A stretch of DNA of 64,000 nucleotides from a virus: positions 28,761-92,760 of the IMG/VR virus record IMGVR_UViG_3300019760_000006; one strand, written 5' to 3'. Below the pieces are notes generated by a model. The model did not search any database and was not told the origin of the DNA. It was given only the letters and a program-made list of their open reading frames with translations. Shown one piece after another: positions 1 through 64,000 of the stretch. Numbering within the stretch: the first letter of the stretch is position 1; each line of letters opens with the position of its first letter. A program made the position numbers and the translations under genes.

Positions 1-77
1 GAGTCATCATACTTCAAAACACTTTTTATATATTCATAACTTGGTCTATTACTGGATGGTTCAATATATTTATTCAT
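1..77 (-). CDS. Hypothetical protein, N-terminal fragment cut by the window edge
   Basis: An ATG on the minus strand at 77-75 lies one base after the stop of the ribonucleotide reductase gene and opens a frame of 25 codons that runs off the left edge (MNKYIEPSSNRPSYEYIK...). The tight spacing suggests translational coupling to the reductase. Too little is visible to propose a function. Confidence 0.55.
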   Translation of the reverse strand, partial: MNKYIEPSSNRPSYEYIKSVLKYDD

Positions 78-78
78 A

Positions 79-2439
79 TTATCCGCACCTACTGAACCCG
101 CAATTTTTACAAGAAGCACATCCTCCATCATTTACATAAGCTTTCTCGCCACACTCAGGACAAACCAACCCAATCTCATCGTTCTCATCTTCAATTTCTA
201 TCTGTTTTACATATCTTCGAAGAACTCTACTAAGTATGCCAGAGCAATCTACCATACTGTATGATGATTTGTCAAGCTGTTTTAAAACTTCATCAAGAGA
301 GATACCATACCTGAAACACATACTTATAACTCTACAGATGGCATCCCAATTACTTTGCCTTTCAAGTAGAAGAAAGCTATTAAACATACCATCTTTATCA
401 TTACCAGCTTCAAGTGGTAGCTTTGTAAACACTTCAATAGGTAAGTCATCTTCATCAAGAGATACATTCAAATAAGCCTTTGATTTTTTCCACATAACTT
501 CATGTCTTTCTGCATTTTCAATAGGTAGAAGTTCTTTTTTAATGAGAATACTCTCTGTAATTTCTTTTGGAACTGTGTTTTCATTATCTATTACGGCAGA
601 TAATACACCTTCTTTACAGCCATCTCTAAAAACTGTAATTCCCTTTAGTTTTTTCTTCCAAGCATCAATGTAAATAGAAACTATTTGATTCTTTGTACAA
701 TTATTTGGTAAATTAATTGTTGAGCTGATGCTTGAATCTGTAAATTTTTGAATTGCTGATTGAATCTTAATCCTATCCTTTGGTTTAACTTCGTCAGCTT
801 CAATATAACAAAGTTTGTTCTTCGCCTCTTTAAGAGAGATTCCATCAAAGCTATCTAAATCATTTAACATTTGTTTACAGGGAAGATAATGAATAAATTC
901 ATACTCTTTATTATCAATCCTGTTCTTTCTTCTATATGAAAACTTAAAAGATGGTTCAATACCGCTTGTACAATTATCAGAGATAATACTTAGTGTCCCT
1001 GTGGGACCAAAAGTATTGAATGATGTGTTTCTCATTCCAAAAGTGATAATATTTTCTGTAAGATCATCATCTAATTCAATCCAGCCAGACTTTTTAATTG
1101 CTTCGACAAACTTTACTCTATCAGACCTTTCACTTAATGCCTCACATGGGCCTTCATCGACAGCAATATCAACTGATGTCCTCATTGCTTGTGAAAGTAA
1201 AATACTCGTAACCGAGCTAATAAATTCCTCTGACTCTTTGTCTCCATAAACATAGCCAAGCATTGCAAAGGTATCACCAATACCAGTCTGTTCAATACCA
1301 ATACGTTTTCCAAAACTATCAGCTAACTGCTGTTCAGGAAGAGGATGTTTTGTTTCATTGATATCTGAAAACACATTCATAATTCTTGTAGCTGTCTCAA
1401 CATCATACTCAAAAGAATACCAATCAAATTCTGCCAACTCTGTGTAAGGATTTTTAACATATTTATGAAGAACAAAAGAACCCAAAAGGCAATTATTCCA
1501 ATAACTTAACATTTGTTCTCCGCATGGATTGCTGGAAATAGGTTTAAGTTTATCACTAATGTATGTTCCAAAAGTATGCTTCTGAGCTGTATCAATAAAC
1601 ATCACACCTGGATCGCCACATTTATGGCTTGCTTCTGCAATAAGATCAAGGATATCTCTTGCTTTCATTTGGGAATAGTATTTAAACTCCCCACCAGATT
1701 TAAACCACTTGTCATAGTCACCCCCCCACTCTTTCTCATACTTCTCTTTATCTTTTTCAATATCTGGGAAACAAAACACCCACTCTTCATCATTCTCAAT
1801 GGCAGTCATAAAACTATCGGTTAATTTTAGACTTACATTTATACTCGAAATATCAGGCAGACTGTTTGTAAATATATCTTTTTGAAAAACTTGCTCAGGC
1901 CAAGCCTTACATCTGATAAAATCAATAGCGTCTGGATGGCGAATATCAATAGTCGCAATCATTGCCGCCCTTCTACCATTGGTCCCAACAACCTTACCTA
2001 ATTCAGAAAAACTTGGCAGAAAGGAGACACTCCCACTACTTGTTATTGCTGCATTATCAACTTTTGTATTTTTTGGTCTTAGAATCGTAATATCAAAACC
2101 GCTACCACCTCTCATCTTAAAAGTGTTTGCGAGATTCTTCTGGCATTCAAATATTCCATCCATACTATCAGACTCAATTGGTGTGAGATAACAATTACTG
2201 AAAGATCCTCTCTCACCTTTATTACAACAACTAAGTATGCTTCCAGCAGGTAAAAACTTCCCGCTTCTAAGGAGTTCTTTTTGTTTTTTATTTGTTATCT
2301 CACAGTATTCAATAACTCCTTCAATAACATCTTTAACATCTTCGTGACCATACTTGTTAAGGCACACCATTTTGATAAATTGTTCATGTTCTTCAATACT
2401 CTGCTCAAGCAACCCTCTTGTTATTTTCACTTCACTCAT
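79..2439 (-). CDS. nrdJ: Class II (adenosylcobalamin-dependent) ribonucleoside reductase
   Basis: Reduces ribonucleotides to deoxyribonucleotides in the cytoplasm, feeding phage DNA synthesis. Seen: the N-terminal substrate-site region (SNCYLTP, then MRGGSGFDITILRP), the NPCGEQ active-site Cys motif about 300 residues in, the class II motif GPTGTLSIISDNCTSGIEP, and a C-terminal Cys tail CPECG...CASCKNCGFSRCG, which in NrdJ proteins regenerates the active-site disulfide. Length of about 786 residues is normal for the family. I chose the start at 2439 (MSEVKITRG) because AAAAGG lies 9 bases upstream; an in-frame ATG at 2472 adds 11 residues but lacks a good SD. It would need host or imported cobalamin and no oxygen-dependent radical subunit, which suits growth with variable oxygen (inference). 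Confidence 0.93.
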   Translation of the reverse strand: MSEVKITRGLLEQSIEEHEQFIKMVCLNKYGHEDVKDVIEGVIEYCEITNKKQKELLRSGKFLPAGSILSCCNKGERGSFSNCYLTPIESDSMDGIFECQKNLANTFKMRGGSGFDITILRPKNTKVDNAAITSSGSVSFLPSFSELGKVVGTNGRRAAMIATIDIRHPDAIDFIRCKAWPEQVFQKDIFTNSLPDISSINVSLKLTDSFMTAIENDEEWVFCFPDIEKDKEKYEKEWGGDYDKWFKSGGEFKYYSQMKARDILDLIAEASHKCGDPGVMFIDTAQKHTFGTYISDKLKPISSNPCGEQMLSYWNNCLLGSFVLHKYVKNPYTELAEFDWYSFEYDVETATRIMNVFSDINETKHPLPEQQLADSFGKRIGIEQTGIGDTFAMLGYVYGDKESEEFISSVTSILLSQAMRTSVDIAVDEGPCEALSERSDRVKFVEAIKKSGWIELDDDLTENIITFGMRNTSFNTFGPTGTLSIISDNCTSGIEPSFKFSYRRKNRIDNKEYEFIHYLPCKQMLNDLDSFDGISLKEAKNKLCYIEADEVKPKDRIKIQSAIQKFTDSSISSTINLPNNCTKNQIVSIYIDAWKKKLKGITVFRDGCKEGVLSAVIDNENTVPKEITESILIKKELLPIENAERHEVMWKKSKAYLNVSLDEDDLPIEVFTKLPLEAGNDKDGMFNSFLLLERQSNWDAICRVISMCFRYGISLDEVLKQLDKSSYSMVDCSGILSRVLRRYVKQIEIEDENDEIGLVCPECGEKAYVNDGGCASCKNCGFSRCG

Positions 2440-2517
2440 GTACTTTAACCTTTTCTTATTTAATTTTATCATTCACTTGATCTTCTGTGAGCCTGACCAT
2501 TGTTTTTACACTGTTCA

Positions 2518-2748
2518 TTAATTATCTTCCTCTTCAACCTCACTCAAGTAAATCTCATGTTGTTTCTTATAGTATTCATAAAGTTCTTCAGATACACCCC
2601 AATCACTAAAATAGTCTCTTTCCAAAACTTTTACAAATTCTACAAACTTCTTATTTGATACAATTGAAGATATAACAATCATAATATCTTCAAGACTCAT
2701 ATTTACTGTTGAATTATTCGTTACATTATACTCTGTCGTTAGATCCAT
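2518..2748 (-). CDS. Hypothetical protein, 76 aa
   Basis: Small acidic protein of unknown function (MDLTTEYNVTNNSTVNMSLE...). A GGAGAAAATTAATC leader precedes its ATG. It sits two bases after the stop of the gene at 2751-3182 and about 80 bases before the reductase, so all three are probably in one leftward transcript. The C-terminus is rich in Glu and Tyr. No domain recognised. Confidence 0.7.
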   Translation of the reverse strand: MDLTTEYNVTNNSTVNMSLEDIMIVISSIVSNKKFVEFVKVLERDYFSDWGVSEELYEYYKKQHEIYLSEVEEEDN

Positions 2749-2750
2749 GA

Positions 2751-3182
2751 TTAATTTTCTCCTTTAACATCTTCAGGCATCAAAACATCAAGGTCATACA
2801 ATTCACCCTCTACTCTATACCTATCCCATTTCATATCTAATGATACTTGTAGAAATGCAAGCTCTTCAAGAATTGAAGAAGTATCTTCATTCTCATATTC
2901 ATGAAGTCTTCCTGATTTATTAACTCTCTCTTCTTCCTTCTCATACAGAGCTGTAATATCAGCATCAAAATCAAGAAGTAATTCTTTTGGAATTAGATAT
3001 GTTGTACTCTCATATTCCCTTAAGTTACCAAACTGTTCTCCTTCTTTTTCTTTCCCTTCTTGGGAAGTTATTGAAAGCCGTTCTTCATGCATATTACACT
3101 GTCCATACCCAGGGCATTCAAAATTAAAATAATTACTTCTTTCAAGTGAACACCACCCGCAATCATTATACTTACAAGCCAC
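2751..3182 (-). CDS. Hypothetical protein with N-terminal Cys cluster, 143 aa
   Basis: Starts at a GTG behind a strong AGGAGGTGTAAG site. The first 31 residues hold five Cys (CKYNDCGWC, CPGYGQC), a spacing that could bind zinc or a small Fe-S centre; the rest is acidic and probably helical. First gene of the cluster that leads into the reductase. It lies just upstream in transcription of 2518-2748 and follows the terminator at 3204-3248. Function unknown; a redox helper for the reductase is only a guess from position. Confidence 0.72.
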   Translation of the reverse strand: MACKYNDCGWCSLERSNYFNFECPGYGQCNMHEERLSITSQEGKEKEGEQFGNLREYESTTYLIPKELLLDFDADITALYEKEEERVNKSGRLHEYENEDTSSILEELAFLQVSLDMKWDRYRVEGELYDLDVLMPEDVKGEN

Positions 3183-3203
3183 CTTACACCTCCTATACTG
3201 TTG

Positions 3204-3248
3204 AAAAATATAGCATCTTCTATTTATTAAGTATTAAATGGAAGATGC
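3204..3248 (-). terminator. Rho-independent terminator of the lipoprotein gene cluster
   Basis: On the minus strand GCATCTTC (3248-3241) pairs with GAAGATGC (3220-3213) around a 20-base loop and is followed by TATATTTTT. It lies downstream of the leftward lipoprotein gene (3284-3859) and before the next leftward gene. Confidence 0.65.
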
Positions 3249-3283
3249 CATTAGTTAATTTAATAATAATTTTAATTTATTTA

Positions 3284-3859
3284 TTAATCTACTGAAATAG
3301 AAACCGTAGCAGACCCGGCTTTAATAACCCTGTTGTTTTTATAGTCTACTTTAACAGGATAAGGATAGACTGTAACTTTACCCTCTACATAGATAGGCAT
3401 AAGCTGATTTGTATCTTTATCTACTGATAAAACCCAAGTAGCTGTTGTATTCTTTGAAGCAAAAATACCATTAGGTTCTTGCTGTTCAACAACTCCTTCA
3501 AGAAGTGTATGACCCCCATACACTTTAACTCGTTTCTTAGCAAGTTGTAAAGGATTGGTGAGACTTGTATCATAAGGGATTCCAAAACCAATAGAAGGTG
3601 TATCACCTTCAATCATCCCGTAATCACTCCTCCATACAGTATGTGTAGATACCTTCTCATTTCTGAGATCGTATAGTTTTATGATCAAGTCTCTTTCTAA
3701 TGAAAAATCATATGCAGGAATTGGTTGACCTTTAGCATATTGTGAGAGTTGCCTATCCACTGCCTGGGATTCTTTTTCTGTTGATGTTTTTTCATAAGTG
3801 CAAGAACAAAGCCCTGTTACCATAGCCAACACTGATGTAATATAAATAATCTTTTTCAT
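3284..3859 (-). CDS. Predicted lipoprotein, 191 aa
   Basis: A typical lipoprotein signal peptide: two Lys, a hydrophobic stretch, then a lipobox-like LCSC with Cys20 as the likely lipidated residue. The mature part is about 170 residues, mostly beta-like, with no recognised domain. SD AAAAGGAGGGAG. Its upstream neighbour (3879-4184) is a single-pass membrane protein with a coiled-coil tail. A membrane protein followed by a lipoprotein recalls two-part spanins, but this lipoprotein is larger than usual for an outer spanin, so surface exclusion is an equal possibility. Confidence 0.75.
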   Translation of the reverse strand: MKKIIYITSVLAMVTGLCSCTYEKTSTEKESQAVDRQLSQYAKGQPIPAYDFSLERDLIIKLYDLRNEKVSTHTVWRSDYGMIEGDTPSIGFGIPYDTSLTNPLQLAKKRVKVYGGHTLLEGVVEQQEPNGIFASKNTTATWVLSVDKDTNQLMPIYVEGKVTVYPYPVKVDYKNNRVIKAGSATVSISVD

Positions 3860-3878
3860 CTCTTTTCACTCCCTCCTT

Positions 3879-4184
3879 TTAGTTTTTACTCATTTTTAAA
3901 ATGTTAATTGCATCAATCTGAGCTTTAATCTCAGCTTTTGTTCCAGCACTAACATCTGGATTTCTAAGTTTTCCTTTTAGTTGAGAAATCTGCGCATCGT
4001 AAGTTGTAACAGCGTCTCTATCTGCTTCATGTTTCTGATATGAATTTTCAAAAACTACCCTTTCAACAACAGTTTTACCAAAAATACCTGCATAGTTTAG
4101 AATGGTAAACACAATCATTGAACCAATCAAAAGAGTTACAATCCACACCCACCAACCGCCAAAACACTTCTTTTCTTTTTCCAT
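3879..4184 (-). CDS. Single-pass membrane protein with coiled-coil tail, 101 aa
   Basis: Residues about 10-32 form a hydrophobic helix (WWVWIVTLLIGSMIVFTIL), followed by a charged, helix-prone region with heptad-like spacing to the end. SD AGAGGGGATAAATA before the ATG. The layout of short N-terminal anchor plus coiled coil resembles an inner-membrane spanin or an Rz-like protein. It sits directly upstream of a lipoprotein gene, which supports but does not prove a lysis or envelope role. Confidence 0.68.
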   Translation of the reverse strand: MEKEKKCFGGWWVWIVTLLIGSMIVFTILNYAGIFGKTVVERVVFENSYQKHEADRDAVTTYDAQISQLKGKLRNPDVSAGTKAEIKAQIDAINILKMSKN

Positions 4185-4206
4185 TATTTATCCCCTCTTT
4201 ATATTT

Positions 4207-4239
4207 GAGTCCCGCCAAAAAGAGGCAGGACTCGTTTTT
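4207..4239 (+). terminator. GC-rich hairpin with U-tract on the plus strand, antisense to the leftward genes
   Basis: GAGTCC-c-GCC pairs with GGC-a-GGACTC (4207-4215 with 4225-4233) around a 9-base loop, followed by GTTTTT on the plus strand only. All nearby genes run leftward, so the T-tract is on the antisense side. It lies in the gap between the genes at 3879-4184 and 4250-4507. It could stop antisense transcripts or act as a stabilising hairpin in the leftward mRNA. Confidence 0.5.
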
Positions 4240-4249
4240 AATTGTCTAT

Positions 4250-4507
4250 TTAAAAATCATTATTAATAACTCTCTCAATTCCTTTAATAATATTCTCAGC
4301 TTTCTTAGACTTTTCTTCTTTCACAATCTTTTCTTTTTCAAGTCTAATAATCTCTTCAGTGTGTTTCTTCCTTTCTCTTTCCATATTCTCTTTAATTCTT
4401 TTCAAATCATTTGTAGCTTTTGTAAAACCTTTCACAGCTTTATCAATATCATCTTTGTTGTCCCAAAGAACAGAAATATAAGACCAAAATTGTTTTAAAG
4501 CATTCAT
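4250..4507 (-). CDS. Small coiled-coil protein, 85 aa
   Basis: Almost wholly charged alpha-helix from residue 20 on, rich in Lys and Glu (ERERKKHTEEIIRLEKEK), so a coiled coil is very likely. SD AAAAGGAGATAACTAAA. It begins one base after the end of the upstream gene at 4509-4901 and so is probably co-translated. No homolog recognised. Confidence 0.7.
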   Translation of the reverse strand: MNALKQFWSYISVLWDNKDDIDKAVKGFTKATNDLKRIKENMERERKKHTEEIIRLEKEKIVKEEKSKKAENIIKGIERVINNDF

Positions 4508-4508
4508 T

Positions 4509-4901
4509 TTAGTTATCTCCTTTTAGAGAGTCTTTATAAGTTTTAATTGTTGATCCAACTGTATCTGAAACAAAAAGTGACTTCTTAGTTTTCATCATTA
4601 ACTCAATCAATTCTATAGCTTCATGAGGAGCAAAGTTATGTTCATCTTCACTATTAGTAGTGAGAAGTTCCCTATACATCAATTTCAAACCCCTTGCCCT
4701 CTTTTTGGTATGCCACTTAATAAATCCATCAAGCAACTGATCTACTTCTTTAGCTGGCAACGCTGTGTAAGATTTAATCATCTCTTTACCAAGAGTAATC
4801 AATGCTTCATTATTTAGCAATTCAAGCCAAGGTTGCATTTCACGAAATACCTCTTTAGCCATCTCCATCATCTCATTTACATCATCTTTTACAAATTCCA
4901 T
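4509..4901 (-). CDS. Hypothetical helical protein, 130 aa
   Basis: Acidic, all-helical appearance, with SD AAAGGAGATTAGAAAATA. Its ATG overlaps the stop of the small Cys protein gene at 4901-5044 (TAATG), and the coiled-coil gene follows after one base, so the three form a coupled cassette driven from the promoter at 5177-5205 beyond the tRNA. No recognised domain. Confidence 0.7.
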   Translation of the reverse strand: MEFVKDDVNEMMEMAKEVFREMQPWLELLNNEALITLGKEMIKSYTALPAKEVDQLLDGFIKWHTKKRARGLKLMYRELLTTNSEDEHNFAPHEAIELIELMMKTKKSLFVSDTVGSTIKTYKDSLKGDN

Positions 4902-5044
4902 TATTTTCTAATCTCCTTTCCGCAAACTGTACATCTATACAGATTCTCTGATTTATTAACTTTGTTACAAAGTCTAATCTGTTTACCATACTTTTGGTCT
5001 TGCCACTCATGTTCACAGCTACACTTCAGTTTTTCTGTTGTCAT
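4901..5044 (-). CDS. Small zinc-ribbon-like protein, 47 aa
   Basis: Minus-strand frame from ATG at 5044 to TAA at 4901 (MTTEKLKCSCEHEWQDQK...) with SD AAGGAG about 7 bases upstream. Two Cys pairs (CSC near residue 8 and CTVCGK near residue 38) plus His and Cys between them suggest a zinc ribbon. The stop overlaps the next start by one base. Short, but SD, coupling and the Cys pairs together make it convincing. Confidence 0.65.
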   Translation of the reverse strand: MTTEKLKCSCEHEWQDQKYGKQIRLCNKVNKSENLYRCTVCGKEIRK

Positions 5045-5081
5045 TTTTAATCTCCTTACTTTTAATTAATTGTTATTATGA

Positions 5082-5155
5082 TGGTGCTCCTGGAGAGAAT
5101 TGAACTCTCATTAATCGCTTATAAGGCAACCGTTCTTCCTTTGAACTACAGGAGC
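5082..5155 (-). tRNA. tRNA-Ile (anticodon UAU) with encoded CCA
   Basis: The minus strand folds into a full cloverleaf of 74 bases: acceptor GCTCCTG with CAGGAGC, D stem GTTC/GAAC, anticodon stem GTTGC/GCGAT (two wobble pairs), T stem GAGAG/CTCTC with loop TTCAATT, discriminator A and encoded CCA. The anticodon loop is CTTATAA, giving UAU, which reads AUA. AUA is common in this AT-rich phage and often rare in hosts, so the tRNA probably supplements translation. A strong promoter lies directly upstream. Confidence 0.92.
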
Positions 5156-5176
5156 TTTAATTTGTTTATGAAAAAT

Positions 5177-5205
5177 ATAATACACCAAGAGTTATTGTCT
5201 GTCAA
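5177..5205 (-). promoter_or_regulatory. Sigma70-type promoter for the tRNA and downstream leftward genes
   Basis: Minus strand TTGACA (5205-5200), 17-base spacer, TATTAT (5182-5177). It points leftward into the tRNA, about 15 bases away from the predicted start of transcription, then into the genes at 4901-5044 and beyond. Confidence 0.8.
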
Positions 5206-5215
5206 GCACTTTATT

Positions 5216-5407
5216 TCAGTAAATACTATAATAATGATCTTTATCTTCTAATCTACAATCTGGATGAATATAATATTCACCATCATCTAAACCTGTTAAC
5301 GCAACCTCAAGATCTGTGCAAAAATAATATTCATCCCACTTCTGCTGCATAACAGCACAGGGACAATCTTCGCAACTTTTAATCTCTTTATAGAATATTT
5401 TTGTCAT
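5216..5407 (-). CDS. Small Cys-rich protein, 63 aa
   Basis: Start chosen at 5407 (MTKIFYKEIKSCEDCP) because it has SD TTGGAGAT and overlaps the stop of the upstream gene (TAATG); the frame could be read from 12 codons earlier, but without such a site. Contains CEDCPC near residue 12 and two later Cys, typical of small zinc-binding phage proteins with unknown jobs. It is the last gene before the tRNA promoter. Confidence 0.68.
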   Translation of the reverse strand: MTKIFYKEIKSCEDCPCAVMQQKWDEYYFCTDLEVALTGLDDGEYYIHPDCRLEDKDHYYSIY

Positions 5408-5727
5408 TATTTTAAATCTCCAATTAACCAAGTCAATATCCAACCAAATTTAGAATCCTCATCAACATGAGAGTCACCAAACAACACATACCTGAAAGGC
5501 ATTATTATTACAAATAGTGGGTAAACCCATAAAGTATTAATTCTATTCATAAATGTTGTTTTAGGTGCCTCGTAATACCTATCTTTCACAAGGTATTCAG
5601 AATAATACCCCTCCTCATATGTACCAAACAAAATATCAAGAACATCACCCGGTGTTTGGCAGTCATTTTCTTTTATGACATTTTCTAATTCATACCTATA
5701 TAAATTTCTTTTGCTTATTTTAATCAT
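5407..5727 (-). CDS. Small membrane protein, 106 aa
   Basis: An N-terminal soluble part is followed by a hydrophobic segment (NTLWVYPLFVIIMPFRYVLF) around residues 65-85 and a short C-terminal tail with Trp. The ATG overlaps the stop of the ThyX-like gene by four bases, and its own stop overlaps the next start, so it is within a coupled set. Function unknown. Confidence 0.68.
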   Translation of the reverse strand: MIKISKRNLYRYELENVIKENDCQTPGDVLDILFGTYEEGYYSEYLVKDRYYEAPKTTFMNRINTLWVYPLFVIIMPFRYVLFGDSHVDEDSKFGWILTWLIGDLK

Positions 5728-6287
5728 TTTATACTCTTTACAATTTCTTTTATATACATTAAAGGATAATAATCATGTTTTGTGATAATTTTTGCAAATT
5801 TACCACACGTATTCTTACCTTCTTTACAAATCCCATTCCTGTACACACAGTCAGGAACCATGAATAAGGCAAGATTGGGAGATATTTTCTTAATTTCATT
5901 TTTAATTAAAGACATCACTTTAACAGTTTCTTTGTGGCTTTTAAGACATAATCTTTTCCTTGAGAGACTAATGAGTGCTTCAGCATTAATCTTAATTGTA
6001 TGTGTTACAGGGGTTAGTCTGTTAACCCCTTCATTAGATTTTTTATTATTTCTATCATCTCTATTAGAAAATACAAAATGTTCACACCCTATCTTATGCC
6101 TAACAAAATGTGTACTGACAAAAGAAGGAATACCTTCCATTCTAATCAAGTACTCTTGTGTTCTTATAGGTGAATGTTCTAACATATAAGCAATCTTTTC
6201 AGTTATGTGTGTATTGAAATTAACTGTTGAATCGAAAGCCTCTTTCATCAATGCTAAATCTGTAATCTTTTTAACTGTTATTTTCAT
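5724..6287 (-). CDS. ThyX-like flavin-dependent thymidylate synthase homolog, 187 aa
   Basis: ThyX enzymes make dTMP from dUMP using FAD and methylene-tetrahydrofolate. Seen: RHKIGCEHFVFSNRDDR near residue 63, in the place of the family motif RHRxxSxNExSxR; SRKRLC followed by a helix, as in the ThyX region around SxRLC; and a C-terminal CGK preceded by a C..GIC.EGK stretch found in clostridial-type ThyX. The signature motif differs at several positions, and the protein is shorter than most ThyX (about 220 residues), so activity could be changed or lost. With nrdJ it suggests a nucleotide-supply set. Confidence 0.72.
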   Translation of the reverse strand: MKITVKKITDLALMKEAFDSTVNFNTHITEKIAYMLEHSPIRTQEYLIRMEGIPSFVSTHFVRHKIGCEHFVFSNRDDRNNKKSNEGVNRLTPVTHTIKINAEALISLSRKRLCLKSHKETVKVMSLIKNEIKKISPNLALFMVPDCVYRNGICKEGKNTCGKFAKIITKHDYYPLMYIKEIVKSIK

Positions 6288-6299
6288 TAATCAATACCT

Positions 6300-6482
6300 T
6301 TACTGATTAGTCCAATACATTGCATCAGCTTTACCTACAAAAACATGCCATGATTGTTTTAATTTATTAGTAAAACTTCTATATTTATAATTAATAGGCC
6401 TTGCAAAACACCAACCAACACCTCTAATATAAACTGTATCTGCTGATTTTGTATTGAACATCTGATCAACATTGTATTTCAT
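6300..6482 (-). CDS. Hypothetical protein, 60 aa
   Basis: ATG with SD TAGGAGATTATTAT. Basic, aromatic-rich small protein (VGWCFARPINYKYR) with no recognised domain. It lies between the ThyX-like gene and a second very small gene, all leftward. Confidence 0.6.
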   Translation of the reverse strand: MKYNVDQMFNTKSADTVYIRGVGWCFARPINYKYRSFTNKLKQSWHVFVGKADAMYWTNQ

Positions 6483-6493
6483 ATAATAATCTC

Positions 6494-6670
6494 CTATTCT
6501 GTTAAAAGTTCATACTGTTTCATAGAATGAACTTGTATTTTTGTATCTCTATCTTCAGGTGTATTCACAATAATGTTTCTTAACTTGATCATATAGTCAG
6601 TATTCACATCTTCTTCATGCACATATCTCAGTCTATCATGAATAAACATTAGAAAGGTTTTATCTTTCAT
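6494..6670 (-). CDS. Hypothetical protein, 58 aa
   Basis: Minus-strand frame from ATG at 6670 to TAG at 6494 (MKDKTFLMFIHDRLRYVHEE...), with GAGG about 9 bases upstream. It starts one base after the stop of 6672-6968, consistent with coupling. Charged and probably helical; no function visible. Confidence 0.6.
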   Translation of the reverse strand: MKDKTFLMFIHDRLRYVHEEDVNTDYMIKLRNIIVNTPEDRDTKIQVHSMKQYELLTE

Positions 6671-6671
6671 A

Positions 6672-6968
6672 CTAAAACCTCAATTTACTAATCTTTTCAA
6701 TTTCATTATTAATCTCCCTTCGAAGATAATTTTCAAGAGGTTCGTACTCATCTCTCTCTTCATCATATTCTCTCATATCATCTTCTCTAAACCAGATTGG
6801 AATGCCAAGAAATCTAACACAAATATCATTACCATCAGTTGTGAACTCTATAAAATAGTACTCTTCGGGACACTGATCTTCCAATTCTGATTGAAGCTTG
6901 TCAACAATATTAATAATACCTAATACTTCTCTCTCATAATTTGAAACCCCTGGACAATCACTTTTCAT
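6672..6968 (-). CDS. Hypothetical acidic protein, 98 aa
   Basis: SD AAGGAGATTGTACT before the ATG. The sequence is strongly acidic with an aromatic core (YYFIEFTTDGNDICVRFLG), compatible with a small alpha/beta fold. Acidic small proteins in such leftward early regions sometimes inhibit host proteins, but nothing specific can be claimed. Confidence 0.68.
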   Translation of the reverse strand: MKSDCPGVSNYEREVLGIINIVDKLQSELEDQCPEEYYFIEFTTDGNDICVRFLGIPIWFREDDMREYDEERDEYEPLENYLRREINNEIEKISKLRF

Positions 6969-7029
6969 AGTACAATCTCCTTGTTTTTAAAAGATTCATC
7001 TGATAACATTTAAACTTTATATCTTTTAT

Positions 7030-7599
7030 TTATATACACTTTTCTACGAAAACCTTACATGCATCCATAGGATTTTTAATAGGAAATAAAACTTCCTTAA
7101 CACTATTAATATCTATTTTGTCAACATTATTATTCCAATGCCAGTTATGTGTGTTAGCTTTCTTTATAATATCCATCCATTTATCATCTGTATTTAAACA
7201 TTTAAATAAAGATCTGATAGTATCACACCATAACTTATGATCCATAACTATTTCTATTATGTGTTCATGTTCTCCAATAAACCACTCTATTTTAATTTCA
7301 TTTTCTGTATGAAAATAAATATCAAAAATATCACCGTATGCAGGTTTTAGTGATTTTGACCTTAATCTTAAATTATTGGTATCTAAAGACTCTATAACTG
7401 GTTTTATGTTCCTATCTACAAACATATCCATTAAAGTAAAGCGTAACTCTACATTAAATTTAAAATTAGGTGCATAGAATTTTGGAGTGTATTTAGCACG
7501 AAAAACTATAGCATCTTTTAAAAAATCATCTTTATTTTTGTCAATATAAACTGCACTACTCCCAACTTTCCTAACATCACCGCCAGATATTTTTCTCAC
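7030..7599 (-). CDS. Hypothetical protein, 189 aa
   Basis: Starts at GTG behind a strong AAAAGGAGGTATAA site, 13 bases downstream of the metallophosphoesterase stop. Mixed alpha/beta composition with a Trp- and His-containing stretch (IEWFIGEHEHIIEIVMDHKLW) in the middle. Not recognised; position suggests co-expression with the phosphoesterase. Confidence 0.68.
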   Translation of the reverse strand: MRKISGGDVRKVGSSAVYIDKNKDDFLKDAIVFRAKYTPKFYAPNFKFNVELRFTLMDMFVDRNIKPVIESLDTNNLRLRSKSLKPAYGDIFDIYFHTENEIKIEWFIGEHEHIIEIVMDHKLWCDTIRSLFKCLNTDDKWMDIIKKANTHNWHWNNNVDKIDINSVKEVLFPIKNPMDACKVFVEKCI

Positions 7600-7612
7600 T
7601 TATACCTCCTTT

Positions 7613-8686
7613 TCATATTTCCCTCATTAATTCTATAATTGGAAGTTTTCCATCATTCAATACAACTCCACAACCAAGTGTAGGTTTAGGCATATCTTTA
7701 GCATAATCAAAAGCATAGGCTTTATGATTAATCCCAACAGGTACTTGCATACTAAATATTGTCTTATTTCTCCCTGTCAAGTAGTTAATATAACAATCAT
7801 GATGCCAATGTCCCGCTACTACACTCATCATCTCTTTTCCTGCCTTTGTATGTGCCTTCATTCCAGTGCCATGTGTATACAAGACATCATCATAAACAAA
7901 GTTATATTGAAAATTCCAGTTTGGTATTTCAAGAACTTCATTTATTGATCTAACCCATTCTTTAGATACACCGGAATCAAAAGCGCGCCTTAGTAAAAGG
8001 CGGTCATGATTTCCCCAACATACATCCGCTTTTTGGAAAATTGAGTACCAATTTTTAATTTTTTTCTTAACATAATAAAGTTCATCTTTAGCTGACATAC
8101 CATCAGGGTCAGACTTATAGAAAGAAGAGTAGTGATTGTCAATAATATCACCTATGAAAATAACATGGTTGCAGTCATACTTCTTATAGATTGCTTTACA
8201 AAAACTTGGATATTCATCTAAACACCAAGGTTCGTGAAGGTCACCAATAACCAAAATATTTCTTGCTTCTTTCTTTACAGGTGACCAAACTCTCTCTCCA
8301 AAAGTACATTGATATTTTTGTTCTAATGGTTTCCAAGTAACCTTAGTTTCTTTAGGATCAGGTTCTATACAAGAATACTCTTTATAACCACCAAATTTAT
8401 ATTTATTAATAGAATTAACCAAGCAATCAAATAATTCTTGTGGATCACTTTCTCCAATCAACCTTTTGCTTTCGTTCAACTCAGTAATATTATCAACTCT
8501 TTCAAACTCTTTATAAGTCTTTCCTGAAATGAAATCAAATACTGTACTTTTTGGTACACCAGTAATCTCTTCAATACTACGAAGAGATTCATTTTCGAAT
8601 TTATACAATTTCCAAATCTGTGTTAGCACTTCATCAGATAGCTGTTTTTTCTTTCTGATCTGCCCATCACTTAATTTTTTACTCAA
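7613..8686 (-). CDS. Calcineurin-like metallophosphoesterase with N-terminal helix-turn-helix, 357 aa
   Basis: All metal-binding motifs of the calcineurin-like family are visible in order: GDLHEP (about 148-153), GDIIDN (179-184), GNHD (225-228), a later TH pair and GHWHHD near 290. Such enzymes cleave phosphomono- or diesters with two metal ions. Residues about 15-55 look like a resolvase-type helix-turn-helix (LRSIEEITGVPKSTVFDFIS), suggesting DNA or RNA binding. Start is TTG with SD GAGGAG seven bases upstream. Substrate unknown: candidates are nucleic acid ends, cyclic nucleotides or protein phosphates. Confidence 0.88.
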   Translation of the reverse strand: MSKKLSDGQIRKKKQLSDEVLTQIWKLYKFENESLRSIEEITGVPKSTVFDFISGKTYKEFERVDNITELNESKRLIGESDPQELFDCLVNSINKYKFGGYKEYSCIEPDPKETKVTWKPLEQKYQCTFGERVWSPVKKEARNILVIGDLHEPWCLDEYPSFCKAIYKKYDCNHVIFIGDIIDNHYSSFYKSDPDGMSAKDELYYVKKKIKNWYSIFQKADVCWGNHDRLLLRRAFDSGVSKEWVRSINEVLEIPNWNFQYNFVYDDVLYTHGTGMKAHTKAGKEMMSVVAGHWHHDCYINYLTGRNKTIFSMQVPVGINHKAYAFDYAKDMPKPTLGCGVVLNDGKLPIIELMREI

Positions 8687-8942
8687 TAATCATCTCCTCA
8701 ACCTGTTCTCTTAGATCTGACATCATAACCTTACCTTCGCTTGTATTTGAAAATAATTGTTCATCTATTACCATATCTGTAGAAATATTGTTACCACAAT
8801 GCCAACATAAACCTTTTATTGGCTTGCAGTCCTCTAAAAAATCATCACATACGTCTTCAATATCTCTATGTTCTGTTTCAACTTCACATTCAAACAATGC
8901 ACTCGCATAAATAGGTAGCCAAATTTTAATTTTCTTTTTCAT
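8679..8942 (-). CDS. Small protein with CxxC pair, 87 aa
   Basis: Overlaps the start of the phosphoesterase gene by eight bases, so the two are probably coupled. A CWHCGNN motif sits in the middle, preceded by CDDFLEDC, giving up to four Cys for a zinc site. Acidic C-terminus. No recognised family. Confidence 0.66.
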   Translation of the reverse strand: MKKKIKIWLPIYASALFECEVETEHRDIEDVCDDFLEDCKPIKGLCWHCGNNISTDMVIDEQLFSNTSEGKVMMSDLREQVEEMIIE

Positions 8943-8952
8943 TATTTAACCA

Positions 8953-9177
8953 TCAGTCGTTAGACTGAACCTCTCTAAACTTAAATACAGCAGATTTAAT
9001 AGAATCTTCTGCAAGAACAAGATACTCACCATTTTCAAGTTCTTGGTAAAAGCTAACTACATCTCCTATGAGAATATCTCTTGAGTAATACTTTGCACAT
9101 TCTTCAACAGAATCAAAATTTATTTCACATGTTGTATACTTTTCACCAAATATAGTAATATCAGCTATAATTTTCAT
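8953..9177 (-). CDS. Hypothetical protein, 74 aa
   Basis: SD GGAGAGAAAATAAATA before the ATG. A compact, probably beta-rich small protein (MKIIADITIFGEKYTTCEINF). Lies between two other small leftward genes. Function unknown. Confidence 0.65.
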   Translation of the reverse strand: MKIIADITIFGEKYTTCEINFDSVEECAKYYSRDILIGDVVSFYQELENGEYLVLAEDSIKSAVFKFREVQSND

Positions 9178-9198
9178 TATTTATTTTCTCTCCATTAC

Positions 9199-9396
9199 TC
9201 ACTTAATCTTTTCAAAACATTTAGGTTCATCTGAATAAATACATATTGGTGTAGAACTTTCTGAGATGCCTTCAGAATCATTCCACCACAATTCAGCATC
9301 ATGCTCAACTTCTGGTGTTAATGCCCTGTCACATTCATCACCAAACTTACATTCTTTATAAAATGTACAAAATGTTTTATCTTTATAACAAATCAT
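9199..9396 (-). CDS. Small Cys-containing protein, 65 aa
   Basis: I chose the ATG at 9396 (MICYKDKTFCTFYKECK) because AAAAGGA lies 8 bases upstream; a TTG at 9432 would add 12 residues without an SD. Five or six Cys (CTFYKECKFGDEC and CIYSDEPKC) suggest metal binding or disulfides. First gene after the promoter at 9457-9485. Confidence 0.63.
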   Translation of the reverse strand: MICYKDKTFCTFYKECKFGDECDRALTPEVEHDAELWWNDSEGISESSTPICIYSDEPKCFEKIK

Positions 9397-9456
9397 ATAT
9401 AGGGTCCTTTTCAATTTTAAGTTTTTATTCAATAAACAATTTATACGTTGATTATA

Positions 9457-9485
9457 TTTATATAATACAAAACACCATTTGTCAA
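9457..9485 (-). promoter_or_regulatory. Sigma70-type promoter, leftward
   Basis: Minus strand TTGACA (9485-9480), 17-base spacer, TATAAA (9462-9457). It drives the small gene at 9199-9396 and probably the phosphoesterase group downstream. Confidence 0.72.
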
Positions 9486-9490
9486 GCTAT

Positions 9491-9748
9491 TTATTCATCA
9501 CAACACCAATCTTCATTATCTGCCAAGTCAATATCAATATATTGATTCATTTTTTCTTCAGCCTCTTCTCTGATTTTAAATTTAACACATTCATTATTAA
9601 AACCTTGAAAACAAACATCCTCCCACTTACCTTGTATTTCTTCTTTTGTGTACATAAATGTTATAAATGGAAAATATTTCTTAGGTCTTCTCCACATTTG
9701 AATTTTCCAAAAACCACCCTTATTGACACACAACCTATAATTATTCAT
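9491..9748 (-). CDS. Hypothetical protein, 85 aa (has a truncated paralog at 10256-10378)
   Basis: Aromatic and basic N-terminal half, then a C-terminal part (CVKFKIREEAEEKMNQYID and on to DWCCDE) that is clearly repeated in the short gene at 10256-10378. No known domain. It ends just before the leftward promoter at 9457-9485, so it belongs to the upstream transcript. Confidence 0.66.
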   Translation of the reverse strand: MNNYRLCVNKGGFWKIQMWRRPKKYFPFITFMYTKEEIQGKWEDVCFQGFNNECVKFKIREEAEEKMNQYIDIDLADNEDWCCDE

Positions 9749-9766
9749 TTTAATCTCCTTTATAAA

Positions 9767-9991
9767 TTAGTTTTTATTTTTATCTATAATCTTCATAGTT
9801 TCTTCGTCAACATCAAAATCTCTCAAGAATTGGCTCTCTGTGTAAGCTACAGGATCAATTCTTGATAACTTATACCAAACAACCCTATCACATTCATTAC
9901 AAACAAACCTTGTAAAAGCTGGAGTCTTATCTGGAACTCCAACAGATATAAAAGCATCACAATCATCATATGGACGTTCGCCAAAATTCAT
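9767..9991 (-). CDS. Small protein with zinc-finger-like pair, 74 aa
   Basis: Start set at 9991 (MNFGERPYDDCDAFISVG): it has AGAGGAGAATAAATAAA upstream and follows the stop of 9993-10250 by one base. A longer reading upstream would run inside that gene. Contains FVCNECDRVVWY, a knuckle-like Cys pair, and an acidic C-terminus. Confidence 0.64.
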   Translation of the reverse strand: MNFGERPYDDCDAFISVGVPDKTPAFTRFVCNECDRVVWYKLSRIDPVAYTESQFLRDFDVDEETMKIIDKNKN

Positions 9992-9992
9992 T

Positions 9993-10250
9993 TTATTTAT
10001 TCTCCTCTTTTTGAACACCATACCAAATCTCTTTAAACTTATCACTATCAATCTTATCAAGAGTGTCAGCAAGCTTATAAACCATATCAACCAACTCATC
10101 TCTTTCTTTGATAATATTATTAGCTATATACTTATTAGTACAACAAATAGATTCATCATTTGCACTTGCGATATTGACATCTAAACCATTTGTGTGCCTT
10201 CCAAAAACAAACCACCTTGGGAATCTCTCTTCTACATATCTCTCTATCAT
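9993..10250 (-). CDS. Hypothetical protein, 85 aa
   Basis: Begins MIERYVEERFPRWFVFGRH and contains ICCTNKYIANNIIKERDELV, a hydrophilic helix in the second half. Layout resembles small phage proteins with a DUF-like N-terminus and a C-terminal helix. Located between the paralog fragment and the zinc-finger-like gene. Function unknown. Confidence 0.66.
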   Translation of the reverse strand: MIERYVEERFPRWFVFGRHTNGLDVNIASANDESICCTNKYIANNIIKERDELVDMVYKLADTLDKIDSDKFKEIWYGVQKEENK

Positions 10251-10255
10251 TTTAT

Positions 10256-10378
10256 TTATTCTCCTTTATTTGAATCACAAACCCAACTGTCATTTTGTGA
10301 AAGTTCAATATCAGTATAATGATTCATTTGTCCTTCAGCTTCCATTCTTGTTCTAAATTTAACACAAGACAAAAACAT
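10256..10378 (-). CDS. Truncated paralog of the 9491-9748 protein, 40 aa
   Basis: The frame from ATG at 10378 to TAA at 10256 reads CVKFRTRMEAEGQMNHY, TDIELSQNDSWVCD, which matches the last 32 residues of the 85-aa protein at 9491-9748 (CVKFKIREEAEEKMNQY, IDIDLADNEDWCCD). The N-terminal half is missing, and no clear SD precedes the ATG. It is therefore probably a remnant of a tandem duplication; it may or may not still be translated. Confidence 0.55.
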   Translation of the reverse strand: MFLSCVKFRTRMEAEGQMNHYTDIELSQNDSWVCDSNKGE

Positions 10379-10446
10379 AACTACACCTTTTTATTTAAAA
10401 ATTTTAAATATCAAATAGATTGAATCAATACACAATAACTACTAAA

Positions 10447-10590
10447 TCAATCCCTTACAAAATAATATTTACCAGTCCAAGACTCTTCCTTACACCACTC
10501 CTCTGCTTCTTTAATATTATCAAAATCTTTAAATATAATATCTGTTACACAGTGATAATCATTATCAACTTCTACTATCTCAATTTTCAT
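10447..10590 (-). CDS. Hypothetical protein, 47 aa
   Basis: Frame from ATG at 10590 to TGA at 10447 (MKIEIVEVDNDYHCVTDIIF...). AAAAGGAAAATAAA precedes the ATG, and the upstream gene stops one base away. The pattern of a beta strand pair followed by a helix with EEWCKEESW resembles the repeated C-terminal fragments nearby. No function can be given. Confidence 0.58.
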   Translation of the reverse strand: MKIEIVEVDNDYHCVTDIIFKDFDNIKEAEEWCKEESWTGKYYFVRD

Positions 10591-10591
10591 T

Positions 10592-10777
10592 TTATTTTCC
10601 TTTTAAATATTTACAATGAGATAATTCAACCCTTATATTACACAACTCTTCTGTAAGGGCTTTTTGTTTATCAAACATACTATTGACAAACCAATAACAA
10701 TAGCTAAGCCAACAACATAATACAATTATCACTGCAATTAGCCAACAACATGATAGTTTATAAAAATTTTTATCCAT
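10592..10777 (-). CDS. Small single-pass membrane protein, 61 aa
   Basis: Residues about 9-32 are hydrophobic and unusually rich in Cys and Trp (LSCCWLIAVIIVLCCWLSY), followed by a short charged helix. No clear SD is visible, although TAAAAAGGTGTAG precedes the ATG. Could be a membrane-active small protein; no holin signature beyond size. Confidence 0.6.
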   Translation of the reverse strand: MDKNFYKLSCCWLIAVIIVLCCWLSYCYWFVNSMFDKQKALTEELCNIRVELSHCKYLKGK

Positions 10778-10788
10778 ACTACACCTTT

Positions 10789-10992
10789 TTATCTAAAAAC
10801 ATTAACATTGTAAGCATTAATAGAGCAAGTAGCGCAATAACAGTTACAACCAACAATAGTCCACCCGTTATCTATGATATCAATTTCATACGCTTCTGGT
10901 ATGTCGTAAGTGCCCCAATTCTTTTCCATAGGTATTTCCATATATTTACCACAACCACTACATCTTATCTTCATTACGCATGTAAAATTCAT
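10789..10992 (-). CDS. Small zinc-binding-like protein, 67 aa
   Basis: First leftward gene of this arm, with a good SD (AAAGGAGATTAAA). Two Cys groups, CSGCGK near residue 11 and CNCYCATC near residue 49, fit a zinc-ribbon. As the promoter-proximal early gene it could be a host-takeover or regulatory protein, but this is position-based inference only. Confidence 0.66.
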   Translation of the reverse strand: MNFTCVMKIRCSGCGKYMEIPMEKNWGTYDIPEAYEIDIIDNGWTIVGCNCYCATCSINAYNVNVFR

Positions 10993-11373
10993 TTTAATCT
11001 CCTTTACAAATTAGTTTTTGTTAAGTTCAAAAACAACTTACTATAACATTTTTATAATGTCAACTATTATTTTTCATATCTTGTAATTTTAAGACTATAC
11101 ATATTATTAGTTTCTATATATAGAAACACTTACATCATTCAATCATCTTATGGATGATAAACACACAAAATACAAAAACAACAATAATTTGTAGTTTATA
11201 TAGTGAGTTACAAGGAAATAAGAGAAAATCTATGAAAACAAGAGCTTTTTAAAACAACAAAAAACATACATTTCTATTGTAACTTCTTATTTTAATTACA
11301 AATATAAACAAAATAAAAATAATCTTGAATTTAGAATAATCTGATATTTGCCTGTAATCAAGAATAATAGGAC
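10993..11373. promoter_or_regulatory. Divergent control region, no gene seen
   Basis: About 380 bases between the leftward arm and the rightward promoter at 11374. It holds a perfect 18-base palindrome GTTTCTATATATAGAAAC at 11110-11127, a short ATCATC/GATGAT hairpin near 11140-11160, and AATAATCT repeated near 11310-11335. A TTGACA box on the minus strand (around 11060) has no well-placed -10, so the leftward promoter remains unsure. No frame with a plausible start and SD was found. Confidence 0.5.
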
Positions 11374-11402
11374 TTGACAGGCAATAAATTTCAAGGTATA
11401 AT
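11374..11402 (+). promoter_or_regulatory. Consensus sigma70-type promoter before hairpin array 1
   Basis: TTGACA at 11374-11379, 17-base spacer, TATAAT at 11397-11402: a perfect consensus. Transcription would begin near 11409, giving a structured leader of about 360 bases before the gene at 11771. Confidence 0.9.
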
Positions 11403-11457
11403 ACTACCTATTAAACAAACAAATTATGAAACTATAAATATATTAGCTATAAATTAT

Positions 11458-11727
11458 ATGCCTTTGGCATTAAGTTTATCTTATAAATTTTATTCTTTTA
11501 ATTGTTATTATTAATAAAAAACAAAAGAATAAATTATATATAAATAATTTTATCTCTTTATTTTCTTTTATTAATAAAAACTTAAAGAGATAAATAATGT
11601 TACTTATATATTATATGTCCGTAGGACATAAATATTGTGTTAAAGATTTTATTCCTTTGTTATTTATTATTAATATTAAATAAAGGAATAAATATATAAG
11701 TAACAAATTATATGTACGTAGTACATA
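11458..11727 (+). ncRNA. Hairpin array 1 (leader RNA), homologous to array 2 at 49364-49573
   Basis: Six hairpins in order. Small ones: ATGCC-ttt-GGCAT (11458-11470), TATGTCC-gta-GGACATA (11614-11630) and TATGTAC-gta-GTACATA (11711-11727). Long ones with 11-12 bp stems and 22-23 base AT-rich loops: TTTATTCTTTT/AAAAGAATAAA (11489-11533), TTTATCTCTTTA/TAAAGAGATAAA (11549-11594) and TTTATTCCTTT/AAAGGAATAAA (11648-11692). The same scheme with compensatory stem changes recurs in array 2, which supports selection for RNA structure. There is no terminator here, so it is probably the 5' leader of the mRNA for 11771-12389. Confidence 0.75.
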
Positions 11728-11770
11728 AATTATATGTTATGATTTTATAATAAATAAAAGGAGAATAAAA

Positions 11771-12106
11771 ATGTTTAATAAGATAAAAATAATCTATAAT
11801 ACATTGTTGTTTATTTCAAGGTATGTTGAAGATTACAACCAATCTAAAGAACATATAAAAAGAGTTGAAAGAGATTTGTATATCGTAAGAGAAGAATATA
11901 GGAGATTGTATTTAGAACACACAAAGATTAAGAAAGAAATAAAAGCAATACAAAAGGATTTAAAACCACCTTATGATGGTGATGTTAGAGTTGTTGATGT
12001 GTTTTGTTCTGTTTGTGGTAACTACATCAGGTCTGTTGAGAGTTTAGATGAGGGTGATATTTACTTTTGTTCTAAATGCCAGAATAATATGTGCAATTAT
12101 AAATAA
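11771..12106 (+). CDS. Coiled-coil protein with C-terminal zinc ribbon, 111 aa
   Basis: Behind a strong SD (AAAAGGAGAATAAAA) at the end of the hairpin leader. Residues about 20-75 are a charged coiled coil; the C-terminus has CSVCGNYIRS and FCSKCQNNMC, a four-Cys zinc ribbon. The layout suggests a dimeric nucleic-acid-binding or RNA-polymerase-binding regulator. It is the first gene of a short two-gene unit ending at the terminator 12403-12479. Possible early or middle regulator (inference). Confidence 0.75.
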   Translation: MFNKIKIIYNTLLFISRYVEDYNQSKEHIKRVERDLYIVREEYRRLYLEHTKIKKEIKAIQKDLKPPYDGDVRVVDVFCSVCGNYIRSVESLDEGDIYFCSKCQNNMCNYK

Positions 12107-12149
12107 TAAAAGGAGATATGTTTTTGTAATACAAAAATAAAACAAGTAT

Positions 12150-12389
12150 ATGAAAAACAATAGAAGTGAAGAGAAGATGACTATGAGAGATTACGATAGG
12201 AGATTAAATGATAGATGTGTGTGTTGTAATGAGTTTTTAAATGAGGGGGGTAGGGATGTTATGTGTGACAAATGTAGAAGAGCTTGCTATGAATCAGACA
12301 ATAATTATAATGATTGGTGTGTTGATAGTGTGTTGGGTTGGAATGAAGATATCAGCTTATCTGATCTGAAAATTGATACATGCTATTAA
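12150..12389 (+). CDS. Small zinc-finger-like protein, 79 aa
   Basis: Contains CVCCNEF and CDKCRRACY about 15 residues apart, a treble-clef or zinc-ribbon pattern, then an acidic tail. The first ATG at 12150 has no SD and a stop lies just upstream; the internal start MTMRDYDRR behind GAAGAGAAG is an alternative. A strong SD (AAAAGGAGAT) at 12109-12118 instead serves a four-codon frame ATG TTT TTG TAA, perhaps a tiny leader peptide. Confidence 0.65.
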   Translation: MKNNRSEEKMTMRDYDRRLNDRCVCCNEFLNEGGRDVMCDKCRRACYESDNNYNDWCVDSVLGWNEDISLSDLKIDTCY

Positions 12390-12402
12390 ACATTGATTTT
12401 AG

Positions 12403-12479
12403 GTTGATAGAGAGGTGTTTGTATTGATTGGTGTAAGTGTATACGTTTAGAATAAATATCTTTCTATCAGCTTATTTTA
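12403..12479 (+). terminator. Terminator after the two zinc-finger-like genes
   Basis: GTTGATAGAGAG (12403-12414) pairs over 12 positions (two wobbles) with CTTTCTATCAGC (12460-12471), followed by TTATTTTAT. The loop is long (45 bases), so termination strength is uncertain. It separates the leader unit from the morphogenesis promoter. Confidence 0.55.
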
Positions 12480-12590
12480 TGTGTTAAAATGGAGATTATA
12501 AATAGATGATAGATTTAATTCTATTGAAAGATTATATTTGGTTTGGTGTTTCTTATATTTATATAAAAATGTATAACTATATTCATAAGA

Positions 12591-12650
12591 AATAACATAT
12601 TTGTAACTATTTATAACAAAAATAACATATTTGTTATTATTTATTACAAA
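12591..12650. repeat. Tandem 30-base repeat upstream of the morphogenesis promoter
   Basis: Two adjacent copies, 12591-12620 and 12621-12650, share AATAACATATTTGT, then TATTTAT and ACAAA with a few changes. The second contains the palindrome ATAACATATTTGTTAT. The pair ends 16 bases before the -35 box of the promoter at 12666, a typical place for an operator or activator site. Confidence 0.65.
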
Positions 12651-12665
12651 AACGTAATAAAATAG

Positions 12666-12694
12666 TTGCAATAAATTAATATTCATGATATAAT
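12666..12694 (+). promoter_or_regulatory. Promoter of the morphogenesis operon
   Basis: TTGCAA (12666-12671), 17-base spacer, TATAAT (12689-12694). It is the only good promoter before the small genes and terminase. The weak -35 together with the tandem repeat just upstream suggests activated or repressed late expression. Confidence 0.75.
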
Positions 12695-12735
12695 TATTGT
12701 ATTAATTATTTTGATAAATGAAGAAAGGAAGAAAT

Positions 12736-12867
12736 ATGGATGATATTGTTTTAGAACTTAAGAAGTTTTATATTTCAGTTATGAATAATGATAAATTAAA
12801 GATTGAAGATAGATTGGATGCAGCGGATAAGCTAAGAGAGTTTCTTAGTGAATATAATGATGATTAA
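12736..12867 (+). CDS. Small helical protein, 43 aa
   Basis: Frame from ATG at 12736 to TAA at 12867 (MDDIVLELKKFYISVMNND...) with SD GGAAG. The sequence KLKIEDRLDAADKLREFL recalls the short helix repeats found in small terminases and their neighbours. It overlaps the next gene by eight bases. First gene of the morphogenesis transcript. Confidence 0.62.
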   Translation: MDDIVLELKKFYISVMNNDKLKIEDRLDAADKLREFLSEYNDD

Positions 12868-13024
12868 TGATAAAATAACTAAACATCGTAAAAATAAGTC
12901 TATAGAAGAACTTAAAAGAAAAGCTGACAAAGCAAGACGAAAAGGTTGGTTCACAGTAGAGGAAATTGATTATGCTGAAGTAGAGGCAGAATATTTAGTT
13001 AAATTGTTTGGTTATAATAAATAA
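12860..13024 (+). CDS. Hypothetical basic protein, 54 aa
   Basis: Starts at ATG 12860 inside the end of the previous gene (coupled) and ends with TAA at 13024. Highly basic first half (KHRKNKSIEELKRKADKARRKG), then an acidic helix. Could bind DNA; no family recognised. Confidence 0.6.
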   Translation: MINDKITKHRKNKSIEELKRKADKARRKGWFTVEEIDYAEVEAEYLVKLFGYNK

Positions 13025-13070
13025 TAATTGTTTGTAGATGATTAATAATATTTAGTAGGAGGTGACGAAT

Positions 13071-13406
13071 ATAGATATATTTATGAATTACACTCTTCCA
13101 GATCCTCCAAAAAAGAATAATCCTGAAGAATTTGCTAAAAGAGTTGATGTTTTTATAAATTTTTGGGATTCTCCTAAATTTCCAGGAGAAGATTCAATGT
13201 TTTCAAAAAGTAATCAGATTAAATCTGAGTTTAAAGCTAAGGTTTTAGCTAACACTGAGTTTAAAGAATCAAATGAAAGTATTTATAATAGGAAAACTGA
13301 TTATTCAGATAACTCTTCTTTATCAACTATAAAAGATAACAGTAGTCCAATGGATCATATAATATCTTCTGGTTTTTCCATGGCAGCTATGGGTGGAATA
13401 TTTTAA
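13071..13406 (+). CDS. Hypothetical protein, ATA or distal ATG start, 111 aa
   Basis: The SD AGGAGGTGA at 13057-13065 has ATA at 13071 eight bases from its core, while the first in-frame ATG (13083) is 20 bases away; the GTG at 13062 is inside the SD itself. I place the start at ATA, as in other genes here, with ATG 13083 as the alternative (MNYTLPDPPKKNNPEEF). The protein is soluble, Asn- and Ser-rich and ends in GFSMAAMGGIF. Not recognised; its place before terminase suggests a head or packaging-related role. Confidence 0.62.
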   Translation: MDIFMNYTLPDPPKKNNPEEFAKRVDVFINFWDSPKFPGEDSMFSKSNQIKSEFKAKVLANTEFKESNESIYNRKTDYSDNSSLSTIKDNSSPMDHIISSGFSMAAMGGIF

Positions 13407-13475
13407 TAATAGTTGATTAAGTACTTGCTCTGTTACTAATAAGTAACATCAAATTTGAATCTATAATTTTATAGT

Positions 13476-13503
13476 CACCTTATACTATTTAATAGATAAG
13501 GTG
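13476..13503 (+). promoter_or_regulatory. Strong 12-bp hairpin before the gene at 13524
   Basis: CACCTTAT-a-CTAT / ATAG-ATAAGGTG with a three-base loop, followed by TTGT but no full U-tract. A second hairpin GTTACT-aata-AGTAAC lies at 13432-13447. Together they fill the 117-base gap after 13406. They may protect or process the mRNA, or weakly terminate. Confidence 0.5.
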
Positions 13504-13523
13504 TTGTAAAATGGAGATATATT

Positions 13524-13748
13524 ATGCTTCCATATGGAATTCCAAGACTCCCTCAAACTGATTGCCCTGATTGTATTGATTTACATTATTTTGGTTTTAA
13601 ATCAAGAAAAGGTAGATTAGACGGTAAGAGTAATATCAGAAATGTTAGAAATAAGAAAGCTACAAGAAGATATTGGAAACGTAAGGAGAGGAGGAGAGCT
13701 ATTAAAGAGATTAACGATGAAATCTATGAAGAAACATCTATTGAGTAG
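13524..13748 (+). CDS. Small basic protein with DCPDC motif, 74 aa
   Basis: ATG with TGGAGATATATT upstream. The N-terminus holds TDCPDCID; the rest is very basic (NVRNKKATRRYWKRKERRRA), suggesting nucleic-acid binding. It is directly upstream of the small terminase and ends at the SD of that gene. Confidence 0.66.
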   Translation: MLPYGIPRLPQTDCPDCIDLHYFGFKSRKGRLDGKSNIRNVRNKKATRRYWKRKERRRAIKEINDEIYEETSIE

Positions 13749-13760
13749 GAGGTGATTGAC

Positions 13761-14132
13761 ATCAGTAGACCTGTAGGTAGTAACAAAGAATGGCAACAGA
13801 ATAAAAAGATTCTAAAAGCTAAAGCTGATACAGATAAATGGGCTTCTGATTTAGCACCAGAAGCAAGAAAGATAATTAAAGAGCTAATGTTTAGTACAAA
13901 ATCATCACCCGTGGTTAGGAAGGGGTGTGCTGAAATTGTTCTTAAAAGAGTTGATGATAGATTTAAAGAACTTGGTGGTAAGGCTGAATATCTAACTGAT
14001 GAAGAGGTTGAGAAGAAACAACAGCAAGAGCAGTCAGAAAAGGCAAAAAAGAAAACTGAGGAGAATGGTGGAACTCCATTTTTAAGACTTACCTGTGAAA
14101 CACCTGATGAGAAGACAGGGACAAATGATTAA
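13761..14132 (+). CDS. Terminase small subunit candidate, apparent ATC start
   Basis: Binds the packaging site and recruits the large terminase. The region KADTDKWASDLAPEARKII, then VRKGCAEIVLKRVDDRF, resembles the helical repeat segment of small terminases, and the gene lies just before the large subunit, separated only by an HNH gene. The SD AGGAGGTGAT (13747-13756) contains the only nearby GTG, so that GTG cannot be the start; ATC at 13761 is eight bases from the SD core (ATT at 13755 is too close). The C-terminus is acidic and low-complexity. Confidence 0.7.
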   Translation: MSRPVGSNKEWQQNKKILKAKADTDKWASDLAPEARKIIKELMFSTKSSPVVRKGCAEIVLKRVDDRFKELGGKAEYLTDEEVEKKQQQEQSEKAKKKTEENGGTPFLRLTCETPDEKTGTND

Positions 14133-14135
14133 TTG

Positions 14136-14164
14136 TTGACATTAAGTTTATGAAATGATATTCT
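14136..14164 (+). promoter_or_regulatory. Promoter upstream of the HNH endonuclease gene
   Basis: TTGACA (14136-14141), 17-base spacer, TATTCT (14159-14164), directly after the small terminase stop. An own promoter is common for inserted homing endonuclease genes. Confidence 0.68.
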
Positions 14165-14205
14165 CTAATATCTTAAAATATTAAATAAAAGGAGAATGTT
14201 GTTTT

Positions 14206-14913
14206 ATGAGTGAAGATGAAAAAGAGTTTAGGGTTATTAAAGAGTTTCCTGATTATGAGATTAACAAAGAAGGTATTGTAAGAAGGGCGAGTGATAAATT
14301 TAAACCTAATATTAGAAGGAATGGTAGGGGGTTTAAGTCAGTATCTCTAAAAGGTTCTAATGGGTTTAGATCTGTATATATAAAAAGACTCTTAGATTCT
14401 ACGTTTAACAAACCAGAAGAAGATGATATTGTATCTTTAGATGTAATAGGTTATCCAGAATATTCAGTAACATATGAAGGAAGAGTATGGAGTTACAGAT
14501 CTAATAAGTTTATGGCACCGAGAAAAATAGGAAGAGGATACTATGGTGTAAGTCTTGTAAATGAATTTGGTGATAAACATTTCTTAATTCATAGATTAAT
14601 GGCTTTAACTTTCATACCTAATCCAGAAGACAAACCAACAGTTAATCATATAGATGGTGACAAAACAAATAACTGTATTGTAAATTTAGAGTGGGCAACA
14701 TATGAAGAAAATAATAAACACGCTATATATAATAATTTAAGAGATAAAATTTTGGACACAGATAAAGTTCATGAGATATGTAAATATCTACAAGACAATG
14801 TAGGTTGTTTTGTAAAAGATGTTTGTAAAAAATTTGACGCTTCTTGGGATCAGGTTGGTGATATAAGAAAAAGAGTGACTTGGACTGAGATATCTAAAAA
14901 TTATATATGGTAA
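14206..14913 (+). CDS. HNH homing-type endonuclease with two NUMOD4-like motifs, 235 aa
   Basis: Two N-terminal modules of NUMOD4 type (FPDYEINKEGIVRR and YPEYSVTYEGRVWS) come before an HNH_3-type nuclease core (LIHRLMALTFIPNP, TVNHIDGDKTNN, NLEWATYEENNKHA), followed by a C-terminal helix-turn-helix-like tail for DNA binding. Free-standing enzymes like this cut phage lacking the gene and spread by repair. It sits between the small and large terminase genes with its own promoter and SD (AAAAGGAGAATGTTG). The adjacent 5' half of the large terminase has a different base composition, as expected from co-conversion. Confidence 0.9.
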   Translation: MSEDEKEFRVIKEFPDYEINKEGIVRRASDKFKPNIRRNGRGFKSVSLKGSNGFRSVYIKRLLDSTFNKPEEDDIVSLDVIGYPEYSVTYEGRVWSYRSNKFMAPRKIGRGYYGVSLVNEFGDKHFLIHRLMALTFIPNPEDKPTVNHIDGDKTNNCIVNLEWATYEENNKHAIYNNLRDKILDTDKVHEICKYLQDNVGCFVKDVCKKFDASWDQVGDIRKRVTWTEISKNYIW

Positions 14914-14929
14914 TAGGAGGTGATCTAAA

Positions 14930-16429
14930 ATAAGTAATGAAGAAACTCATCAGCTTGGGCCTTGTAGTAAAAAGCAAGAGATGATTTTAAACAATGATTC
15001 TACCCTTCTAATATGCGGAGGTGCGGCGGGATCGGGTAAAAGTTATCTCTTGCTACTGATGATTTTGAAGTACGTTGATTGTCCAAATTGGCGTGGTGTC
15101 ATTTTCAGGAGATCGTATACAGAAATTGAATCTGGTGGAGGCTTGCTTGATGAGGCATCTGCAATGTATTTTGGCCTCCCCAAAAAATATAGGCCGACAC
15201 TAAATAGATCAAGGGTTTGTTTTACATTCCCCTCTGGAGCGCAACTCCAGCTTGCGTCGATGCAGCATCACCCTAAAGATACTCTTAAGCAATCTGGTTC
15301 GCAATTTAGTTTTATCGGGTTCGACGAACTTTTTACGTTCGAAGAACAGCAATTCGTTTTTCTCTTTTCCCGCCTTAGATCAAGATCAAAATATCCAGGG
15401 AGGGTAGTTTGCACTACAAACCCTTATGGTGATACATTTATCCTGAAATACGTCATAGATAATCTTGATGAGGGCGGTTTCCCTATTAAATCGCTTGATG
15501 GTAAGAAAAGATATTTTATTCGTAGAGGTGAGGATGTAACATTTGCCGATACTGAAGAAGAACTTAAAGAAAAGTTTGGTGATAAAGTAATGCCAATATC
15601 TTTTTCTTTTATATCGGCTAATTGTTATGATAACACTTACCTAATGGAAAATCAACCTGAGTATGTGGCCCACCTGGAGTCACTAAAAGATGTAGATAGG
15701 GATAGACTTTTACACGGTTGTTGGTTTGCGAAAGAGAAAGCCGCTAAATATTTTGATAGAGACTGGCTCAATAAATTAGATGAAGTCCCAAGAGGTAGTA
15801 CTTGTTGTAGAGGTTGGGACCGTGCATCCTCGCCGCCTTCGGAAAAAGAATTACATCCAGATTTTACAGCCTGTTGTAAGGTTTGGAGGACTCGTAATGG
15901 TGATTTTATAATCACAGGCCAGCATAGTAAAAACAATTATGATGATGTAACTAATACTTACGGTAGGTTTAGAAAGACTCCTGGTGAAAGAGAGAATATA
16001 ATTCTTGAACAAGCTATAAGTGATGGAGAATCTTGCACTATAGTTTTGAGTGAAGATCCTGGTAGCGCAGGAAAATTTGAGTATAAGGAAAGTGCAAAGG
16101 TATTAATGTCTGAGGGTTTTCTTGTTAAAAGAGACCCTGCTTGTCCTACAGCAAGTAAACTAAAGAGGTTTGAACCGTTTTCTATTGCTTGTCAGAATGG
16201 TTTAGTAAGCATAGTTGAGAGTACATTTGACAGAAAAACTCTTGATGCCTACTATAAGGAGCTTGAAGATTTTGATGGTGAGCGTTCTTCAAGAACACGT
16301 AAAGATGATCAAGCCGATGCTACAGCTACAGCCTTTAACTACATTTCCCAAAAGAAAAACATCCCGATAGTTTGTAGAAATCAACAAAATTTAAAGACAA
16401 TGTCTAATAGTCTTCTAAATACTCTTTAA
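14930..16429 (+). CDS. terL: Terminase large subunit, apparent ATA start, 499 aa
   Basis: The packaging motor and nuclease. Walker A GGAAGSGKS at about residues 30-38, Walker B FIGFDEL near 125, nuclease Asp residues in RGWDRASS and DDQADATATAF near the C-terminus. The first ATG (14981) would remove GPCSKKQEMIL, which matches the conserved adenine-binding lead-in of the ATPase, so translation must begin upstream. The only in-frame candidate after a stop at 14921 is ATA at 14930, nine bases from the core of AGGAGGTGATC. The first part of the gene (to about 15930) is clearly more GC-rich than the rest. Confidence 0.92.
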   Translation: MSNEETHQLGPCSKKQEMILNNDSTLLICGGAAGSGKSYLLLLMILKYVDCPNWRGVIFRRSYTEIESGGGLLDEASAMYFGLPKKYRPTLNRSRVCFTFPSGAQLQLASMQHHPKDTLKQSGSQFSFIGFDELFTFEEQQFVFLFSRLRSRSKYPGRVVCTTNPYGDTFILKYVIDNLDEGGFPIKSLDGKKRYFIRRGEDVTFADTEEELKEKFGDKVMPISFSFISANCYDNTYLMENQPEYVAHLESLKDVDRDRLLHGCWFAKEKAAKYFDRDWLNKLDEVPRGSTCCRGWDRASSPPSEKELHPDFTACCKVWRTRNGDFIITGQHSKNNYDDVTNTYGRFRKTPGERENIILEQAISDGESCTIVLSEDPGSAGKFEYKESAKVLMSEGFLVKRDPACPTASKLKRFEPFSIACQNGLVSIVESTFDRKTLDAYYKELEDFDGERSSRTRKDDQADATATAFNYISQKKNIPIVCRNQQNLKTMSNSLLNTL

Positions 16430-16433
16430 ATAT

Positions 16434-16470
16434 TTTGTTTATAAACAAAGTTTTATCTTACAAAGATAAA
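16434..16470. repeat. Two hairpins in the gap after the terminase gene
   Basis: A perfect palindrome TTTGTTTATAAACAAA (16434-16449) and TTTATCTT-aca-AAGATAAA (16452-16470, 8 bp, three-base loop). The second stem resembles the long-hairpin stems of the two intergenic arrays. Neither has a U-tract. Confidence 0.5.
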
Positions 16471-16552
16471 CCTCGACATAAACACATATTACAAAATAAA
16501 GCAATTAATGTCAATAAGATTTTTTAAAGTTTGAAGATCAACACATAAATTT

Positions 16553-16774
16553 ATGAAAATTTCAAAGTATTTAAACAGTAGTGAATCTGCTCAGATAACA
16601 AATGATGGAATTCTATTTCCTTCAATAATTGATTTAAAATATTTTGTAGAGGATATTATATTTGATTTAATAAATAAACACACAATATCCTCTTTAGGTG
16701 GAAAATACATATTGAATAAGGCAGCAGGAGAAGAAGAGAAAAAAAGAAATGAATACATAACAGGAGATAATTAA
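16553..16774 (+). CDS. Hypothetical protein, 73 aa
   Basis: ATG without a strong SD (MKISKYLNSSESAQITNDG...). Mixed composition with a hydrophobic helix in the middle and a charged C-terminus. Followed at once by 16781-17095. No family recognised. Confidence 0.58.
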   Translation: MKISKYLNSSESAQITNDGILFPSIIDLKYFVEDIIFDLINKHTISSLGGKYILNKAAGEEEKKRNEYITGDN

Positions 16775-16780
16775 TTACCA

Positions 16781-17095
16781 ATGATAGATTGTAATAATAA
16801 GAATTTCATAAGAAAACCATTAGATTATATACATAATCAACAATTAACAAGTTCATTTGAACCTGTAACAATACCAGAAGATTTAGATTTTGACACTTAT
16901 TTAGCTAAGACAGTGAATGGCGGTGATTTAGAAGTAAAGTGGAGTAATACAAGTTCTGAATCTTTCACATTTTCATTAGAAGATGGAACTCTTCCATTAA
17001 ACACTGGTTTTGAGAAGAGAAGTTATGATAAGAATGATGTACTGTTTTATGCTAAAGGTAATGATATGTTACAGATTATGTTTGTTAAGGAATAA
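16781..17095 (+). CDS. Hypothetical protein, probably virion-associated, 104 aa
   Basis: Beta-rich second half (ESFTFSLEDGTLPL, DVLFYAKGNDMLQIMFVKE) resembling small beta-sandwich accessory proteins in phage heads. Sits between terminase and portal, next to the beta-helix gene. SD AGGAGATAATTAATTACC. Structural role is inferred from fold impression and place only. Confidence 0.58.
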   Translation: MIDCNNKNFIRKPLDYIHNQQLTSSFEPVTIPEDLDFDTYLAKTVNGGDLEVKWSNTSSESFTFSLEDGTLPLNTGFEKRSYDKNDVLFYAKGNDMLQIMFVKE

Positions 17096-17158
17096 TGAGG
17101 AAATCAATAATGAAAAGCAATTTTATGTGGGATAAAGTTTCGTTTGAGGGGGTGGTGA

Positions 17159-18796
17159 ATGCGTGAGATTTTCGTTGACTACGAATATGGAGACGATCTG
17201 AATCCAGGGACGTTCGCCGCGCCGTATAAACACGACCGGGGCATGTCCGGATGGTATGGTGGTGGAGTGGCTTACAATCCTGGTGACATCATCCGTTTTA
17301 AACGAGGTGTTGTGTGGCCGAAAGCCACAGGCACCAGTTTTGAAGGGACTTCAAGCGACCCAATAACATATACCGATTACGGTGACGCTGAAGAGCCCGC
17401 GACGCTTCAGCCTTCGGACTATTTGACCGGATGGTCCTTACATGCAGCCGGTATTTATGTTGCTGATCTCGCTTCTCTTGTTGCGTCTTTTATCGTTCTT
17501 GACAATGAGATTCCTCTACCTTCAGTTTCTTCGATTGCTGAAATTACCGAAAATTCCTTCTTCTACGATTCCGGCGCTCAAAAACTATACGTAGGGGTTG
17601 ACGGTGATATCGCAGACCACACTATCTCTGCACCTCACACCGTGCATTGTTTCGCCGTGTCAAAAGCGTACATCCATGTTTACGGCCTGCGTGTAAGGCA
17701 CGGATACGACACTCAAACGGGTGGTATAAAATTGTATGCCGGGGTGACTGAGAAAGTCGGATGTATCGTTGAAGAGTGTGAATCCGTGGCGTGTGGTACC
17801 GGGATTTATAACTATAATACAGATGCTACCATCAGGAAAAATACTGCCCGGAATTGTTGGAATGGGCAGCAATATCCCGCCGGTGCAGGGTTTGGATTAA
17901 TTACTGGGCGTGGTGGTGTTTTCGCAGACAATATTATTGAGGGATGCTACACGGGTGTCGGAACAACAACCGGTAATATCGGTGGAATTTTCACGAATAA
18001 CAAGATTTTGGATTCCATAGTCAACTCCGTGGGGTATCTGTACGGAACAGCAGCAGGCCCGTGTAAAGTGTTTGGGAATTACATCCGACACAGCCCTGCT
18101 GCCGCTGTGGGTCATGGCCTGTGCGCCACAGCTACCGCTGGAAATTACGTCACTGCTAAAAATAACATCGTTGAGATTCCGACTGGCACTATCAATCATG
18201 TAAATATCAATTGCATTTATTTGAGGGATGGTTCGGATTATACGGGCATAGATTTCGACAGCAATGATTATTTCGTGGCCGATGGCCTATCTTGTAAGAT
18301 TGGTAGATTATGGGAGTCCGAAGCCGTTCCGGTTGTTGATTACGACACGTTAAATGCTTTTAGAGATGTGACGGGAACAGACGCAAAATCAATTAGCGCT
18401 GATCCGCAGCTTGATACAGCTGGCAGACCGGCCACGAATTCCCCAATCGTAGGAGCCGGTCAGGTAATCCCGGGCATCCACGACCAGTCTACTCCGGCCA
18501 CGGATATCGACGGCAAGCCCATCCTATTCATACCAAATATGGGGCCTTATGATGACCGGGTGTCCAAAACTATCACCGAAGCCAACTATGCGCCCACTGG
18601 CTACTCAGTTCGGGCCGGTGCCACGCTAACGCTCAAGGGCGGCGGTGATGTTGATCTCTCAGGGATTACTGACACCGGGGAAATCATATGTAAGCTGGTA
18701 GGGGATATCAATTCGTTCGTACCGAATGGGGATGATACAAAGCTATCTTCTATGAAAAAAAAGAAAATATATAATTTAAATGAAAGGAGTTTGTAA
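17159..18796 (+). CDS. Right-handed parallel beta-helix protein, likely horizontally acquired, 545 aa
   Basis: Short beta-strand repeats rich in Gly, Asn and Thr (GIYNYNTDATIRKNTARN, GGIFTNNKILDSIVN) are typical of pectate-lyase-like beta-helices, found in tailspikes, polysaccharide lyases and surface proteins. From about 17150 to 18740 the DNA is clearly GC-richer than both sides, with different codon choice. It then switches to AT-rich DNA, and the last 15 residues (SMKKKKIYNLNERSL) look like a fusion into local sequence. An 18-codon frame (17110-17166) overlaps the start and may be a remnant of the interrupted site. Position between terL and portal is unusual for a spike. Confidence 0.78.
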   Translation: MREIFVDYEYGDDLNPGTFAAPYKHDRGMSGWYGGGVAYNPGDIIRFKRGVVWPKATGTSFEGTSSDPITYTDYGDAEEPATLQPSDYLTGWSLHAAGIYVADLASLVASFIVLDNEIPLPSVSSIAEITENSFFYDSGAQKLYVGVDGDIADHTISAPHTVHCFAVSKAYIHVYGLRVRHGYDTQTGGIKLYAGVTEKVGCIVEECESVACGTGIYNYNTDATIRKNTARNCWNGQQYPAGAGFGLITGRGGVFADNIIEGCYTGVGTTTGNIGGIFTNNKILDSIVNSVGYLYGTAAGPCKVFGNYIRHSPAAAVGHGLCATATAGNYVTAKNNIVEIPTGTINHVNINCIYLRDGSDYTGIDFDSNDYFVADGLSCKIGRLWESEAVPVVDYDTLNAFRDVTGTDAKSISADPQLDTAGRPATNSPIVGAGQVIPGIHDQSTPATDIDGKPILFIPNMGPYDDRVSKTITEANYAPTGYSVRAGATLTLKGGGDVDLSGITDTGEIICKLVGDINSFVPNGDDTKLSSMKKKKIYNLNERSL

Positions 18797-18822
18797 TCAG
18801 AGATTACAACAAATAATAAAAA

Positions 18823-19230
18823 ATGATTAAAGAAAAGAAAGAATTTATTTATAAACCATTTGGATCTTTTTGGGTGAGTATGTTTTGGAAAGAGGTTAAT
18901 AAGTGGTTTGAAGATGGTTGGAAAGTTTGTGAGAATACAGGGAATAAATTGAAAGATGTTCCTATCATCCTCCCTAATATGATTAGGGTTGTTTTTGAAC
19001 GTGATAGTATTGATCTATCACTTGAACATCTTAAAACACTTACAAAAGTTGATGAATATAAAGAATTTTGTAAAAAGTGTGATATCGATTATGATAAATC
19101 ACTTGAAAAAGCACCAATGAAATTTAAGAAGTTTATTCGTGAGTGGCTTGAAAACTATGAAGATAAAGAGGAAGATGTAAAACTTGATATCTTTCTTAAT
19201 AAAGATTCTTTTAAACAGGTGAATGATTGA
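18823..19230 (+). CDS. Hypothetical protein, 135 aa
   Basis: Helical, charged protein (MIKEKKEFIYKPFGSFWVSM...). Its stop overlaps the TTG start of the next gene, so they are coupled. Lies between the beta-helix insert and portal. No family recognised. Confidence 0.65.
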   Translation: MIKEKKEFIYKPFGSFWVSMFWKEVNKWFEDGWKVCENTGNKLKDVPIILPNMIRVVFERDSIDLSLEHLKTLTKVDEYKEFCKKCDIDYDKSLEKAPMKFKKFIREWLENYEDKEEDVKLDIFLNKDSFKQVND

Positions 19231-19409
19231 AAATTATAACAAGAAAAAATAAGATTGAGATTTTGGACAATGATGGTAAAGATTTAACAAAGTCTCTTGA
19301 AATAACATCTTTTAAAACAGTTGTGGATGGTACGTCACCTCATAAAACGAGAGGTGTTATCTATATTGATAACGTAGAACATATCTGTGTTGATGAGGAT
19401 AATAAATAA
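19227..19409 (+). CDS. Hypothetical small protein, TTG start, 60 aa
   Basis: TTG at 19227 overlaps the previous stop and has ACAGGTGA upstream. Predicted beta-rich fold (IEILDNDGKDLTKSLEITSF, GVIYIDNVEHICVD), reminiscent of small SH3- or PH-like phage proteins. Overlaps the portal start by one base. Confidence 0.62.
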   Translation: MKIITRKNKIEILDNDGKDLTKSLEITSFKTVVDGTSPHKTRGVIYIDNVEHICVDEDNK

Positions 19410-21061
19410 TGTCAAAACGAAAAAAGAATAAAAACAAAAGAGCATCTCCTAATGTTAAGCAAGACGTTTATGTGAATAAGCAGGCACGTAAACTTTCAAC
19501 AAGGACATCAACAATTGAAGTTGGTCAGCCTGGAATTGTTTCTGGAAACTATTTTATTCAGGATTCAAGAAAGACAGAACTCGCAATGCCACGCAGACTT
19601 TGTACATTTGATGTTATGTGTCAAGATGATGCTGTAAGCAATTCTGTTAATTTTACAAATATGCTTGTTGTTAATTCAATGTATGGTGGTAAAGTTATTC
19701 CTGGTGAAAGTAATAGCTATGCAAGCAGAGTAAGTTCAGATGCGATTAATTACATGTTTCATAACATGTCTTATGGTACTTGGCTTGATTTTTGTATCAA
19801 CGCAGCAACAGACCTTAAATATGGATTCTCATTTGCTAATATAGTTACTGGAAAGTATAAGAAGGGTAAGTACAAAGGTGCTATTGGTATTAAGAAACTC
19901 TCTCCTCGTTGCCAAAAAACAGTTTATGGTTGGGTTTGGGATAATAAGAATAGAGAGTTTGAAGGTTTCTTACAGAATAAGAACCTTTATCAAAGAAAGA
20001 TGACATCTGGAAGATCAACAGATTTTCTTGGTAATATAAATCTCCTTAACTCTGCTAAATATTATACAAATGGTTATCCATTTCTAAGAAGAGAACAACT
20101 TCTTCATTTCACTTATAACTCAACTAACAACAACCCACAAGGCAACTCTCCATTGATGGATTGTTACAACGCCTGGGCTGAGAAGAAATTAATAGAAAAA
20201 TTTGAGATCTCAGCTATAACAAAGGGACTTGGCGGTGTTCTTTTATTACGAATTCCTTCACAATTGATTGAAAGGGCAAATGATCCGCAAGGGAGATTTC
20301 CAGAAGCGACTGCTGAATATCTTGCATTACAACAGGATGCAGCAGCTATTCATTCCGCTGAGAATGCACTTATGGTGCTTACAAGTGATGTAGATGAGAT
20401 AACTAAACAACCTCTATATGATGTCAAATTTATGGGTGTAGAAGGCGGTAGTTCAACTAACTCATTTGACACAACAAAGATTATAGATCAAAAGAGAAAA
20501 GCAATCTATAATACATTCCTTACATCTGCAATTCTTCTTGGTCAAGGTGAAGTTGGTAGTTATGCACTCTCAAACAACATCACAACAATGCATGCTCTGG
20601 CTGTACAAAACAATATTCTTCAAAAGACTAATGTAATCAATACACAATTAATTCCACGTCTACTTGAAGTTAATGGTATTGAACTTGATTGGAAAGATAT
20701 GCCAAGATTTGAGCCTATCTCTCCTACTGAAGTTGATAATGAAATTTTATCGAAAGTCGTACAAAGAATGAAGAGTGTTAATGCCATTACGCCAATAGCT
20801 CTTAAAACTATATATGAAGAGTTTGGTTGGGACACAGAAGGTGTTGATGAATTAGATTTCAGTGATAAAGGAGAGAGTAGAGCAGGAGAAAGCCAAGGAA
20901 GCTCAGGTACAGGTAATTCCCAAAACACTGGTGGTGGAAGTACATCTACATCTAACATGGAGAATTCAGATACTCAGAAGAGTATAAAGTATTTTATAAG
21001 AGATGGCAGTGCTTTAGTAGATGCAACCACTGGAAAATATGTTGGTGAGATTGAAGAATAG
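19409..21061 (+). CDS. Portal protein, 550 aa
   Basis: Forms the dodecameric DNA gate at one head vertex and binds terminase. A basic disordered N-terminus is followed by the wing and clip (YGTWLDFCINAATDLKYGFS), the stem with RREQLLHFTYNSTNNNPQGNSPL, and a C-terminal crown with a Ser/Gly/Thr-rich tail. The order YGWVWD, P.GNSPL and KRKAIYNTFLTS follows Mu gp29 and DUF935-like portals. Directly precedes the protease and scaffold genes, as usual. Confidence 0.88.
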   Translation: MSKRKKNKNKRASPNVKQDVYVNKQARKLSTRTSTIEVGQPGIVSGNYFIQDSRKTELAMPRRLCTFDVMCQDDAVSNSVNFTNMLVVNSMYGGKVIPGESNSYASRVSSDAINYMFHNMSYGTWLDFCINAATDLKYGFSFANIVTGKYKKGKYKGAIGIKKLSPRCQKTVYGWVWDNKNREFEGFLQNKNLYQRKMTSGRSTDFLGNINLLNSAKYYTNGYPFLRREQLLHFTYNSTNNNPQGNSPLMDCYNAWAEKKLIEKFEISAITKGLGGVLLLRIPSQLIERANDPQGRFPEATAEYLALQQDAAAIHSAENALMVLTSDVDEITKQPLYDVKFMGVEGGSSTNSFDTTKIIDQKRKAIYNTFLTSAILLGQGEVGSYALSNNITTMHALAVQNNILQKTNVINTQLIPRLLEVNGIELDWKDMPRFEPISPTEVDNEILSKVVQRMKSVNAITPIALKTIYEEFGWDTEGVDELDFSDKGESRAGESQGSSGTGNSQNTGGGSTSTSNMENSDTQKSIKYFIRDGSALVDATTGKYVGEIEE

Positions 21062-21084
21062 ATTATACACTGGGGGTGATTAAA

Positions 21085-21675
21085 ATTCCTTATGCTAATG
21101 TAGCTGATGCAAGAAAGAAAGTTAAAGCATTAAAGAATCTATCTGACAGTCAAGTTAAAACTTTTATATCCGTGTTTAATAAACTTGTTAAAGATGGTGA
21201 GAAAGAAGATAGCGCTTATGCTAAAGCTATTGCATCAGCTAAACGTATTAAAAATAAATCAAAGGGATCTGAAGATCAGGTATACGATATGATTGTAAAT
21301 AAATACATTGAAGAGAAAATGATTGCTTATGAACCTATGTATTGTCCACCAAATGTCGCAGATTGTGTTCAAGATGCAATGACAGATGAAGAGATAGTGA
21401 AGATGGTTGATAACGCAAATAAGAAAATAGCAGATGGTACTTTAAAACCATATCTTTTCCACAAAACACAAACTGATGCTTTTTCTTTTGTAAAAGCCTT
21501 TGTGAATCCTTGGGATTGTGTTGTTGGTGATCAGGAAATTTATGAAGGGCAACCTGTTATTGTTGTTAAGTATAAAAACAAGAGGGCATGGGAACTTAGA
21601 AAACAAGGTATTATTAAAGGCCCTTCTATTGGTGGTATAGCAGGAAGTATTGAGGAGGTTGATGAAGATGAATGA
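21085..21675 (+). CDS. ChaB-like domain fused to XkdF-like maturation protease, apparent ATT start
   Basis: Residues about 1-60 (ARKKVKALKNLSDSQ, FISVFNKLVKDGEKEDSAYAK) match the ChaB domain seen at the N-terminus of some phage proteins. The rest (YLFHKTQTDAFSFVKAFVNP, ELRKQGIIKGPSIGGIAG) resembles the XkdF-type putative prohead protease. Such proteins trim the scaffold during head maturation. The GTG at 21076 is part of the SD GGGGGTGAT, so ATT at 21085, eight bases from the core, is the probable start. The ATG of the scaffold gene lies inside its end. Confidence 0.75.
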   Translation: MPYANVADARKKVKALKNLSDSQVKTFISVFNKLVKDGEKEDSAYAKAIASAKRIKNKSKGSEDQVYDMIVNKYIEEKMIAYEPMYCPPNVADCVQDAMTDEEIVKMVDNANKKIADGTLKPYLFHKTQTDAFSFVKAFVNPWDCVVGDQEIYEGQPVIVVKYKNKRAWELRKQGIIKGPSIGGIAGSIEEVDEDE

Positions 21676-22486
21676 TCTTGATAAAATAAAAACCCCTAAA
21701 AAGAAACCAAAAAAGATTAAAAGGTATTTGAAGGATATTGATCTTGATCATATTGCTATGACAAGTGGTATGGGGGCTGCAAGTGAAATGAATGAACCAT
21801 TTATTCTTAAGTCTGTTGAAAAATCAAGTAAAGATGAAAATACTTATACAGAAGAAGAGACAGGTATTCTTAAAGAACTTGGGGAATGGAAAGAAGAGTA
21901 TATAACTATTAAATCTGTTAGTAAAACTACAGATATTCTAAATGAAGCTGAAGAAAATCCAAATATAAAAGAAGAACAAAAGGAGAAAGAAACAACAATG
22001 TCTAAACAGAATGATGGTGTGGTAGAGACACCTGTTGTTAGTGTTGAGGAACTTGATGCACTACGGCAGGAAGTTATGAAGATGAAGAAAGAGAATGAGA
22101 TTCTTAAATCTAATGAATTGATTAAGGATTTTATTTTTTCTAATGATGAAGATAAACAGAAAGAAATTAAAAAAGGTGTAGCTGAGATTATCTCTACTAT
22201 TGAATTTGAGTCAAGAGAAATTCTTACAAAAGCTTTTAATGCTGCTATCAAACATGTTTCAACAAAGGCTGTAGAAAAAGCTAAGTCTGAGGATAAGAAA
22301 CCTGAAGAGAATACTTTGAAGAAGATGTTGGATGAAGAGGTTGGTAGTGAGGATGGTGAGGATAAAGATGCACTCCTGAAAGGTAATCCTGAAGGTAGGA
22401 CAGAAGTTGATAAGTTTAACGAAGATTTCACTAAGTACTTTAATAAATCTAAAGGAATTAAAGAAGACAATCAGGAGGGGAAGTAA
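21668..22486 (+). CDS. Scaffold or protease-linker protein, 272 aa
   Basis: Start at 21668 follows GAGGAGG by 9 bases and overlaps the protease stop. Strongly charged, Lys/Glu-rich, with a coiled coil near residues 125-165 (VSVEELDALRQEVMKMKKEN) and an acidic to basic tail (YFNKSKGIKEDNQEGK), typical for scaffold proteins that fill the prohead and are digested. An internal start at 21998 may yield the free scaffold. Confidence 0.78.
   Translation: MNDLDKIKTPKKKPKKIKRYLKDIDLDHIAMTSGMGAASEMNEPFILKSVEKSSKDENTYTEEETGILKELGEWKEEYITIKSVSKTTDILNEAEENPNIKEEQKEKETTMSKQNDGVVETPVVSVEELDALRQEVMKMKKENEILKSNELIKDFIFSNDEDKQKEIKKGVAEIISTIEFESREILTKAFNAAIKHVSTKAVEKAKSEDKKPEENTLKKMLDEEVGSEDGEDKDALLKGNPEGRTEVDKFNEDFTKYFNKSKGIKEDNQEGK
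21998..22486 (+). CDS. Nested scaffold protein from an internal start, 162 aa
   Basis: Inside the 272-aa frame, AAAAGGAGA at 21978-21986 is followed by ATG (MSKQNDGVVETPVVSVEE). From here the protein is a compact acidic coiled-coil scaffold. Nested scaffold genes are known, for example lambda Nu3 in C. Spacing of 12 bases is slightly long. This would let the phage make both a long head protein and a shorter free scaffold. Confidence 0.5.
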   Translation: MSKQNDGVVETPVVSVEELDALRQEVMKMKKENEILKSNELIKDFIFSNDEDKQKEIKKGVAEIISTIEFESREILTKAFNAAIKHVSTKAVEKAKSEDKKPEENTLKKMLDEEVGSEDGEDKDALLKGNPEGRTEVDKFNEDFTKYFNKSKGIKEDNQEGK

Positions 22487-22492
22487 TATATA

Positions 22493-22975
22493 ATGCCTAC
22501 AGTAACTAATAGTACAAAAAGACGACAGATTTCTGAACTAATTAAAGGGTATGATAATTTTCAGTATGAGAAGGGTATTAACTTCTATTTTGCAACAGTT
22601 GATGTAAAAGGAACTGCTGCTATTGATCCAATTGGAACCCCTCTTGTATGGAATAATACAACCTCTGCTTTTGAGGTTTTTATAGCTCAAGATTTTAGTG
22701 CTATTGCTACATCACCACTTCCTGACAAATCACCTATCTGTCTTACTGTTGGTGATAATAGAGGTGTTGGTTTTAATGAAGCAGATACACAACTTATTGC
22801 AGATACAGCCACTAAAATGACAGTTATTTTTAGAGGTGAGGCTGGTGTGAGTGAAGCTGGATTGGATTGGGGAACTGCAAATGGAACCAATCAGGGGCTT
22901 TTTAAAAATAAACTTGAACAGCAGAAAATTGCAATTGTAGAGAGTGCCACTGAAGTCACTCCTTCTTTTATTTAA
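22493..22975 (+). CDS. Head decoration protein, 160 aa
   Basis: Placed right before the major capsid protein, with a beta-rich sequence and the pattern ISELIKGYDNFQYEKG, GTPLVWNNTTSAFEVF, PLPDKSPICLTVGDNRGVGF that resembles lambda gpD-like (HDPD) decoration proteins. They trimerise on the capsid surface after expansion and stabilise it. SD GGAGGGGAAG. Confidence 0.8.
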   Translation: MPTVTNSTKRRQISELIKGYDNFQYEKGINFYFATVDVKGTAAIDPIGTPLVWNNTTSAFEVFIAQDFSAIATSPLPDKSPICLTVGDNRGVGFNEADTQLIADTATKMTVIFRGEAGVSEAGLDWGTANGTNQGLFKNKLEQQKIAIVESATEVTPSFI

Positions 22976-22998
22976 TGAGAGGTGAAATAAAATAATAT

Positions 22999-24090
22999 AT
23001 GAAAATTAATCAGACAGAAATCAGTTATGATGTAAAGAAACAGGCTCAGGTAACTTCACAAGGAAACCCTTGGCTATTCCACGATAGAACAGATCTTCTC
23101 CAGAATTTTCAGGTAAAGCCGGGAATTTTTACTGCTTTGTTCGGTGGATCTTTTACTACAGACAACCTTAAAACTCATACTTATGAATTTGATCGTACAT
23201 TTGAGACACTGGCGATGCCAGGTGGTAAACGTTATGATGAGATTGGTAAGGATCTGAAGAAAGATCAGCACGATATGAAATACTATGGTGTACCTTCTTT
23301 TGGTCTTAGATATAATGTCATGGCACAGGATTGGATGGACAGACGACAGCCTGGCACTATGGAGCTTATGAATGAGGCTTATGTTGAAAGTCAGATGGCT
23401 CTAAAAGCTGAAAGAGCTTGGGGTTTGTTTACAGAGTATGGTATTGCCTCTCTCCTTCTGACTGATCAGAATATCATCCTTGATGGACCTTATACACAGT
23501 ATAATTATTACACAGATCTTATTGGTGGTGCTCGTCCTGCTAAAGTTGATATGAAACTTGATGAGAATGTAAATCATGAAGATCTTATGAATGCTGAAGT
23601 TGATAATATTACTCAGAAAATTATGAAAGCGGGAATGTCTGCTGGAATGATGGTTTGTCTTTGTGGAACTACTTACTTTAATCAGAGGTTGGAGATTGAA
23701 AAGCTTACAACTCTAAACCGTGAAATCAGAAATCGTCTTGATCTTGCATCAATGCCTGTTCCTGAGTCTTCTTTTGGTACTGGTGATCTTCCCTATCGGA
23801 ACTTTGAAGGTATGCTTGATGGTGTTCTTTACATTCATATTGGTAATGAAATTCTTACAGGTACAAAAGTAATTGCTGACACTGATGCATACCTTATGCC
23901 AATGGGTCTTAGTGGTTGGCTTGCAAAAGCTTATGCTCCTGCTATTGATAGAGAGAATGTGAATAAAGAGGCTCGCGATATGTATATGTGGAGTTATGAA
24001 GATAGGTTTGGTCTTAACACTTATTTTGAAAGTAATGTGCTCTTCGCTAATCGCAGACCAGAATTTATCACTCATTTGAAGAATACGTAA
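22999..24090 (+). CDS. Major capsid protein (HK97 fold, lambda gpE-like), 363 aa
   Basis: Forms the icosahedral shell. Length, position after decoration protein, and motifs such as WMDRRQPGTMELMNEAYVES, LYIHIGNEILTGTKVIAD, YLMPMGLSGWLAKAYAP and the end YEDRFGLNTYFESNVLFA match lambda gpE-type capsid proteins. ATG lies about 16 bases from AGAGGTGA, an unusually long spacing. A short hairpin (24110-24129) follows. Confidence 0.9.
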   Translation: MKINQTEISYDVKKQAQVTSQGNPWLFHDRTDLLQNFQVKPGIFTALFGGSFTTDNLKTHTYEFDRTFETLAMPGGKRYDEIGKDLKKDQHDMKYYGVPSFGLRYNVMAQDWMDRRQPGTMELMNEAYVESQMALKAERAWGLFTEYGIASLLLTDQNIILDGPYTQYNYYTDLIGGARPAKVDMKLDENVNHEDLMNAEVDNITQKIMKAGMSAGMMVCLCGTTYFNQRLEIEKLTTLNREIRNRLDLASMPVPESSFGTGDLPYRNFEGMLDGVLYIHIGNEILTGTKVIADTDAYLMPMGLSGWLAKAYAPAIDRENVNKEARDMYMWSYEDRFGLNTYFESNVLFANRRPEFITHLKNT

Positions 24091-24109
24091 TAAAAATAAT
24101 AGTTTATAT

Positions 24110-24129
24110 AGGGCCTGAAATATGGCCCT
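24110..24129 (+). terminator. Short hairpin after the capsid gene, possible attenuator
   Basis: AGGGCC pairs with GGCCCT around an 8-base loop, 20 bases after the capsid stop. No U-tract, so it may stabilise the 3' end of the highly expressed capsid message rather than terminate. Confidence 0.45.
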
Positions 24130-24158
24130 TAGAAAATTATTATAAAGGAAGTTGATAA

Positions 24159-24602
24159 ATGGCAACTATTGATCGAGATAAGTTAAGAGAAGATGTAAAG
24201 TTTTGGTTGCCAGATGGTAATACATTATCTGATGATCAAATAGAAAAATTAGATGAGATGATTATTGGAAAGATAGGTGATGATGATACAAAATATGATC
24301 AAATACTTTGCCTATCTATTGAGTTAGCTGCTATTAAAAATTCTTCTAACTCTTCAATATCATCTACTGATGTAAAGAAAGAGAAACTTGGGCCTCTTGA
24401 AATAGAAAGTTTTAAGAGTAATAGAATCAAAGATCCTTGGCCTGATTGGATTAAATATGATCTACCTTTTATCTGTGCAATTATTGGATACACAGATCAT
24501 TTAGTTAAACTTAAACATTTTCAAATATATGTATCTCCCGGCGAAGATATTGATATATTTGATGGACAATGTGACGATTATAGTCAACGATGTAGTTATT
24601 AA
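24159..24602 (+). CDS. Head-tail connector candidate, 147 aa
   Basis: The N-terminal helix pattern KLREDVKFWLPDGNTLSDDQI and the place after the capsid gene fit adaptor proteins that bind the portal (gp6- or gp15-like). SD AAAGGAAGTTGATAA. Acidic C-terminus. Two 11-base TTAACAAGTAA repeats follow the gene at 24599-24621. Confidence 0.65.
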   Translation: MATIDRDKLREDVKFWLPDGNTLSDDQIEKLDEMIIGKIGDDDTKYDQILCLSIELAAIKNSSNSSISSTDVKKEKLGPLEIESFKSNRIKDPWPDWIKYDLPFICAIIGYTDHLVKLKHFQIYVSPGEDIDIFDGQCDDYSQRCSY

Positions 24603-24712
24603 CAAGTAAGTTAACAAGTAAATTTATATAACACAACATAATTTCCCCGACAATGTAATAATGTTTTAATAATTCAAAAGAAACAATAAAAAAGGAGAAG
24701 AAAAAGGAAATT

Positions 24713-24985
24713 ATGGCAGACACAAGACCTGATGTAATTTTGAATGGTGAAGAGTACCAAGATCTTTATGCAGCTACAGGCATTACTGTTGGTACTAAAT
24801 TAATTCTTTTTAACAAATCTACATCTGATGTGAGTGTAATACTATCAGCAACAAAACCACTTAATAATGATACAAAAGGTATAAGAATTGAGATTAAAGG
24901 TTCTATACGTGCTTTCACTGTTGATAGTGGAGAGAGTGGTTGTTGGGCTAAAGGATGGGGACCATTATCAGTGCAGGAAGCTTAA
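24713..24985 (+). CDS. Small structural protein, 90 aa
   Basis: Beta-rich small protein (GTKLILFNKSTSDVSVIL, GSIRAFTVDSGESGCWAKGW) of a type found near head-fibre genes of many phages. SD AAAAGGAGAAG. Lies directly before the large fibre genes. Possibly an anchor or trimer tip; inferred from fold style and neighbours. Confidence 0.6.
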   Translation: MADTRPDVILNGEEYQDLYAATGITVGTKLILFNKSTSDVSVILSATKPLNNDTKGIRIEIKGSIRAFTVDSGESGCWAKGWGPLSVQEA

Positions 24986-25023
24986 TATGAACTTAAATTA
25001 TAATAATACAGGAGGTTCATATT

Positions 25024-26670
25024 ATGGCTATTAGACCTTATTTTGGAGGTGGTACCGGTGGTGGTTTTGCTTTAGGCCATTTAGACAATCTTTTTGGGGC
25101 TACAAGTGGTGATGCAACAGCCTCTCCTTCGATAGTCCTTCCTGCTGCAAATAAAGCTGCTGCTATAGCTGTTAGAGATGCTTACTCATCTGCAAATCCT
25201 TCTTGGCTTGCTGAATATGATGCTGATAGTAATCTTAATATTAGATTAATATATTTAGATGGTGGGAATACTATTGTTGTACATCAGATTAGACAAGGAG
25301 GTAGTTGGGTTGATAACGGAAGTGTAACTGCTGTTGAAGGGCTACCAGGAAGTGGTACTGACTTCTCTCATGTTTCTGATAATCATATTCCTGCTATTGG
25401 TGTTGGTCCTGACAAACTTCCATATGATAGTGGTATTGATCACGATCCAGTAACAGGTAATCTTAGAACACCGGCTTCATTAACTGTTGGAAGTAATTCA
25501 CTATCATTTGATGATGCTCAGACAATAAGCAGTGGTATTGAGAATGTCTTCTTTAAACTTGATTTTCAAGATGAAGTTTATTCCCCTGCATGGCAGCAAG
25601 CAAATTTAGATGCTTCTGGCAGAGTTAGAAATAGGAAGTGGATTGGTGATATTAAATCAGATTTTGTTAAACAGCCGATAGATACTGAAACACTGTCTGA
25701 CCCTGTAACATTTAATTACACTGCATCTGATAATATCAGAATAGCTGATTTTCAGTTGAAACTTGAAGATGCAGCTACAGATTTGACAATATCAATTACA
25801 ACAACATCTGATGAGAAGGTTTGGAAATACAATTTTGGAGTTGCATCTCCTGGGTTAAATAAATTTAATATTATTAATAAAACATCACCTGTAGATGTAA
25901 GAATTGGTGATGAGTATAAGATAACAATAAGTGGTGGTCGAGTTAAAGGAAGTGCTTCAAACATTCCTTGGTTTACCGAAACCTATCGTGCCTGGAAAGA
26001 TGTTGATTTAGCAAGAATGGAAGATTTAGGTGGAGATCATACAAAGATTAAAACTTTTATAATGAGAGATCAGCCAACAAAGGTTGCTGCCGGTACACTT
26101 CTAACAGGTAATAGAACATTTGATTTTAGTTTAGAAATGCATGAAGGTGTCGTAGGTAATGGTACGCTAAGACAGAATGGTGGAATATTAAAAGCTGACA
26201 TTTCTCCAGCTGGTTATTTTTTTAACCAAAGCTTATCCCCTATTACATTAAATTCTGGTGAATCTTCAACCTGGACTCTTGAGTTTACCCTTACAACTGG
26301 TGGTATTATAAGTAAATCATTTACAGTATCTGCTGTTGACGCAGAGGAGTTAATGTATTGGGATGTACAAACATCTCATGATGCAAATGCATTTAATTAT
26401 GTTAGCATAACCTCAAGACATGCAGAAATAAATACAGCAATAAAGATAAATATTCAGACATACACAGGCAGCAAATACTTTGCTATTGCACAACCAACAT
26501 CTGAAGCAGATATAACAAAACTCGTTATAGGCGGTATAAATCAGATTGGGGCATTCACTAAAAACACATCTGCTATTACAATTAATACAATATCATATGA
26601 TGTGTGGATTAGTAATAATCTTTTACTTGGAAGTGTTGTATCTGGAGAGACAGTGGAGGTTATAAGATGA
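25024..26670 (+). CDS. Fibre-like structural protein, 548 aa
   Basis: Gly-rich N-terminus (FGGGTGGGFALGHLDNLFG), then many beta segments. AGGAGGTTCATATT precedes the ATG. It overlaps the next, larger fibre gene by four bases. Lying between capsid and neck genes rather than after the tape measure, it may be a head fibre or a collar whisker. No enzyme motif visible. Confidence 0.68.
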   Translation: MAIRPYFGGGTGGGFALGHLDNLFGATSGDATASPSIVLPAANKAAAIAVRDAYSSANPSWLAEYDADSNLNIRLIYLDGGNTIVVHQIRQGGSWVDNGSVTAVEGLPGSGTDFSHVSDNHIPAIGVGPDKLPYDSGIDHDPVTGNLRTPASLTVGSNSLSFDDAQTISSGIENVFFKLDFQDEVYSPAWQQANLDASGRVRNRKWIGDIKSDFVKQPIDTETLSDPVTFNYTASDNIRIADFQLKLEDAATDLTISITTTSDEKVWKYNFGVASPGLNKFNIINKTSPVDVRIGDEYKITISGGRVKGSASNIPWFTETYRAWKDVDLARMEDLGGDHTKIKTFIMRDQPTKVAAGTLLTGNRTFDFSLEMHEGVVGNGTLRQNGGILKADISPAGYFFNQSLSPITLNSGESSTWTLEFTLTTGGIISKSFTVSAVDAEELMYWDVQTSHDANAFNYVSITSRHAEINTAIKINIQTYTGSKYFAIAQPTSEADITKLVIGGINQIGAFTKNTSAITINTISYDVWISNNLLLGSVVSGETVEVIR

Positions 26671-29600
26671 CTATACCATTATTTGGGAAATTAGTTAGTG
26701 CTACCGGTCAACCTTATGCTGATGCTGATGCAGTTGAAGTTGACACAACAAACTTTAATAAGAATCTCTCAGCATCAGATGATGAAATACAGAAAGCTTT
26801 AGAGACTATAGATGAGCTTGATATTGGTGGTGAAGTTTTTAATCCTGCTGATCATTCAGTTACAGAGTTTAATGATATCACTGATGCCGGTAGTGGAGAA
26901 ATAATTACTGCTGCTGAAAGACAGCAACAAGAAAATAATACATCTGAAATTACTGCAATAAGAGCAATACTGGCTCAAGAAGAGGTTGTTTATAGATATA
27001 TTGGGAGTATTGCACCAACCATACCGTCCTCGTACAGAGGTGAGTATTATGTTGAGATTGTTAACCCAATAGAAGATATAACAACTACATTACCTAATTT
27101 CGCACACAACGAAAATGCAACTAAATATGGTGTTGTTAATAAGTCGGATACTTACAATGTTATAATAAATTCTCCAAGTGGGTATAGTATTGACGGAGGG
27201 TCTAACTATATTATAAGACCTGATTCATTTGCTTACTTCGTTAAAAAAGATGACACCAGATGGGTTGTTGGGTTATCAGGTACAAACACAGATGAAGCTG
27301 GTATAGAGCTTGATGATGGTGTTAATGACGTTGGTGGCATTAAAAAATTAGTAGTTAATGGGATGAAGGTTGAAGCCATAAACACTACGGATGCCAATTT
27401 AAAATCGTATACAGAACTTATGACTCTTGATGGAGATGGGAATCCAACTCAATACACAGGTCAGGGACACGTTATTGAACTAAACCCGCCATTACGAGCA
27501 TACCCTCACCCTTCAGCACAAGACACCTTGATAATGGATATACAGCAAGGGTATTATGAGAAAGTTCATGTCCCTGGATTCTTAGGATATCTTGGTGATA
27601 CAGAATCAATACTTCCACGTTTCGAAGATGAAAATAAATACTTTAAAGGCGCTCTATTTTTCGAAAATGTCGTAAAAGACAGGGGTGCGTTTATTGAGAT
27701 TGATAGAACTAATAAGGCATACGGCATTCAAGAGTTCGATGGTCTTGACCCTAATGTATCTGGTGGCAATGACTACCTTATTGTATTCAGAGCGGCTTTG
27801 ATCGGGACGGCTCCGAGAGATGGAAATGTCAGGCTTGAGTTGGTGAAGAAAGACGCAGACCCATCAGATCCAGATCTTGGATATATTACAGACAAAAACG
27901 GAAAACCAATTGTTGTTGAGAGAGCTTTCAAATCTGGTCAGCGCCTTGGAATAATGGAAGCCGCAGGAATAGTAAACGTCACTGGATTGCAGGAGTTTAA
28001 GTGTATTGTGACAGATACATTTCAACAGGGTGAGGTTATTCTCGGGGATAGGGCAAATGGTGGTACAGGGTTGTTGATCCAATGCCTTACATCTGAATAT
28101 AAAACAGGTGATGCATTACAGCAGTTTGAATTAGATACTGCTCAAAATCTTGAATACAGCTCTTATTATTTAGGTGCTGATATTATAGATTTCAAGGCTG
28201 ATTTTACCTATCCTGTAGCCGAAACGTTGCTTACAGCGGGAAATATACTTTTTAAAACTCACAACGCACATCTTCTTGCCGGTACTAATTTATTGCATGG
28301 TCAAGGAAACAATCATCTTAATATAAAAGATGACGGTGCGGTTACAATGTTTTCTCTTGATGAGGTTATTGATAATGAAAAGTCGCATACGCTGAAAGGA
28401 AAACCAATGCGCTTTTCTGTCACCATGACAAATGACAACTCTGATTTTGATGCCTATGTCTGCAAGTATACTGGAGACTCTACTAACACAAGGACTTCTA
28501 TTGTAAGTGGATTTAATGGTGATGGTTCTCCTATCTTTCGGTCTGGATGGTCTGTAGCAGACCAATTCTTAATACCACAAACATCATTAGGCACTGATGT
28601 CACAACTAATCACGATTTAGTATTGCCTACTGATGCAAGTATCAATAACTTCGGGTTTTTAATCAAACCAACAACGGCCACCTTCCCGTTTGAATGTGAG
28701 ATAGGAAACCTTAATGCCGAGTGTACTGACCCATTTACAGGCTACTATTTAAAATTACCATCAACCGTTGAAGAAGCTCACCTTGAGTTTGATAAAGAAT
28801 ACAAAGGTTTTTCACTTAACTCTGAAGGCAATCAGACTTTAAGATTTACTATTAACAATCTTCCTATTACCGGAACCCCGATGCCTACGGGAAATCCAGG
28901 AAAAGGATTAGCACCGATTGAAAGCAACTCTTCTGTAGATGATATCCCTCCGCAAGACTCTACATATGGAAGAGCAGGGATTAAGGTTAAAAAAAGCGGT
29001 AGGGTGGATGTTAAAACAGGGTTGAGGCTATACTCTGAAAAATCAACTGATACATCCGTTACATTCTGGTGGGAGATTTATAACGCCGGAGCTGATAACT
29101 TTAAAATAGATGCTTCGGAAACAACTTTTGATATTAAAGCAAACAGTAGCAATATCGCTTATAGCATGAATGAGTGGGGATGGGACGCAACCACAGATAT
29201 GGTCTTCCTGCTTAAAGCTCAAGCAAGTGAGACGGATGGTTCATTTCTTGAATCTTATCTCGGTGGACCAGACATGGTTGACATTGATATCGATTTCAAG
29301 TCTTTGAGCACTGGCGAGTCTGCTGATGAACCAGCCGATGCGATATTCGTAGGTGACGAATTAGACCAGGTATGGGAAATAAAATCAGGCACGGATGGCC
29401 GACTCGAAACGCTACAGGATGGAGAGTTACCAGAGAATACAAATTATCATGTAATCGGGACTGATTTTGATACTAATGATTTTGTGGTAGATCAGTTTGG
29501 TGGCATAACCTTGGTAGACAAACCAATAGCCACAGATTACACAGAGATCAGCGCGGACACAGATCTTGATGGGCCAAGGAACTACATTGTTGATACTCTG

Positions 29601-31010
29601 ACACCTGCCACAACAGTCACCATCAACATACCTTTCGAGGAGACTTCATCTTTCACGGTACGTGACGAGAAAAAGGAGTTTGATGCTTATAACTGTATTG
29701 TGACGATCAGGGACGCATCTGACTCAATTGTCCATACCGCAACTCTGAACAATCGTGATAAAGGGTGGATCTTTTACAACAGTGACGGAACGGAAAACGG
29801 GTGGAATTATGGTGAGATAGGTAAGGGTGGTACAACAGCCATTGCTTCTGATCATGTTGCATCAGTTGACTTTCCTGCTACTGAATTAAGTATTGAAATC
29901 TATGATCCTAATACAATTGCTGATGATGTATTTGATATGGATAATATGGCAGAAAGTGTTACTTCTAAAGTAATGACTGCCGATGAAAGAACAAAGCTTG
30001 GTAATATGTCGAGCAATGGTACTGGTGATCATTGGGTTAGTGGTTTGATGATTGCTGAAGATGATCCAAAGAGTCAGTCATTACAATATAACAACGGTAC
30101 TTATATGATTAATGGTTTTATAAAGACCGTTGCTACTGGTGGTGATTATGACCTTACATCACATTACACTGGATTGACAAGTTATCAACATGCTTTTGTA
30201 ACAATCTATGTTGATGGTGATGAAGTCATAAAATCAACTCGTGGTCCTGCTGCTGATAAGTATGAGCTACCTGATACTGCTGCGCATATTGATGACTCAG
30301 TGACACTTGCTTTCATTGAGATAAAAGTTGATAATGGTGGATTACCAAAAGATATTGGTAATAAAGAAATACAAGATGCAAGATGTTATAACAATCCTAA
30401 CTCTGATGAGTTTGTTAAGGTAAGTGCTGATGACACAACAACAGGTCATTTAATAGATAAACTATCTAACAACGGTAATATTTCATTTACTATTGAGAAT
30501 GTTGGGTCTAACGAAACAATTAAAGCTGATTATTCTGGAAGTTCCAATCCACCAAGACTAAATGCCCATTTGTCAACAAATTTATCACTATCTCTTGAAA
30601 TAGAGACAATTATTGAATTTAACACTGTTGAAAATGCGTTAGATATTTCTTTATCTTCTGGTGAAATAACTTTTACACATGGTGGTAAGTATTGTGGTCA
30701 TTTAATTTTAAGTATTGATGAGGATAGAGATCCAGAAGTTTATGTGTGGGTTGAAAAAAAGCCAATTTCAACCGGTGTGTGGGAGTTAGCCAATAACATG
30801 AGTGTTTTGAAAGTAAAAGAAGACGGGACTTATTTTCTGCCAGGAGATGTAGAAGTAGATAGTGGGGATATTATAAGATTTAAAATTTACTATACAAAAT
30901 CAGATGCAACTGCTGATCTTATTTCAATATCAAAAACTTTTTCTCTTGGGACACTGGTACAAGAATCAGCATCTGTTAGTCTAATAAAGGTTGGGGAGGT
31001 GACACCATAA
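26667..31010 (+). CDS. Large fibre-like adhesin with mosaic middle, 1447 aa
   Basis: Beta-rich, Asn/Asp/Thr-rich protein with repeats of short motifs, likely a trimeric fibre. The N-terminus (SASDDEIQKALETIDELDIGG) and C-terminus are in AT-rich DNA, whereas roughly 27400-29820 is GC-richer and uses other codons, so a receptor-binding segment was probably exchanged. The flank near residue 1050-1100 (GTTAIASDHVASVDFP) marks the return to local composition. Coupled to 25024-26670. Head fibre or tail-side adhesin cannot be told apart by sequence. Confidence 0.72.
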   Translation: MTIPLFGKLVSATGQPYADADAVEVDTTNFNKNLSASDDEIQKALETIDELDIGGEVFNPADHSVTEFNDITDAGSGEIITAAERQQQENNTSEITAIRAILAQEEVVYRYIGSIAPTIPSSYRGEYYVEIVNPIEDITTTLPNFAHNENATKYGVVNKSDTYNVIINSPSGYSIDGGSNYIIRPDSFAYFVKKDDTRWVVGLSGTNTDEAGIELDDGVNDVGGIKKLVVNGMKVEAINTTDANLKSYTELMTLDGDGNPTQYTGQGHVIELNPPLRAYPHPSAQDTLIMDIQQGYYEKVHVPGFLGYLGDTESILPRFEDENKYFKGALFFENVVKDRGAFIEIDRTNKAYGIQEFDGLDPNVSGGNDYLIVFRAALIGTAPRDGNVRLELVKKDADPSDPDLGYITDKNGKPIVVERAFKSGQRLGIMEAAGIVNVTGLQEFKCIVTDTFQQGEVILGDRANGGTGLLIQCLTSEYKTGDALQQFELDTAQNLEYSSYYLGADIIDFKADFTYPVAETLLTAGNILFKTHNAHLLAGTNLLHGQGNNHLNIKDDGAVTMFSLDEVIDNEKSHTLKGKPMRFSVTMTNDNSDFDAYVCKYTGDSTNTRTSIVSGFNGDGSPIFRSGWSVADQFLIPQTSLGTDVTTNHDLVLPTDASINNFGFLIKPTTATFPFECEIGNLNAECTDPFTGYYLKLPSTVEEAHLEFDKEYKGFSLNSEGNQTLRFTINNLPITGTPMPTGNPGKGLAPIESNSSVDDIPPQDSTYGRAGIKVKKSGRVDVKTGLRLYSEKSTDTSVTFWWEIYNAGADNFKIDASETTFDIKANSSNIAYSMNEWGWDATTDMVFLLKAQASETDGSFLESYLGGPDMVDIDIDFKSLSTGESADEPADAIFVGDELDQVWEIKSGTDGRLETLQDGELPENTNYHVIGTDFDTNDFVVDQFGGITLVDKPIATDYTEISADTDLDGPRNYIVDTLTPATTVTINIPFEETSSFTVRDEKKEFDAYNCIVTIRDASDSIVHTATLNNRDKGWIFYNSDGTENGWNYGEIGKGGTTAIASDHVASVDFPATELSIEIYDPNTIADDVFDMDNMAESVTSKVMTADERTKLGNMSSNGTGDHWVSGLMIAEDDPKSQSLQYNNGTYMINGFIKTVATGGDYDLTSHYTGLTSYQHAFVTIYVDGDEVIKSTRGPAADKYELPDTAAHIDDSVTLAFIEIKVDNGGLPKDIGNKEIQDARCYNNPNSDEFVKVSADDTTTGHLIDKLSNNGNISFTIENVGSNETIKADYSGSSNPPRLNAHLSTNLSLSLEIETIIEFNTVENALDISLSSGEITFTHGGKYCGHLILSIDEDRDPEVYVWVEKKPISTGVWELANNMSVLKVKEDGTYFLPGDVEVDSGDIIRFKIYYTKSDATADLISISKTFSLGTLVQESASVSLIKVGEVTP

Positions 31011-31049
31011 TGTATTGGAAGTGACATATTAAATAGTTAATAGGTAATT

Positions 31050-31090
31050 GCAGTGGAGGAGTATTGATTAGTATCCATCTTCTCCACTGC
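31050..31090 (+). terminator. Hairpin after the large fibre gene
   Basis: GCAGTGGAG (31050-31058) pairs with CTCCACTGC (31082-31090); the stem can extend by two pairs. No U-tract follows, so a stabilising or processing hairpin is as likely as a terminator. Confidence 0.5.
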
Positions 31091-31135
31091 TAAATAGAAA
31101 AAAAGGAAGAAAGAAAGAAAGGAGTTATTATGTAG

Positions 31136-31540
31136 ATGGGAGATAATGATAATAGTACTTTTTGGGATAGAGTTTTAGATTATCTTTCTAAGGTTATGTT
31201 ACCTTTGTGTTTAGCTGGTGTGTGTTCTGGTGCTTTTTTTGCTTATGGTTCTATACAGTCTAATAAGATAAATGTAGAACATGTTCAGGCAGACATACAA
31301 CGTGTATCCTCAGAACACAATAGTAGAATAATGGCAAACCAAATTGGTTTAGAAAAGACAAACGAGAAGGTGCATAAAATAGAGGTTCTTTGCGAAAATA
31401 TGTATCGAACTTTGGATAATATAGAAGAGAGAATGAGAAGTAACGATAAGAAAACATATTCTGAACTTAAGAATATAAATAAAACTCTTGCTGTTTTAAA
31501 AGATAGAAGTGAAAGGCAGACAGACAAAGAGATTAATTAA
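31136..31540 (+). CDS. Single-pass membrane protein with coiled coil, holin or spanin candidate, 134 aa
   Basis: Residues about 19-42 form a transmembrane helix (VMLPLCLAGVCSGAFFAYG), then about 85 residues of coiled coil. ATG TAG immediately precedes the real ATG after the SD AAAGGAG, leaving a one-codon decoy. The layout suggests an envelope protein used in lysis (Rz-like) or a structural anchor. Neighbours are a fibre and neck genes. Confidence 0.62.
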   Translation: MGDNDNSTFWDRVLDYLSKVMLPLCLAGVCSGAFFAYGSIQSNKINVEHVQADIQRVSSEHNSRIMANQIGLEKTNEKVHKIEVLCENMYRTLDNIEERMRSNDKKTYSELKNINKTLAVLKDRSERQTDKEIN

Positions 31541-31561
31541 TACAGGAGGTGATAGTAATTA

Positions 31562-31927
31562 ATGGCATATGCAGGTGATTTAAAAGTTAATTTTACAAAT
31601 CTAATAGCTAAGTATGGAAGTAGTTATACACTGAAAAGGAAGACAAGTTCTGGAACTCTAATAGACCCTTTGAATCCGACAAAAAGGTATGCAGAAACAG
31701 AAACAACACATACAATTACAGGATTTTTATCAGCTTACGACAAAAAAATGATTAACAAACAACTTGTAGAGATCACAGATATTCCTATGTATGTATCTCC
31801 GACAATTACTTTCAATGGTGATACTGATAAGATTACAGTTAACTCAGACGAATATTCTATTGTTACTATCACACCTTACACAGTAAATAATGATGTGATT
31901 TATTATGAACTACAGTTACGTAAATAA
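31562..31927 (+). CDS. Head closure / stopper protein candidate, 121 aa
   Basis: Beta-rich protein with the pattern ITGFLSAYDKKMINKQLVEI, then PMYVSPTITFNGDTDKI, typical of SPP1 gp16-like and lambda FII-like closure proteins that seal the connector. Strong SD AGGAGGTGATAG 12 bases before ATG. It is followed by HK97 gp10-like and tail terminator genes, the usual order. Confidence 0.68.
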   Translation: MAYAGDLKVNFTNLIAKYGSSYTLKRKTSSGTLIDPLNPTKRYAETETTHTITGFLSAYDKKMINKQLVEITDIPMYVSPTITFNGDTDKITVNSDEYSIVTITPYTVNNDVIYYELQLRK

Positions 31928-31956
31928 CTGTGGATACGTAAATAAAAAGGTAGTAT

Positions 31957-32379
31957 ATGGCTAAATCTTTTAAAACATTCGCAAAAGAATTAGATAAAGA
32001 GTTTGATGTTATCAAAGAGGATATCGAACATAAATACAAACAAACAGCTATTGATTTTCTTGATTATGTAACATCACCTCCACCTAAAGGGACACCAAGA
32101 GATACAGGATTTACTTCTAATAGCTGGCACATATCTCTAAACTCACCTTCATTGAATCATGTAGGTGAACCGAGTACATCAACTGGAGCTAATACAGCTA
32201 AAGCACGACAAGAAGAAAGTATTCATAACTTAGAATTAGCAACATTAGAGAATATTAGAAGTATATTTATCAACAATCCAAATTCATGGATAAGTGACTT
32301 AGATGCTGGAAGTAGTACTCAAAATCCTGGTGGGTTTGTAGCTATGGGGGGACAATATGCCGAATCAAAAATTAAATAA
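31957..32379 (+). CDS. Tail completion protein (HK97 gp10-like), 140 aa
   Basis: The sequence TPRDTGFTSNSWHIS matches the P.DTG..a..W motif of HK97 gp10-like neck proteins. Preceded by a charged helix (KELDKEFDVIKEDIEHKYK). These proteins finish the tail so it can join the head. Confidence 0.75.
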   Translation: MAKSFKTFAKELDKEFDVIKEDIEHKYKQTAIDFLDYVTSPPPKGTPRDTGFTSNSWHISLNSPSLNHVGEPSTSTGANTAKARQEESIHNLELATLENIRSIFINNPNSWISDLDAGSSTQNPGGFVAMGGQYAESKIK

Positions 32380-32406
32380 AACAATTAGGAGGAGTGAAGG
32401 TATGAA

Positions 32407-32823
32407 ATGACAACATTTTTAGAAGCAAGTAATATAACATTATCACATTTCCTAACTGAATGGAGTTCACCTGGGATGCCAGCAACACTCGTTGCTTTAG
32501 AAGATTTAAAGTTTGATAAACCAAATGCTTTGCCTTGGGTAAGAATGATTATTAAGCAAAATGAAGGGAGAGGACAGACTATTGGTGGTAAGGGGTGTAG
32601 AAGCTTTAAAAGGCTTGGTATGATCCTATTTCAGGTGTTTACACCTCTATATTCAGGTACATATGATGGTAATGATTTATGTGAAAAGATAATTAAGATA
32701 TTTGAAGGTGAGAATATTAATAACATTTCTTATTACAATGCTTTCTTTTCACCAACTGGTCCTGATGGTAATTGGTATCAGTTTAATGGCAATATTGAAT
32801 TTAGTTTTAGTGATAAGAAATAA
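32407..32823 (+). CDS. Tail terminator protein candidate, 138 aa
   Basis: Sits between the gp10-like and tail tube genes, where the lambda gpU-like terminator lies, and shows a mixed alpha/beta pattern (WVRMIIKQNEGRGQTIGGKG, RLGMILFQVFTPLYSGTYDG). It caps the tail tube and sets its length with the tape measure. The start overlaps a tiny frame ATG AAA TGA. Confidence 0.75.
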   Translation: MTTFLEASNITLSHFLTEWSSPGMPATLVALEDLKFDKPNALPWVRMIIKQNEGRGQTIGGKGCRSFKRLGMILFQVFTPLYSGTYDGNDLCEKIIKIFEGENINNISYYNAFFSPTGPDGNWYQFNGNIEFSFSDKK

Positions 32824-32848
32824 AATGATTAAAAAGGAGAAATAAAAT

Positions 32849-34324
32849 TTGAGTGCTTCAACAAACGAGACAGTCATAAGTTATTCAGTAGAACAGTCCC
32901 CCGGTGTACTTGCAGGTTCACCAACATTTAAAAGTTTGGAGGTAAATGATATTAGCACCCTTGGTGCTACTATTACAACCACTCCAAGAAATCCAATTGC
33001 AAACACACGTGGTCCTCGTAAAGGGTCACCAACAGATCTTGATAGTTCTGTCGAATTACCGGCAGATCTTACCATTGATTCTTTCCTTGATTTCTCTCAA
33101 GGATTTATGTATTCAAGCTGGTATTCACAAGCAAAGTTTGACCCTACTGCTGTTACATCTACTGGATATACAGTAGGAAGTGGTGGTAATCTTGATGCAG
33201 GTACACTTATCTATGCAAGAAACTTTCAGAACTTAGAGAATAATGGTTTGAAAGTTGTAGGAAGTGCTTCAACATCAACAGAAATTAAAACAACAGGTTT
33301 GGTTGCAGAATCATCTCCTCCTGCTGGTGCAATGGTAGAGGTTGCTGGTTTTCAAGGAGCGAGCGGGGATCTTCAGATTAATGCATCTGGTGATCTAACT
33401 TCAACAGCTTTGGACTTTACTACACTTGGAATTATAGTTGGTCAGAAGATTTATATTGGTGGTAATGAGACAGCTACACAGTTTGCAGGTACTAATAACA
33501 AAGGATTGGCAAGGGTTAGAGTTGTAGAAGCTAATAAACTTACACTTGATCATAGAGATCAAGATTATACTACAGATACTGGTGCAGGTAAAACTATACA
33601 GATTTTTATTGGAAGTTTTATTAGAGATCAGCCTGTTCAAGATCCTAAGTTTTTAAGAGAGACATATACATTTGAAGCAGCTTACGCTGGTCTTGGAGCT
33701 GCAAGTAATGAAAACTGGTATGAGTATGCAAAAGGTAATTATGCAAACACATTTACATTTTCAAACCCTGGTCAAGCTTTATGTACACTAACTATGGGTT
33801 TTGTTGGTTTGGATACAGCAGTTCCGACTCAGACACAAGTATCAGCTACACGAAAAGTTCCTACAAGAACATCTGCTTTTAATACATCTTCTGATTATAC
33901 ACGTATTCGAGTTAATAAAGCAGATGAGACTGGATTGACATCTTATTTTGATAGTTTAGAAATTGCTATTAACAATAATGTAAATGCCCGTAAAGTTCTT
34001 GGAACACTTGGTGCAGCTTTTGTAAACATTGGTTCTCTTGAAGTAACCGGGACGGCAGATGTTATCTTCACCGATACAGGTGTTATTGAAGCAGTTAGAA
34101 ATAACTGTACAGTAAGTCTAAACTATGGGGTGAGAAACCAAGATGGTGCTTTGGACTTCTCAATTCCATCTATGACCCTTGGTGGTGCTGATAAATCATT
34201 TCCAAGAAATGAGAGTATTACACTAAGTATTACAGGTAATGCTTTTACAGACACTTTCTTTGGCTATGTATTTGGCATCACATACTTTCCATACATGCCT
34301 GGGTCTACTGCTGCTGTTTGCTAA
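32849..34324 (+). CDS. Major tail tube protein with extra domains, TTG start, 491 aa
   Basis: Starts at TTG behind AAAAGGAGAAATAAAAT. The order VISYSVEQSPGVLAGSP, PRNPIANTRGPRKGSPTDLD, ADLTIDSFLDF follows large tail tube proteins of siphoviruses. Stacked hexamers form the tube. At 491 residues it is longer than the core fold, so one or more surface domains are inserted (central and C-terminal Thr/Ala/Gly-rich parts). Confidence 0.82.
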   Translation: MSASTNETVISYSVEQSPGVLAGSPTFKSLEVNDISTLGATITTTPRNPIANTRGPRKGSPTDLDSSVELPADLTIDSFLDFSQGFMYSSWYSQAKFDPTAVTSTGYTVGSGGNLDAGTLIYARNFQNLENNGLKVVGSASTSTEIKTTGLVAESSPPAGAMVEVAGFQGASGDLQINASGDLTSTALDFTTLGIIVGQKIYIGGNETATQFAGTNNKGLARVRVVEANKLTLDHRDQDYTTDTGAGKTIQIFIGSFIRDQPVQDPKFLRETYTFEAAYAGLGAASNENWYEYAKGNYANTFTFSNPGQALCTLTMGFVGLDTAVPTQTQVSATRKVPTRTSAFNTSSDYTRIRVNKADETGLTSYFDSLEIAINNNVNARKVLGTLGAAFVNIGSLEVTGTADVIFTDTGVIEAVRNNCTVSLNYGVRNQDGALDFSIPSMTLGGADKSFPRNESITLSITGNAFTDTFFGYVFGITYFPYMPGSTAAVC

Positions 34325-34354
34325 ATTTATTTATATAAATTTATATAAGTTATA

Positions 34355-34487
34355 CCCGACTATTAACATAAAGATTTTGTGTTGATACCTCGCGAGGCAG
34401 GTGGGTGGAGTGTTGTCGGGGCACTCTGCTCACCACTTCTCCAGCTTCTACATGCTACTGAATGTAGACATCTATCCGACAAGATGT
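34355..34487 (+). ncRNA. Structured RNA with competing loop pairings before the tail chaperone gene
   Basis: In the 215-base gap after the tail tube gene, five hairpins appear: AACATAAA/TTTGTGTT (34365-34383), CCTcgcgAGG (34388-34397), AGGTGG with inner GAGTG/CACTC (34399-34438), TCTACAT/ATGTAGA (34447-34468) and CATC/GATG (34469-34486). The loop of the third has TTGTCGG (34413-34419), fully complementary to CCGACAA (34476-34482) in the fifth; a second segment CCCGAC (34355-34360) could pair with the same loop. The region is much GC-richer than its surroundings. The gene start lies about 50 bases downstream. Confidence 0.65.
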
Positions 34488-34539
34488 AAAACAATAACAA
34501 CACAACAAATTTTAAGAAAATTTAAGGAGAAATTTAAAA

Positions 34540-34998
34540 ATGACTAAGAAAGTAACTAAGAAAAATGTATATGCAATGTTTGATATGGATCATAGTGTGG
34601 AAGTAGATGGTTTTTGGAGTGAGTATGGAGATTTCCGTGTGAAGATTGCTCGTATGGGTGGTAAGAACACTGAATATACAAAAACTCTTATGAATCTTGG
34701 TAAGAAGTATCAAGCTGCCGGAAAGACAAACATCCCTGATGACAAACTTGTGGAAATTGGTAATGAGATTATTGCTGATGGAATCATTAAGGGTTGGGAA
34801 GTAAGGGATGATGAAACTGGTGAGTGGGTTCCTGATAAGATGTATGCTTACCCTTCAGGTGATATTGTAGACTATAGTAGAGAAGAAGTTCTTAACATTA
34901 TGAACAATCTTGAAGAACTTAGAAAAGATATTGAAGATAAGAGTAATGCTAAGAGGAACTATCTTAAAGCTTATCAGGAAGATATAGTAAAAAACTAA
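34540..34998 (+). CDS. Tail assembly chaperone, short form, 152 aa
   Basis: Alpha-helical protein in the slot of lambda gpG, between tail tube and tape measure. SD TTAAGGAGAAATTTAAAA. Near the end, codons GTA AAA AAC contain the slippery heptamer A AAA AAC (34989-34995), so a part of the ribosomes should shift -1 and continue into 34995-35384, giving a fused gpGT-like protein. The short form coats the tape measure during tail assembly. Confidence 0.85.
   Translation: MTKKVTKKNVYAMFDMDHSVEVDGFWSEYGDFRVKIARMGGKNTEYTKTLMNLGKKYQAAGKTNIPDDKLVEIGNEIIADGIIKGWEVRDDETGEWVPDKMYAYPSGDIVDYSREEVLNIMNNLEELRKDIEDKSNAKRNYLKAYQEDIVKN
34989..34995 (+). promoter_or_regulatory. Programmed -1 frameshift site A AAA AAC
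   Basis: The heptamer is in the right phase (GTA AAA AAC TAA). After a -1 shift the frame reads K K L T E V L S W N L R R G K and stays open into the frame of 35049-35384 with no stop. This is the standard arrangement for siphovirus tail chaperones. Confidence 0.85.
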
Positions 34999-35384
34999 CA
35001 GAAGTTCTTTCTTGGAATCTTAGGAGAGGGAAGGCATATAGGACGGTTATGGAGGGACATGCAAAGAATCCTAATCGTCCTATACCAGAAGAATTTAAAA
35101 AAGTTCCTGAATTAGGGGAGTTTCTTATTTTTTATTGGGAAGTTTTTTGGGAGTTATCAACAGAGAGACTTGTTGAATGTGGACCTATTCCTGGAAGTAA
35201 AATTCTTCAATACTCTAAAGATTTTGATATTTCATATGATGAATTACAACCAATTATAAGAGCATTAGATGGTGAATATCTGAAATATATACAAGAAGAA
35301 CGTGATAAAAAGACAAGTCCTAAATCTAAAGGAGCTTCTACGATAGAAGATAGAATTGGAAAAGCAAGAAGCAGACAAAGTTAA
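34995..35384 (+). CDS. Tail assembly chaperone extension, made by -1 frameshift (fusion of 281 aa)
   Basis: After the shift, the region from 34995 is open to the stop at 35384: LTEVLSWNLRRGKAYRTVMEG, then PNRPIPEEFKKVPELGEF and a helical, acidic C-terminus. The first in-frame ATG (35049) has no proper SD at the correct distance, which favours frameshift expression over independent initiation. The longer product (152 + 129 residues) would be the T-domain chaperone that links tail tube protein to the tape measure. Confidence 0.8.
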   Translation, partial: LTEVLSWNLRRGKAYRTVMEGHAKNPNRPIPEEFKKVPELGEFLIFYWEVFWELSTERLVECGPIPGSKILQYSKDFDISYDELQPIIRALDGEYLKYIQEERDKKTSPKSKGASTIEDRIGKARSRQS

Positions 35385-35407
35385 TGATGGAGGAAGAGAA
35401 ATAAATA

Positions 35408-38400
35408 ATGTCTAAAATAAGCGTAGAAGTAGATGGTAATGGGGTTAGTTCTGGTGTTAGATCCATCTCAAAAGATTTATCAAAACTTAGAGATGATGTT
35501 AATAAAACATTCAAGAGTTTTGATCAATTTAACTCTGGATTGAATAGTGTAAGATCAACAAACTTAAACAAACTTTCAAAAGGTTTGACAGATTTTGCTG
35601 TAGCAATAGAATTGTTCAAAAATTCTAATTCTCAATTAGCTGGAAAACAGTTATCATATCTGAATACAAACTTAAAAAGTATAAGTGATCTTAATTTATC
35701 TACTACAAGCAGAAATATTCAAAAATTAAGTAATAGTTTAGCAAAAATGTCTTCTGTTAATTTCTCTGGTAGTTTTACTGAGATAGAAAAGTTTAAGAGT
35801 AATCTGGAAGGTTTGAACTCTCTTAATATAACAGGGGTGGTTAGGAATACAACTACATTTCAGAAGAGTTTAAATAATTTAGGTAAGGTTCCTTATAAAA
35901 AGATATCAAGTGGCATTCTTTCTATTGATAAAGCATTCAAAGCTATTAATAGTACATCATTCTCTAAAGTAATTAAAGATATGGATCAATTCAATAGAAA
36001 CCTTAGAGATATGAAAAAGAATGATATTTCATCTACTGTGAGAAATCTTGGAAAGAATATTGACACTCTTTCAATATCAATGAATAAGCAAGCTGCTATT
36101 CTTGCAAAAGTTGCTGATAGAGTTGAGATATTAGATAATAAATCTAAAAAGGCGGCTATTACTACAAGTAGTTTGAATAGATCAGTTAATACATCTGTAA
36201 TTGGGTTTGGGACTTTGCAAACTGCTTTAATTTCAGTGTCTGCTGCTTTGGGTTTAACAGAATTAAAAGAATATGCCGATACTTGGAAACAAGTAACAAA
36301 CTTAGTTAGGCTTGGTACTCAAACAGAAGAACAGTTGATAAGTGTTAGACAACGTCTTGTCCAATTATCATTGGAAACAAGGACGGATCTTAAAGCACAA
36401 ACAACTCTTTACAATAGGTTGACTATTGTACAGAAAGAACTTGGTGTTTCACAAAGACAAATTGTTGGAGTTCTTGGTACTGTTGGTAAAGCTCTTGCTG
36501 TAACATCAACCTCAACACTTGAAGCCCGTGGATCTTTGATCCAACTATCTCAAGCATTAGGTCAAGGTATTGTAAGAGCTGAAGAGTTTAACTCCATAAT
36601 GGAAGGAACTCCTCGTATTGCAAAGGCTGTTGCAGATGGTTTGGGAATTACAAGGGCAGAATTAAGAAAATTAGTTCTTGCTGGTCAAATTACAAGTAGA
36701 GATTTCTTTATTGCGCTGCAAAGTCAAGCAGAGGATCTTGAAAAAGAATTTTCAAAAGTTGATAAAACAATTGGGCAAGCTTTTACCAATTTAAGAACAA
36801 CATTAATTACAACCGTTGGTGCTTTTGATGATATAACAGGGGCAAGTGGTGAGTTTGTTAAGTTAATTGATAAACTATCTACATCTCTACGTGATGTTAA
36901 TCTTGAGGCTTTTTCGAACACTCTTATCGAAACAGGAGAAATAGTTTTAAAATTAGCAACGGTTATAGGTGTTGGAAGAGTAACTGCTGGTTTAGTTGGT
37001 GGTATATCAGTTTTAATTACATCGTTAGGAGCGGCTACAACAGCAGCAAGAGCTTTTAATGTTGCTATTAATTCTAATTGGGTAGCACTAACAGCTTTGG
37101 CTGCTATATTATCAGCTAAAGAGATTAAAGATGCATTTGACAGAGTATTTGGTAAAGCTGCTGATGATATAGAAAGACTTAATAAGATATCATTAACAAC
37201 TTTGAAAGAAAGAATTATAGATGTTAAAGAAGCTATAGAAGTCGGTGATTTAGATATTATTGAAGATATGTTAGGTGAATCACCTATAAAAATAAAGTCT
37301 GCAATTTATAATATAACAGGACAAATAGATACTTTACAAAGTAAAATAGAAGGGTTTAAAGCTGGAAGCGTAATTGTTGGTAAGGCTGCATTCTCAAGAT
37401 TAAGAGATACTGAAAAAGAAATCAAATCCCTTCAAGATGTATTAGATGGGTATAAAGGTATTGAATCTGCTGTTGAAAACCTTCGTAATGAACAAGGCAG
37501 AGCAGATGCAGTAGAGAATCGGAGATTACAAGGATTAACTAAACAAAAAATTCAAATAATAGCCTCATTCACAAAAGAAAGAGAAGCTTTAGAAAAGAAT
37601 ATTTCTGCTGCTGAAAGGGCTAAAGATATTTATGCCAAATTAAAACCGCCTTCAGCAAGATCAACAGACGAATATAGGCAAGCATATACTGATTTAGAAT
37701 CAATAATGCAAAAAGGTGTTGCTGCACAAGCAAAGTTAGACTCTGCTACAGCTAAGTATGAAAAGACACTAAAATCGTTAAATACTGAAGCTGGTTTTGA
37801 TGTTGAATTAGGTTTTAAACAACTAACTCAAGATGAACAAAGACTCAAAAATATCCAGAGGAATATAGTTGCTTTTAGATCAGAAAGTTCTGAGTATGAA
37901 AAAGAACTAAAAGCACAAATTGTTCTTGGTGAAAAATCTGCTAATCTGAAAGAAAAATTAGATAAGCTTGAAAGAAGTACAGGTCAGACAAGTATAACTC
38001 TTAGAAAAGAGATAAATAAAAACATTGAAGATGGTCTTAAAGCAAGAGAAGAGCTTAATAGGCAGGAAGGCAAGGCTGTTGCTGGAACAGCAGATGGATA
38101 CAATGATTTAAATAGGAGATCAAAAAAATATATTGATCAGATCAAAGAAGAGTCAAGACTTAGAAAGAAAGCACAGAAAGATTATGATAGAATCCTAAAA
38201 AAGCAGGAGAGAGAATGGGAGAAATTCTATGATAAATCAGTAGATTTTGCTGGTGATTCTTTATCTTCACTTTTCAAAAATAGTGAAGATGGTTGGGATG
38301 CCATGTTAGATTCATGGTATGATAGTTTTCTCGACACTATATCTAAGATGATAGCTAATGAAATTATTGTGCCTGTTGTTTTTAATATGGTTGGGGGGAC

Positions 38401-41400
38401 TGGTGGTCCTCTTGGTACAATATCTCAAATGTTGGGATATCAGACAGGTGGTGGTGCTCCAGCAGGAAAGGCTGGTGGTTCAGGTCTTCCAGTCAACGCT
38501 GGATCTTTGCAATGGCTAAGTCAAAACATGCCAGGATTTGCAGGTCTTCAAGGTCTCTTAGCAACCTCCTTACCTGGGACAGGTGGGATAACATTAAACA
38601 CAATGTCTACTGCTTCTCAACTTGGCGTCCCTCAAGCAGGGGTTATAAGTAATATTGGTGGTGTTTCTTTAGGGCAAGCTCTTGGTTTTGGTGGTTTTGG
38701 TAGTCTTGGATATTCTATGCTTGGTGGTAAGTTAGGTTTACCTCAGAATGAGTATACAGGTATTACATCTGGTTTAGGTGGAGCTTTAGGTGGCACATAC
38801 GCTGGTGGTGCATTATCAGCAGCAGGATTAGGAGCTTTAGGTGGTCCTGTTGGTATAGCTTTAGGTGCCATAGCGGGTGGTTTGTTAGGTGGTATGCTTG
38901 GTGATGAAAAAAAACCTGATGTTAGAATTAGTACTGTACTTGGTCAAGGTGAGTTTGGAGTTGGGTTTAAAGATGTAAGTGGTAGTGAGAATAGGGACCA
39001 AATAACTGATGCTGTTACTGATTATTTCAGAAACACTTTTACAGAATTAGGTAAAGTTGTAAATTTTTCTGTAGAAGACGCTTTAAAAAACTCTTCTATT
39101 TATGGTAGAATCAGACTTGATAAATTAGATGAAGATGATCCTAATTCATTATTTACAAAACTTATTGAAAGTGCTTTTACAGGTGGACAAAAATCTACTG
39201 AATTTTCAGGCAGTTTAAGAGAGACATTCTTAGATGCAATGGGATTATCTGCTGAAACTTTCTCTATTGATTTCTTTAAAAACATACAAGTGGATAGTGA
39301 AGATTTAATTTCAACATTCACAAGATTTGCAAGTGTTGCAGAAGAGTTTGATGATTTTAATAGTAGATTCGCAATGCAAATAGAAGAAGGTTTTTCCAGT
39401 ACAAAAGCGTTTGAGAATTTATTAGCTATTGTGGCTGTAACAGGGGAATATACATCAGCTGTTGAAACAATTTCAGAATCTACTATAACACAAAACTTAA
39501 AACAAATCACTGAGCAATGGAATAAGTTTATCGAGGTTTTAGTAGATTCAGGAGCTACAATACAAGAAATCACAGCTATTGAGGAAAATAGAAATACAGT
39601 TGTAGGTAGTCAATTAACAGGTATCACAGCAGATTCTCTGACACAAGCTCTTGTAGGTGGTAATTTCCAAACCGTATTTACAGAGAATCTTAAGAAACAG
39701 GCTGGCTTAGTTGTTGCTTCGAATCTCTCTGAACAATTATTTAATAGTGTTTTTCAACCTATTCTTGAAGATATTGGTGGTAAGTCATCTTCACTATATT
39801 CAGGCAGTCAAGAAGATATTTCTTCTGCCTGGAATGATATTATTAAGAAAATAACAACAGCAGTAAATAATGTTGATTTGAGTCAGTTCAATGAATCATT
39901 GAGAGAGCTTGGGATTCTTACTGAGGATAATGGAGAGAGGATAAAACTCCAAATACAACTTCTTAAATTAGAAGGTAAAGAGGATGAAGCTCTTAAACTT
40001 CAAAGACAAGAATTACTCAAAGTAACCTCAGATTCTTTAAAACCTATACAAGAAAGAATTTGGCTGTTAGAGGATGAACAAAAAGCTTTAGAGAATTATA
40101 AAAAATTTATAGATCCTATAAACGAAGAGTTATCAACTATGGATCTATCACCTACAGAAAAAAGTATTTATAATATAAATAGAGCTTATGAGGAGAATGT
40201 CAAAAAGGCCAAAGAATTAGGTTTAGCTAATAGAGATCTTAATAAGATTGAAGAACTTCGTATATCCTCTATTAGAAAGGTTGCTGATGAGATAAAGAAA
40301 TCAATAGATGATCAGTTATCAACTATTGATATGAGTGAAACAGAACAAGAATTATATGGCATAAAAAAACAATACGAAGAAACCATTAATCAAGTAAAAG
40401 CTATAGAAGAGATGACAAGTAAAACATCGTCAGGATTAGATGCACAAACAAAAGCAACATTAAGCACTACAAATGCTGTTAACTTCATGAATGAAAATGT
40501 ATCTAATATTCTTAAATCTTTATTTGATCTCATAAGACAAAGTGGAACAAAACCTGGGGTAGTGGGGGATGTTCAAAGTATAGCACTAAAAGATGTTGAT
40601 TTTAGTAAGCTTTCTGGTCAAGCAGCATCAATAGTCAGAAGTATTTTTAATTTAAGTGCAGATGTATTTGGGAAAGAAATTGAAACATCATCTCTGAAAG
40701 GGATAAGGCAAAAACTATCTGGAGTTCAATCCGCTCCTTCAGAAGAGCAACTAAAAGAGACGTATGGTTTTAATTTTAGTCTTCTTTCTGAATTAGCTAA
40801 TAGCTTCGCAGCTAAATTAAAAACAGCAGGTGTTGACAGTGATATAGAGCAGATAAAAGCAAGCAGCCCTTCAACGGAGTGGGCTTTATCTAATCTTGGT
40901 TTGAAGAGTATAGAAGATATAGAGAATTTTATATCAACTATTAACAGTGTTAAAAATAAACCAACTATTGATGCTCTTACAGACCTATTAATAAAAGCAG
41001 AAAAGTTAGAATATTCTAAAGACCCTGAAGTTATTTTTCCATCTTTAGATACTGGTGGATTAGCTGAATCAGCTTATGAGCTACAACAGGCGAGTTTTAA
41101 AAAATCTTTCACTGACTTTTTTTCTGGTATACAAACAGAATTTGATCAGTTAAACATGACTGATTTAGAAAAGCAAGTTTACCAGTTACAGAAGATAGAG
41201 GAAGGGAGGATATCAAGTTTAAATACCTACCTTTCTTATGGAGTTATCACACAAGAAGAATATGAAGATGCATTACAAAAAATACATGCTCTAACACAAT
41301 CAATATCTGAGGAAACAAGACAGGTTGGTATAGAAAATATTGTTTCTGGTTTTGTCTCATTTAATAAAGCTTTAGATGAAACTTATCAAGTTTCTGGTGA

Positions 41401-42706
41401 ATTAATTCTATTTTTTGAGAAACTAAATTCTAATGAGCTTCCTGTCCTAACTAATAGTTTTGATGCACTTAATGCAGCTATAGCCTCAACAGAAGATAGT
41501 AGTGGGGATTTTGTAACATCTCTTGTATCTTTTGGAGCTACATTTGAGAAGTTAAATGATTTATTTGCTGAGGGAAGTATTACAAAAGAACAATATAATT
41601 CTTTATTATCTCAAAGCACTGTATTATATACAAAATCAATTGATCAGATTAAAAAGAACAAAACAAATTGGGAGAGTTTTGTTGATAGTATTGATTCTTG
41701 GCTTAGTAAACTAAATAAAGATGCAACAAACCCTGAGGAACTTTATAGAAAAACAAATGAAGTTTTTCAAGATACTTTACAAAGAGCTTTAGAAGGAGAT
41801 GTAAAAGCCCAGGGTAAATTATCTGGCGCTGCCGATGATTTTCTAAATGCTTCTTTAGCATTTAATACAAACCAAATGACATATGCTTCTGATTTTGCAA
41901 GAGTTAGGGTTGCAATGGAAGAGGCACAACAGTATGGTAAGGAACAAGTTTCTTCTATTGATCAGATGCTTGAAGTGGCGAAAGAGCAGGTAATTGATCT
42001 TAAAAATATATCTAATCAATCCTTAGAGAGCCTTAATTCTTTATATTCTGTTGATGAAACTGTAAAAGCTATAAATGAAAGTATAGTAACAGAAGATATT
42101 TTTGATCTTCTTCTTAATAGATATCTCGGAGGTGATTCCTCTCTTTTAAACCTGCTAAAAGGTCTTTCTCTTGGTAAAGATTTAAGTGTTAGTAGATTAA
42201 CGGACCAAAATATTGTCTCTGGTGTTACAAGAGAAGTAGGTGTATCTCTTGATACAGATGTATATGCTACAGTATCAGCAAAAGTACAGCAAATGATAGA
42301 CGCTGGTGTAGCAAGCGGGTTATCTGTGGCTATTACATTAGCTGCTGCAAGTAAAGAACTAAGAGAGAAAGTGCCAAATATTTCTAATCTTGCTGATATT
42401 GTTAAGAAGGTTAAAGGAGACCTTGATATTCCTGGCTTTGTTTCAGGGGGATATCATCCTGGTGGTATTAGAATGGTCGGTGAAGGAGGCCCTGAAGTTG
42501 AAGTTACAGCGCCAAGCTACATCCATAATACTTCTGATACGGCAAAACTTCTTGGTAGACAATATATGGAGGAAATGGCTAAAGAGTTAAAACAGCTAAG
42601 AGAAGATTTTAGAATTGCTATGACAGAAAATATAAAAGCAAACAAAGATACAGCTTTTTACACTGAAAGAGAATATATAGAAAAGCAACAACCAACAACA
42701 ATATAG
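35408..42706 (+). CDS. Tape measure protein, 2432 aa
   Basis: Sets tail length and is ejected ahead of DNA. The N-terminal 250 residues are coiled coil. A tape-measure domain follows (ALGQGIVRAEEFNSIMEGTP, LRKLVLAGQITSRDFF), then long coiled coils. A Gly/Ala-rich hydrophobic region near residue 1100-1170 (LGALGGPVGIALGAIAGGLL) may insert in the membrane. The C-terminus has GFVSGGYHPGGIRMVGEGGP, common in tape measures. By the known ratio of about 0.15 nm per residue the tail would be some 360 nm long (estimate). Confidence 0.95.
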   Translation: MSKISVEVDGNGVSSGVRSISKDLSKLRDDVNKTFKSFDQFNSGLNSVRSTNLNKLSKGLTDFAVAIELFKNSNSQLAGKQLSYLNTNLKSISDLNLSTTSRNIQKLSNSLAKMSSVNFSGSFTEIEKFKSNLEGLNSLNITGVVRNTTTFQKSLNNLGKVPYKKISSGILSIDKAFKAINSTSFSKVIKDMDQFNRNLRDMKKNDISSTVRNLGKNIDTLSISMNKQAAILAKVADRVEILDNKSKKAAITTSSLNRSVNTSVIGFGTLQTALISVSAALGLTELKEYADTWKQVTNLVRLGTQTEEQLISVRQRLVQLSLETRTDLKAQTTLYNRLTIVQKELGVSQRQIVGVLGTVGKALAVTSTSTLEARGSLIQLSQALGQGIVRAEEFNSIMEGTPRIAKAVADGLGITRAELRKLVLAGQITSRDFFIALQSQAEDLEKEFSKVDKTIGQAFTNLRTTLITTVGAFDDITGASGEFVKLIDKLSTSLRDVNLEAFSNTLIETGEIVLKLATVIGVGRVTAGLVGGISVLITSLGAATTAARAFNVAINSNWVALTALAAILSAKEIKDAFDRVFGKAADDIERLNKISLTTLKERIIDVKEAIEVGDLDIIEDMLGESPIKIKSAIYNITGQIDTLQSKIEGFKAGSVIVGKAAFSRLRDTEKEIKSLQDVLDGYKGIESAVENLRNEQGRADAVENRRLQGLTKQKIQIIASFTKEREALEKNISAAERAKDIYAKLKPPSARSTDEYRQAYTDLESIMQKGVAAQAKLDSATAKYEKTLKSLNTEAGFDVELGFKQLTQDEQRLKNIQRNIVAFRSESSEYEKELKAQIVLGEKSANLKEKLDKLERSTGQTSITLRKEINKNIEDGLKAREELNRQEGKAVAGTADGYNDLNRRSKKYIDQIKEESRLRKKAQKDYDRILKKQEREWEKFYDKSVDFAGDSLSSLFKNSEDGWDAMLDSWYDSFLDTISKMIANEIIVPVVFNMVGGTGGPLGTISQMLGYQTGGGAPAGKAGGSGLPVNAGSLQWLSQNMPGFAGLQGLLATSLPGTGGITLNTMSTASQLGVPQAGVISNIGGVSLGQALGFGGFGSLGYSMLGGKLGLPQNEYTGITSGLGGALGGTYAGGALSAAGLGALGGPVGIALGAIAGGLLGGMLGDEKKPDVRISTVLGQGEFGVGFKDVSGSENRDQITDAVTDYFRNTFTELGKVVNFSVEDALKNSSIYGRIRLDKLDEDDPNSLFTKLIESAFTGGQKSTEFSGSLRETFLDAMGLSAETFSIDFFKNIQVDSEDLISTFTRFASVAEEFDDFNSRFAMQIEEGFSSTKAFENLLAIVAVTGEYTSAVETISESTITQNLKQITEQWNKFIEVLVDSGATIQEITAIEENRNTVVGSQLTGITADSLTQALVGGNFQTVFTENLKKQAGLVVASNLSEQLFNSVFQPILEDIGGKSSSLYSGSQEDISSAWNDIIKKITTAVNNVDLSQFNESLRELGILTEDNGERIKLQIQLLKLEGKEDEALKLQRQELLKVTSDSLKPIQERIWLLEDEQKALENYKKFIDPINEELSTMDLSPTEKSIYNINRAYEENVKKAKELGLANRDLNKIEELRISSIRKVADEIKKSIDDQLSTIDMSETEQELYGIKKQYEETINQVKAIEEMTSKTSSGLDAQTKATLSTTNAVNFMNENVSNILKSLFDLIRQSGTKPGVVGDVQSIALKDVDFSKLSGQAASIVRSIFNLSADVFGKEIETSSLKGIRQKLSGVQSAPSEEQLKETYGFNFSLLSELANSFAAKLKTAGVDSDIEQIKASSPSTEWALSNLGLKSIEDIENFISTINSVKNKPTIDALTDLLIKAEKLEYSKDPEVIFPSLDTGGLAESAYELQQASFKKSFTDFFSGIQTEFDQLNMTDLEKQVYQLQKIEEGRISSLNTYLSYGVITQEEYEDALQKIHALTQSISEETRQVGIENIVSGFVSFNKALDETYQVSGELILFFEKLNSNELPVLTNSFDALNAAIASTEDSSGDFVTSLVSFGATFEKLNDLFAEGSITKEQYNSLLSQSTVLYTKSIDQIKKNKTNWESFVDSIDSWLSKLNKDATNPEELYRKTNEVFQDTLQRALEGDVKAQGKLSGAADDFLNASLAFNTNQMTYASDFARVRVAMEEAQQYGKEQVSSIDQMLEVAKEQVIDLKNISNQSLESLNSLYSVDETVKAINESIVTEDIFDLLLNRYLGGDSSLLNLLKGLSLGKDLSVSRLTDQNIVSGVTREVGVSLDTDVYATVSAKVQQMIDAGVASGLSVAITLAAASKELREKVPNISNLADIVKKVKGDLDIPGFVSGGYHPGGIRMVGEGGPEVEVTAPSYIHNTSDTAKLLGRQYMEEMAKELKQLREDFRIAMTENIKANKDTAFYTEREYIEKQQPTTI

Positions 42707-42736
42707 TTTTATTATGAAGGAGATTATTAATAATAG

Positions 42737-43693
42737 ATGAAAATGATCATCCCGGAAGAAATAACTTATAGTGATTTTTCTATAAATCTTACTGATTCTA
42801 CTGAGGGTGAGTTCGATTATTCTGGTAGTACTAATTACAACAAAGATGATACGGTTAAAGTTAGCTTTGAAAAAGATGGTACTACCAGAATACTGCCAGA
42901 AAAAACATTCACAGTTATTTCAACAGACCCAACAAATGAATACCCTATTGGTAGTACTAAGTGGTTAGATAATGGTGCTGTCAACAGACACAAGATGTTT
43001 GATAAATATATAAACACACAAGCAGAGGCTTTTGGTACAGAAGTAACTGACCCTGGTAAGATTGTATTTACAATCAAAACTGATAGACAAAATGCAATTG
43101 CTTTGTTTGGTGTTGAAGGGACAAGTGTAAAGTATGAATTAAAAGATTATAAAGATACAATTGTAGAGACTTATGAAAATACTAATTTAGATGAAGGATA
43201 TATACAAGATTTTGAAGAATATATTTATAAACCTTTTCCGTTTACACACGATTTAGTTCAATATTTCTCATCATATTTGGTTAGTAAGCTTACAGTTACA
43301 ATAGAAAGAAATGAGACAGGACTATACCCAAAGTGTGGATATGTTATTGTTGGTCAAAGTGTATTTATAGGGTATACTAATTATGGTGTAGAAACAGGTT
43401 ATTTATCTTTTAGCAAAGTAAATAGAGATAGTTTCGGTAATGTTTACGCACAAAAAGGAAATTATGCAAAACTTATGACTCTTCCATTGACAATAGATAA
43501 TGTCATTTATGACAAAGTACAAGCAGCAGCTATCGCTGTTGATGGAATACCAACAGTTTTTGATGGTAATAATGAAGAATTTAACACAGGATATGAGTCA
43601 TTGTTGATATTGGGTTTATTGATTGATTTCAGACCCATCATTCAATACTTTGATATATCTGAAGTTAGTATGAAAATAGAAGGAATTATTTAA
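42737..43693 (+). CDS. Distal tail protein candidate, 318 aa
   Basis: First gene after the tape measure, in the usual place of a distal tail or baseplate hub protein. Beta-rich (DYSGSTNYNKDDTVKVSFEK, GYVIVGQSVFIGYTNYGVE) with a central receptor-like part. SD AAGGAG. No enzymatic motif. Family assignment rests on position. Confidence 0.66.
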   Translation: MKMIIPEEITYSDFSINLTDSTEGEFDYSGSTNYNKDDTVKVSFEKDGTTRILPEKTFTVISTDPTNEYPIGSTKWLDNGAVNRHKMFDKYINTQAEAFGTEVTDPGKIVFTIKTDRQNAIALFGVEGTSVKYELKDYKDTIVETYENTNLDEGYIQDFEEYIYKPFPFTHDLVQYFSSYLVSKLTVTIERNETGLYPKCGYVIVGQSVFIGYTNYGVETGYLSFSKVNRDSFGNVYAQKGNYAKLMTLPLTIDNVIYDKVQAAAIAVDGIPTVFDGNNEEFNTGYESLLILGLLIDFRPIIQYFDISEVSMKIEGII

Positions 43694-43724
43694 TAATAAA
43701 AAGAAAAGAAAGGATAAACTATAT

Positions 43725-45182
43725 ATGGCAATAAATACAAGAATAACACAAACACTAACGCCTCTCCCTTCTGCACCACAAAGAAGTGATAGAGAGACAT
43801 TTGCAGCTAAAGCTGATCCTTTTCTTGCTGGAATGGAAGATGTTCCAACAGAACAAAATACATATGCCACTCAGGCAAATACAATGGCTGATGAGATTAA
43901 TTCAACTGTGTCTGAGATGAACACTATAAAAGATGAAACAGGTGTTATAAAAAATGAAACTCAAGATATAGCAAATACAACATCATCTGTGGCAAATTAC
44001 AAAGGATCTTGGTCAAGTTTGACAGGATCTTTAAGCATTCCGGCAAGCGTTTATCATTCAGGTAAAAACTGGCAACTACTTCAAGATCTTTCAGATGTCA
44101 CAAGCGTCGAACCTGGGGCAAACAACAATATTTGGAATGATTTATCTGTAAGCTCTGGTTTGGGATACGAAGGCGTTACAAGCGAAAAGACAATAACATC
44201 AGAGGATGCAGGACAAATTATAGATATAACATCCGGCACGTTTACAGTAACATTTGACCAAGTATCAAATCTTGGAGACGGATTTTCATGCCATATCCGA
44301 AACAATGGAACTGGTGATATCACTCTCTCAACAAACGGATTTGAAACAATTGACGGGTTAACCACATTTATTATGTACCCAAGAGAAGTGAGACTTTTTC
44401 AATGTGATGGGACAGTAATTCGATCAATTGTGTTGTGCTCGTTTTATCGGGTTTTTACTTCATCTGGAACGTTTGTTAAACCACCTGGATACTTTATGTT
44501 TGAAGGGTTGCTTTGGGGTGGTGGAGGCGGTGGAGGCAAATCAAATACTACATCATATAGATCAGGAGGAGGAGGAGGAGGTGCTTGTGTTCCTTTTAAT
44601 ATATCATACCAAGATATGTCTTCATCTTCTTCTGTTATTATAGGTTCTGGAGGATTAGGCAGATCTGGGTCTTGGGGGGCAGGCATAATTGGTGGAAATT
44701 CAACATTTTCAGGTATAACTTCGTATGGAGGAGGAGGAGGAGGAGGTATAGATAACAACAATGAATCAGGAGGAGGAGGAGGAGGAGTTATGGGTGCCGG
44801 GCAATCGTCCACAGGCCTTTTAACACCCGGTGGATCACCATATTTAGATTTACAATCAAATAAAAATGTTAATAACCCAGGTTTTGGCGGTGGTTCTGCC
44901 TATGAGAATACACCTGGTATGTCAGTTTATGGAGGTGGTTCAGGCTCAAACACCACAACCCCGGGAGGGGACAGTCTATATGGTGGTGGAGGAGGAGGAG
45001 GTGCATCTGGGAATATTGGTCCTGGGGGAAGTTCAACATTTGGTGGAAATGGTGGAGATGGTGGTGTAACAAGTTCTGGATTGAATGGTAGTCCTCCTGC
45101 TGGAGGAGGCGGTTGTACGCAATCAGGCACAAATGCTGGAAATGGTGCCCGTGGTGAGCTAAGAATATGGGGGGTACTATAA
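43725..45182 (+). CDS. Tail fibre with Gly-rich tip, 485 aa
   Basis: The N-terminus (SAPQRSDRETFAAKADPFLA, EQNTYATQANTMADEINSTV) is the coiled-coil stalk common in tail fibres. The last 230 residues have many Gly runs (GGGGGGKSNTTSYRSGGGGG and several more) separated by variable loops, like the polyglycine-sandwich adhesins of T4-type gp38. Variable loops between Gly strands usually bind receptors. SD AAAGAAAGGATAAACT. The middle is GC-richer than its flanks, which suggests exchange. Confidence 0.8.
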   Translation: MAINTRITQTLTPLPSAPQRSDRETFAAKADPFLAGMEDVPTEQNTYATQANTMADEINSTVSEMNTIKDETGVIKNETQDIANTTSSVANYKGSWSSLTGSLSIPASVYHSGKNWQLLQDLSDVTSVEPGANNNIWNDLSVSSGLGYEGVTSEKTITSEDAGQIIDITSGTFTVTFDQVSNLGDGFSCHIRNNGTGDITLSTNGFETIDGLTTFIMYPREVRLFQCDGTVIRSIVLCSFYRVFTSSGTFVKPPGYFMFEGLLWGGGGGGGKSNTTSYRSGGGGGGACVPFNISYQDMSSSSSVIIGSGGLGRSGSWGAGIIGGNSTFSGITSYGGGGGGGIDNNNESGGGGGGVMGAGQSSTGLLTPGGSPYLDLQSNKNVNNPGFGGGSAYENTPGMSVYGGGSGSNTTTPGGDSLYGGGGGGGASGNIGPGGSSTFGGNGGDGGVTSSGLNGSPPAGGGGCTQSGTNAGNGARGELRIWGVL

Positions 45183-45622
45183 TGATAGCACATGCAATTA
45201 AAGACGGAAAAGTCGTAAACACCATTGAAGTTGAATCACTTGAGTTTATTACTGGACTTATCGACGCAAGCATGGGTGGTTCAATTGGTGACATGTGGGA
45301 TGGTGAGAAATTTTCAACACCTGAACCTGAACCTAAAACAATCGAGGACAGATTCACAGAGCTGAAAACAGAATTTGAATCATACATTTATGGCCACTAT
45401 GGACCAGCTACACAGATGACTATGATTAAAGCTTATTCTGATGAAGATACTCCTATTGAATTAAAGGCAAAGGCAAAAGAGGTAGGAGATTGGATAAAGA
45501 CAGTACAAACTTACTATAAGAACATAAAAGCTTCCATACTCAGCGGAGCAGTAGAAACAACATGGGATTTTCAGCAATTCGACGCAACCAAACCACAATG
45601 GGATTTTGAGGATTTTGTATGA
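45182..45622 (+). CDS. Tail fibre-associated protein, possible assembly chaperone, 146 aa
   Basis: Start at 45182 overlaps the fibre stop (TAATG) and has GGGGGG upstream; an ATG at 45167 is less likely. The order N-terminal beta domain (IKDGKVVNTIEVESLEFITG), Pro-rich linker, helical C-terminus resembles fibre assembly chaperones that follow fibre genes. It overlaps the next gene by four bases. Confidence 0.66.
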   Translation: MIAHAIKDGKVVNTIEVESLEFITGLIDASMGGSIGDMWDGEKFSTPEPEPKTIEDRFTELKTEFESYIYGHYGPATQMTMIKAYSDEDTPIELKAKAKEVGDWIKTVQTYYKNIKASILSGAVETTWDFQQFDATKPQWDFEDFV

Positions 45623-46113
45623 ATACATGGGATAAAATAAAGCAAATCATTGATAATCAAGATGCAGAAATACAGAGACTAAAAATAGCAGTAAAAGCAG
45701 GTAGCAAAGAACCTGTGACTATTGAGTATGAAAATCCTGTAAGGATAGATGGTTTATGGGATATTGGCGTTCCACTGAATGCAAACTACGCTTTTTCTAC
45801 AGATGATTATTGGTATGGTATTGACAAAGAAGATGTGCAAAAAGTGTTGGATCAACATCAAAATATTAAAGATATGGAGTATAAAGAAAGCTTAACAGAT
45901 TGTGACGATTATGCTCAAGCATTGCATGGTGTTTTTAACCAACATGGACTGTCAAGATTTGCTTTTGGCTATGCATCTTCTGGTGGTCATGCATTTAACT
46001 TCTTTGTTGATCGAAATAAAAAAATATGGATAGTCGAACCACAGACATTTGAAATTCTTGATTATGAAATATGGAAGTATTCAAACTATAAAATTAATAA
46101 ATGGATTATATAA
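45619..46113 (+). CDS. Cys-His peptidase-like protein (transglutaminase-like fold), 164 aa
   Basis: The second half carries DCDDYAQALHGVF (Cys95), GGHAFNFFVD (His124) and WIVEPQTF (Glu140). This Cys, His, Glu/Asp order matches transglutaminase-like cysteine peptidases, such as the bacterial BTLCP type. It could cleave peptidoglycan cross-links or process a virion protein. It sits after fibre genes and before a lipoprotein and a phospholipase-like frame, so the group may act on the cell envelope. Confidence 0.68.
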   Translation: MNTWDKIKQIIDNQDAEIQRLKIAVKAGSKEPVTIEYENPVRIDGLWDIGVPLNANYAFSTDDYWYGIDKEDVQKVLDQHQNIKDMEYKESLTDCDDYAQALHGVFNQHGLSRFAFGYASSGGHAFNFFVDRNKKIWIVEPQTFEILDYEIWKYSNYKINKWII

Positions 46114-46731
46114 ATGATAATAAAAAAATATTTTATAATAGTATTTTTTATAGTGTCTACATGCAATTCATGTATATTGATGTCAGATAAGTATTATGAA
46201 ACAAAATCTATTGAGTGGCAAGCTAAATCTGATGCAGCTAAAGCATATAATGAGAGTATAGATAATAGATTAGCTGAAATAGACCCGAGAACAGGTGTAA
46301 TAACCTTATATAAGCAGGTTGATCAAAAACCTATGGCAGTGTATGCAGATTCCAATCCCTTCATAGATGGGCTTAAAACAACGCTTAATTCAAGTGCTTT
46401 AAAATTTCTCACTGGTGGGTTGGCATTTAAACTTGCTACAGACAATATGCAAGGTAATACAAGTATGTATCAAGCTGGTGGAGATATGTCAGTTACAAGA
46501 GATAGTGGTAACTCAATAGATTACACATCAACATCTTCTGAAGTTTATGGAGATCAATCCAAAACAAATATCCAAGATTCTTACAACTCTAAGACACTTG
46601 ATAAATCCACTATGACAGATGATCATTCAGTTATGGAGAGTGATAATAGAAGTTATCAGAATAGTTACAATAACGTAACTAATGAGTATGAAAGTAAGGA
46701 AGGAAATACTGGAGTAAATTATGAAGATTGA
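46114..46731 (+). CDS. Predicted lipoprotein, 205 aa
   Basis: A signal peptide with hydrophobic core (YFIIVFFIVSTCNSC) ends in a lipobox-like stretch with Cys20. The mature part is Ser/Asp/Asn-rich and looks disordered, with many Tyr and Gln near the end. It starts immediately after the previous stop. Such proteins can be outer spanins or block superinfection; a phage-borne lipoprotein next to envelope enzymes favours an envelope role. Confidence 0.7.
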   Translation: MIIKKYFIIVFFIVSTCNSCILMSDKYYETKSIEWQAKSDAAKAYNESIDNRLAEIDPRTGVITLYKQVDQKPMAVYADSNPFIDGLKTTLNSSALKFLTGGLAFKLATDNMQGNTSMYQAGGDMSVTRDSGNSIDYTSTSSEVYGDQSKTNIQDSYNSKTLDKSTMTDDHSVMESDNRSYQNSYNNVTNEYESKEGNTGVNYED

Positions 46732-47053
46732 TAAGAATTGTGTTTTAACTAAAGAGAAACTAAAGAATACTAATGGTTGTGGTAGTTCTTATTGGTTAGC
46801 TCGGCCATTTCGAATACCTGATTGGTTTGGTTGGAAGAGGATTTGAGATAGGCATGATTATAAGTATACTGTAGGTATATCACTAAATGATAAACATGAA
46901 TCAGATGATGAATTGTATAATGCAATGATGTATGATGCTTTTAATAATTCAAACTGGTTCACAAAACCAATTAAGATTAAAGTTGCTGAAATAGCTTATT
47001 GGTGCTTGAATACTAAGTTATCAGAAATTTGTTTCAAGAACGCAAGTTCTTAA
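46721..47053 (+). pseudogene. Phospholipase-A2-like small protein interrupted by an in-frame TGA
   Basis: From ATG 46721 to TAA 47053 the frame is open except for one TGA at codon 42 (46844-46846). The reading is IPDWFGWKRI-stop-DRHDYKYTVG, then LYNAMMYDAFNN. This matches the phospholipase-A2-like family, in which a Cys precedes xxHDxxY; the TGA is exactly at that Cys (TGT or TGC to TGA). It overlaps the lipoprotein gene by 11 bases. It may be a pseudogene, a sequencing or point error, or a recoded codon. Confidence 0.65.
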
Positions 47054-47086
47054 CATTTAAAAAAGCAACAAAAAGCAATTAATAAG

Positions 47087-47120
47087 AATGCCCATAGATA
47101 AATTAATATCTATGGGCATT
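47087..47120. terminator. Bidirectional terminator between convergent genes
   Basis: A perfect 14-bp stem AATGCCCATAGATA / TATCTATGGGCATT with a six-base loop. T-rich sequence follows on both strands (TGTTATTT on plus, CTTATTAATTGC then TTTTTG on minus). It ends the rightward morphogenesis operon and the leftward orphan gene at once. Confidence 0.82.
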
Positions 47121-47126
47121 TGTTAT

Positions 47127-49019
47127 TTAATAAGTTATATTAAACTTTGAATCATTTTTTCTTTCAATTAATTTAACTTTATAATCTTCACAAAAAGGTT
47201 CACTCCAACCGTCATAATGCTCTGAGTTTATCAACACAACACTCCCGTTATAACATTTAATAACCTCTTCTCCAATACATTGTGGTCCTTTTACAATTCT
47301 CCCTTTATCTCCAGCCTTCATTTCCCGGAAAGTAATAACTTTCATTTCATTAAAAGCTATTTTTGATTTACTCTCATGAAAAATTTTATAAACTCTCTCC
47401 CATTCCTTATTTAAATTATCCCACTTTTCTATATCATTAAACGGCCACTGGAATGTACCACTGATAAACATTGTATTTTTAAATTGTAAATATAAAAATC
47501 TGAGTCTATTGTCAACACTTCCATCTTTTCCTTCTACCAATTCATAAAAACTATCATAACAATTGTTAACTTTTAAAACCTGTTTAAATAAATCTATAAT
47601 TTCATCAGCTTCTTTAATTTTATCATAGATATCCTCACCAAATACTCTTTTAAAACAGGTTCTATTCCAAGTGTATTCATCACCATCCTCTTCATTATTT
47701 GATGTTGTCGACCAACCAGAACCACTCTTAGGAGATCTTTTGAATTTATATGATTTGTCAGTTGTGAAACTATCATAAAAATCATTTATAGCTTTGAAGT
47801 AATAAAGCTCATCAATAGGTTTTTCTTCCTTCTGCTCCTCATAAATTTCTTCTGCTAATTCATCATATGCTTGCTCACACCAATTTCCTTCACACATAAA
47901 TGTTGATGTAATAGCATAATCTGTTTTAAGAATGTTCATAAGACAATATTTACAGACATCTTCTTCAGCAAGAGATTCTTTAATTTGATTGATTTCACCT
48001 TCATACTTCTTTGTTTCTTTATACTTATCTATAATTTCTTCATAGTCTCCAATACAAAAACACTTTGTACAATGTTCATCATCAAAATAAATAGTATCTG
48101 GTAGATAGCCAACTATCTGGTATTCGTCAAACCAAATGTTTGTTATTTCACCAGACATACTGTTCAAACCGTTCTTATTTGAATATTTTATAGAACTCCC
48201 ATTTACCAATTTAATAACATTTTCTTTTGTTTTTGATTTCCCTTCCTGTAATTTAATAAACTGTTCAACAAATTTATCAACTTCATACTCTTCATTAAAA
48301 ATACAATTAATGTTACCAGTTACTTTGTACTCTGGTCCACAGCCAAATTCATCCTCTATAACAAAAGAAATATCACATTTATTTTTTGGTTTCTTAGTAG
48401 AAGGTTTCTTAACAGAATGTTTATCAACAGAAGGTTTATCAGGCATTGACGTCTTATAAGTCAACCAAGCTTCATGAAAAGCCCAAGGAACTGGATCACC
48501 ATGCAAATACCAACTATTATCTATATAAGGTGACTTACTCTCCAACACAAAGCTTCTACCAATGAAATTGTCCATAGCATTCACCCAACAAAGTCTGATA
48601 TTATTCTCATTAGCATCACTTCTAACATACATTTTCATTCCAGGTTTTAGAATAGGTTCCCAATATTTAAAATTATTGTCATCTTCATCACAGTAGGACT
48701 CATAAACACCTGCATTCTTACGCTCTGTGACACAACCAAGCCCACTCCCATTATTTTCACTACACCAACGGCAAGTTTCACAACTCTTCTTAATAGGGAT
48801 ACCAATTTGTTTGATATAACTAAGTACGAGGGGGAATCTCCCTGACTCAATTGTAACCACCTCAACATAAAGACCAGGATTATTTTCTACATAAATCAGA
48901 GTCTCTTCAAATGCTTGTGTTCTGATTATAGTTCCTTTTTTCAACATACCCAAATGTTCTTTATTATCTTTATCAAATTCATACCAAATCACAACATTGT
49001 TTTCATTGTTCTCTTTCAT
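47127..49019 (-). CDS. Large orphan protein with Cys clusters, 630 aa
   Basis: Lone leftward gene between two rightward blocks, with its own promoter (49061-49088) and terminator. Start at 49019 (MKENNENNVVIWYEFD) has GAGGAGAAATTAAAA upstream; a longer reading to 49091 would begin before the promoter. Several Cys groups (CETCRWCSENNGSGLGC, CTKCFC, CKYC) suggest zinc sites, and a Lys/Pro linker lies near residue 225. Multi-domain, no family recognised. Such an isolated cassette is typical of a moron or a host-interaction gene. Confidence 0.78.
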   Translation of the reverse strand: MKENNENNVVIWYEFDKDNKEHLGMLKKGTIIRTQAFEETLIYVENNPGLYVEVVTIESGRFPLVLSYIKQIGIPIKKSCETCRWCSENNGSGLGCVTERKNAGVYESYCDEDDNNFKYWEPILKPGMKMYVRSDANENNIRLCWVNAMDNFIGRSFVLESKSPYIDNSWYLHGDPVPWAFHEAWLTYKTSMPDKPSVDKHSVKKPSTKKPKNKCDISFVIEDEFGCGPEYKVTGNINCIFNEEYEVDKFVEQFIKLQEGKSKTKENVIKLVNGSSIKYSNKNGLNSMSGEITNIWFDEYQIVGYLPDTIYFDDEHCTKCFCIGDYEEIIDKYKETKKYEGEINQIKESLAEEDVCKYCLMNILKTDYAITSTFMCEGNWCEQAYDELAEEIYEEQKEEKPIDELYYFKAINDFYDSFTTDKSYKFKRSPKSGSGWSTTSNNEEDGDEYTWNRTCFKRVFGEDIYDKIKEADEIIDLFKQVLKVNNCYDSFYELVEGKDGSVDNRLRFLYLQFKNTMFISGTFQWPFNDIEKWDNLNKEWERVYKIFHESKSKIAFNEMKVITFREMKAGDKGRIVKGPQCIGEEVIKCYNGSVVLINSEHYDGWSEPFCEDYKVKLIERKNDSKFNITY

Positions 49020-49060
49020 TTTTAATTTCTCCTCTATATTATTGTTAAAATCTGAAATGC

Positions 49061-49088
49061 ATAATATCACAAAAAACACAAAAGTCAA
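49061..49088 (-). promoter_or_regulatory. Promoter of the orphan gene
   Basis: Minus strand TTGACT (49088-49083), 16-base spacer, TATTAT (49066-49061). The start of transcription is about 35 bases before the ATG at 49019. Confidence 0.75.
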
Positions 49089-49168
49089 CAACTATTTTCA
49101 ATCTACCATCATTTTCATGATTTCGTCATAGGTTTTTACAAACACAAAAACAAACACAATTTGTCAAC

Positions 49169-49268
49169 ATTGTATATACAATTTAGTGATTATATTTAAC
49201 CACTATGTAAAAAATGTAACAATAATTGTATCACTTTGTGGTAGAAATGTAAAAGTTTTGTAAAACTT
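49169..49268. promoter_or_regulatory. Cluster of palindromes between divergent promoters
   Basis: Within about 190 bases between the two promoters: ATTGTATATACAAT (49169-49182), TAGTG...CACTA (near 49184-49205), TATCAC-ttt-GTGGTA (near 49230-49245) and AAGTTTT-gt-AAAACTT (49253-49268), which ends 10 bases before the -35 box. These look like repressor or activator sites. No gene seen here. Confidence 0.5.
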
Positions 49269-49278
49269 CATTATTTTC

Positions 49279-49308
49279 TTGACATACTCCTCTTGACAGT
49301 GATATAAT
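49279..49308 (+). promoter_or_regulatory. Promoter before hairpin array 2
   Basis: TTGACA (49279-49284), 18-base spacer, TATAAT (49303-49308). Transcription begins near 49315, just before the segment homologous to array 1. Confidence 0.85.
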
Positions 49309-49363
49309 GTATACCATTAATAACAAATAATATGAAGCTATAAATTTATACCTCATATACTAT

Positions 49364-49573
49364 ATGCCTTCGGCATTAAGTTTATGTAATAAATTTTATC
49401 TCTTTATATTAATATTAATAAAAAAAAGAAAGAGATAAATAATAAAGTTAATAATTATTGTCCTTCGGACATAAATTATATAGCTTATAAATTTTATTCA
49501 TTTAATTGTTATTATTAAAAAGAAAATAAATGAATAAATTATTAAGTAACAAATTATATGTGCTACGCACATA
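49364..49573 (+). ncRNA. Hairpin array 2, homologous to array 1
   Basis: Five hairpins in the order small-long-small-long-small: ATGCC-ttc-GGCAT (49364-49376), TTTATCTCTTT/AAAGAGATAAA (49395-49439), TGTCC-ttc-GGACA (49459-49471), TTTATTCATTTA/TAAATGAATAAA (49493-49538), TATGTGC-tac-GCACATA (49557-49573). Two small ones form cUUCGg tetraloops. Shared flanks with array 1 include GCATTAAGTTTAT and AGTAACAAATTATATG. The transcript probably ends at the terminator 49691-49765, which would make a free RNA of about 450 bases. Confidence 0.75.
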
Positions 49574-49690
49574 AATTATTATCCTAAAAGATATTAAGTA
49601 TAAATAGATTTGTAATAACTATAAGAATAAAAAGGATAGATATAAATATAATATGTATCAATTATAACAATAAAGAAGTATAAAGTAATG

Positions 49691-49765
49691 AAAGAGATTT
49701 TGTTTTTGTTTATGTTGTATCTATGAAATAGATATGATATGAATGAAAATGAAATCTCTTTTTTT
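49691..49765 (+). terminator. Terminator ending the array 2 transcript
   Basis: AAAGAGATTT (49691-49700) pairs with AAATCTCTTT (49752-49761), followed by a T run. An inner hairpin TATCTAT-gaa-ATAGATA (49718-49734) folds the long loop. It stands about 100 bases before the next gene, so array 2 may be a separate non-coding RNA or an attenuator for the replication operon. Confidence 0.65.
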
Positions 49766-49871
49766 GTTTGTGTTATTTGAATGTAATTCTTTTGTAAAAT
49801 GAAATTAATGGTTGTGTTTTATTTTCTTTTGTGATAGGATATTTTTAACTTTAAACAAAAGGAGAAATAAA

Positions 49872-50084
49872 ATGACAAAAGATGTATACGTTTTTGGTAG
49901 AAATGAGTGGGTTTATTGTAAACAACATATGCGACCACACCTAACAGGTTGGTGTACAGTAGATGTTAAAGATAAGGTAGGTCTTGGTATTTCTAATTAT
50001 GTTGGTTCTGAAGAAGATGCTTATAAGAAATGTAGAGAATTTGGTCTGGAATTGTATGAAGATATTAAAGGAGGTTCTGAGTAA
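49872..50084 (+). CDS. Hypothetical protein, 70 aa
   Basis: Start at 49872 (MTKDVYVFGRNEWVYC) has AAAAGGAGAAATAAA upstream; the longer frame from 49812 lacks a site. Small, with VYCKQHMRPHLTGWCTVD (two Cys, two His) that could hold a metal. First gene of the replication arm, directly followed by the exonuclease. Confidence 0.66.
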   Translation: MTKDVYVFGRNEWVYCKQHMRPHLTGWCTVDVKDKVGLGISNYVGSEEDAYKKCREFGLELYEDIKGGSE

Positions 50085-50086
50085 GT

Positions 50087-51238
50087 TTGACGAATAATAA
50101 ACAATTTGATGTAAATAAAGATTATTGGGCGGTGTTTGATGCTGATACACTTCTCCACTCTTCTGCTGTGATTTGTGAAAGAAGATATATCATTGCAAAA
50201 CATAAAGCTACTGACACACAGCAGAGATTTGACAATGTAACTCAATTCAAAGGAAGGGGCTTAAACAGCAAACCTGGGGCGTTTGGACAAGAAGGTAGCT
50301 GGATATATTCACTGAATGAGAAACAGCTTAAAACAGGTCATAAACGCTTCACAGTTGGTGAATTCGAGATTATACAAGAAAGAGAGCAAGTTGAAGATCT
50401 TCAGGTTGCAAAGGCAGCTATAAATAATCAGATTAAGAAACTATGCTTACTTCCTTGGATCAATTTCCATAAACTCAAGCTTGTTATTGGTGGTTGTGAT
50501 ACAGATGAAGATTATGAGCCAAATTTCAGATACGAAGTAGCTAAAAGTTTTCCATACAAAGGGAGGCGGGGTGAGAAGCCAATTGTATTTCAAGAGTTAA
50601 GAAAGTGGTTTATAAATAAATACAAAGATAATGTTGTCTTAGCTCAAGGCATGGAGAGTGATGACTACCTGTCGGTGTTTAATTATTGGTGTAATGATCA
50701 TAATCAGAATTGTGTTTTAATCTACCTTGACAAAGATCTTTGTGGTATTCCAAATCATTGGTGGTTTAATTACACAAAGCTGAAAGATGTTTCACCAAAA
50801 GAATTACAAGAAAGAATAGAAAATGACAGCAAATTTGAGCAGAGCGAAACTTTGCACTTGACAAATCCAATTTATATTGATAAGTTTACAGCAGATTACA
50901 ACTTTTGGACACAAATTCTCAAGGGAGATATGGGAACGGATAACATTCCTGGATTGATTGGGAAAGGTAGCAAGTTTGCTGAAGCTGCACTTGCTGATTG
51001 TAAAACAGAAAAGGAGATGGCTGAGAAAGTTATTGAAGCATATAAAGAATATGCAAATCTTCCTATTAAAGGGGGGAAACAGGCTTATACAGACATGTTT
51101 GTGAAGAATGAGTATAACCACTATAAGGATTGGAAATGTGTCTTAAATGAACAGTATTTGCTCCTTAGAATGAGGGAGGATAAAAACAGGATCATCACGT
51201 TGGATGAACATTTAAATAGGTTAGGAGTTAAATTATGA
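50087..51238 (+). CDS. 5'-3' exonuclease / flap endonuclease family protein, TTG start, 383 aa
   Basis: Removes RNA primers or degrades DNA during replication. Seen: an N-terminal VFDADTLLHSS with catalytic Asp, MESDDYLSVF and LDKDLCG as acidic metal sites, and an H3TH motif in GDMGTDNIPGLIGKGSKFAE. The order fits phage FEN proteins such as those of T5 and T7 gp6. TTG start after AAAGGAGG, within the end of the previous gene region. Confidence 0.85.
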   Translation: MTNNKQFDVNKDYWAVFDADTLLHSSAVICERRYIIAKHKATDTQQRFDNVTQFKGRGLNSKPGAFGQEGSWIYSLNEKQLKTGHKRFTVGEFEIIQEREQVEDLQVAKAAINNQIKKLCLLPWINFHKLKLVIGGCDTDEDYEPNFRYEVAKSFPYKGRRGEKPIVFQELRKWFINKYKDNVVLAQGMESDDYLSVFNYWCNDHNQNCVLIYLDKDLCGIPNHWWFNYTKLKDVSPKELQERIENDSKFEQSETLHLTNPIYIDKFTADYNFWTQILKGDMGTDNIPGLIGKGSKFAEAALADCKTEKEMAEKVIEAYKEYANLPIKGGKQAYTDMFVKNEYNHYKDWKCVLNEQYLLLRMREDKNRIITLDEHLNRLGVKL

Positions 51239-51375
51239 GGTTTCTACCTGAGAGTAAAATAATTGTTAAAGACGGTGTTAAATATTATTCAGACATCAAT
51301 GTATGTATGTTGCAAATTGTAGGTTTTCTTTGTGGTATCTTAGTTGGTGGGTTTAGTGTTTTCTTTTTAATTTAG
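51235..51375 (+). CDS. Small single-pass membrane protein, 46 aa
   Basis: ATG overlaps the exonuclease stop (ATGA). A polar N-terminus is followed by a C-terminal hydrophobic helix (LQIVGFLCGILVGGFSVFFL). Tail-anchored layout. Function unknown. Confidence 0.6.
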   Translation: MRFLPESKIIVKDGVKYYSDINVCMLQIVGFLCGILVGGFSVFFLI

Positions 51376-51454
51376 AGAAGGAATATTAAAATGTTATATT
51401 CAGGATTGAAGAATTAGATTTTAACTCTATGGTGTGATTCAATAGGTGATAAAT

Positions 51455-51643
51455 ATGACAATTGATAATTTGTTTAACAAATTAAACAACAGGAGGAGGA
51501 AGATTAATACAATACTTGAAAACATAAAAGATTGTACCCTACCAGAAGCTATTAGAAATAAGGAAGATTTGATGTTGGAAAGAGGAGTTATTGTTGGAGT
51601 TTTAAATGATTTGAATGATATTAAAAATAACGGAGATAAATAA
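51455..51643 (+). CDS. Hypothetical helical protein, 62 aa
   Basis: Start at ATG 51455 after AATAGGTGATAA; the GTG nine bases upstream lies in that SD. Charged helix bundle (LFNKLNNRRRKINTILENIK). Overlaps the next start by one base. Unknown function. Confidence 0.6.
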   Translation: MTIDNLFNKLNNRRRKINTILENIKDCTLPEAIRNKEDLMLERGVIVGVLNDLNDIKNNGDK

Positions 51644-51816
51644 TGAGGTGTGATGAGTGTAGCCATTGGGGAAGACTTAATTACCTTGCAGAGGATGATC
51701 TTTGTGTTGGAGAGTGTGAAGAGATTACTTGGCAGATTGGGGGAGAAATTGACGTCGCAGTAACAAATTGTGATTTCTTTTGTGCAAATTTTGAAAAGAA
51801 AGAAGAAGATGAATAA
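51643..51816 (+). CDS. Small Cys-rich protein, 57 aa
   Basis: ATG at 51643 overlaps the previous stop and follows CGGAGATAAATA. Six Cys (MRCDEC, CVGEC, CDFFC) form three pairs, so a zinc site or redox centre is likely. Its end overlaps the next gene by eight bases. Confidence 0.62.
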   Translation: MRCDECSHWGRLNYLAEDDLCVGECEEITWQIGGEIDVAVTNCDFFCANFEKKEEDE

Positions 51817-52036
51817 TGAATATAATTTAACATTTCATGAAGCATTGGATTGTGTATTAAATAATGAGTGTTGGGTTCAAGGAGAAGATTTTGCATCTGA
51901 GGCTGTTATGAGATTAGATAAAGATTTTACGATTATTTGTGATTGTTTTAGTGACAGTTGGCCTATGATGTTTACAACTGGTGTATCAAGACAGATGTTC
52001 AGAAAAGTTTATACACAACCCGGAGCTAAAAAATAA
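51809..52036 (+). CDS. Hypothetical protein, 75 aa (loose similarity to Tad2/DUF2829 layout)
   Basis: Start at 51809 inside the previous gene end. The opening LTFHEALDCVLNNECWVQGE has the F-EAL-x-L-x-G order seen in DUF2829/Tad2 proteins, some of which block Thoeris defence, but the rest is not clearly alike. The stop overlaps the next start. Treat the anti-defence idea as a weak lead. Confidence 0.55.
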   Translation: MNNEYNLTFHEALDCVLNNECWVQGEDFASEAVMRLDKDFTIICDCFSDSWPMMFTTGVSRQMFRKVYTQPGAKK

Positions 52037-52350
52037 TGACAGAACTTACGCAACAAGAAATGGAAGAGCTGGATATTTATTGCTCATCTCTTCCAATAGA
52101 AGATGATAATGCTTGGGTACTAAATGTTCTTCTTTCAACTTATCAGTTGTCAAGTAAATTGGGTGGAGTTGATAGATCATACACAAGTCATTACAAAATG
52201 AAAGAGAAAGGGTTGATTAGTGATAAATTTAAAGAGGGATTAATTAAAGAGATCAGGAATAAATTACAATGGATGAGAGATAACACAACAATTGTTGAAG
52301 AGGATGTAATTGAAAGAAAGACAAAAAGAGTTATTATTTACAATAATTAA
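52036..52350 (+). CDS. Hypothetical protein, 104 aa
   Basis: Coupled to the previous gene (TAATG). Mostly alpha-helical and acidic at the N-terminus with a basic C-terminus (ERKTKRVIIYNN). No recognised domain. Confidence 0.63.
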   Translation: MTELTQQEMEELDIYCSSLPIEDDNAWVLNVLLSTYQLSSKLGGVDRSYTSHYKMKEKGLISDKFKEGLIKEIRNKLQWMRDNTTIVEEDVIERKTKRVIIYNN

Positions 52351-52372
52351 ATAAAAGGAGTATTTATTATAG

Positions 52373-52636
52373 ATGGAAATTAATTACAAAACGTTTAAGA
52401 TTTATAGTGATTCAAATGAAAAACAATATATTCTTGCAGAACCTAAAGTAATTAAGAAAGGCAAGACAGCAGGTGAGATTAATGAAAATGTGATTGGTTA
52501 TTATGCAAAGATGGAAGTGCTAATTAATCGTATTATTGAGATTGAACTTATGAGAAGTGAAGATGTTGTAACTTTGAAAGAGTTTGTTGAGAGGAAGAGA
52601 GAATTGGTTGAAGAAATTAATAGTTTGTTTAAATAG
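52373..52636 (+). CDS. Hypothetical protein, 87 aa
   Basis: ATG after AAAAGGAGTATTTATTATAG. N-terminal beta strands, then a long charged helix (VTLKEFVERKRELVEEINSL). No recognised domain. Confidence 0.62.
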   Translation: MEINYKTFKIYSDSNEKQYILAEPKVIKKGKTAGEINENVIGYYAKMEVLINRIIEIELMRSEDVVTLKEFVERKRELVEEINSLFK

Positions 52637-52655
52637 TAAAGTGGGGTTATTTACA

Positions 52656-53507
52656 ATGATTAGGAGAAAGAAAACAAAACTAAAGTTCCTTGAGACTGAA
52701 GCTGTAGACATTGGCAGGTTTACTATTGAATCTTGGCTTAAAGTTAAGAAATACAAGAGAGATATGAAGTGTTCACAATGTGGAAATCTTTATGAAGATA
52801 TTCTTATTGTTGAGGAAGATAATACATTATCCTTATTATGGGATAAAGGTTTGTATAAACACATTTGTAATGTTTGTGCTAAGAGGTATGTGGATGAGAT
52901 GAATGTAAAGGATGTTGCTAAAGAAAGGAAGGAAAAATGTATGAAAAGAGAGAATATTCTTACTGAGTTGAAAGAATTGCTGAATGAATATTACCCAAGA
53001 AAGTATTACAATCTTGATGATCAGAAGACAGAGAATCTTGAAGAATTTCTTGAAGTTGAAAGAGAACTAAAAAAGAAAAGAGATTGGATTGCATCTCTAC
53101 CTGAAGCAGATCCAGGAGATATTGATCAGTATTTGATTGATGAATATAATTGTGTATATGATCCTAAGTGGTTGAAAGATGAATGTCAGATTGAAGAGTA
53201 TTTTAAAGATAATGGGTATGATTATTTTGACTGTGGTCAGGGATATTCGCAAAATGAATCAAATGCAATCGTAAAGATTTGTGATAAATATTATTCAGTT
53301 GATTTGTATGCAGAAATTGAGAGTGCTAAACAGGATAGAGGTGATAGATTATATTGGGTTGAGGATATTGAAAGAGTTGAATATAAAGAGATTGAGAAAC
53401 CTATAAAGAAAGAGAGAAAGATTTTAAGACTTGAGTTAGATCTCAATGTAGATGAAGAAAGAGAAGTTGAGGAGTTTATGCAGAGATTTAATTGTAAAGT
53501 TATTTAA
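52656..53507 (+). CDS. Hypothetical protein with CxxC pair and acidic helices, 283 aa
   Basis: Start set at 52656 (MIRRKKTKLKFLETEAVDIG); the frame can be read further upstream but that part overlaps 52373-52636. A zinc-ribbon-like CSQCGNLYED...CNVCAKRY lies in the first third; the rest is highly charged, and the last 40 residues (KKERKILRLELDLNVDEERE) form a helix with a strand. Could be a nucleic-acid-associated protein. Not recognised. Confidence 0.65.
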   Translation: MIRRKKTKLKFLETEAVDIGRFTIESWLKVKKYKRDMKCSQCGNLYEDILIVEEDNTLSLLWDKGLYKHICNVCAKRYVDEMNVKDVAKERKEKCMKRENILTELKELLNEYYPRKYYNLDDQKTENLEEFLEVERELKKKRDWIASLPEADPGDIDQYLIDEYNCVYDPKWLKDECQIEEYFKDNGYDYFDCGQGYSQNESNAIVKICDKYYSVDLYAEIESAKQDRGDRLYWVEDIERVEYKEIEKPIKKERKILRLELDLNVDEEREVEEFMQRFNCKVI

Positions 53508-53523
53508 TAAAGGGGGTGATAAC

Positions 53524-53805
53524 ATAGAAATTAGATACACAAAAACAGAATTGGTAGAGTTATTAATTGATACAATCGGGAATACAAAAGGATTGGATAC
53601 TGAGTTTATCTATATAGATGAAAAAGAAATGATTAACTCAGAAGGTTTGCTTGAAGACGAAGATGTCATTTGTTTTTCAGGTATAGATGTTACAAACGAT
53701 CTAATTAACTATGAAAATGGTGAGTATGTATTTGGTGAAAAGTTGGATATGGAGGAACTAAACAAGAAAACTAATCTAATAGGATTTATTAGAAATAATA
53801 AATAA
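53524..53805 (+). CDS. Hypothetical acidic protein, apparent ATA start, 93 aa
   Basis: SD AGGGGGTGAT (53511-53520) is followed by ATA at 53524, seven bases after the core, giving MEIRYTKTELVELLIDTIGN. The only upstream ATG (53452) lies far inside the previous gene, before its stop and before the SD. Acidic alpha/beta protein with unknown function. Confidence 0.65.
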   Translation: MEIRYTKTELVELLIDTIGNTKGLDTEFIYIDEKEMINSEGLLEDEDVICFSGIDVTNDLINYENGEYVFGEKLDMEELNKKTNLIGFIRNNK

Positions 53806-53819
53806 GAGGTGCATTAAAT

Positions 53820-54071
53820 ATGACTGATCTTGAAAGATTTGTAGATTTGTATAAAAGTTTTGGTATAGATTGCAAAGTAACAAAAATTTACAATGAATAT
53901 GAAGAAGTTTGGCAAAATGAAATTATTCTTATAAGCGATACGATAGGAAGTGATAGTTATTGGAATGTCGAGTTAACAAAAAGTACTAATTTTAATGGTT
54001 ATACAGATTTTTACACATCTATTGTGTTTACAGATGACGGTAAGTTTAAAAGTCAAGGTTTTTGGGAATAG
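53820..54071 (+). CDS. Hypothetical protein, 83 aa
   Basis: ATG after AAGAGGTGCATTAAAT. Begins with a helix (LERFVDLYKSFGIDCKV) followed by beta strands, of a kind common in small phage proteins. Its stop lies directly before the SD of the HNH gene. Unknown function. Confidence 0.62.
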   Translation: MTDLERFVDLYKSFGIDCKVTKIYNEYEEVWQNEIILISDTIGSDSYWNVELTKSTNFNGYTDFYTSIVFTDDGKFKSQGFWE

Positions 54072-54085
54072 GGAGGTGATAATTA

Positions 54086-54601
54086 ATTAAAAGTTTAAAT
54101 TCTAAAGAATTAGGATATTTAAAATCATGTTTTAGAAAGTATTTTAGATGGCATTCACCAGCATATAAAGAAGTTTATGAGCGTAATCTATGCAAAACAA
54201 AAAAAGGAATACGAGGTGGTAAACTCTATTATTGTGAACAATGTGGAAAGGTGTATGGATATGGTAAATTAGAAGTTGATCACAAAGAAGAAGTTATTGA
54301 GATTGGTAAAACACTTACAGATTATTCTATAATTGATTTGTGGTGGAGAATTAATTGTGATGTTAATAACTTACAGTTGCTATGTCGTGAGTGTCACGCC
54401 AAAAAGACAGCTTGTTTCCGAAGTATGAAAGCTTCATATAATAAATACCTAAAACATAAAGATGAGAAGGATAAGTGGTTTGTGCTTTTTGATGGCAAAG
54501 TTGTTAGAAGATTACAGCCAGAACATAAACATATGATCAGTAAGGTGTATAAGACAGAAAAAGGAGCAGTTAAATATTCAAAGAAGGTGGTAAAATGCTA
54601 A
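54086..54601 (+). CDS. HNH endonuclease, apparent ATT start, 171 aa
   Basis: The nuclease core is CEQCGKVYGYGKLEVDHKEE ... DVNNLQLLCRECHAKKT, a classic zinc-bound HNH with two CxxC knuckles and catalytic HK. The first ATG (54251) would cut off the first CxxC, so translation must start upstream. No ATG, GTG or TTG exists in frame after the stop at 54080; ATT at 54086 is nine bases from GGGAGG in GGGAGGTGAT. N-terminus (KSCFRKYFRWHSPAYKEVYE) is basic. Free-standing homing-type or recombination nuclease. Confidence 0.82.
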   Translation: MKSLNSKELGYLKSCFRKYFRWHSPAYKEVYERNLCKTKKGIRGGKLYYCEQCGKVYGYGKLEVDHKEEVIEIGKTLTDYSIIDLWWRINCDVNNLQLLCRECHAKKTACFRSMKASYNKYLKHKDEKDKWFVLFDGKVVRRLQPEHKHMISKVYKTEKGAVKYSKKVVKC

Positions 54602-54963
54602 TTTTAAATGTTTCAAAATCATATGCAGATTCTGTTCCAGATCTTGATGTGGAAGGGTTTGTGAACAGGCTAATAACTTATTATAGAATTGAAAAAGAAA
54701 TTGGTAATAATTTTGATCACATAGATTATATATCTAATTCCCTTGTAATTGAATTTATGAGAGTGGCTATACTGGAAGGTGAGATATCACACACAGATAT
54801 TAAAGTTATTGAAAATGATGTTGAATATCTATTTGATAAAGAAGGAACAATGGGTGTTTTGAATAAAGAAACAAATAAAATAGAAACCAGGTTTCCAGAG
54901 ATATGTGACATATATTCAAATATTCTTTGGAGATTACTTAAAAAATTTGAAAAAAGGAGTTGA
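54595..54963 (+). CDS. Hypothetical protein, 122 aa
   Basis: ATG lies inside the end of the HNH gene (GGTGGTAAA upstream). Alpha-helical, acidic (MLILNVSKSYADSVPDLDVEG). Last gene before the hairpin and promoter at 54960-55048. No recognised domain. Confidence 0.63.
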   Translation: MLILNVSKSYADSVPDLDVEGFVNRLITYYRIEKEIGNNFDHIDYISNSLVIEFMRVAILEGEISHTDIKVIENDVEYLFDKEGTMGVLNKETNKIETRFPEICDIYSNILWRLLKKFEKRS

Positions 54964-54988
54964 CAATAAAATATTATCCCTGTATATT
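54960..54988 (+). promoter_or_regulatory. Possible promoter overlapping the terminator hairpin
   Basis: TTGACA (54960-54965), 17-base spacer, TATATT (54983-54988), with TATTAT two bases on. The -10 lies in the 5' arm of the hairpin that follows, so transcription and termination signals are interlocked. It could serve the genes from 55083 on. Confidence 0.5.
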
Positions 54989-55048
54989 ATGTTCATACTA
55001 AATCACATACAAAAAGATGTGATATGAATGTTTTATACAGGGATTTTT
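54976..55048 (+). terminator. Long hairpin with U-tract
   Basis: ATCCCTGTATA (54976-54986) pairs perfectly with TATACAGGGAT (55034-55044), followed by TTTTTATTTT. Inside, TTCAT/ATGAA and ATCACAT/ATGTGAT extend the stem with an 8-base loop. Ends the transcript from the HNH and 54595 genes, and may restart at the overlapping promoter. Confidence 0.72.
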
Positions 55049-55082
55049 ATTTTATGTAATTATTACAAAGGAGAAGATTAAA

Positions 55083-55445
55083 ATGAAAAAGTTCAGAAAT
55101 ACTTTTGAAATGGAAATAGATATTAAATTCGAAGATGAAGGTAAAGCTATTGAGTGTTATATTAATAGTGATTGGAAAGACGTGTTTTGGGATGTAAATA
55201 GTATAAAAGATTTGTCAGAGGATCTCGCATTGTGTTTTATTAAAACACCAGAGAGATGGTTTTCTGATGGTGATGATAGTAATATTGGAAGATTTGTTGA
55301 AGGTTTTGGCACTTTTATCTATGATGGTAAAGATTCCTATATATTTAAAGACAGGTATGGCAATTCTGGTGGGGATATTACTATAAAAATTAACTCTGAA
55401 TTAGAAATTGTTGATAGTTCAGATATCTATCTTTGGGAGGATTAG
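55083..55445 (+). CDS. Hypothetical acidic protein, 120 aa
   Basis: Good SD (AAAGGAGAAGATTAAA). Alternating strands and acidic residues (FEMEIDIKFEDEGKAIECYI, GGDITIKINSELEIVDSSD), so a small beta-rich fold. Followed by a GTG-start membrane protein. Function unknown. Confidence 0.65.
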   Translation: MKKFRNTFEMEIDIKFEDEGKAIECYINSDWKDVFWDVNSIKDLSEDLALCFIKTPERWFSDGDDSNIGRFVEGFGTFIYDGKDSYIFKDRYGNSGGDITIKINSELEIVDSSDIYLWED

Positions 55446-55446
55446 A

Positions 55447-55623
55447 GTGGATTTAGATACTATTTTTCATTGGTCAGTTTTTGTTTCTGGATGTTATTTT
55501 ATTATTCTTTCATCGATTGTCAAAACAAAGAATCTTAAAAGTACGTTAATTTTCAAAACTATACCATTGTTGTGTGGAATTTGTTGTTTAAGTGCTGGTG
55601 CAGTCCTTTTAGGTTTCTTTTAG
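55447..55623 (+). CDS. Small two-helix membrane protein, GTG start, 58 aa
   Basis: GTG at 55447 is preceded by GGGAGG. Two hydrophobic segments (FHWSVFVSGCYFIILSSIV and IPLLCGICCLSAGAVLLGF) with a short basic loop. Hairpin-like topology, as in small holins or toxins, but no family match. Overlaps nothing downstream. Confidence 0.6.
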   Translation: MDLDTIFHWSVFVSGCYFIILSSIVKTKNLKSTLIFKTIPLLCGICCLSAGAVLLGFF

Positions 55624-55652
55624 GTTTTATATAATAGAGAGGAGAAAAATTA

Positions 55653-55808
55653 TTGAGTAAAACAATTATAGATTTACAAAATGTAAGAGACCAAAGTGAT
55701 TTATTTTGGTTGATTTTAGAAAGTCTTCCATACAAAATTGAGTGGATGTCTTATGAAGCTATTGAAAATGTTTTAGATTGTTGTGAAGAAGTTTTTGATG
55801 ATGAATAA
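55653..55808 (+). CDS. Hypothetical small protein, TTG start, 51 aa
   Basis: Frame from TTG 55653 to TAA 55808 (MSKTIIDLQNVRDQSDLFWL...) with GAGAGGAGA upstream. Acidic, helical, two Cys. Followed by 55831-56028. Unknown function. Confidence 0.55.
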   Translation: MSKTIIDLQNVRDQSDLFWLILESLPYKIEWMSYEAIENVLDCCEEVFDDE

Positions 55809-55830
55809 TTGAAAGGAAGATGGTGATAAT

Positions 55831-56028
55831 ATGAAACAAGTTAGATGTAAAAAGACAATAACAATTAGCAACACAGTCTGGCACACTGCTGGTGCTATAT
55901 ATGATGTTCTTTACGAAGATTATGATGAAGATGGAAAGTCATATATCATCTCTTCAAATAATAATGAAGCGCATTGGATTGGTGTTCCTGGAAATAAATG
56001 GTTTGATGAATATTTTGAGGAAATATAA
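55831..56028 (+). CDS. Hypothetical protein, 65 aa (SH3-like impression)
   Basis: ATG after GGAAGATGGTGATAAT. The strand pattern with AGAIYDVLYEDYDEDG and IIGVP-like ending (HWIGVPGNKWFDEYFEEI) resembles small SH3-like phage proteins. Overlaps the next start by one base. Confidence 0.6.
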   Translation: MKQVRCKKTITISNTVWHTAGAIYDVLYEDYDEDGKSYIISSNNNEAHWIGVPGNKWFDEYFEEI

Positions 56029-56237
56029 TGGAATACAAAAACAAAGCAAGATATTGTAAATATAATGTCAACAGGGGTTGCCATAACATTGTTAATCCTT
56101 TTTGCACATATTCAGATGAAGTGGTTAGCAAGATTAAACTTCCACCTAATATCTACTGGTATAGACACATAGTAGATGAAGAATGTTGTGAAAAGTGTGA
56201 ATGTTTTGAACCAGTCAAGTTGGAGGATAATAAATAA
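56028..56237 (+). CDS. Small Cys-rich protein, 69 aa
   Basis: Seven Cys (YCKYNVNRGC, FCTY, CCEKCECF) in a pattern that may bind zinc. Coupled by one-base overlaps on both sides. Unknown function. Confidence 0.62.
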   Translation: MEYKNKARYCKYNVNRGCHNIVNPFCTYSDEVVSKIKLPPNIYWYRHIVDEECCEKCECFEPVKLEDNK

Positions 56238-56509
56238 TGAATATCCACCCACTATTAAAGGGATCTTATAATAAATCTAAATGTGATGGATGCTCTTCAA
56301 GATGTTGCAATGAAATAGAAGAAGAAGAAGAAGGAAGTGGTGTATGTTGTCAGTTTGTTTCATGTGGACCTAATCCAATGTGTTTTGTTGATAAAGGGAG
56401 GCTTCCATGTCCAAAGTGTATGTTTTGGACAGGTTATGGAAATGAAGATATAGATCTTCATAATTGGAATTTATTAATGTGTAATAGGAAAGAGGGTCTA
56501 ATAAAATGA
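56237..56509 (+). CDS. Cys-rich protein, 90 aa
   Basis: About 13 Cys in four groups (CDGCSSRCC, CCQFVSC, CFVD, CPKCMFW) with a Glu run. Likely holds metal clusters. Ends inside the Thg1-like start. Unknown function. Confidence 0.62.
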   Translation: MNIHPLLKGSYNKSKCDGCSSRCCNEIEEEEEGSGVCCQFVSCGPNPMCFVDKGRLPCPKCMFWTGYGNEDIDLHNWNLLMCNRKEGLIK

Positions 56510-57222
56510 AAAAATATTCTATCGGTAACAGAATGAAAGATAATTATGAAAGTAGAAGTAAATATAAATTGATTAGAAGAATGCCTGCGATCATTAGGTT
56601 AGATGGCAAAGCTTTTCATACAATCACAAGAAGGTGTGATAAACCTTTTGATGAAGATTTGTCAATGATTATGATGGAAGGTATGAAGTATTTACTTGAA
56701 AACATACAGGGAGCTAAGTGTGGATATCAACAATCAGACGAGATTTCAATACTTCTAACTGATTTTGATAAACTAACAACAGATGCATGGTTTGATAATA
56801 GTATACAGAAGATTGCAAGTGTTTCAGCATCAATGCTAACAGCCGATGTAAACTCTAAATGGGATTTTGAAAATAGCTTTAACAGAAAATTTGATAGTAA
56901 TAAATATTTCTTGTTTGATAGCAGGTGTTTTAATATCCCAAAAGAAGAAGTTAATAATTACTTTATTTGGAGGCAGAAGGACTGGGAGAGGAATAGTATT
57001 CAGATGCTTAGTAGAAGCTATTTCTCACATAAAGAATGTCACAAAAAGAATTCGTCAGATCTGCATGAGATGCTTTATACAAAAGGTGTAAATTGGACTG
57101 ACCTTTCTGGTAAATGGAAGAACGGTGTATTTATGTATAGATGTGAAGATAAAAGCATTAAATCAGATTGTGATATCCAGTTTATTAAAGATAATTTTAT
57201 TGAGGGTATGTATCTGAGATGA
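56506..57222 (+). CDS. tRNA(His) guanylyltransferase family (Thg1-like) protein, 238 aa
   Basis: Thg1 adds nucleotides in the 3'-5' direction to tRNA 5' ends; bacterial and phage Thg1-like proteins repair 5'-truncated tRNAs. Seen: RLDGKAF at residues 31-37 (metal Asp33), QQSDEIS (Asp78, Glu79), a palm-like core and the C-terminal TKGVNWTDLSGKWKNG. Length (238) is normal. Starts with ATG inside the previous gene end. A phage tRNA is present, and tRNA repair may help translation after host nuclease damage (inference). Confidence 0.87.
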   Translation: MKKYSIGNRMKDNYESRSKYKLIRRMPAIIRLDGKAFHTITRRCDKPFDEDLSMIMMEGMKYLLENIQGAKCGYQQSDEISILLTDFDKLTTDAWFDNSIQKIASVSASMLTADVNSKWDFENSFNRKFDSNKYFLFDSRCFNIPKEEVNNYFIWRQKDWERNSIQMLSRSYFSHKECHKKNSSDLHEMLYTKGVNWTDLSGKWKNGVFMYRCEDKSIKSDCDIQFIKDNFIEGMYLR

Positions 57223-57386
57223 ATGAATTAATCCTAAACATTATCGGTATTTTAATTATTGTTGGTTTAATATATTTTCTTTTTACTTTTATAAGAAATC
57301 ATGATAAAAGAAAGAATTATTATAAAGAGATTATTAAGAGTAAAAGAGGTTATAGAGAGAAGAGAAATAATAATAAAAGGAAGTAG
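57219..57386 (+). CDS. Small membrane-anchored basic protein, 55 aa
   Basis: ATG overlaps the Thg1-like stop (ATGA). A transmembrane helix (ILNIIGILIIVGLIYFLFTF) then a strongly basic tail (RKNYYKEIIKSKRGYREKR). Ends 8 bases before the primase-helicase. Unknown function. Confidence 0.62.
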   Translation: MNELILNIIGILIIVGLIYFLFTFIRNHDKRKNYYKEIIKSKRGYREKRNNNKRK

Positions 57387-57393
57387 GTAGTTT

Positions 57394-59118
57394 ATGTCAA
57401 GTAACAGCTATACAGAAGGATATGAAGATCAATACAGAAAATCAAAAGGAAAAAATTGGCATATGAAATCAAAAACATCTTCTTTTAAGACAACTAAAGA
57501 GCAGAAAGAACGAGATCTAATTAATACAAAAAAAGAACTTAAAAGAATTTCTGAATTAGAGACATTTGATTGGACAAAAAGAGGAATTAGAAAAGAAACA
57601 CTTGATCTCTTTGGGGTTAAAATTGAGACAACAGAGACAGAGGGTCCATTTGGCCCTGTAAAGGTTTATTTCCCATATAGAGGTGCTGATGGTAAGAAAA
57701 TCACAGGGTATAAAACAAGAGACTGGAGATTTGATAAAGATGAGGATGGACATTGGGATGTAATTGGTAAGGTTGGTGTGAAATGCCAATTATTCGGTGA
57801 GAAAGAAGTACGGAAGAGTGCTAAAAAGCTGTACATTACAGAGGGGGAGATTGATATGCTCTCTCTTTATCAAGCTATGGTTGATAAAAACGAGGGTGGT
57901 GAGTTCGAGAAGTACACACCAGCAGTAGTGAGTATACAGGCAGGTAGCCCAAATGCTTTGTCTGGCGTTGTTAACAGGGAAGAATTTGTAAAGTCTTACA
58001 AAGAAGTTGTATTGTGTTTTGATAATGATGAGAGATTACCTGGAGAAGGGAAGAATGTTAAACGTGGTAAGGAGGCTTGCGATGAGGTTGGATGTAATTT
58101 AGTCGGCTGTGATGTTTATACACTCCCAATTTCTGATAAGTATAACGACCTTAATGAGATGCTTGTAGATGGTAAGGGGTGTGATTTAGCTAAAATTGCA
58201 ATGTGGGGTTGTGTCAAGTTTAAAAGTGATAAAATTCTTGGTGTTGAAGATATTAATTTTGAAGAGTTGATTAAAGGGAAGGAAAAGGGGGTTTATATTT
58301 CAAGCTTTCCCAAACTCATGGATAGAATTTTAGGGATTAGAAAGAGAGAGTTAACAATCCTCACAGCTTTATCAAATGTAGGTAAGACTTTTGTTGTAAG
58401 TGAGTTTGCTTATTGTCTTGCAGAGCAGCAAAATGAAAAAGTAGCCTTGTTATTCCTTGAAGAGACTGAGCAAGAGACGCTGCTTAGGATGATAGCGAGG
58501 AGGATTAATAAGAATTATTATAAGCTTCAATATGATCCATTAAAATACGCTACAAAAGGAGAACTAAAAGAAGCGTATGATTGGTGTAAAGACAGATTCT
58601 TTTTTCTTGATATTTTTGGTGGCATCCCTGTAGATCAATTAATGAATAAGATTAAAAATCTTGTACATGTTGTTGGTTGTGGATATATTGTCCTTGATCA
58701 TCTTTCTTTTGTTGTTACTACACTTGACCAGAATCAAGATGAAAGGCGTGAGATTGATAAATTGATGACAGAGCTTGCATCATTTGTTGCTAAAACAGAT
58801 GCTGGCATATTTGCTGTCAGCCACCTTAATGGTAAGGCGAGTGAAGAGATTGGTAAGATTGGTGATCTTAAAAAACCTAAATGGATTCCTGTTAAGAAAG
58901 AGCATATGAGGGGGAGTCGTTCTCTTGAACAAGCTGCTTTTAATATTTTAGGGTTGGACTTTGAGATTCTCCCTTCGAGAGAACGCGGGCGTGTTAGATT
59001 GACATCATTGAAAACAAGAAATGGTTGGTCAATCGGTGAATGCGATATCTTTGAAATGCATTCCGAGACCGGGGAGATAATTTTATTTGAGGATGGATAT
59101 AATAAGACAGGATACTAA
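57394..59118 (+). CDS. Fused primase-helicase (T7 gp4-like), 574 aa
   Basis: Unwinds DNA at the fork and may prime it. The N-terminal half holds a TOPRIM fold (EGEID at 150-154, FDNDE near 210). The C-terminal RecA-like helicase has a P-loop (LTALSNVGKT), YIVLDHLSFV as Walker B, and RGSRSLEQAAFNILGLDFE plus a final arginine-finger region, as in T7 gp4 and Twinkle. No N-terminal zinc finger is seen, as in the shorter gp4B or Twinkle types, so primer synthesis may be weak. Confidence 0.9.
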   Translation: MSSNSYTEGYEDQYRKSKGKNWHMKSKTSSFKTTKEQKERDLINTKKELKRISELETFDWTKRGIRKETLDLFGVKIETTETEGPFGPVKVYFPYRGADGKKITGYKTRDWRFDKDEDGHWDVIGKVGVKCQLFGEKEVRKSAKKLYITEGEIDMLSLYQAMVDKNEGGEFEKYTPAVVSIQAGSPNALSGVVNREEFVKSYKEVVLCFDNDERLPGEGKNVKRGKEACDEVGCNLVGCDVYTLPISDKYNDLNEMLVDGKGCDLAKIAMWGCVKFKSDKILGVEDINFEELIKGKEKGVYISSFPKLMDRILGIRKRELTILTALSNVGKTFVVSEFAYCLAEQQNEKVALLFLEETEQETLLRMIARRINKNYYKLQYDPLKYATKGELKEAYDWCKDRFFFLDIFGGIPVDQLMNKIKNLVHVVGCGYIVLDHLSFVVTTLDQNQDERREIDKLMTELASFVAKTDAGIFAVSHLNGKASEEIGKIGDLKKPKWIPVKKEHMRGSRSLEQAAFNILGLDFEILPSRERGRVRLTSLKTRNGWSIGECDIFEMHSETGEIILFEDGYNKTGY

Positions 59119-59140
59119 CTAATAGGGAGATAGTCTTAAA

Positions 59141-59416
59141 ATGAAAATTTACATTATTATGAAAGTCAGAAGGGATATCTCTTCTGTTTACAAAGCTTTC
59201 TACCTGAAAGAAGAGGCTAACGGTTGGTTATATAGTAATATAAACAGATTTCTGCATGACTCTAATGGAGAGGAGGTTAAACATAAATGGGGGTATTGGT
59301 TCGATAAAACAAATAAGTGTTGCCATGTAAACGCTATAATGTATGAGATTCAGAAGCGAGTCCCAGACCACACAATACTGGATTCTTACTATATTGAAGA
59401 AATAGAGGTTAATTAA
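59141..59416 (+). CDS. Hypothetical protein, 91 aa
   Basis: ATG after AATAGGGAGATAGTCTTAAA. Helix and strand mix with Cys-Cys-His (NKCCHVNAIMYEIQKRVPDH). Overlaps the next start by one base. Unknown. Confidence 0.62.
   Translation: MKIYIIMKVRRDISSVYKAFYLKEEANGWLYSNINRFLHDSNGEEVKHKWGYWFDKTNKCCHVNAIMYEIQKRVPDHTILDSYYIEEIEVN

Positions 59417-64000: not shown

What the first reader, a model, noticed from the sequence alone, without database searches (positions are those of the whole stretch)
49279..49765. Hairpin array 2: second copy with compensatory stem changes and its own terminator
The region at 49364-49573 repeats the scheme of array 1 with shared flanks. The stems have changed on both sides together (TATGTAC/GTACATA against TATGTGC/GCACATA; TTTATTC-C-TTT and TTTATTC-A-TTTA with matching partners). 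Such paired changes between copies point to selection for RNA structure. Two small loops became cUUCGg tetraloops, the most stable known. Here the promoter and a terminator at 49691-49765 bracket a likely free RNA of about 450 bases. Both copies stand at divergent junctions that head rightward operons.
Basis: partly seen in the sequence, partly recalled or inferred. Interest (0 to 1): 0.92.

Follow-up and report, generated by a model that had tools for sequence, protein, structure and literature searches.

The report
Duplicated structured phage leader RNA
A bacterial virus carries two copies of an RNA leader built of alternating small and long hairpins, each starting where a textbook-perfect promoter begins its transcript and each heading one of the virus's big rightward operons; it looks like a real, unnamed regulatory RNA element, but what it does is not shown.

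Summary
Array 2 (49316-49582) is homologous to array 1 (11410-11736). Both fold far better than shuffled sequence (z -5 to -7). The homology starts at the predicted transcription start after a 12/12 sigma-70 promoter and stops after the third small hairpin; promoters and downstream flanks are unrelated. So the duplicated unit is a transcript head. In five copies of the long stem 11/11 pairs hold, and the three variable pairs always change on both sides. A 34-pair hairpin at 49691-49761 (26 Watson-Crick, 8 G-U) exists only as plus-strand RNA and runs into a U-tract.

Corrections: the 'cUUCGg tetraloops' are C(UUC)G triloops. Paired changes are weaker evidence than claimed: small hairpin 3 changed one stem pair and inverted its loop together, the footprint of DNA template switching. 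No second phage with the array was found, so R-scape-type proof is impossible now. Array 1 heads the structural operon, array 2 the replication operon.

Best reading: a lineage-specific, cis-acting structured 5' leader shared by two operons, possibly acting on elongation like HK022 put RNA. Terminated sRNA, mRNA-stability leader and origin remain open. All three perfect promoters in the 92,760-base record precede hairpin-rich noncoding DNA.

The parts
49279..49308 (+). sigma-70 promoter, TTGACA-18-TATAAT with TG before the -10, 12/12 match; predicted start about 49315
   Evidence: one of only three 12/12 promoters in the whole 92,760-base record
49316..49582 (+). array 2: duplicated structured leader unit
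   Evidence: homologous to 11410-11736; fold z -6.2
49364..49376 (+). small hairpin S1, AUGCC-UUC-GGCAU, triloop
49395..49439 (+). long hairpin L (UUUAUCUCUUU/AAAGAGAUAAA)
   Evidence: formed only with some fold boundaries
49459..49471 (+). small hairpin S2, UGUCC-UUC-GGACA, triloop
49493..49538 (+). long hairpin L (UUUAUUCAUUUA/UAAAUGAAUAAA)
49557..49573 (+). small hairpin S3, UAUGUGC-UAC-GCACAUA; loop inverted relative to array 1
49687..49765 (+). long RNA-only hairpin (core arms 49691-49724 and 49728-49761: 26 Watson-Crick and 8 G-U pairs) followed by a U-tract; likely intrinsic terminator or attenuator
49872..50084 (+). first gene after array 2, 70 aa, unknown, with AAAAGGAG ribosome-binding site
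50087..51238 (+). second gene, 5'-3' exonuclease-like (phrog_107), start of the replication operon
11374..11402 (+). sigma-70 promoter of array 1, TTGACA-17-TATAAT, 12/12
11410..11736 (+). array 1: the other copy, with one extra long hairpin
   Evidence: (z -7.3)
11458..11470 (+). array 1 small hairpin S1, loop UUU
   Evidence: mean pair probability 0.98
11489..11533 (+). array 1 long hairpin L1 (the extra one)
11549..11594 (+). array 1 long hairpin L2
11614..11630 (+). array 1 small hairpin S2, loop GUA
11648..11692 (+). array 1 long hairpin L3
11600..11703 (+). long-range 13-bp helix 11600-11612/11691-11703 enclosing S2 and L3 (pair probability 0.92); a 9-bp counterpart in array 2 is possible but not predicted to form
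11711..11727 (+). array 1 small hairpin S3, UAUGUAC-GUA-GUACAUA
11771..12106 (+). first gene after array 1, 111 aa, weak sub-threshold zinc-ribbon-like matches, start of the structural operon

Best explanation
The two arrays are copies of one structured 5' leader RNA that acts in cis at the head of the phage's two large rightward operons (structural genes after array 1, replication genes after array 2). Host sigma-70 RNA polymerase starts at a perfect promoter, makes the hairpin array as the first ~270-330 bases of the transcript, then continues into the operon. In array 2 it must first pass a 34-pair G-U-rich hairpin with a U-tract, so part of the transcripts probably end there as a ~450-base RNA. 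Most likely step, inferred only: the folded leader, alone or with a phage or host protein bound to the three small hairpins, changes the polymerase so that the operon is efficiently transcribed; put-like anti-pausing or antitermination is my first choice. Shown: the anatomy, the boundaries at +1 and S3, plus-strand RNA pairing of the downstream hairpin. Inferred: transcription itself, cis action, any effect on elongation. The confidence given is for 'specific cis-acting structured leader'; for the antitermination step alone it is about 0.25.
For: Homology begins immediately after the -10 (head: score 38 against shuffled 16 +/- 3) and is absent in the promoter-side 200 bases (27 against 22 +/- 3.2) and beyond S3 (31 against 26 +/- 4.2), so the conserved unit is the transcript head. 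Only three 12/12 promoters in the record, all on the plus strand; two head the arrays. Array 1 leads into a gene with a ribosome-binding site and no terminator between. Long stems: 100% of cells paired in five copies, covariation score 0.345 against 0.136 +/- 0.052 shuffled, and at most 0.136 when partners are slid. In the plus-strand consensus three pairs vary by G-U compatible one-sided steps; the minus-strand consensus has none and is less stable (-38.3 against -32.6 kcal/mol). The hairpin at 49691-49761 is plus-strand RNA only. The layout promoter, structured RNA, terminator, operon, in two similar copies, is that described for HK022 put (PMC9378689).
Against: No transcript data. The 35-kb structural operon has no strong intrinsic terminator inside it to antiterminate (only -10.2 kcal/mol at 22094). 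No sequence match to the HK022 early region. The minus strand of the arrays also folds well (z -7.7 and -3.5), as any set of palindromes would. Only two copies exist, in one genome.
Confidence: 0.5

Rival explanations
1. Passive 5' leader that stabilises the operon mRNAs: hairpins near the 5' end block exonuclease or 5'-end-dependent decay, or are cut by RNase III to give mature ends.
For: Structure starts within tens of bases of the predicted 5' end in both operons. The array gains or loses hairpin modules (an extra long hairpin in array 1), as a passive element could.
Against: Specific linkers and small-hairpin flanks are conserved between copies (e.g. AAGTAACAAATTATATG and GGCATTAAGTTTAT), more than a mere barrier needs.
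Confidence: 0.2
2. Free trans-acting small RNA: in array 2 the promoter and the terminator at 49687-49765 bracket a discrete ~450-base RNA that works away from its gene, as a sponge, decoy or antisense RNA.
For: Perfect promoter and strong hairpin with U-tract bracket the array; the small triloop hairpins could be protein-binding sites. Virulent phages are known to express abundant small RNAs (PAK_P3 sRNA1 and sRNA2, PMC4933390).
Against: Array 1 has no terminator and leads directly into an open reading frame, so a free RNA does not explain both copies. No Rfam family matches.
Confidence: 0.15
3. DNA-level element: an A+T-rich palindromic origin of replication or cruciform site, with the promoter supplying a priming transcript.
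For: G+C of 0.145 and 0.174 in a 0.33 genome; perfect palindromes that fold on both strands; a small protein resembling phrog_154 replication initiation proteins lies at 52373-52636; GC skew flips at array 1.
Against: The homologous unit is bounded by the transcription start, not by the palindromes. The skew flip coincides with the change of gene direction and so says nothing. The next hairpin at 49691-49761 is RNA-only. No DnaA box near either array.
Confidence: 0.08
4. No selected structure: chance A+T-rich palindromes kept perfect by template switching during replication, copied once by recombination.
For: S3 shows a paired change plus loop inversion, the footprint described for template switching (PMC8794818).
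Against: Template switching does not explain why the block starts at +1 of two perfect promoters, nor the G-U-only pairing at 49691-49761.
Confidence: 0.05

Closest known systems
HK022 put RNAs (putL, putR)
   Same: Two similar structured RNAs, each downstream of a promoter read by sigma-70 polymerase, each ahead of a long phage operon with terminators to pass (PMC9378689).
   Different: put is ~70 bases with two stem-loops; this unit is 270-330 bases with five or six hairpins, A+U-rich, without sequence match to the HK022 early region, and it heads a structural and a replication operon in parallel orientation rather than two divergent early operons.
lambda nut sites
   Same: Cis RNA sites near the start of phage operons with a small hairpin that a protein binds (own knowledge).
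   Different: Three small hairpins per array rather than one; no N-like gene was identified among the genes scanned; boxA was not searched for.
PAK_P3 small RNAs and other sRNAs of virulent phages
   Same: Noncoding RNAs of a virulent phage (PMC4933390).
   Different: Those were seen by RNA-seq; here no transcript is shown, and blastn of the arrays against phage records found no relative.
Large ornate RNAs (GOLLD, ROOL)
   Same: Large structured noncoding RNAs, some of them in phages.
   Different: No Rfam match at or near threshold; this unit is smaller and modular.
ToxI-type RNA antitoxin repeat arrays (type III toxin-antitoxin)
   Same: Repeated small RNA units, promoter, terminator, then a gene.
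   Different: Units here alternate two hairpin types and differ in sequence; the following genes match no toxin or defence family.

Membership tests
HK022 put antitermination RNA | Located near the head of a transcript from a sigma-70 promoter | tested here: met
   Homologous unit starts at +1 of both 12/12 promoters; transcription itself not shown
HK022 put antitermination RNA | About 70 bases, two stem-loops, sequence similarity to putL/putR | tested here: not met
   270-330 bases, 5-6 hairpins; best match to HK022 25000-40751 has E 0.16, i.e. chance
HK022 put antitermination RNA | Suppresses termination and pausing in cis, dependent on the beta-prime zinc-binding domain | not testable with these tools
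   needs in vitro transcription
Trans-acting phage small RNA | Own promoter and terminator giving a discrete RNA | tested here: inconclusive
   met by sequence for array 2, not for array 1, which has no terminator before its gene
Known Rfam structured RNA family | Match at gathering score | tested here: not met
   only the tRNA at 5085-5155 in the window; only sub-threshold miRNA-precursor matches on the 49691 hairpin
Type III toxin-antitoxin (ToxI-like) | Near-identical short RNA repeats followed by a ToxN-family gene | tested here: not met
   units differ; neighbours match no Pfam toxin or PADLOC family
Replication origin | Initiation of DNA synthesis at the site | not testable with these tools
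   A+T-rich palindromes present, no DnaA box near the arrays

The most novel reading that the evidence does not exclude
A new class of modular operon-head RNA: one folded leader, duplicated and set behind perfect host promoters, programs host RNA polymerase (processive antitermination or anti-pausing without a known put or nut sequence) for both the structural and the replication operon of a virulent phage; a third, unrelated hairpin-rich RNA behind the third perfect promoter would belong to the same strategy.
Probability: 0.15. Interest if true: 0.8.

Novelty: new variant of a known kind. Interest (0 to 1): 0.5.

Why it matters
RNA elements that let a phage steer host RNA polymerase without a protein are known from very few systems. 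A duplicated leader that begins at the start site of two perfect promoters is a compact, testable candidate. It also shows a trap: paired stem changes in phage hairpins can come from template switching, here visible as an inverted loop, and should not be read as covariation without a phylogeny.

Tried and rejected
Search for relatives: blastn of both arrays against 50,697 phage records gave only chance A+T-rich matches (the Clostridioides and Staphylococcus phage matches were read and lack the hairpins). DNA patterns for S1, for the small-hairpin frame and for the S3 flank in IMG/VR and GTDB genomes gave no array. Eighty terminase relatives, and 21 of their whole records searched with array 1 DNA, gave only short matches; covariance models of the long hairpin and of the whole unit found only the window's own copies. 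The neighbouring 654-aa gene has no relatives. CRISPR-array (no constant repeats), toxin-antitoxin and defence readings rejected. I considered a conserved long-range helix enclosing S2 and the next long hairpin: strong in array 1 (0.92), not predicted in array 2, so not claimed. A first shuffle scan timed out and was replaced by a composition-regressed scan.

Full report
What the window is. The window is bases 28761-92760 of a 92,760-base virus record, G+C 0.33. It carries terminase, portal, major head and tape-measure genes, a primase/helicase, a 5'-3' exonuclease-like gene and ribonucleotide reductase. Its nearest named relatives are distant: the best terminase matches (43-44% identity) are to Vequintavirinae such as SSBI34 and CR9. 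No close relative was found apart from one contig that is 100% identical over part of a structural gene (L007).

The observation. Array 2 lies between a leftward open reading frame (47127-49091) and a rightward gene starting at 49872. A 12/12 sigma-70 promoter is at 49279-49308. The RNA downstream folds into three small hairpins and two long ones, z -5.1 for 49310-49620 and -6.2 for 49316-49585 against dinucleotide shuffles. Array 1 has the same order with one extra long hairpin, behind its own 12/12 promoter. Its rightward operon is the structural one (terminase at 14981 onward); that of array 2 is the replication one (exonuclease, tRNA-His guanylyltransferase, primase/helicase).

What is conserved between the copies. 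The two arrays align at about 80% identity. Tested in pieces, the similarity is significant from just after the -10 to the third small hairpin. It is not significant in the 200 bases ending with the -10, nor in the 100 bases after S3. The unit is therefore a transcript head, which favours an RNA function over a DNA site. The genes that follow are unrelated small proteins without family matches.

Are the paired changes covariation? In the five long hairpins the 11-bp stem is intact in every copy, and the three variable positions always change on both sides. Between the two arrays three pairs change on both sides and three on one side by G-U compatible steps. These numbers are real but small, the copies are paralogs in one genome, and DNA template switching can write both arms of a hairpin at once. 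In S3 the loop is GTA in array 1 and TAC, its reverse complement, in array 2, together with one paired stem change. PMC8794818 names a compensatory change with an inverted loop as the strongest possible support for template switching.

Corrections to the finding. The loops called cUUCGg tetraloops are triloops closed by C-G: the CUUCGG string is present, but the stem pairs in the other register. The terminator is real as a hairpin: 34 consecutive pairs, of which 8 are G-U and none a mismatch, -33.2 kcal/mol as plus-strand RNA but -12.4 for the complement, ending in a run of U. It differs from this phage's ordinary terminators (for example 47087-47120 at a convergent junction), so its efficiency is an open question.

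Mechanism. A free RNA would suit array 2 only; array 1 has no terminator before its gene. One explanation for both is a 5' leader acting in cis. The layout promoter, structured RNA, terminator, operon, with two similar copies in one genome, resembles HK022 put (PMC9378689). Size, architecture and sequence do not match, so it is not filed as a put element. Against an antitermination role, the structural operon has no strong intrinsic terminator inside it; Rho-dependent termination cannot be judged from sequence. I rate a specific cis-acting structured leader at 0.5, of which about half (0.25 overall) is the antitermination reading; a purely stabilising leader is listed as a rival at 0.2.

Distribution. 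No relative of the array was found in phage records, in IMG/VR or GTDB pattern scans, in terminase-linked relatives, or with covariance models. As far as these collections show, it is private to this lineage. The searches would miss a relative whose sequence has drifted far, because the pattern scans need exact matches and the covariance models were run only on sequence already fetched.

A wider pattern. The record has three 12/12 promoters, all on the plus strand. The third, at L009:555-583 (about 13.2 kb before the window), is followed by about 490 noncoding bases with the densest cluster of perfect hairpins of all sequence scanned (9 in 330 bases) and fold z -5.5. It is not homologous to the arrays by covariance model. 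It lies at a convergent junction, so some of its hairpins may be terminators.

Noticed in passing
L009:555-1079 (record bases 15555-16079, before the window): Third 12/12 sigma-70 promoter of the record, followed by ~490 noncoding bases with nine perfect hairpins in 330 bases and fold z -5.5; possible separate structured RNA or stacked terminators at a convergent junction.
   Followed up: partly
11426-11437 and 49332-49343: Both leaders hold a conserved micro-frame ATG-AAR-CTA-TAA about 18 bases after the predicted start, differing only by a synonymous A/G; no ribosome-binding site seen, may be chance.
   Followed up: no
long-hairpin loops, e.g. 11505-11517 and 49509-49518: Loops of the long hairpins share TTATTATTAA, and most copies contain the palindrome TTATTAATAA or TATTAATA; loop-loop kissing between hairpins or between RNA molecules is possible.
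   Followed up: no
L028:39217-40125 (Acinetobacter phage Phab24) and L124 (phage BS46): A 900-base noncoding divergent junction in a distantly related ~94-kb phage also holds several small hairpins with shared flanks; 60 of 63 stem pairs are unchanged in BS46 at 84% overall identity. Not homologous to the arrays.
   Followed up: partly
56506-57222: tRNA-His guanylyltransferase (Thg1) gene in the replication operon.
   Followed up: no
47127-49091, minus strand: 654-aa open reading frame next to array 2 without any match in PHROGs, Pfam, PADLOC or phage records.
   Followed up: partly
12341-12490 and 46991-47140 of the window; L008:12377-12526: Other stretches with unusually stable predicted folds; 46991-47140 is a bidirectional terminator at a convergent junction, the others were not examined.
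   Followed up: no
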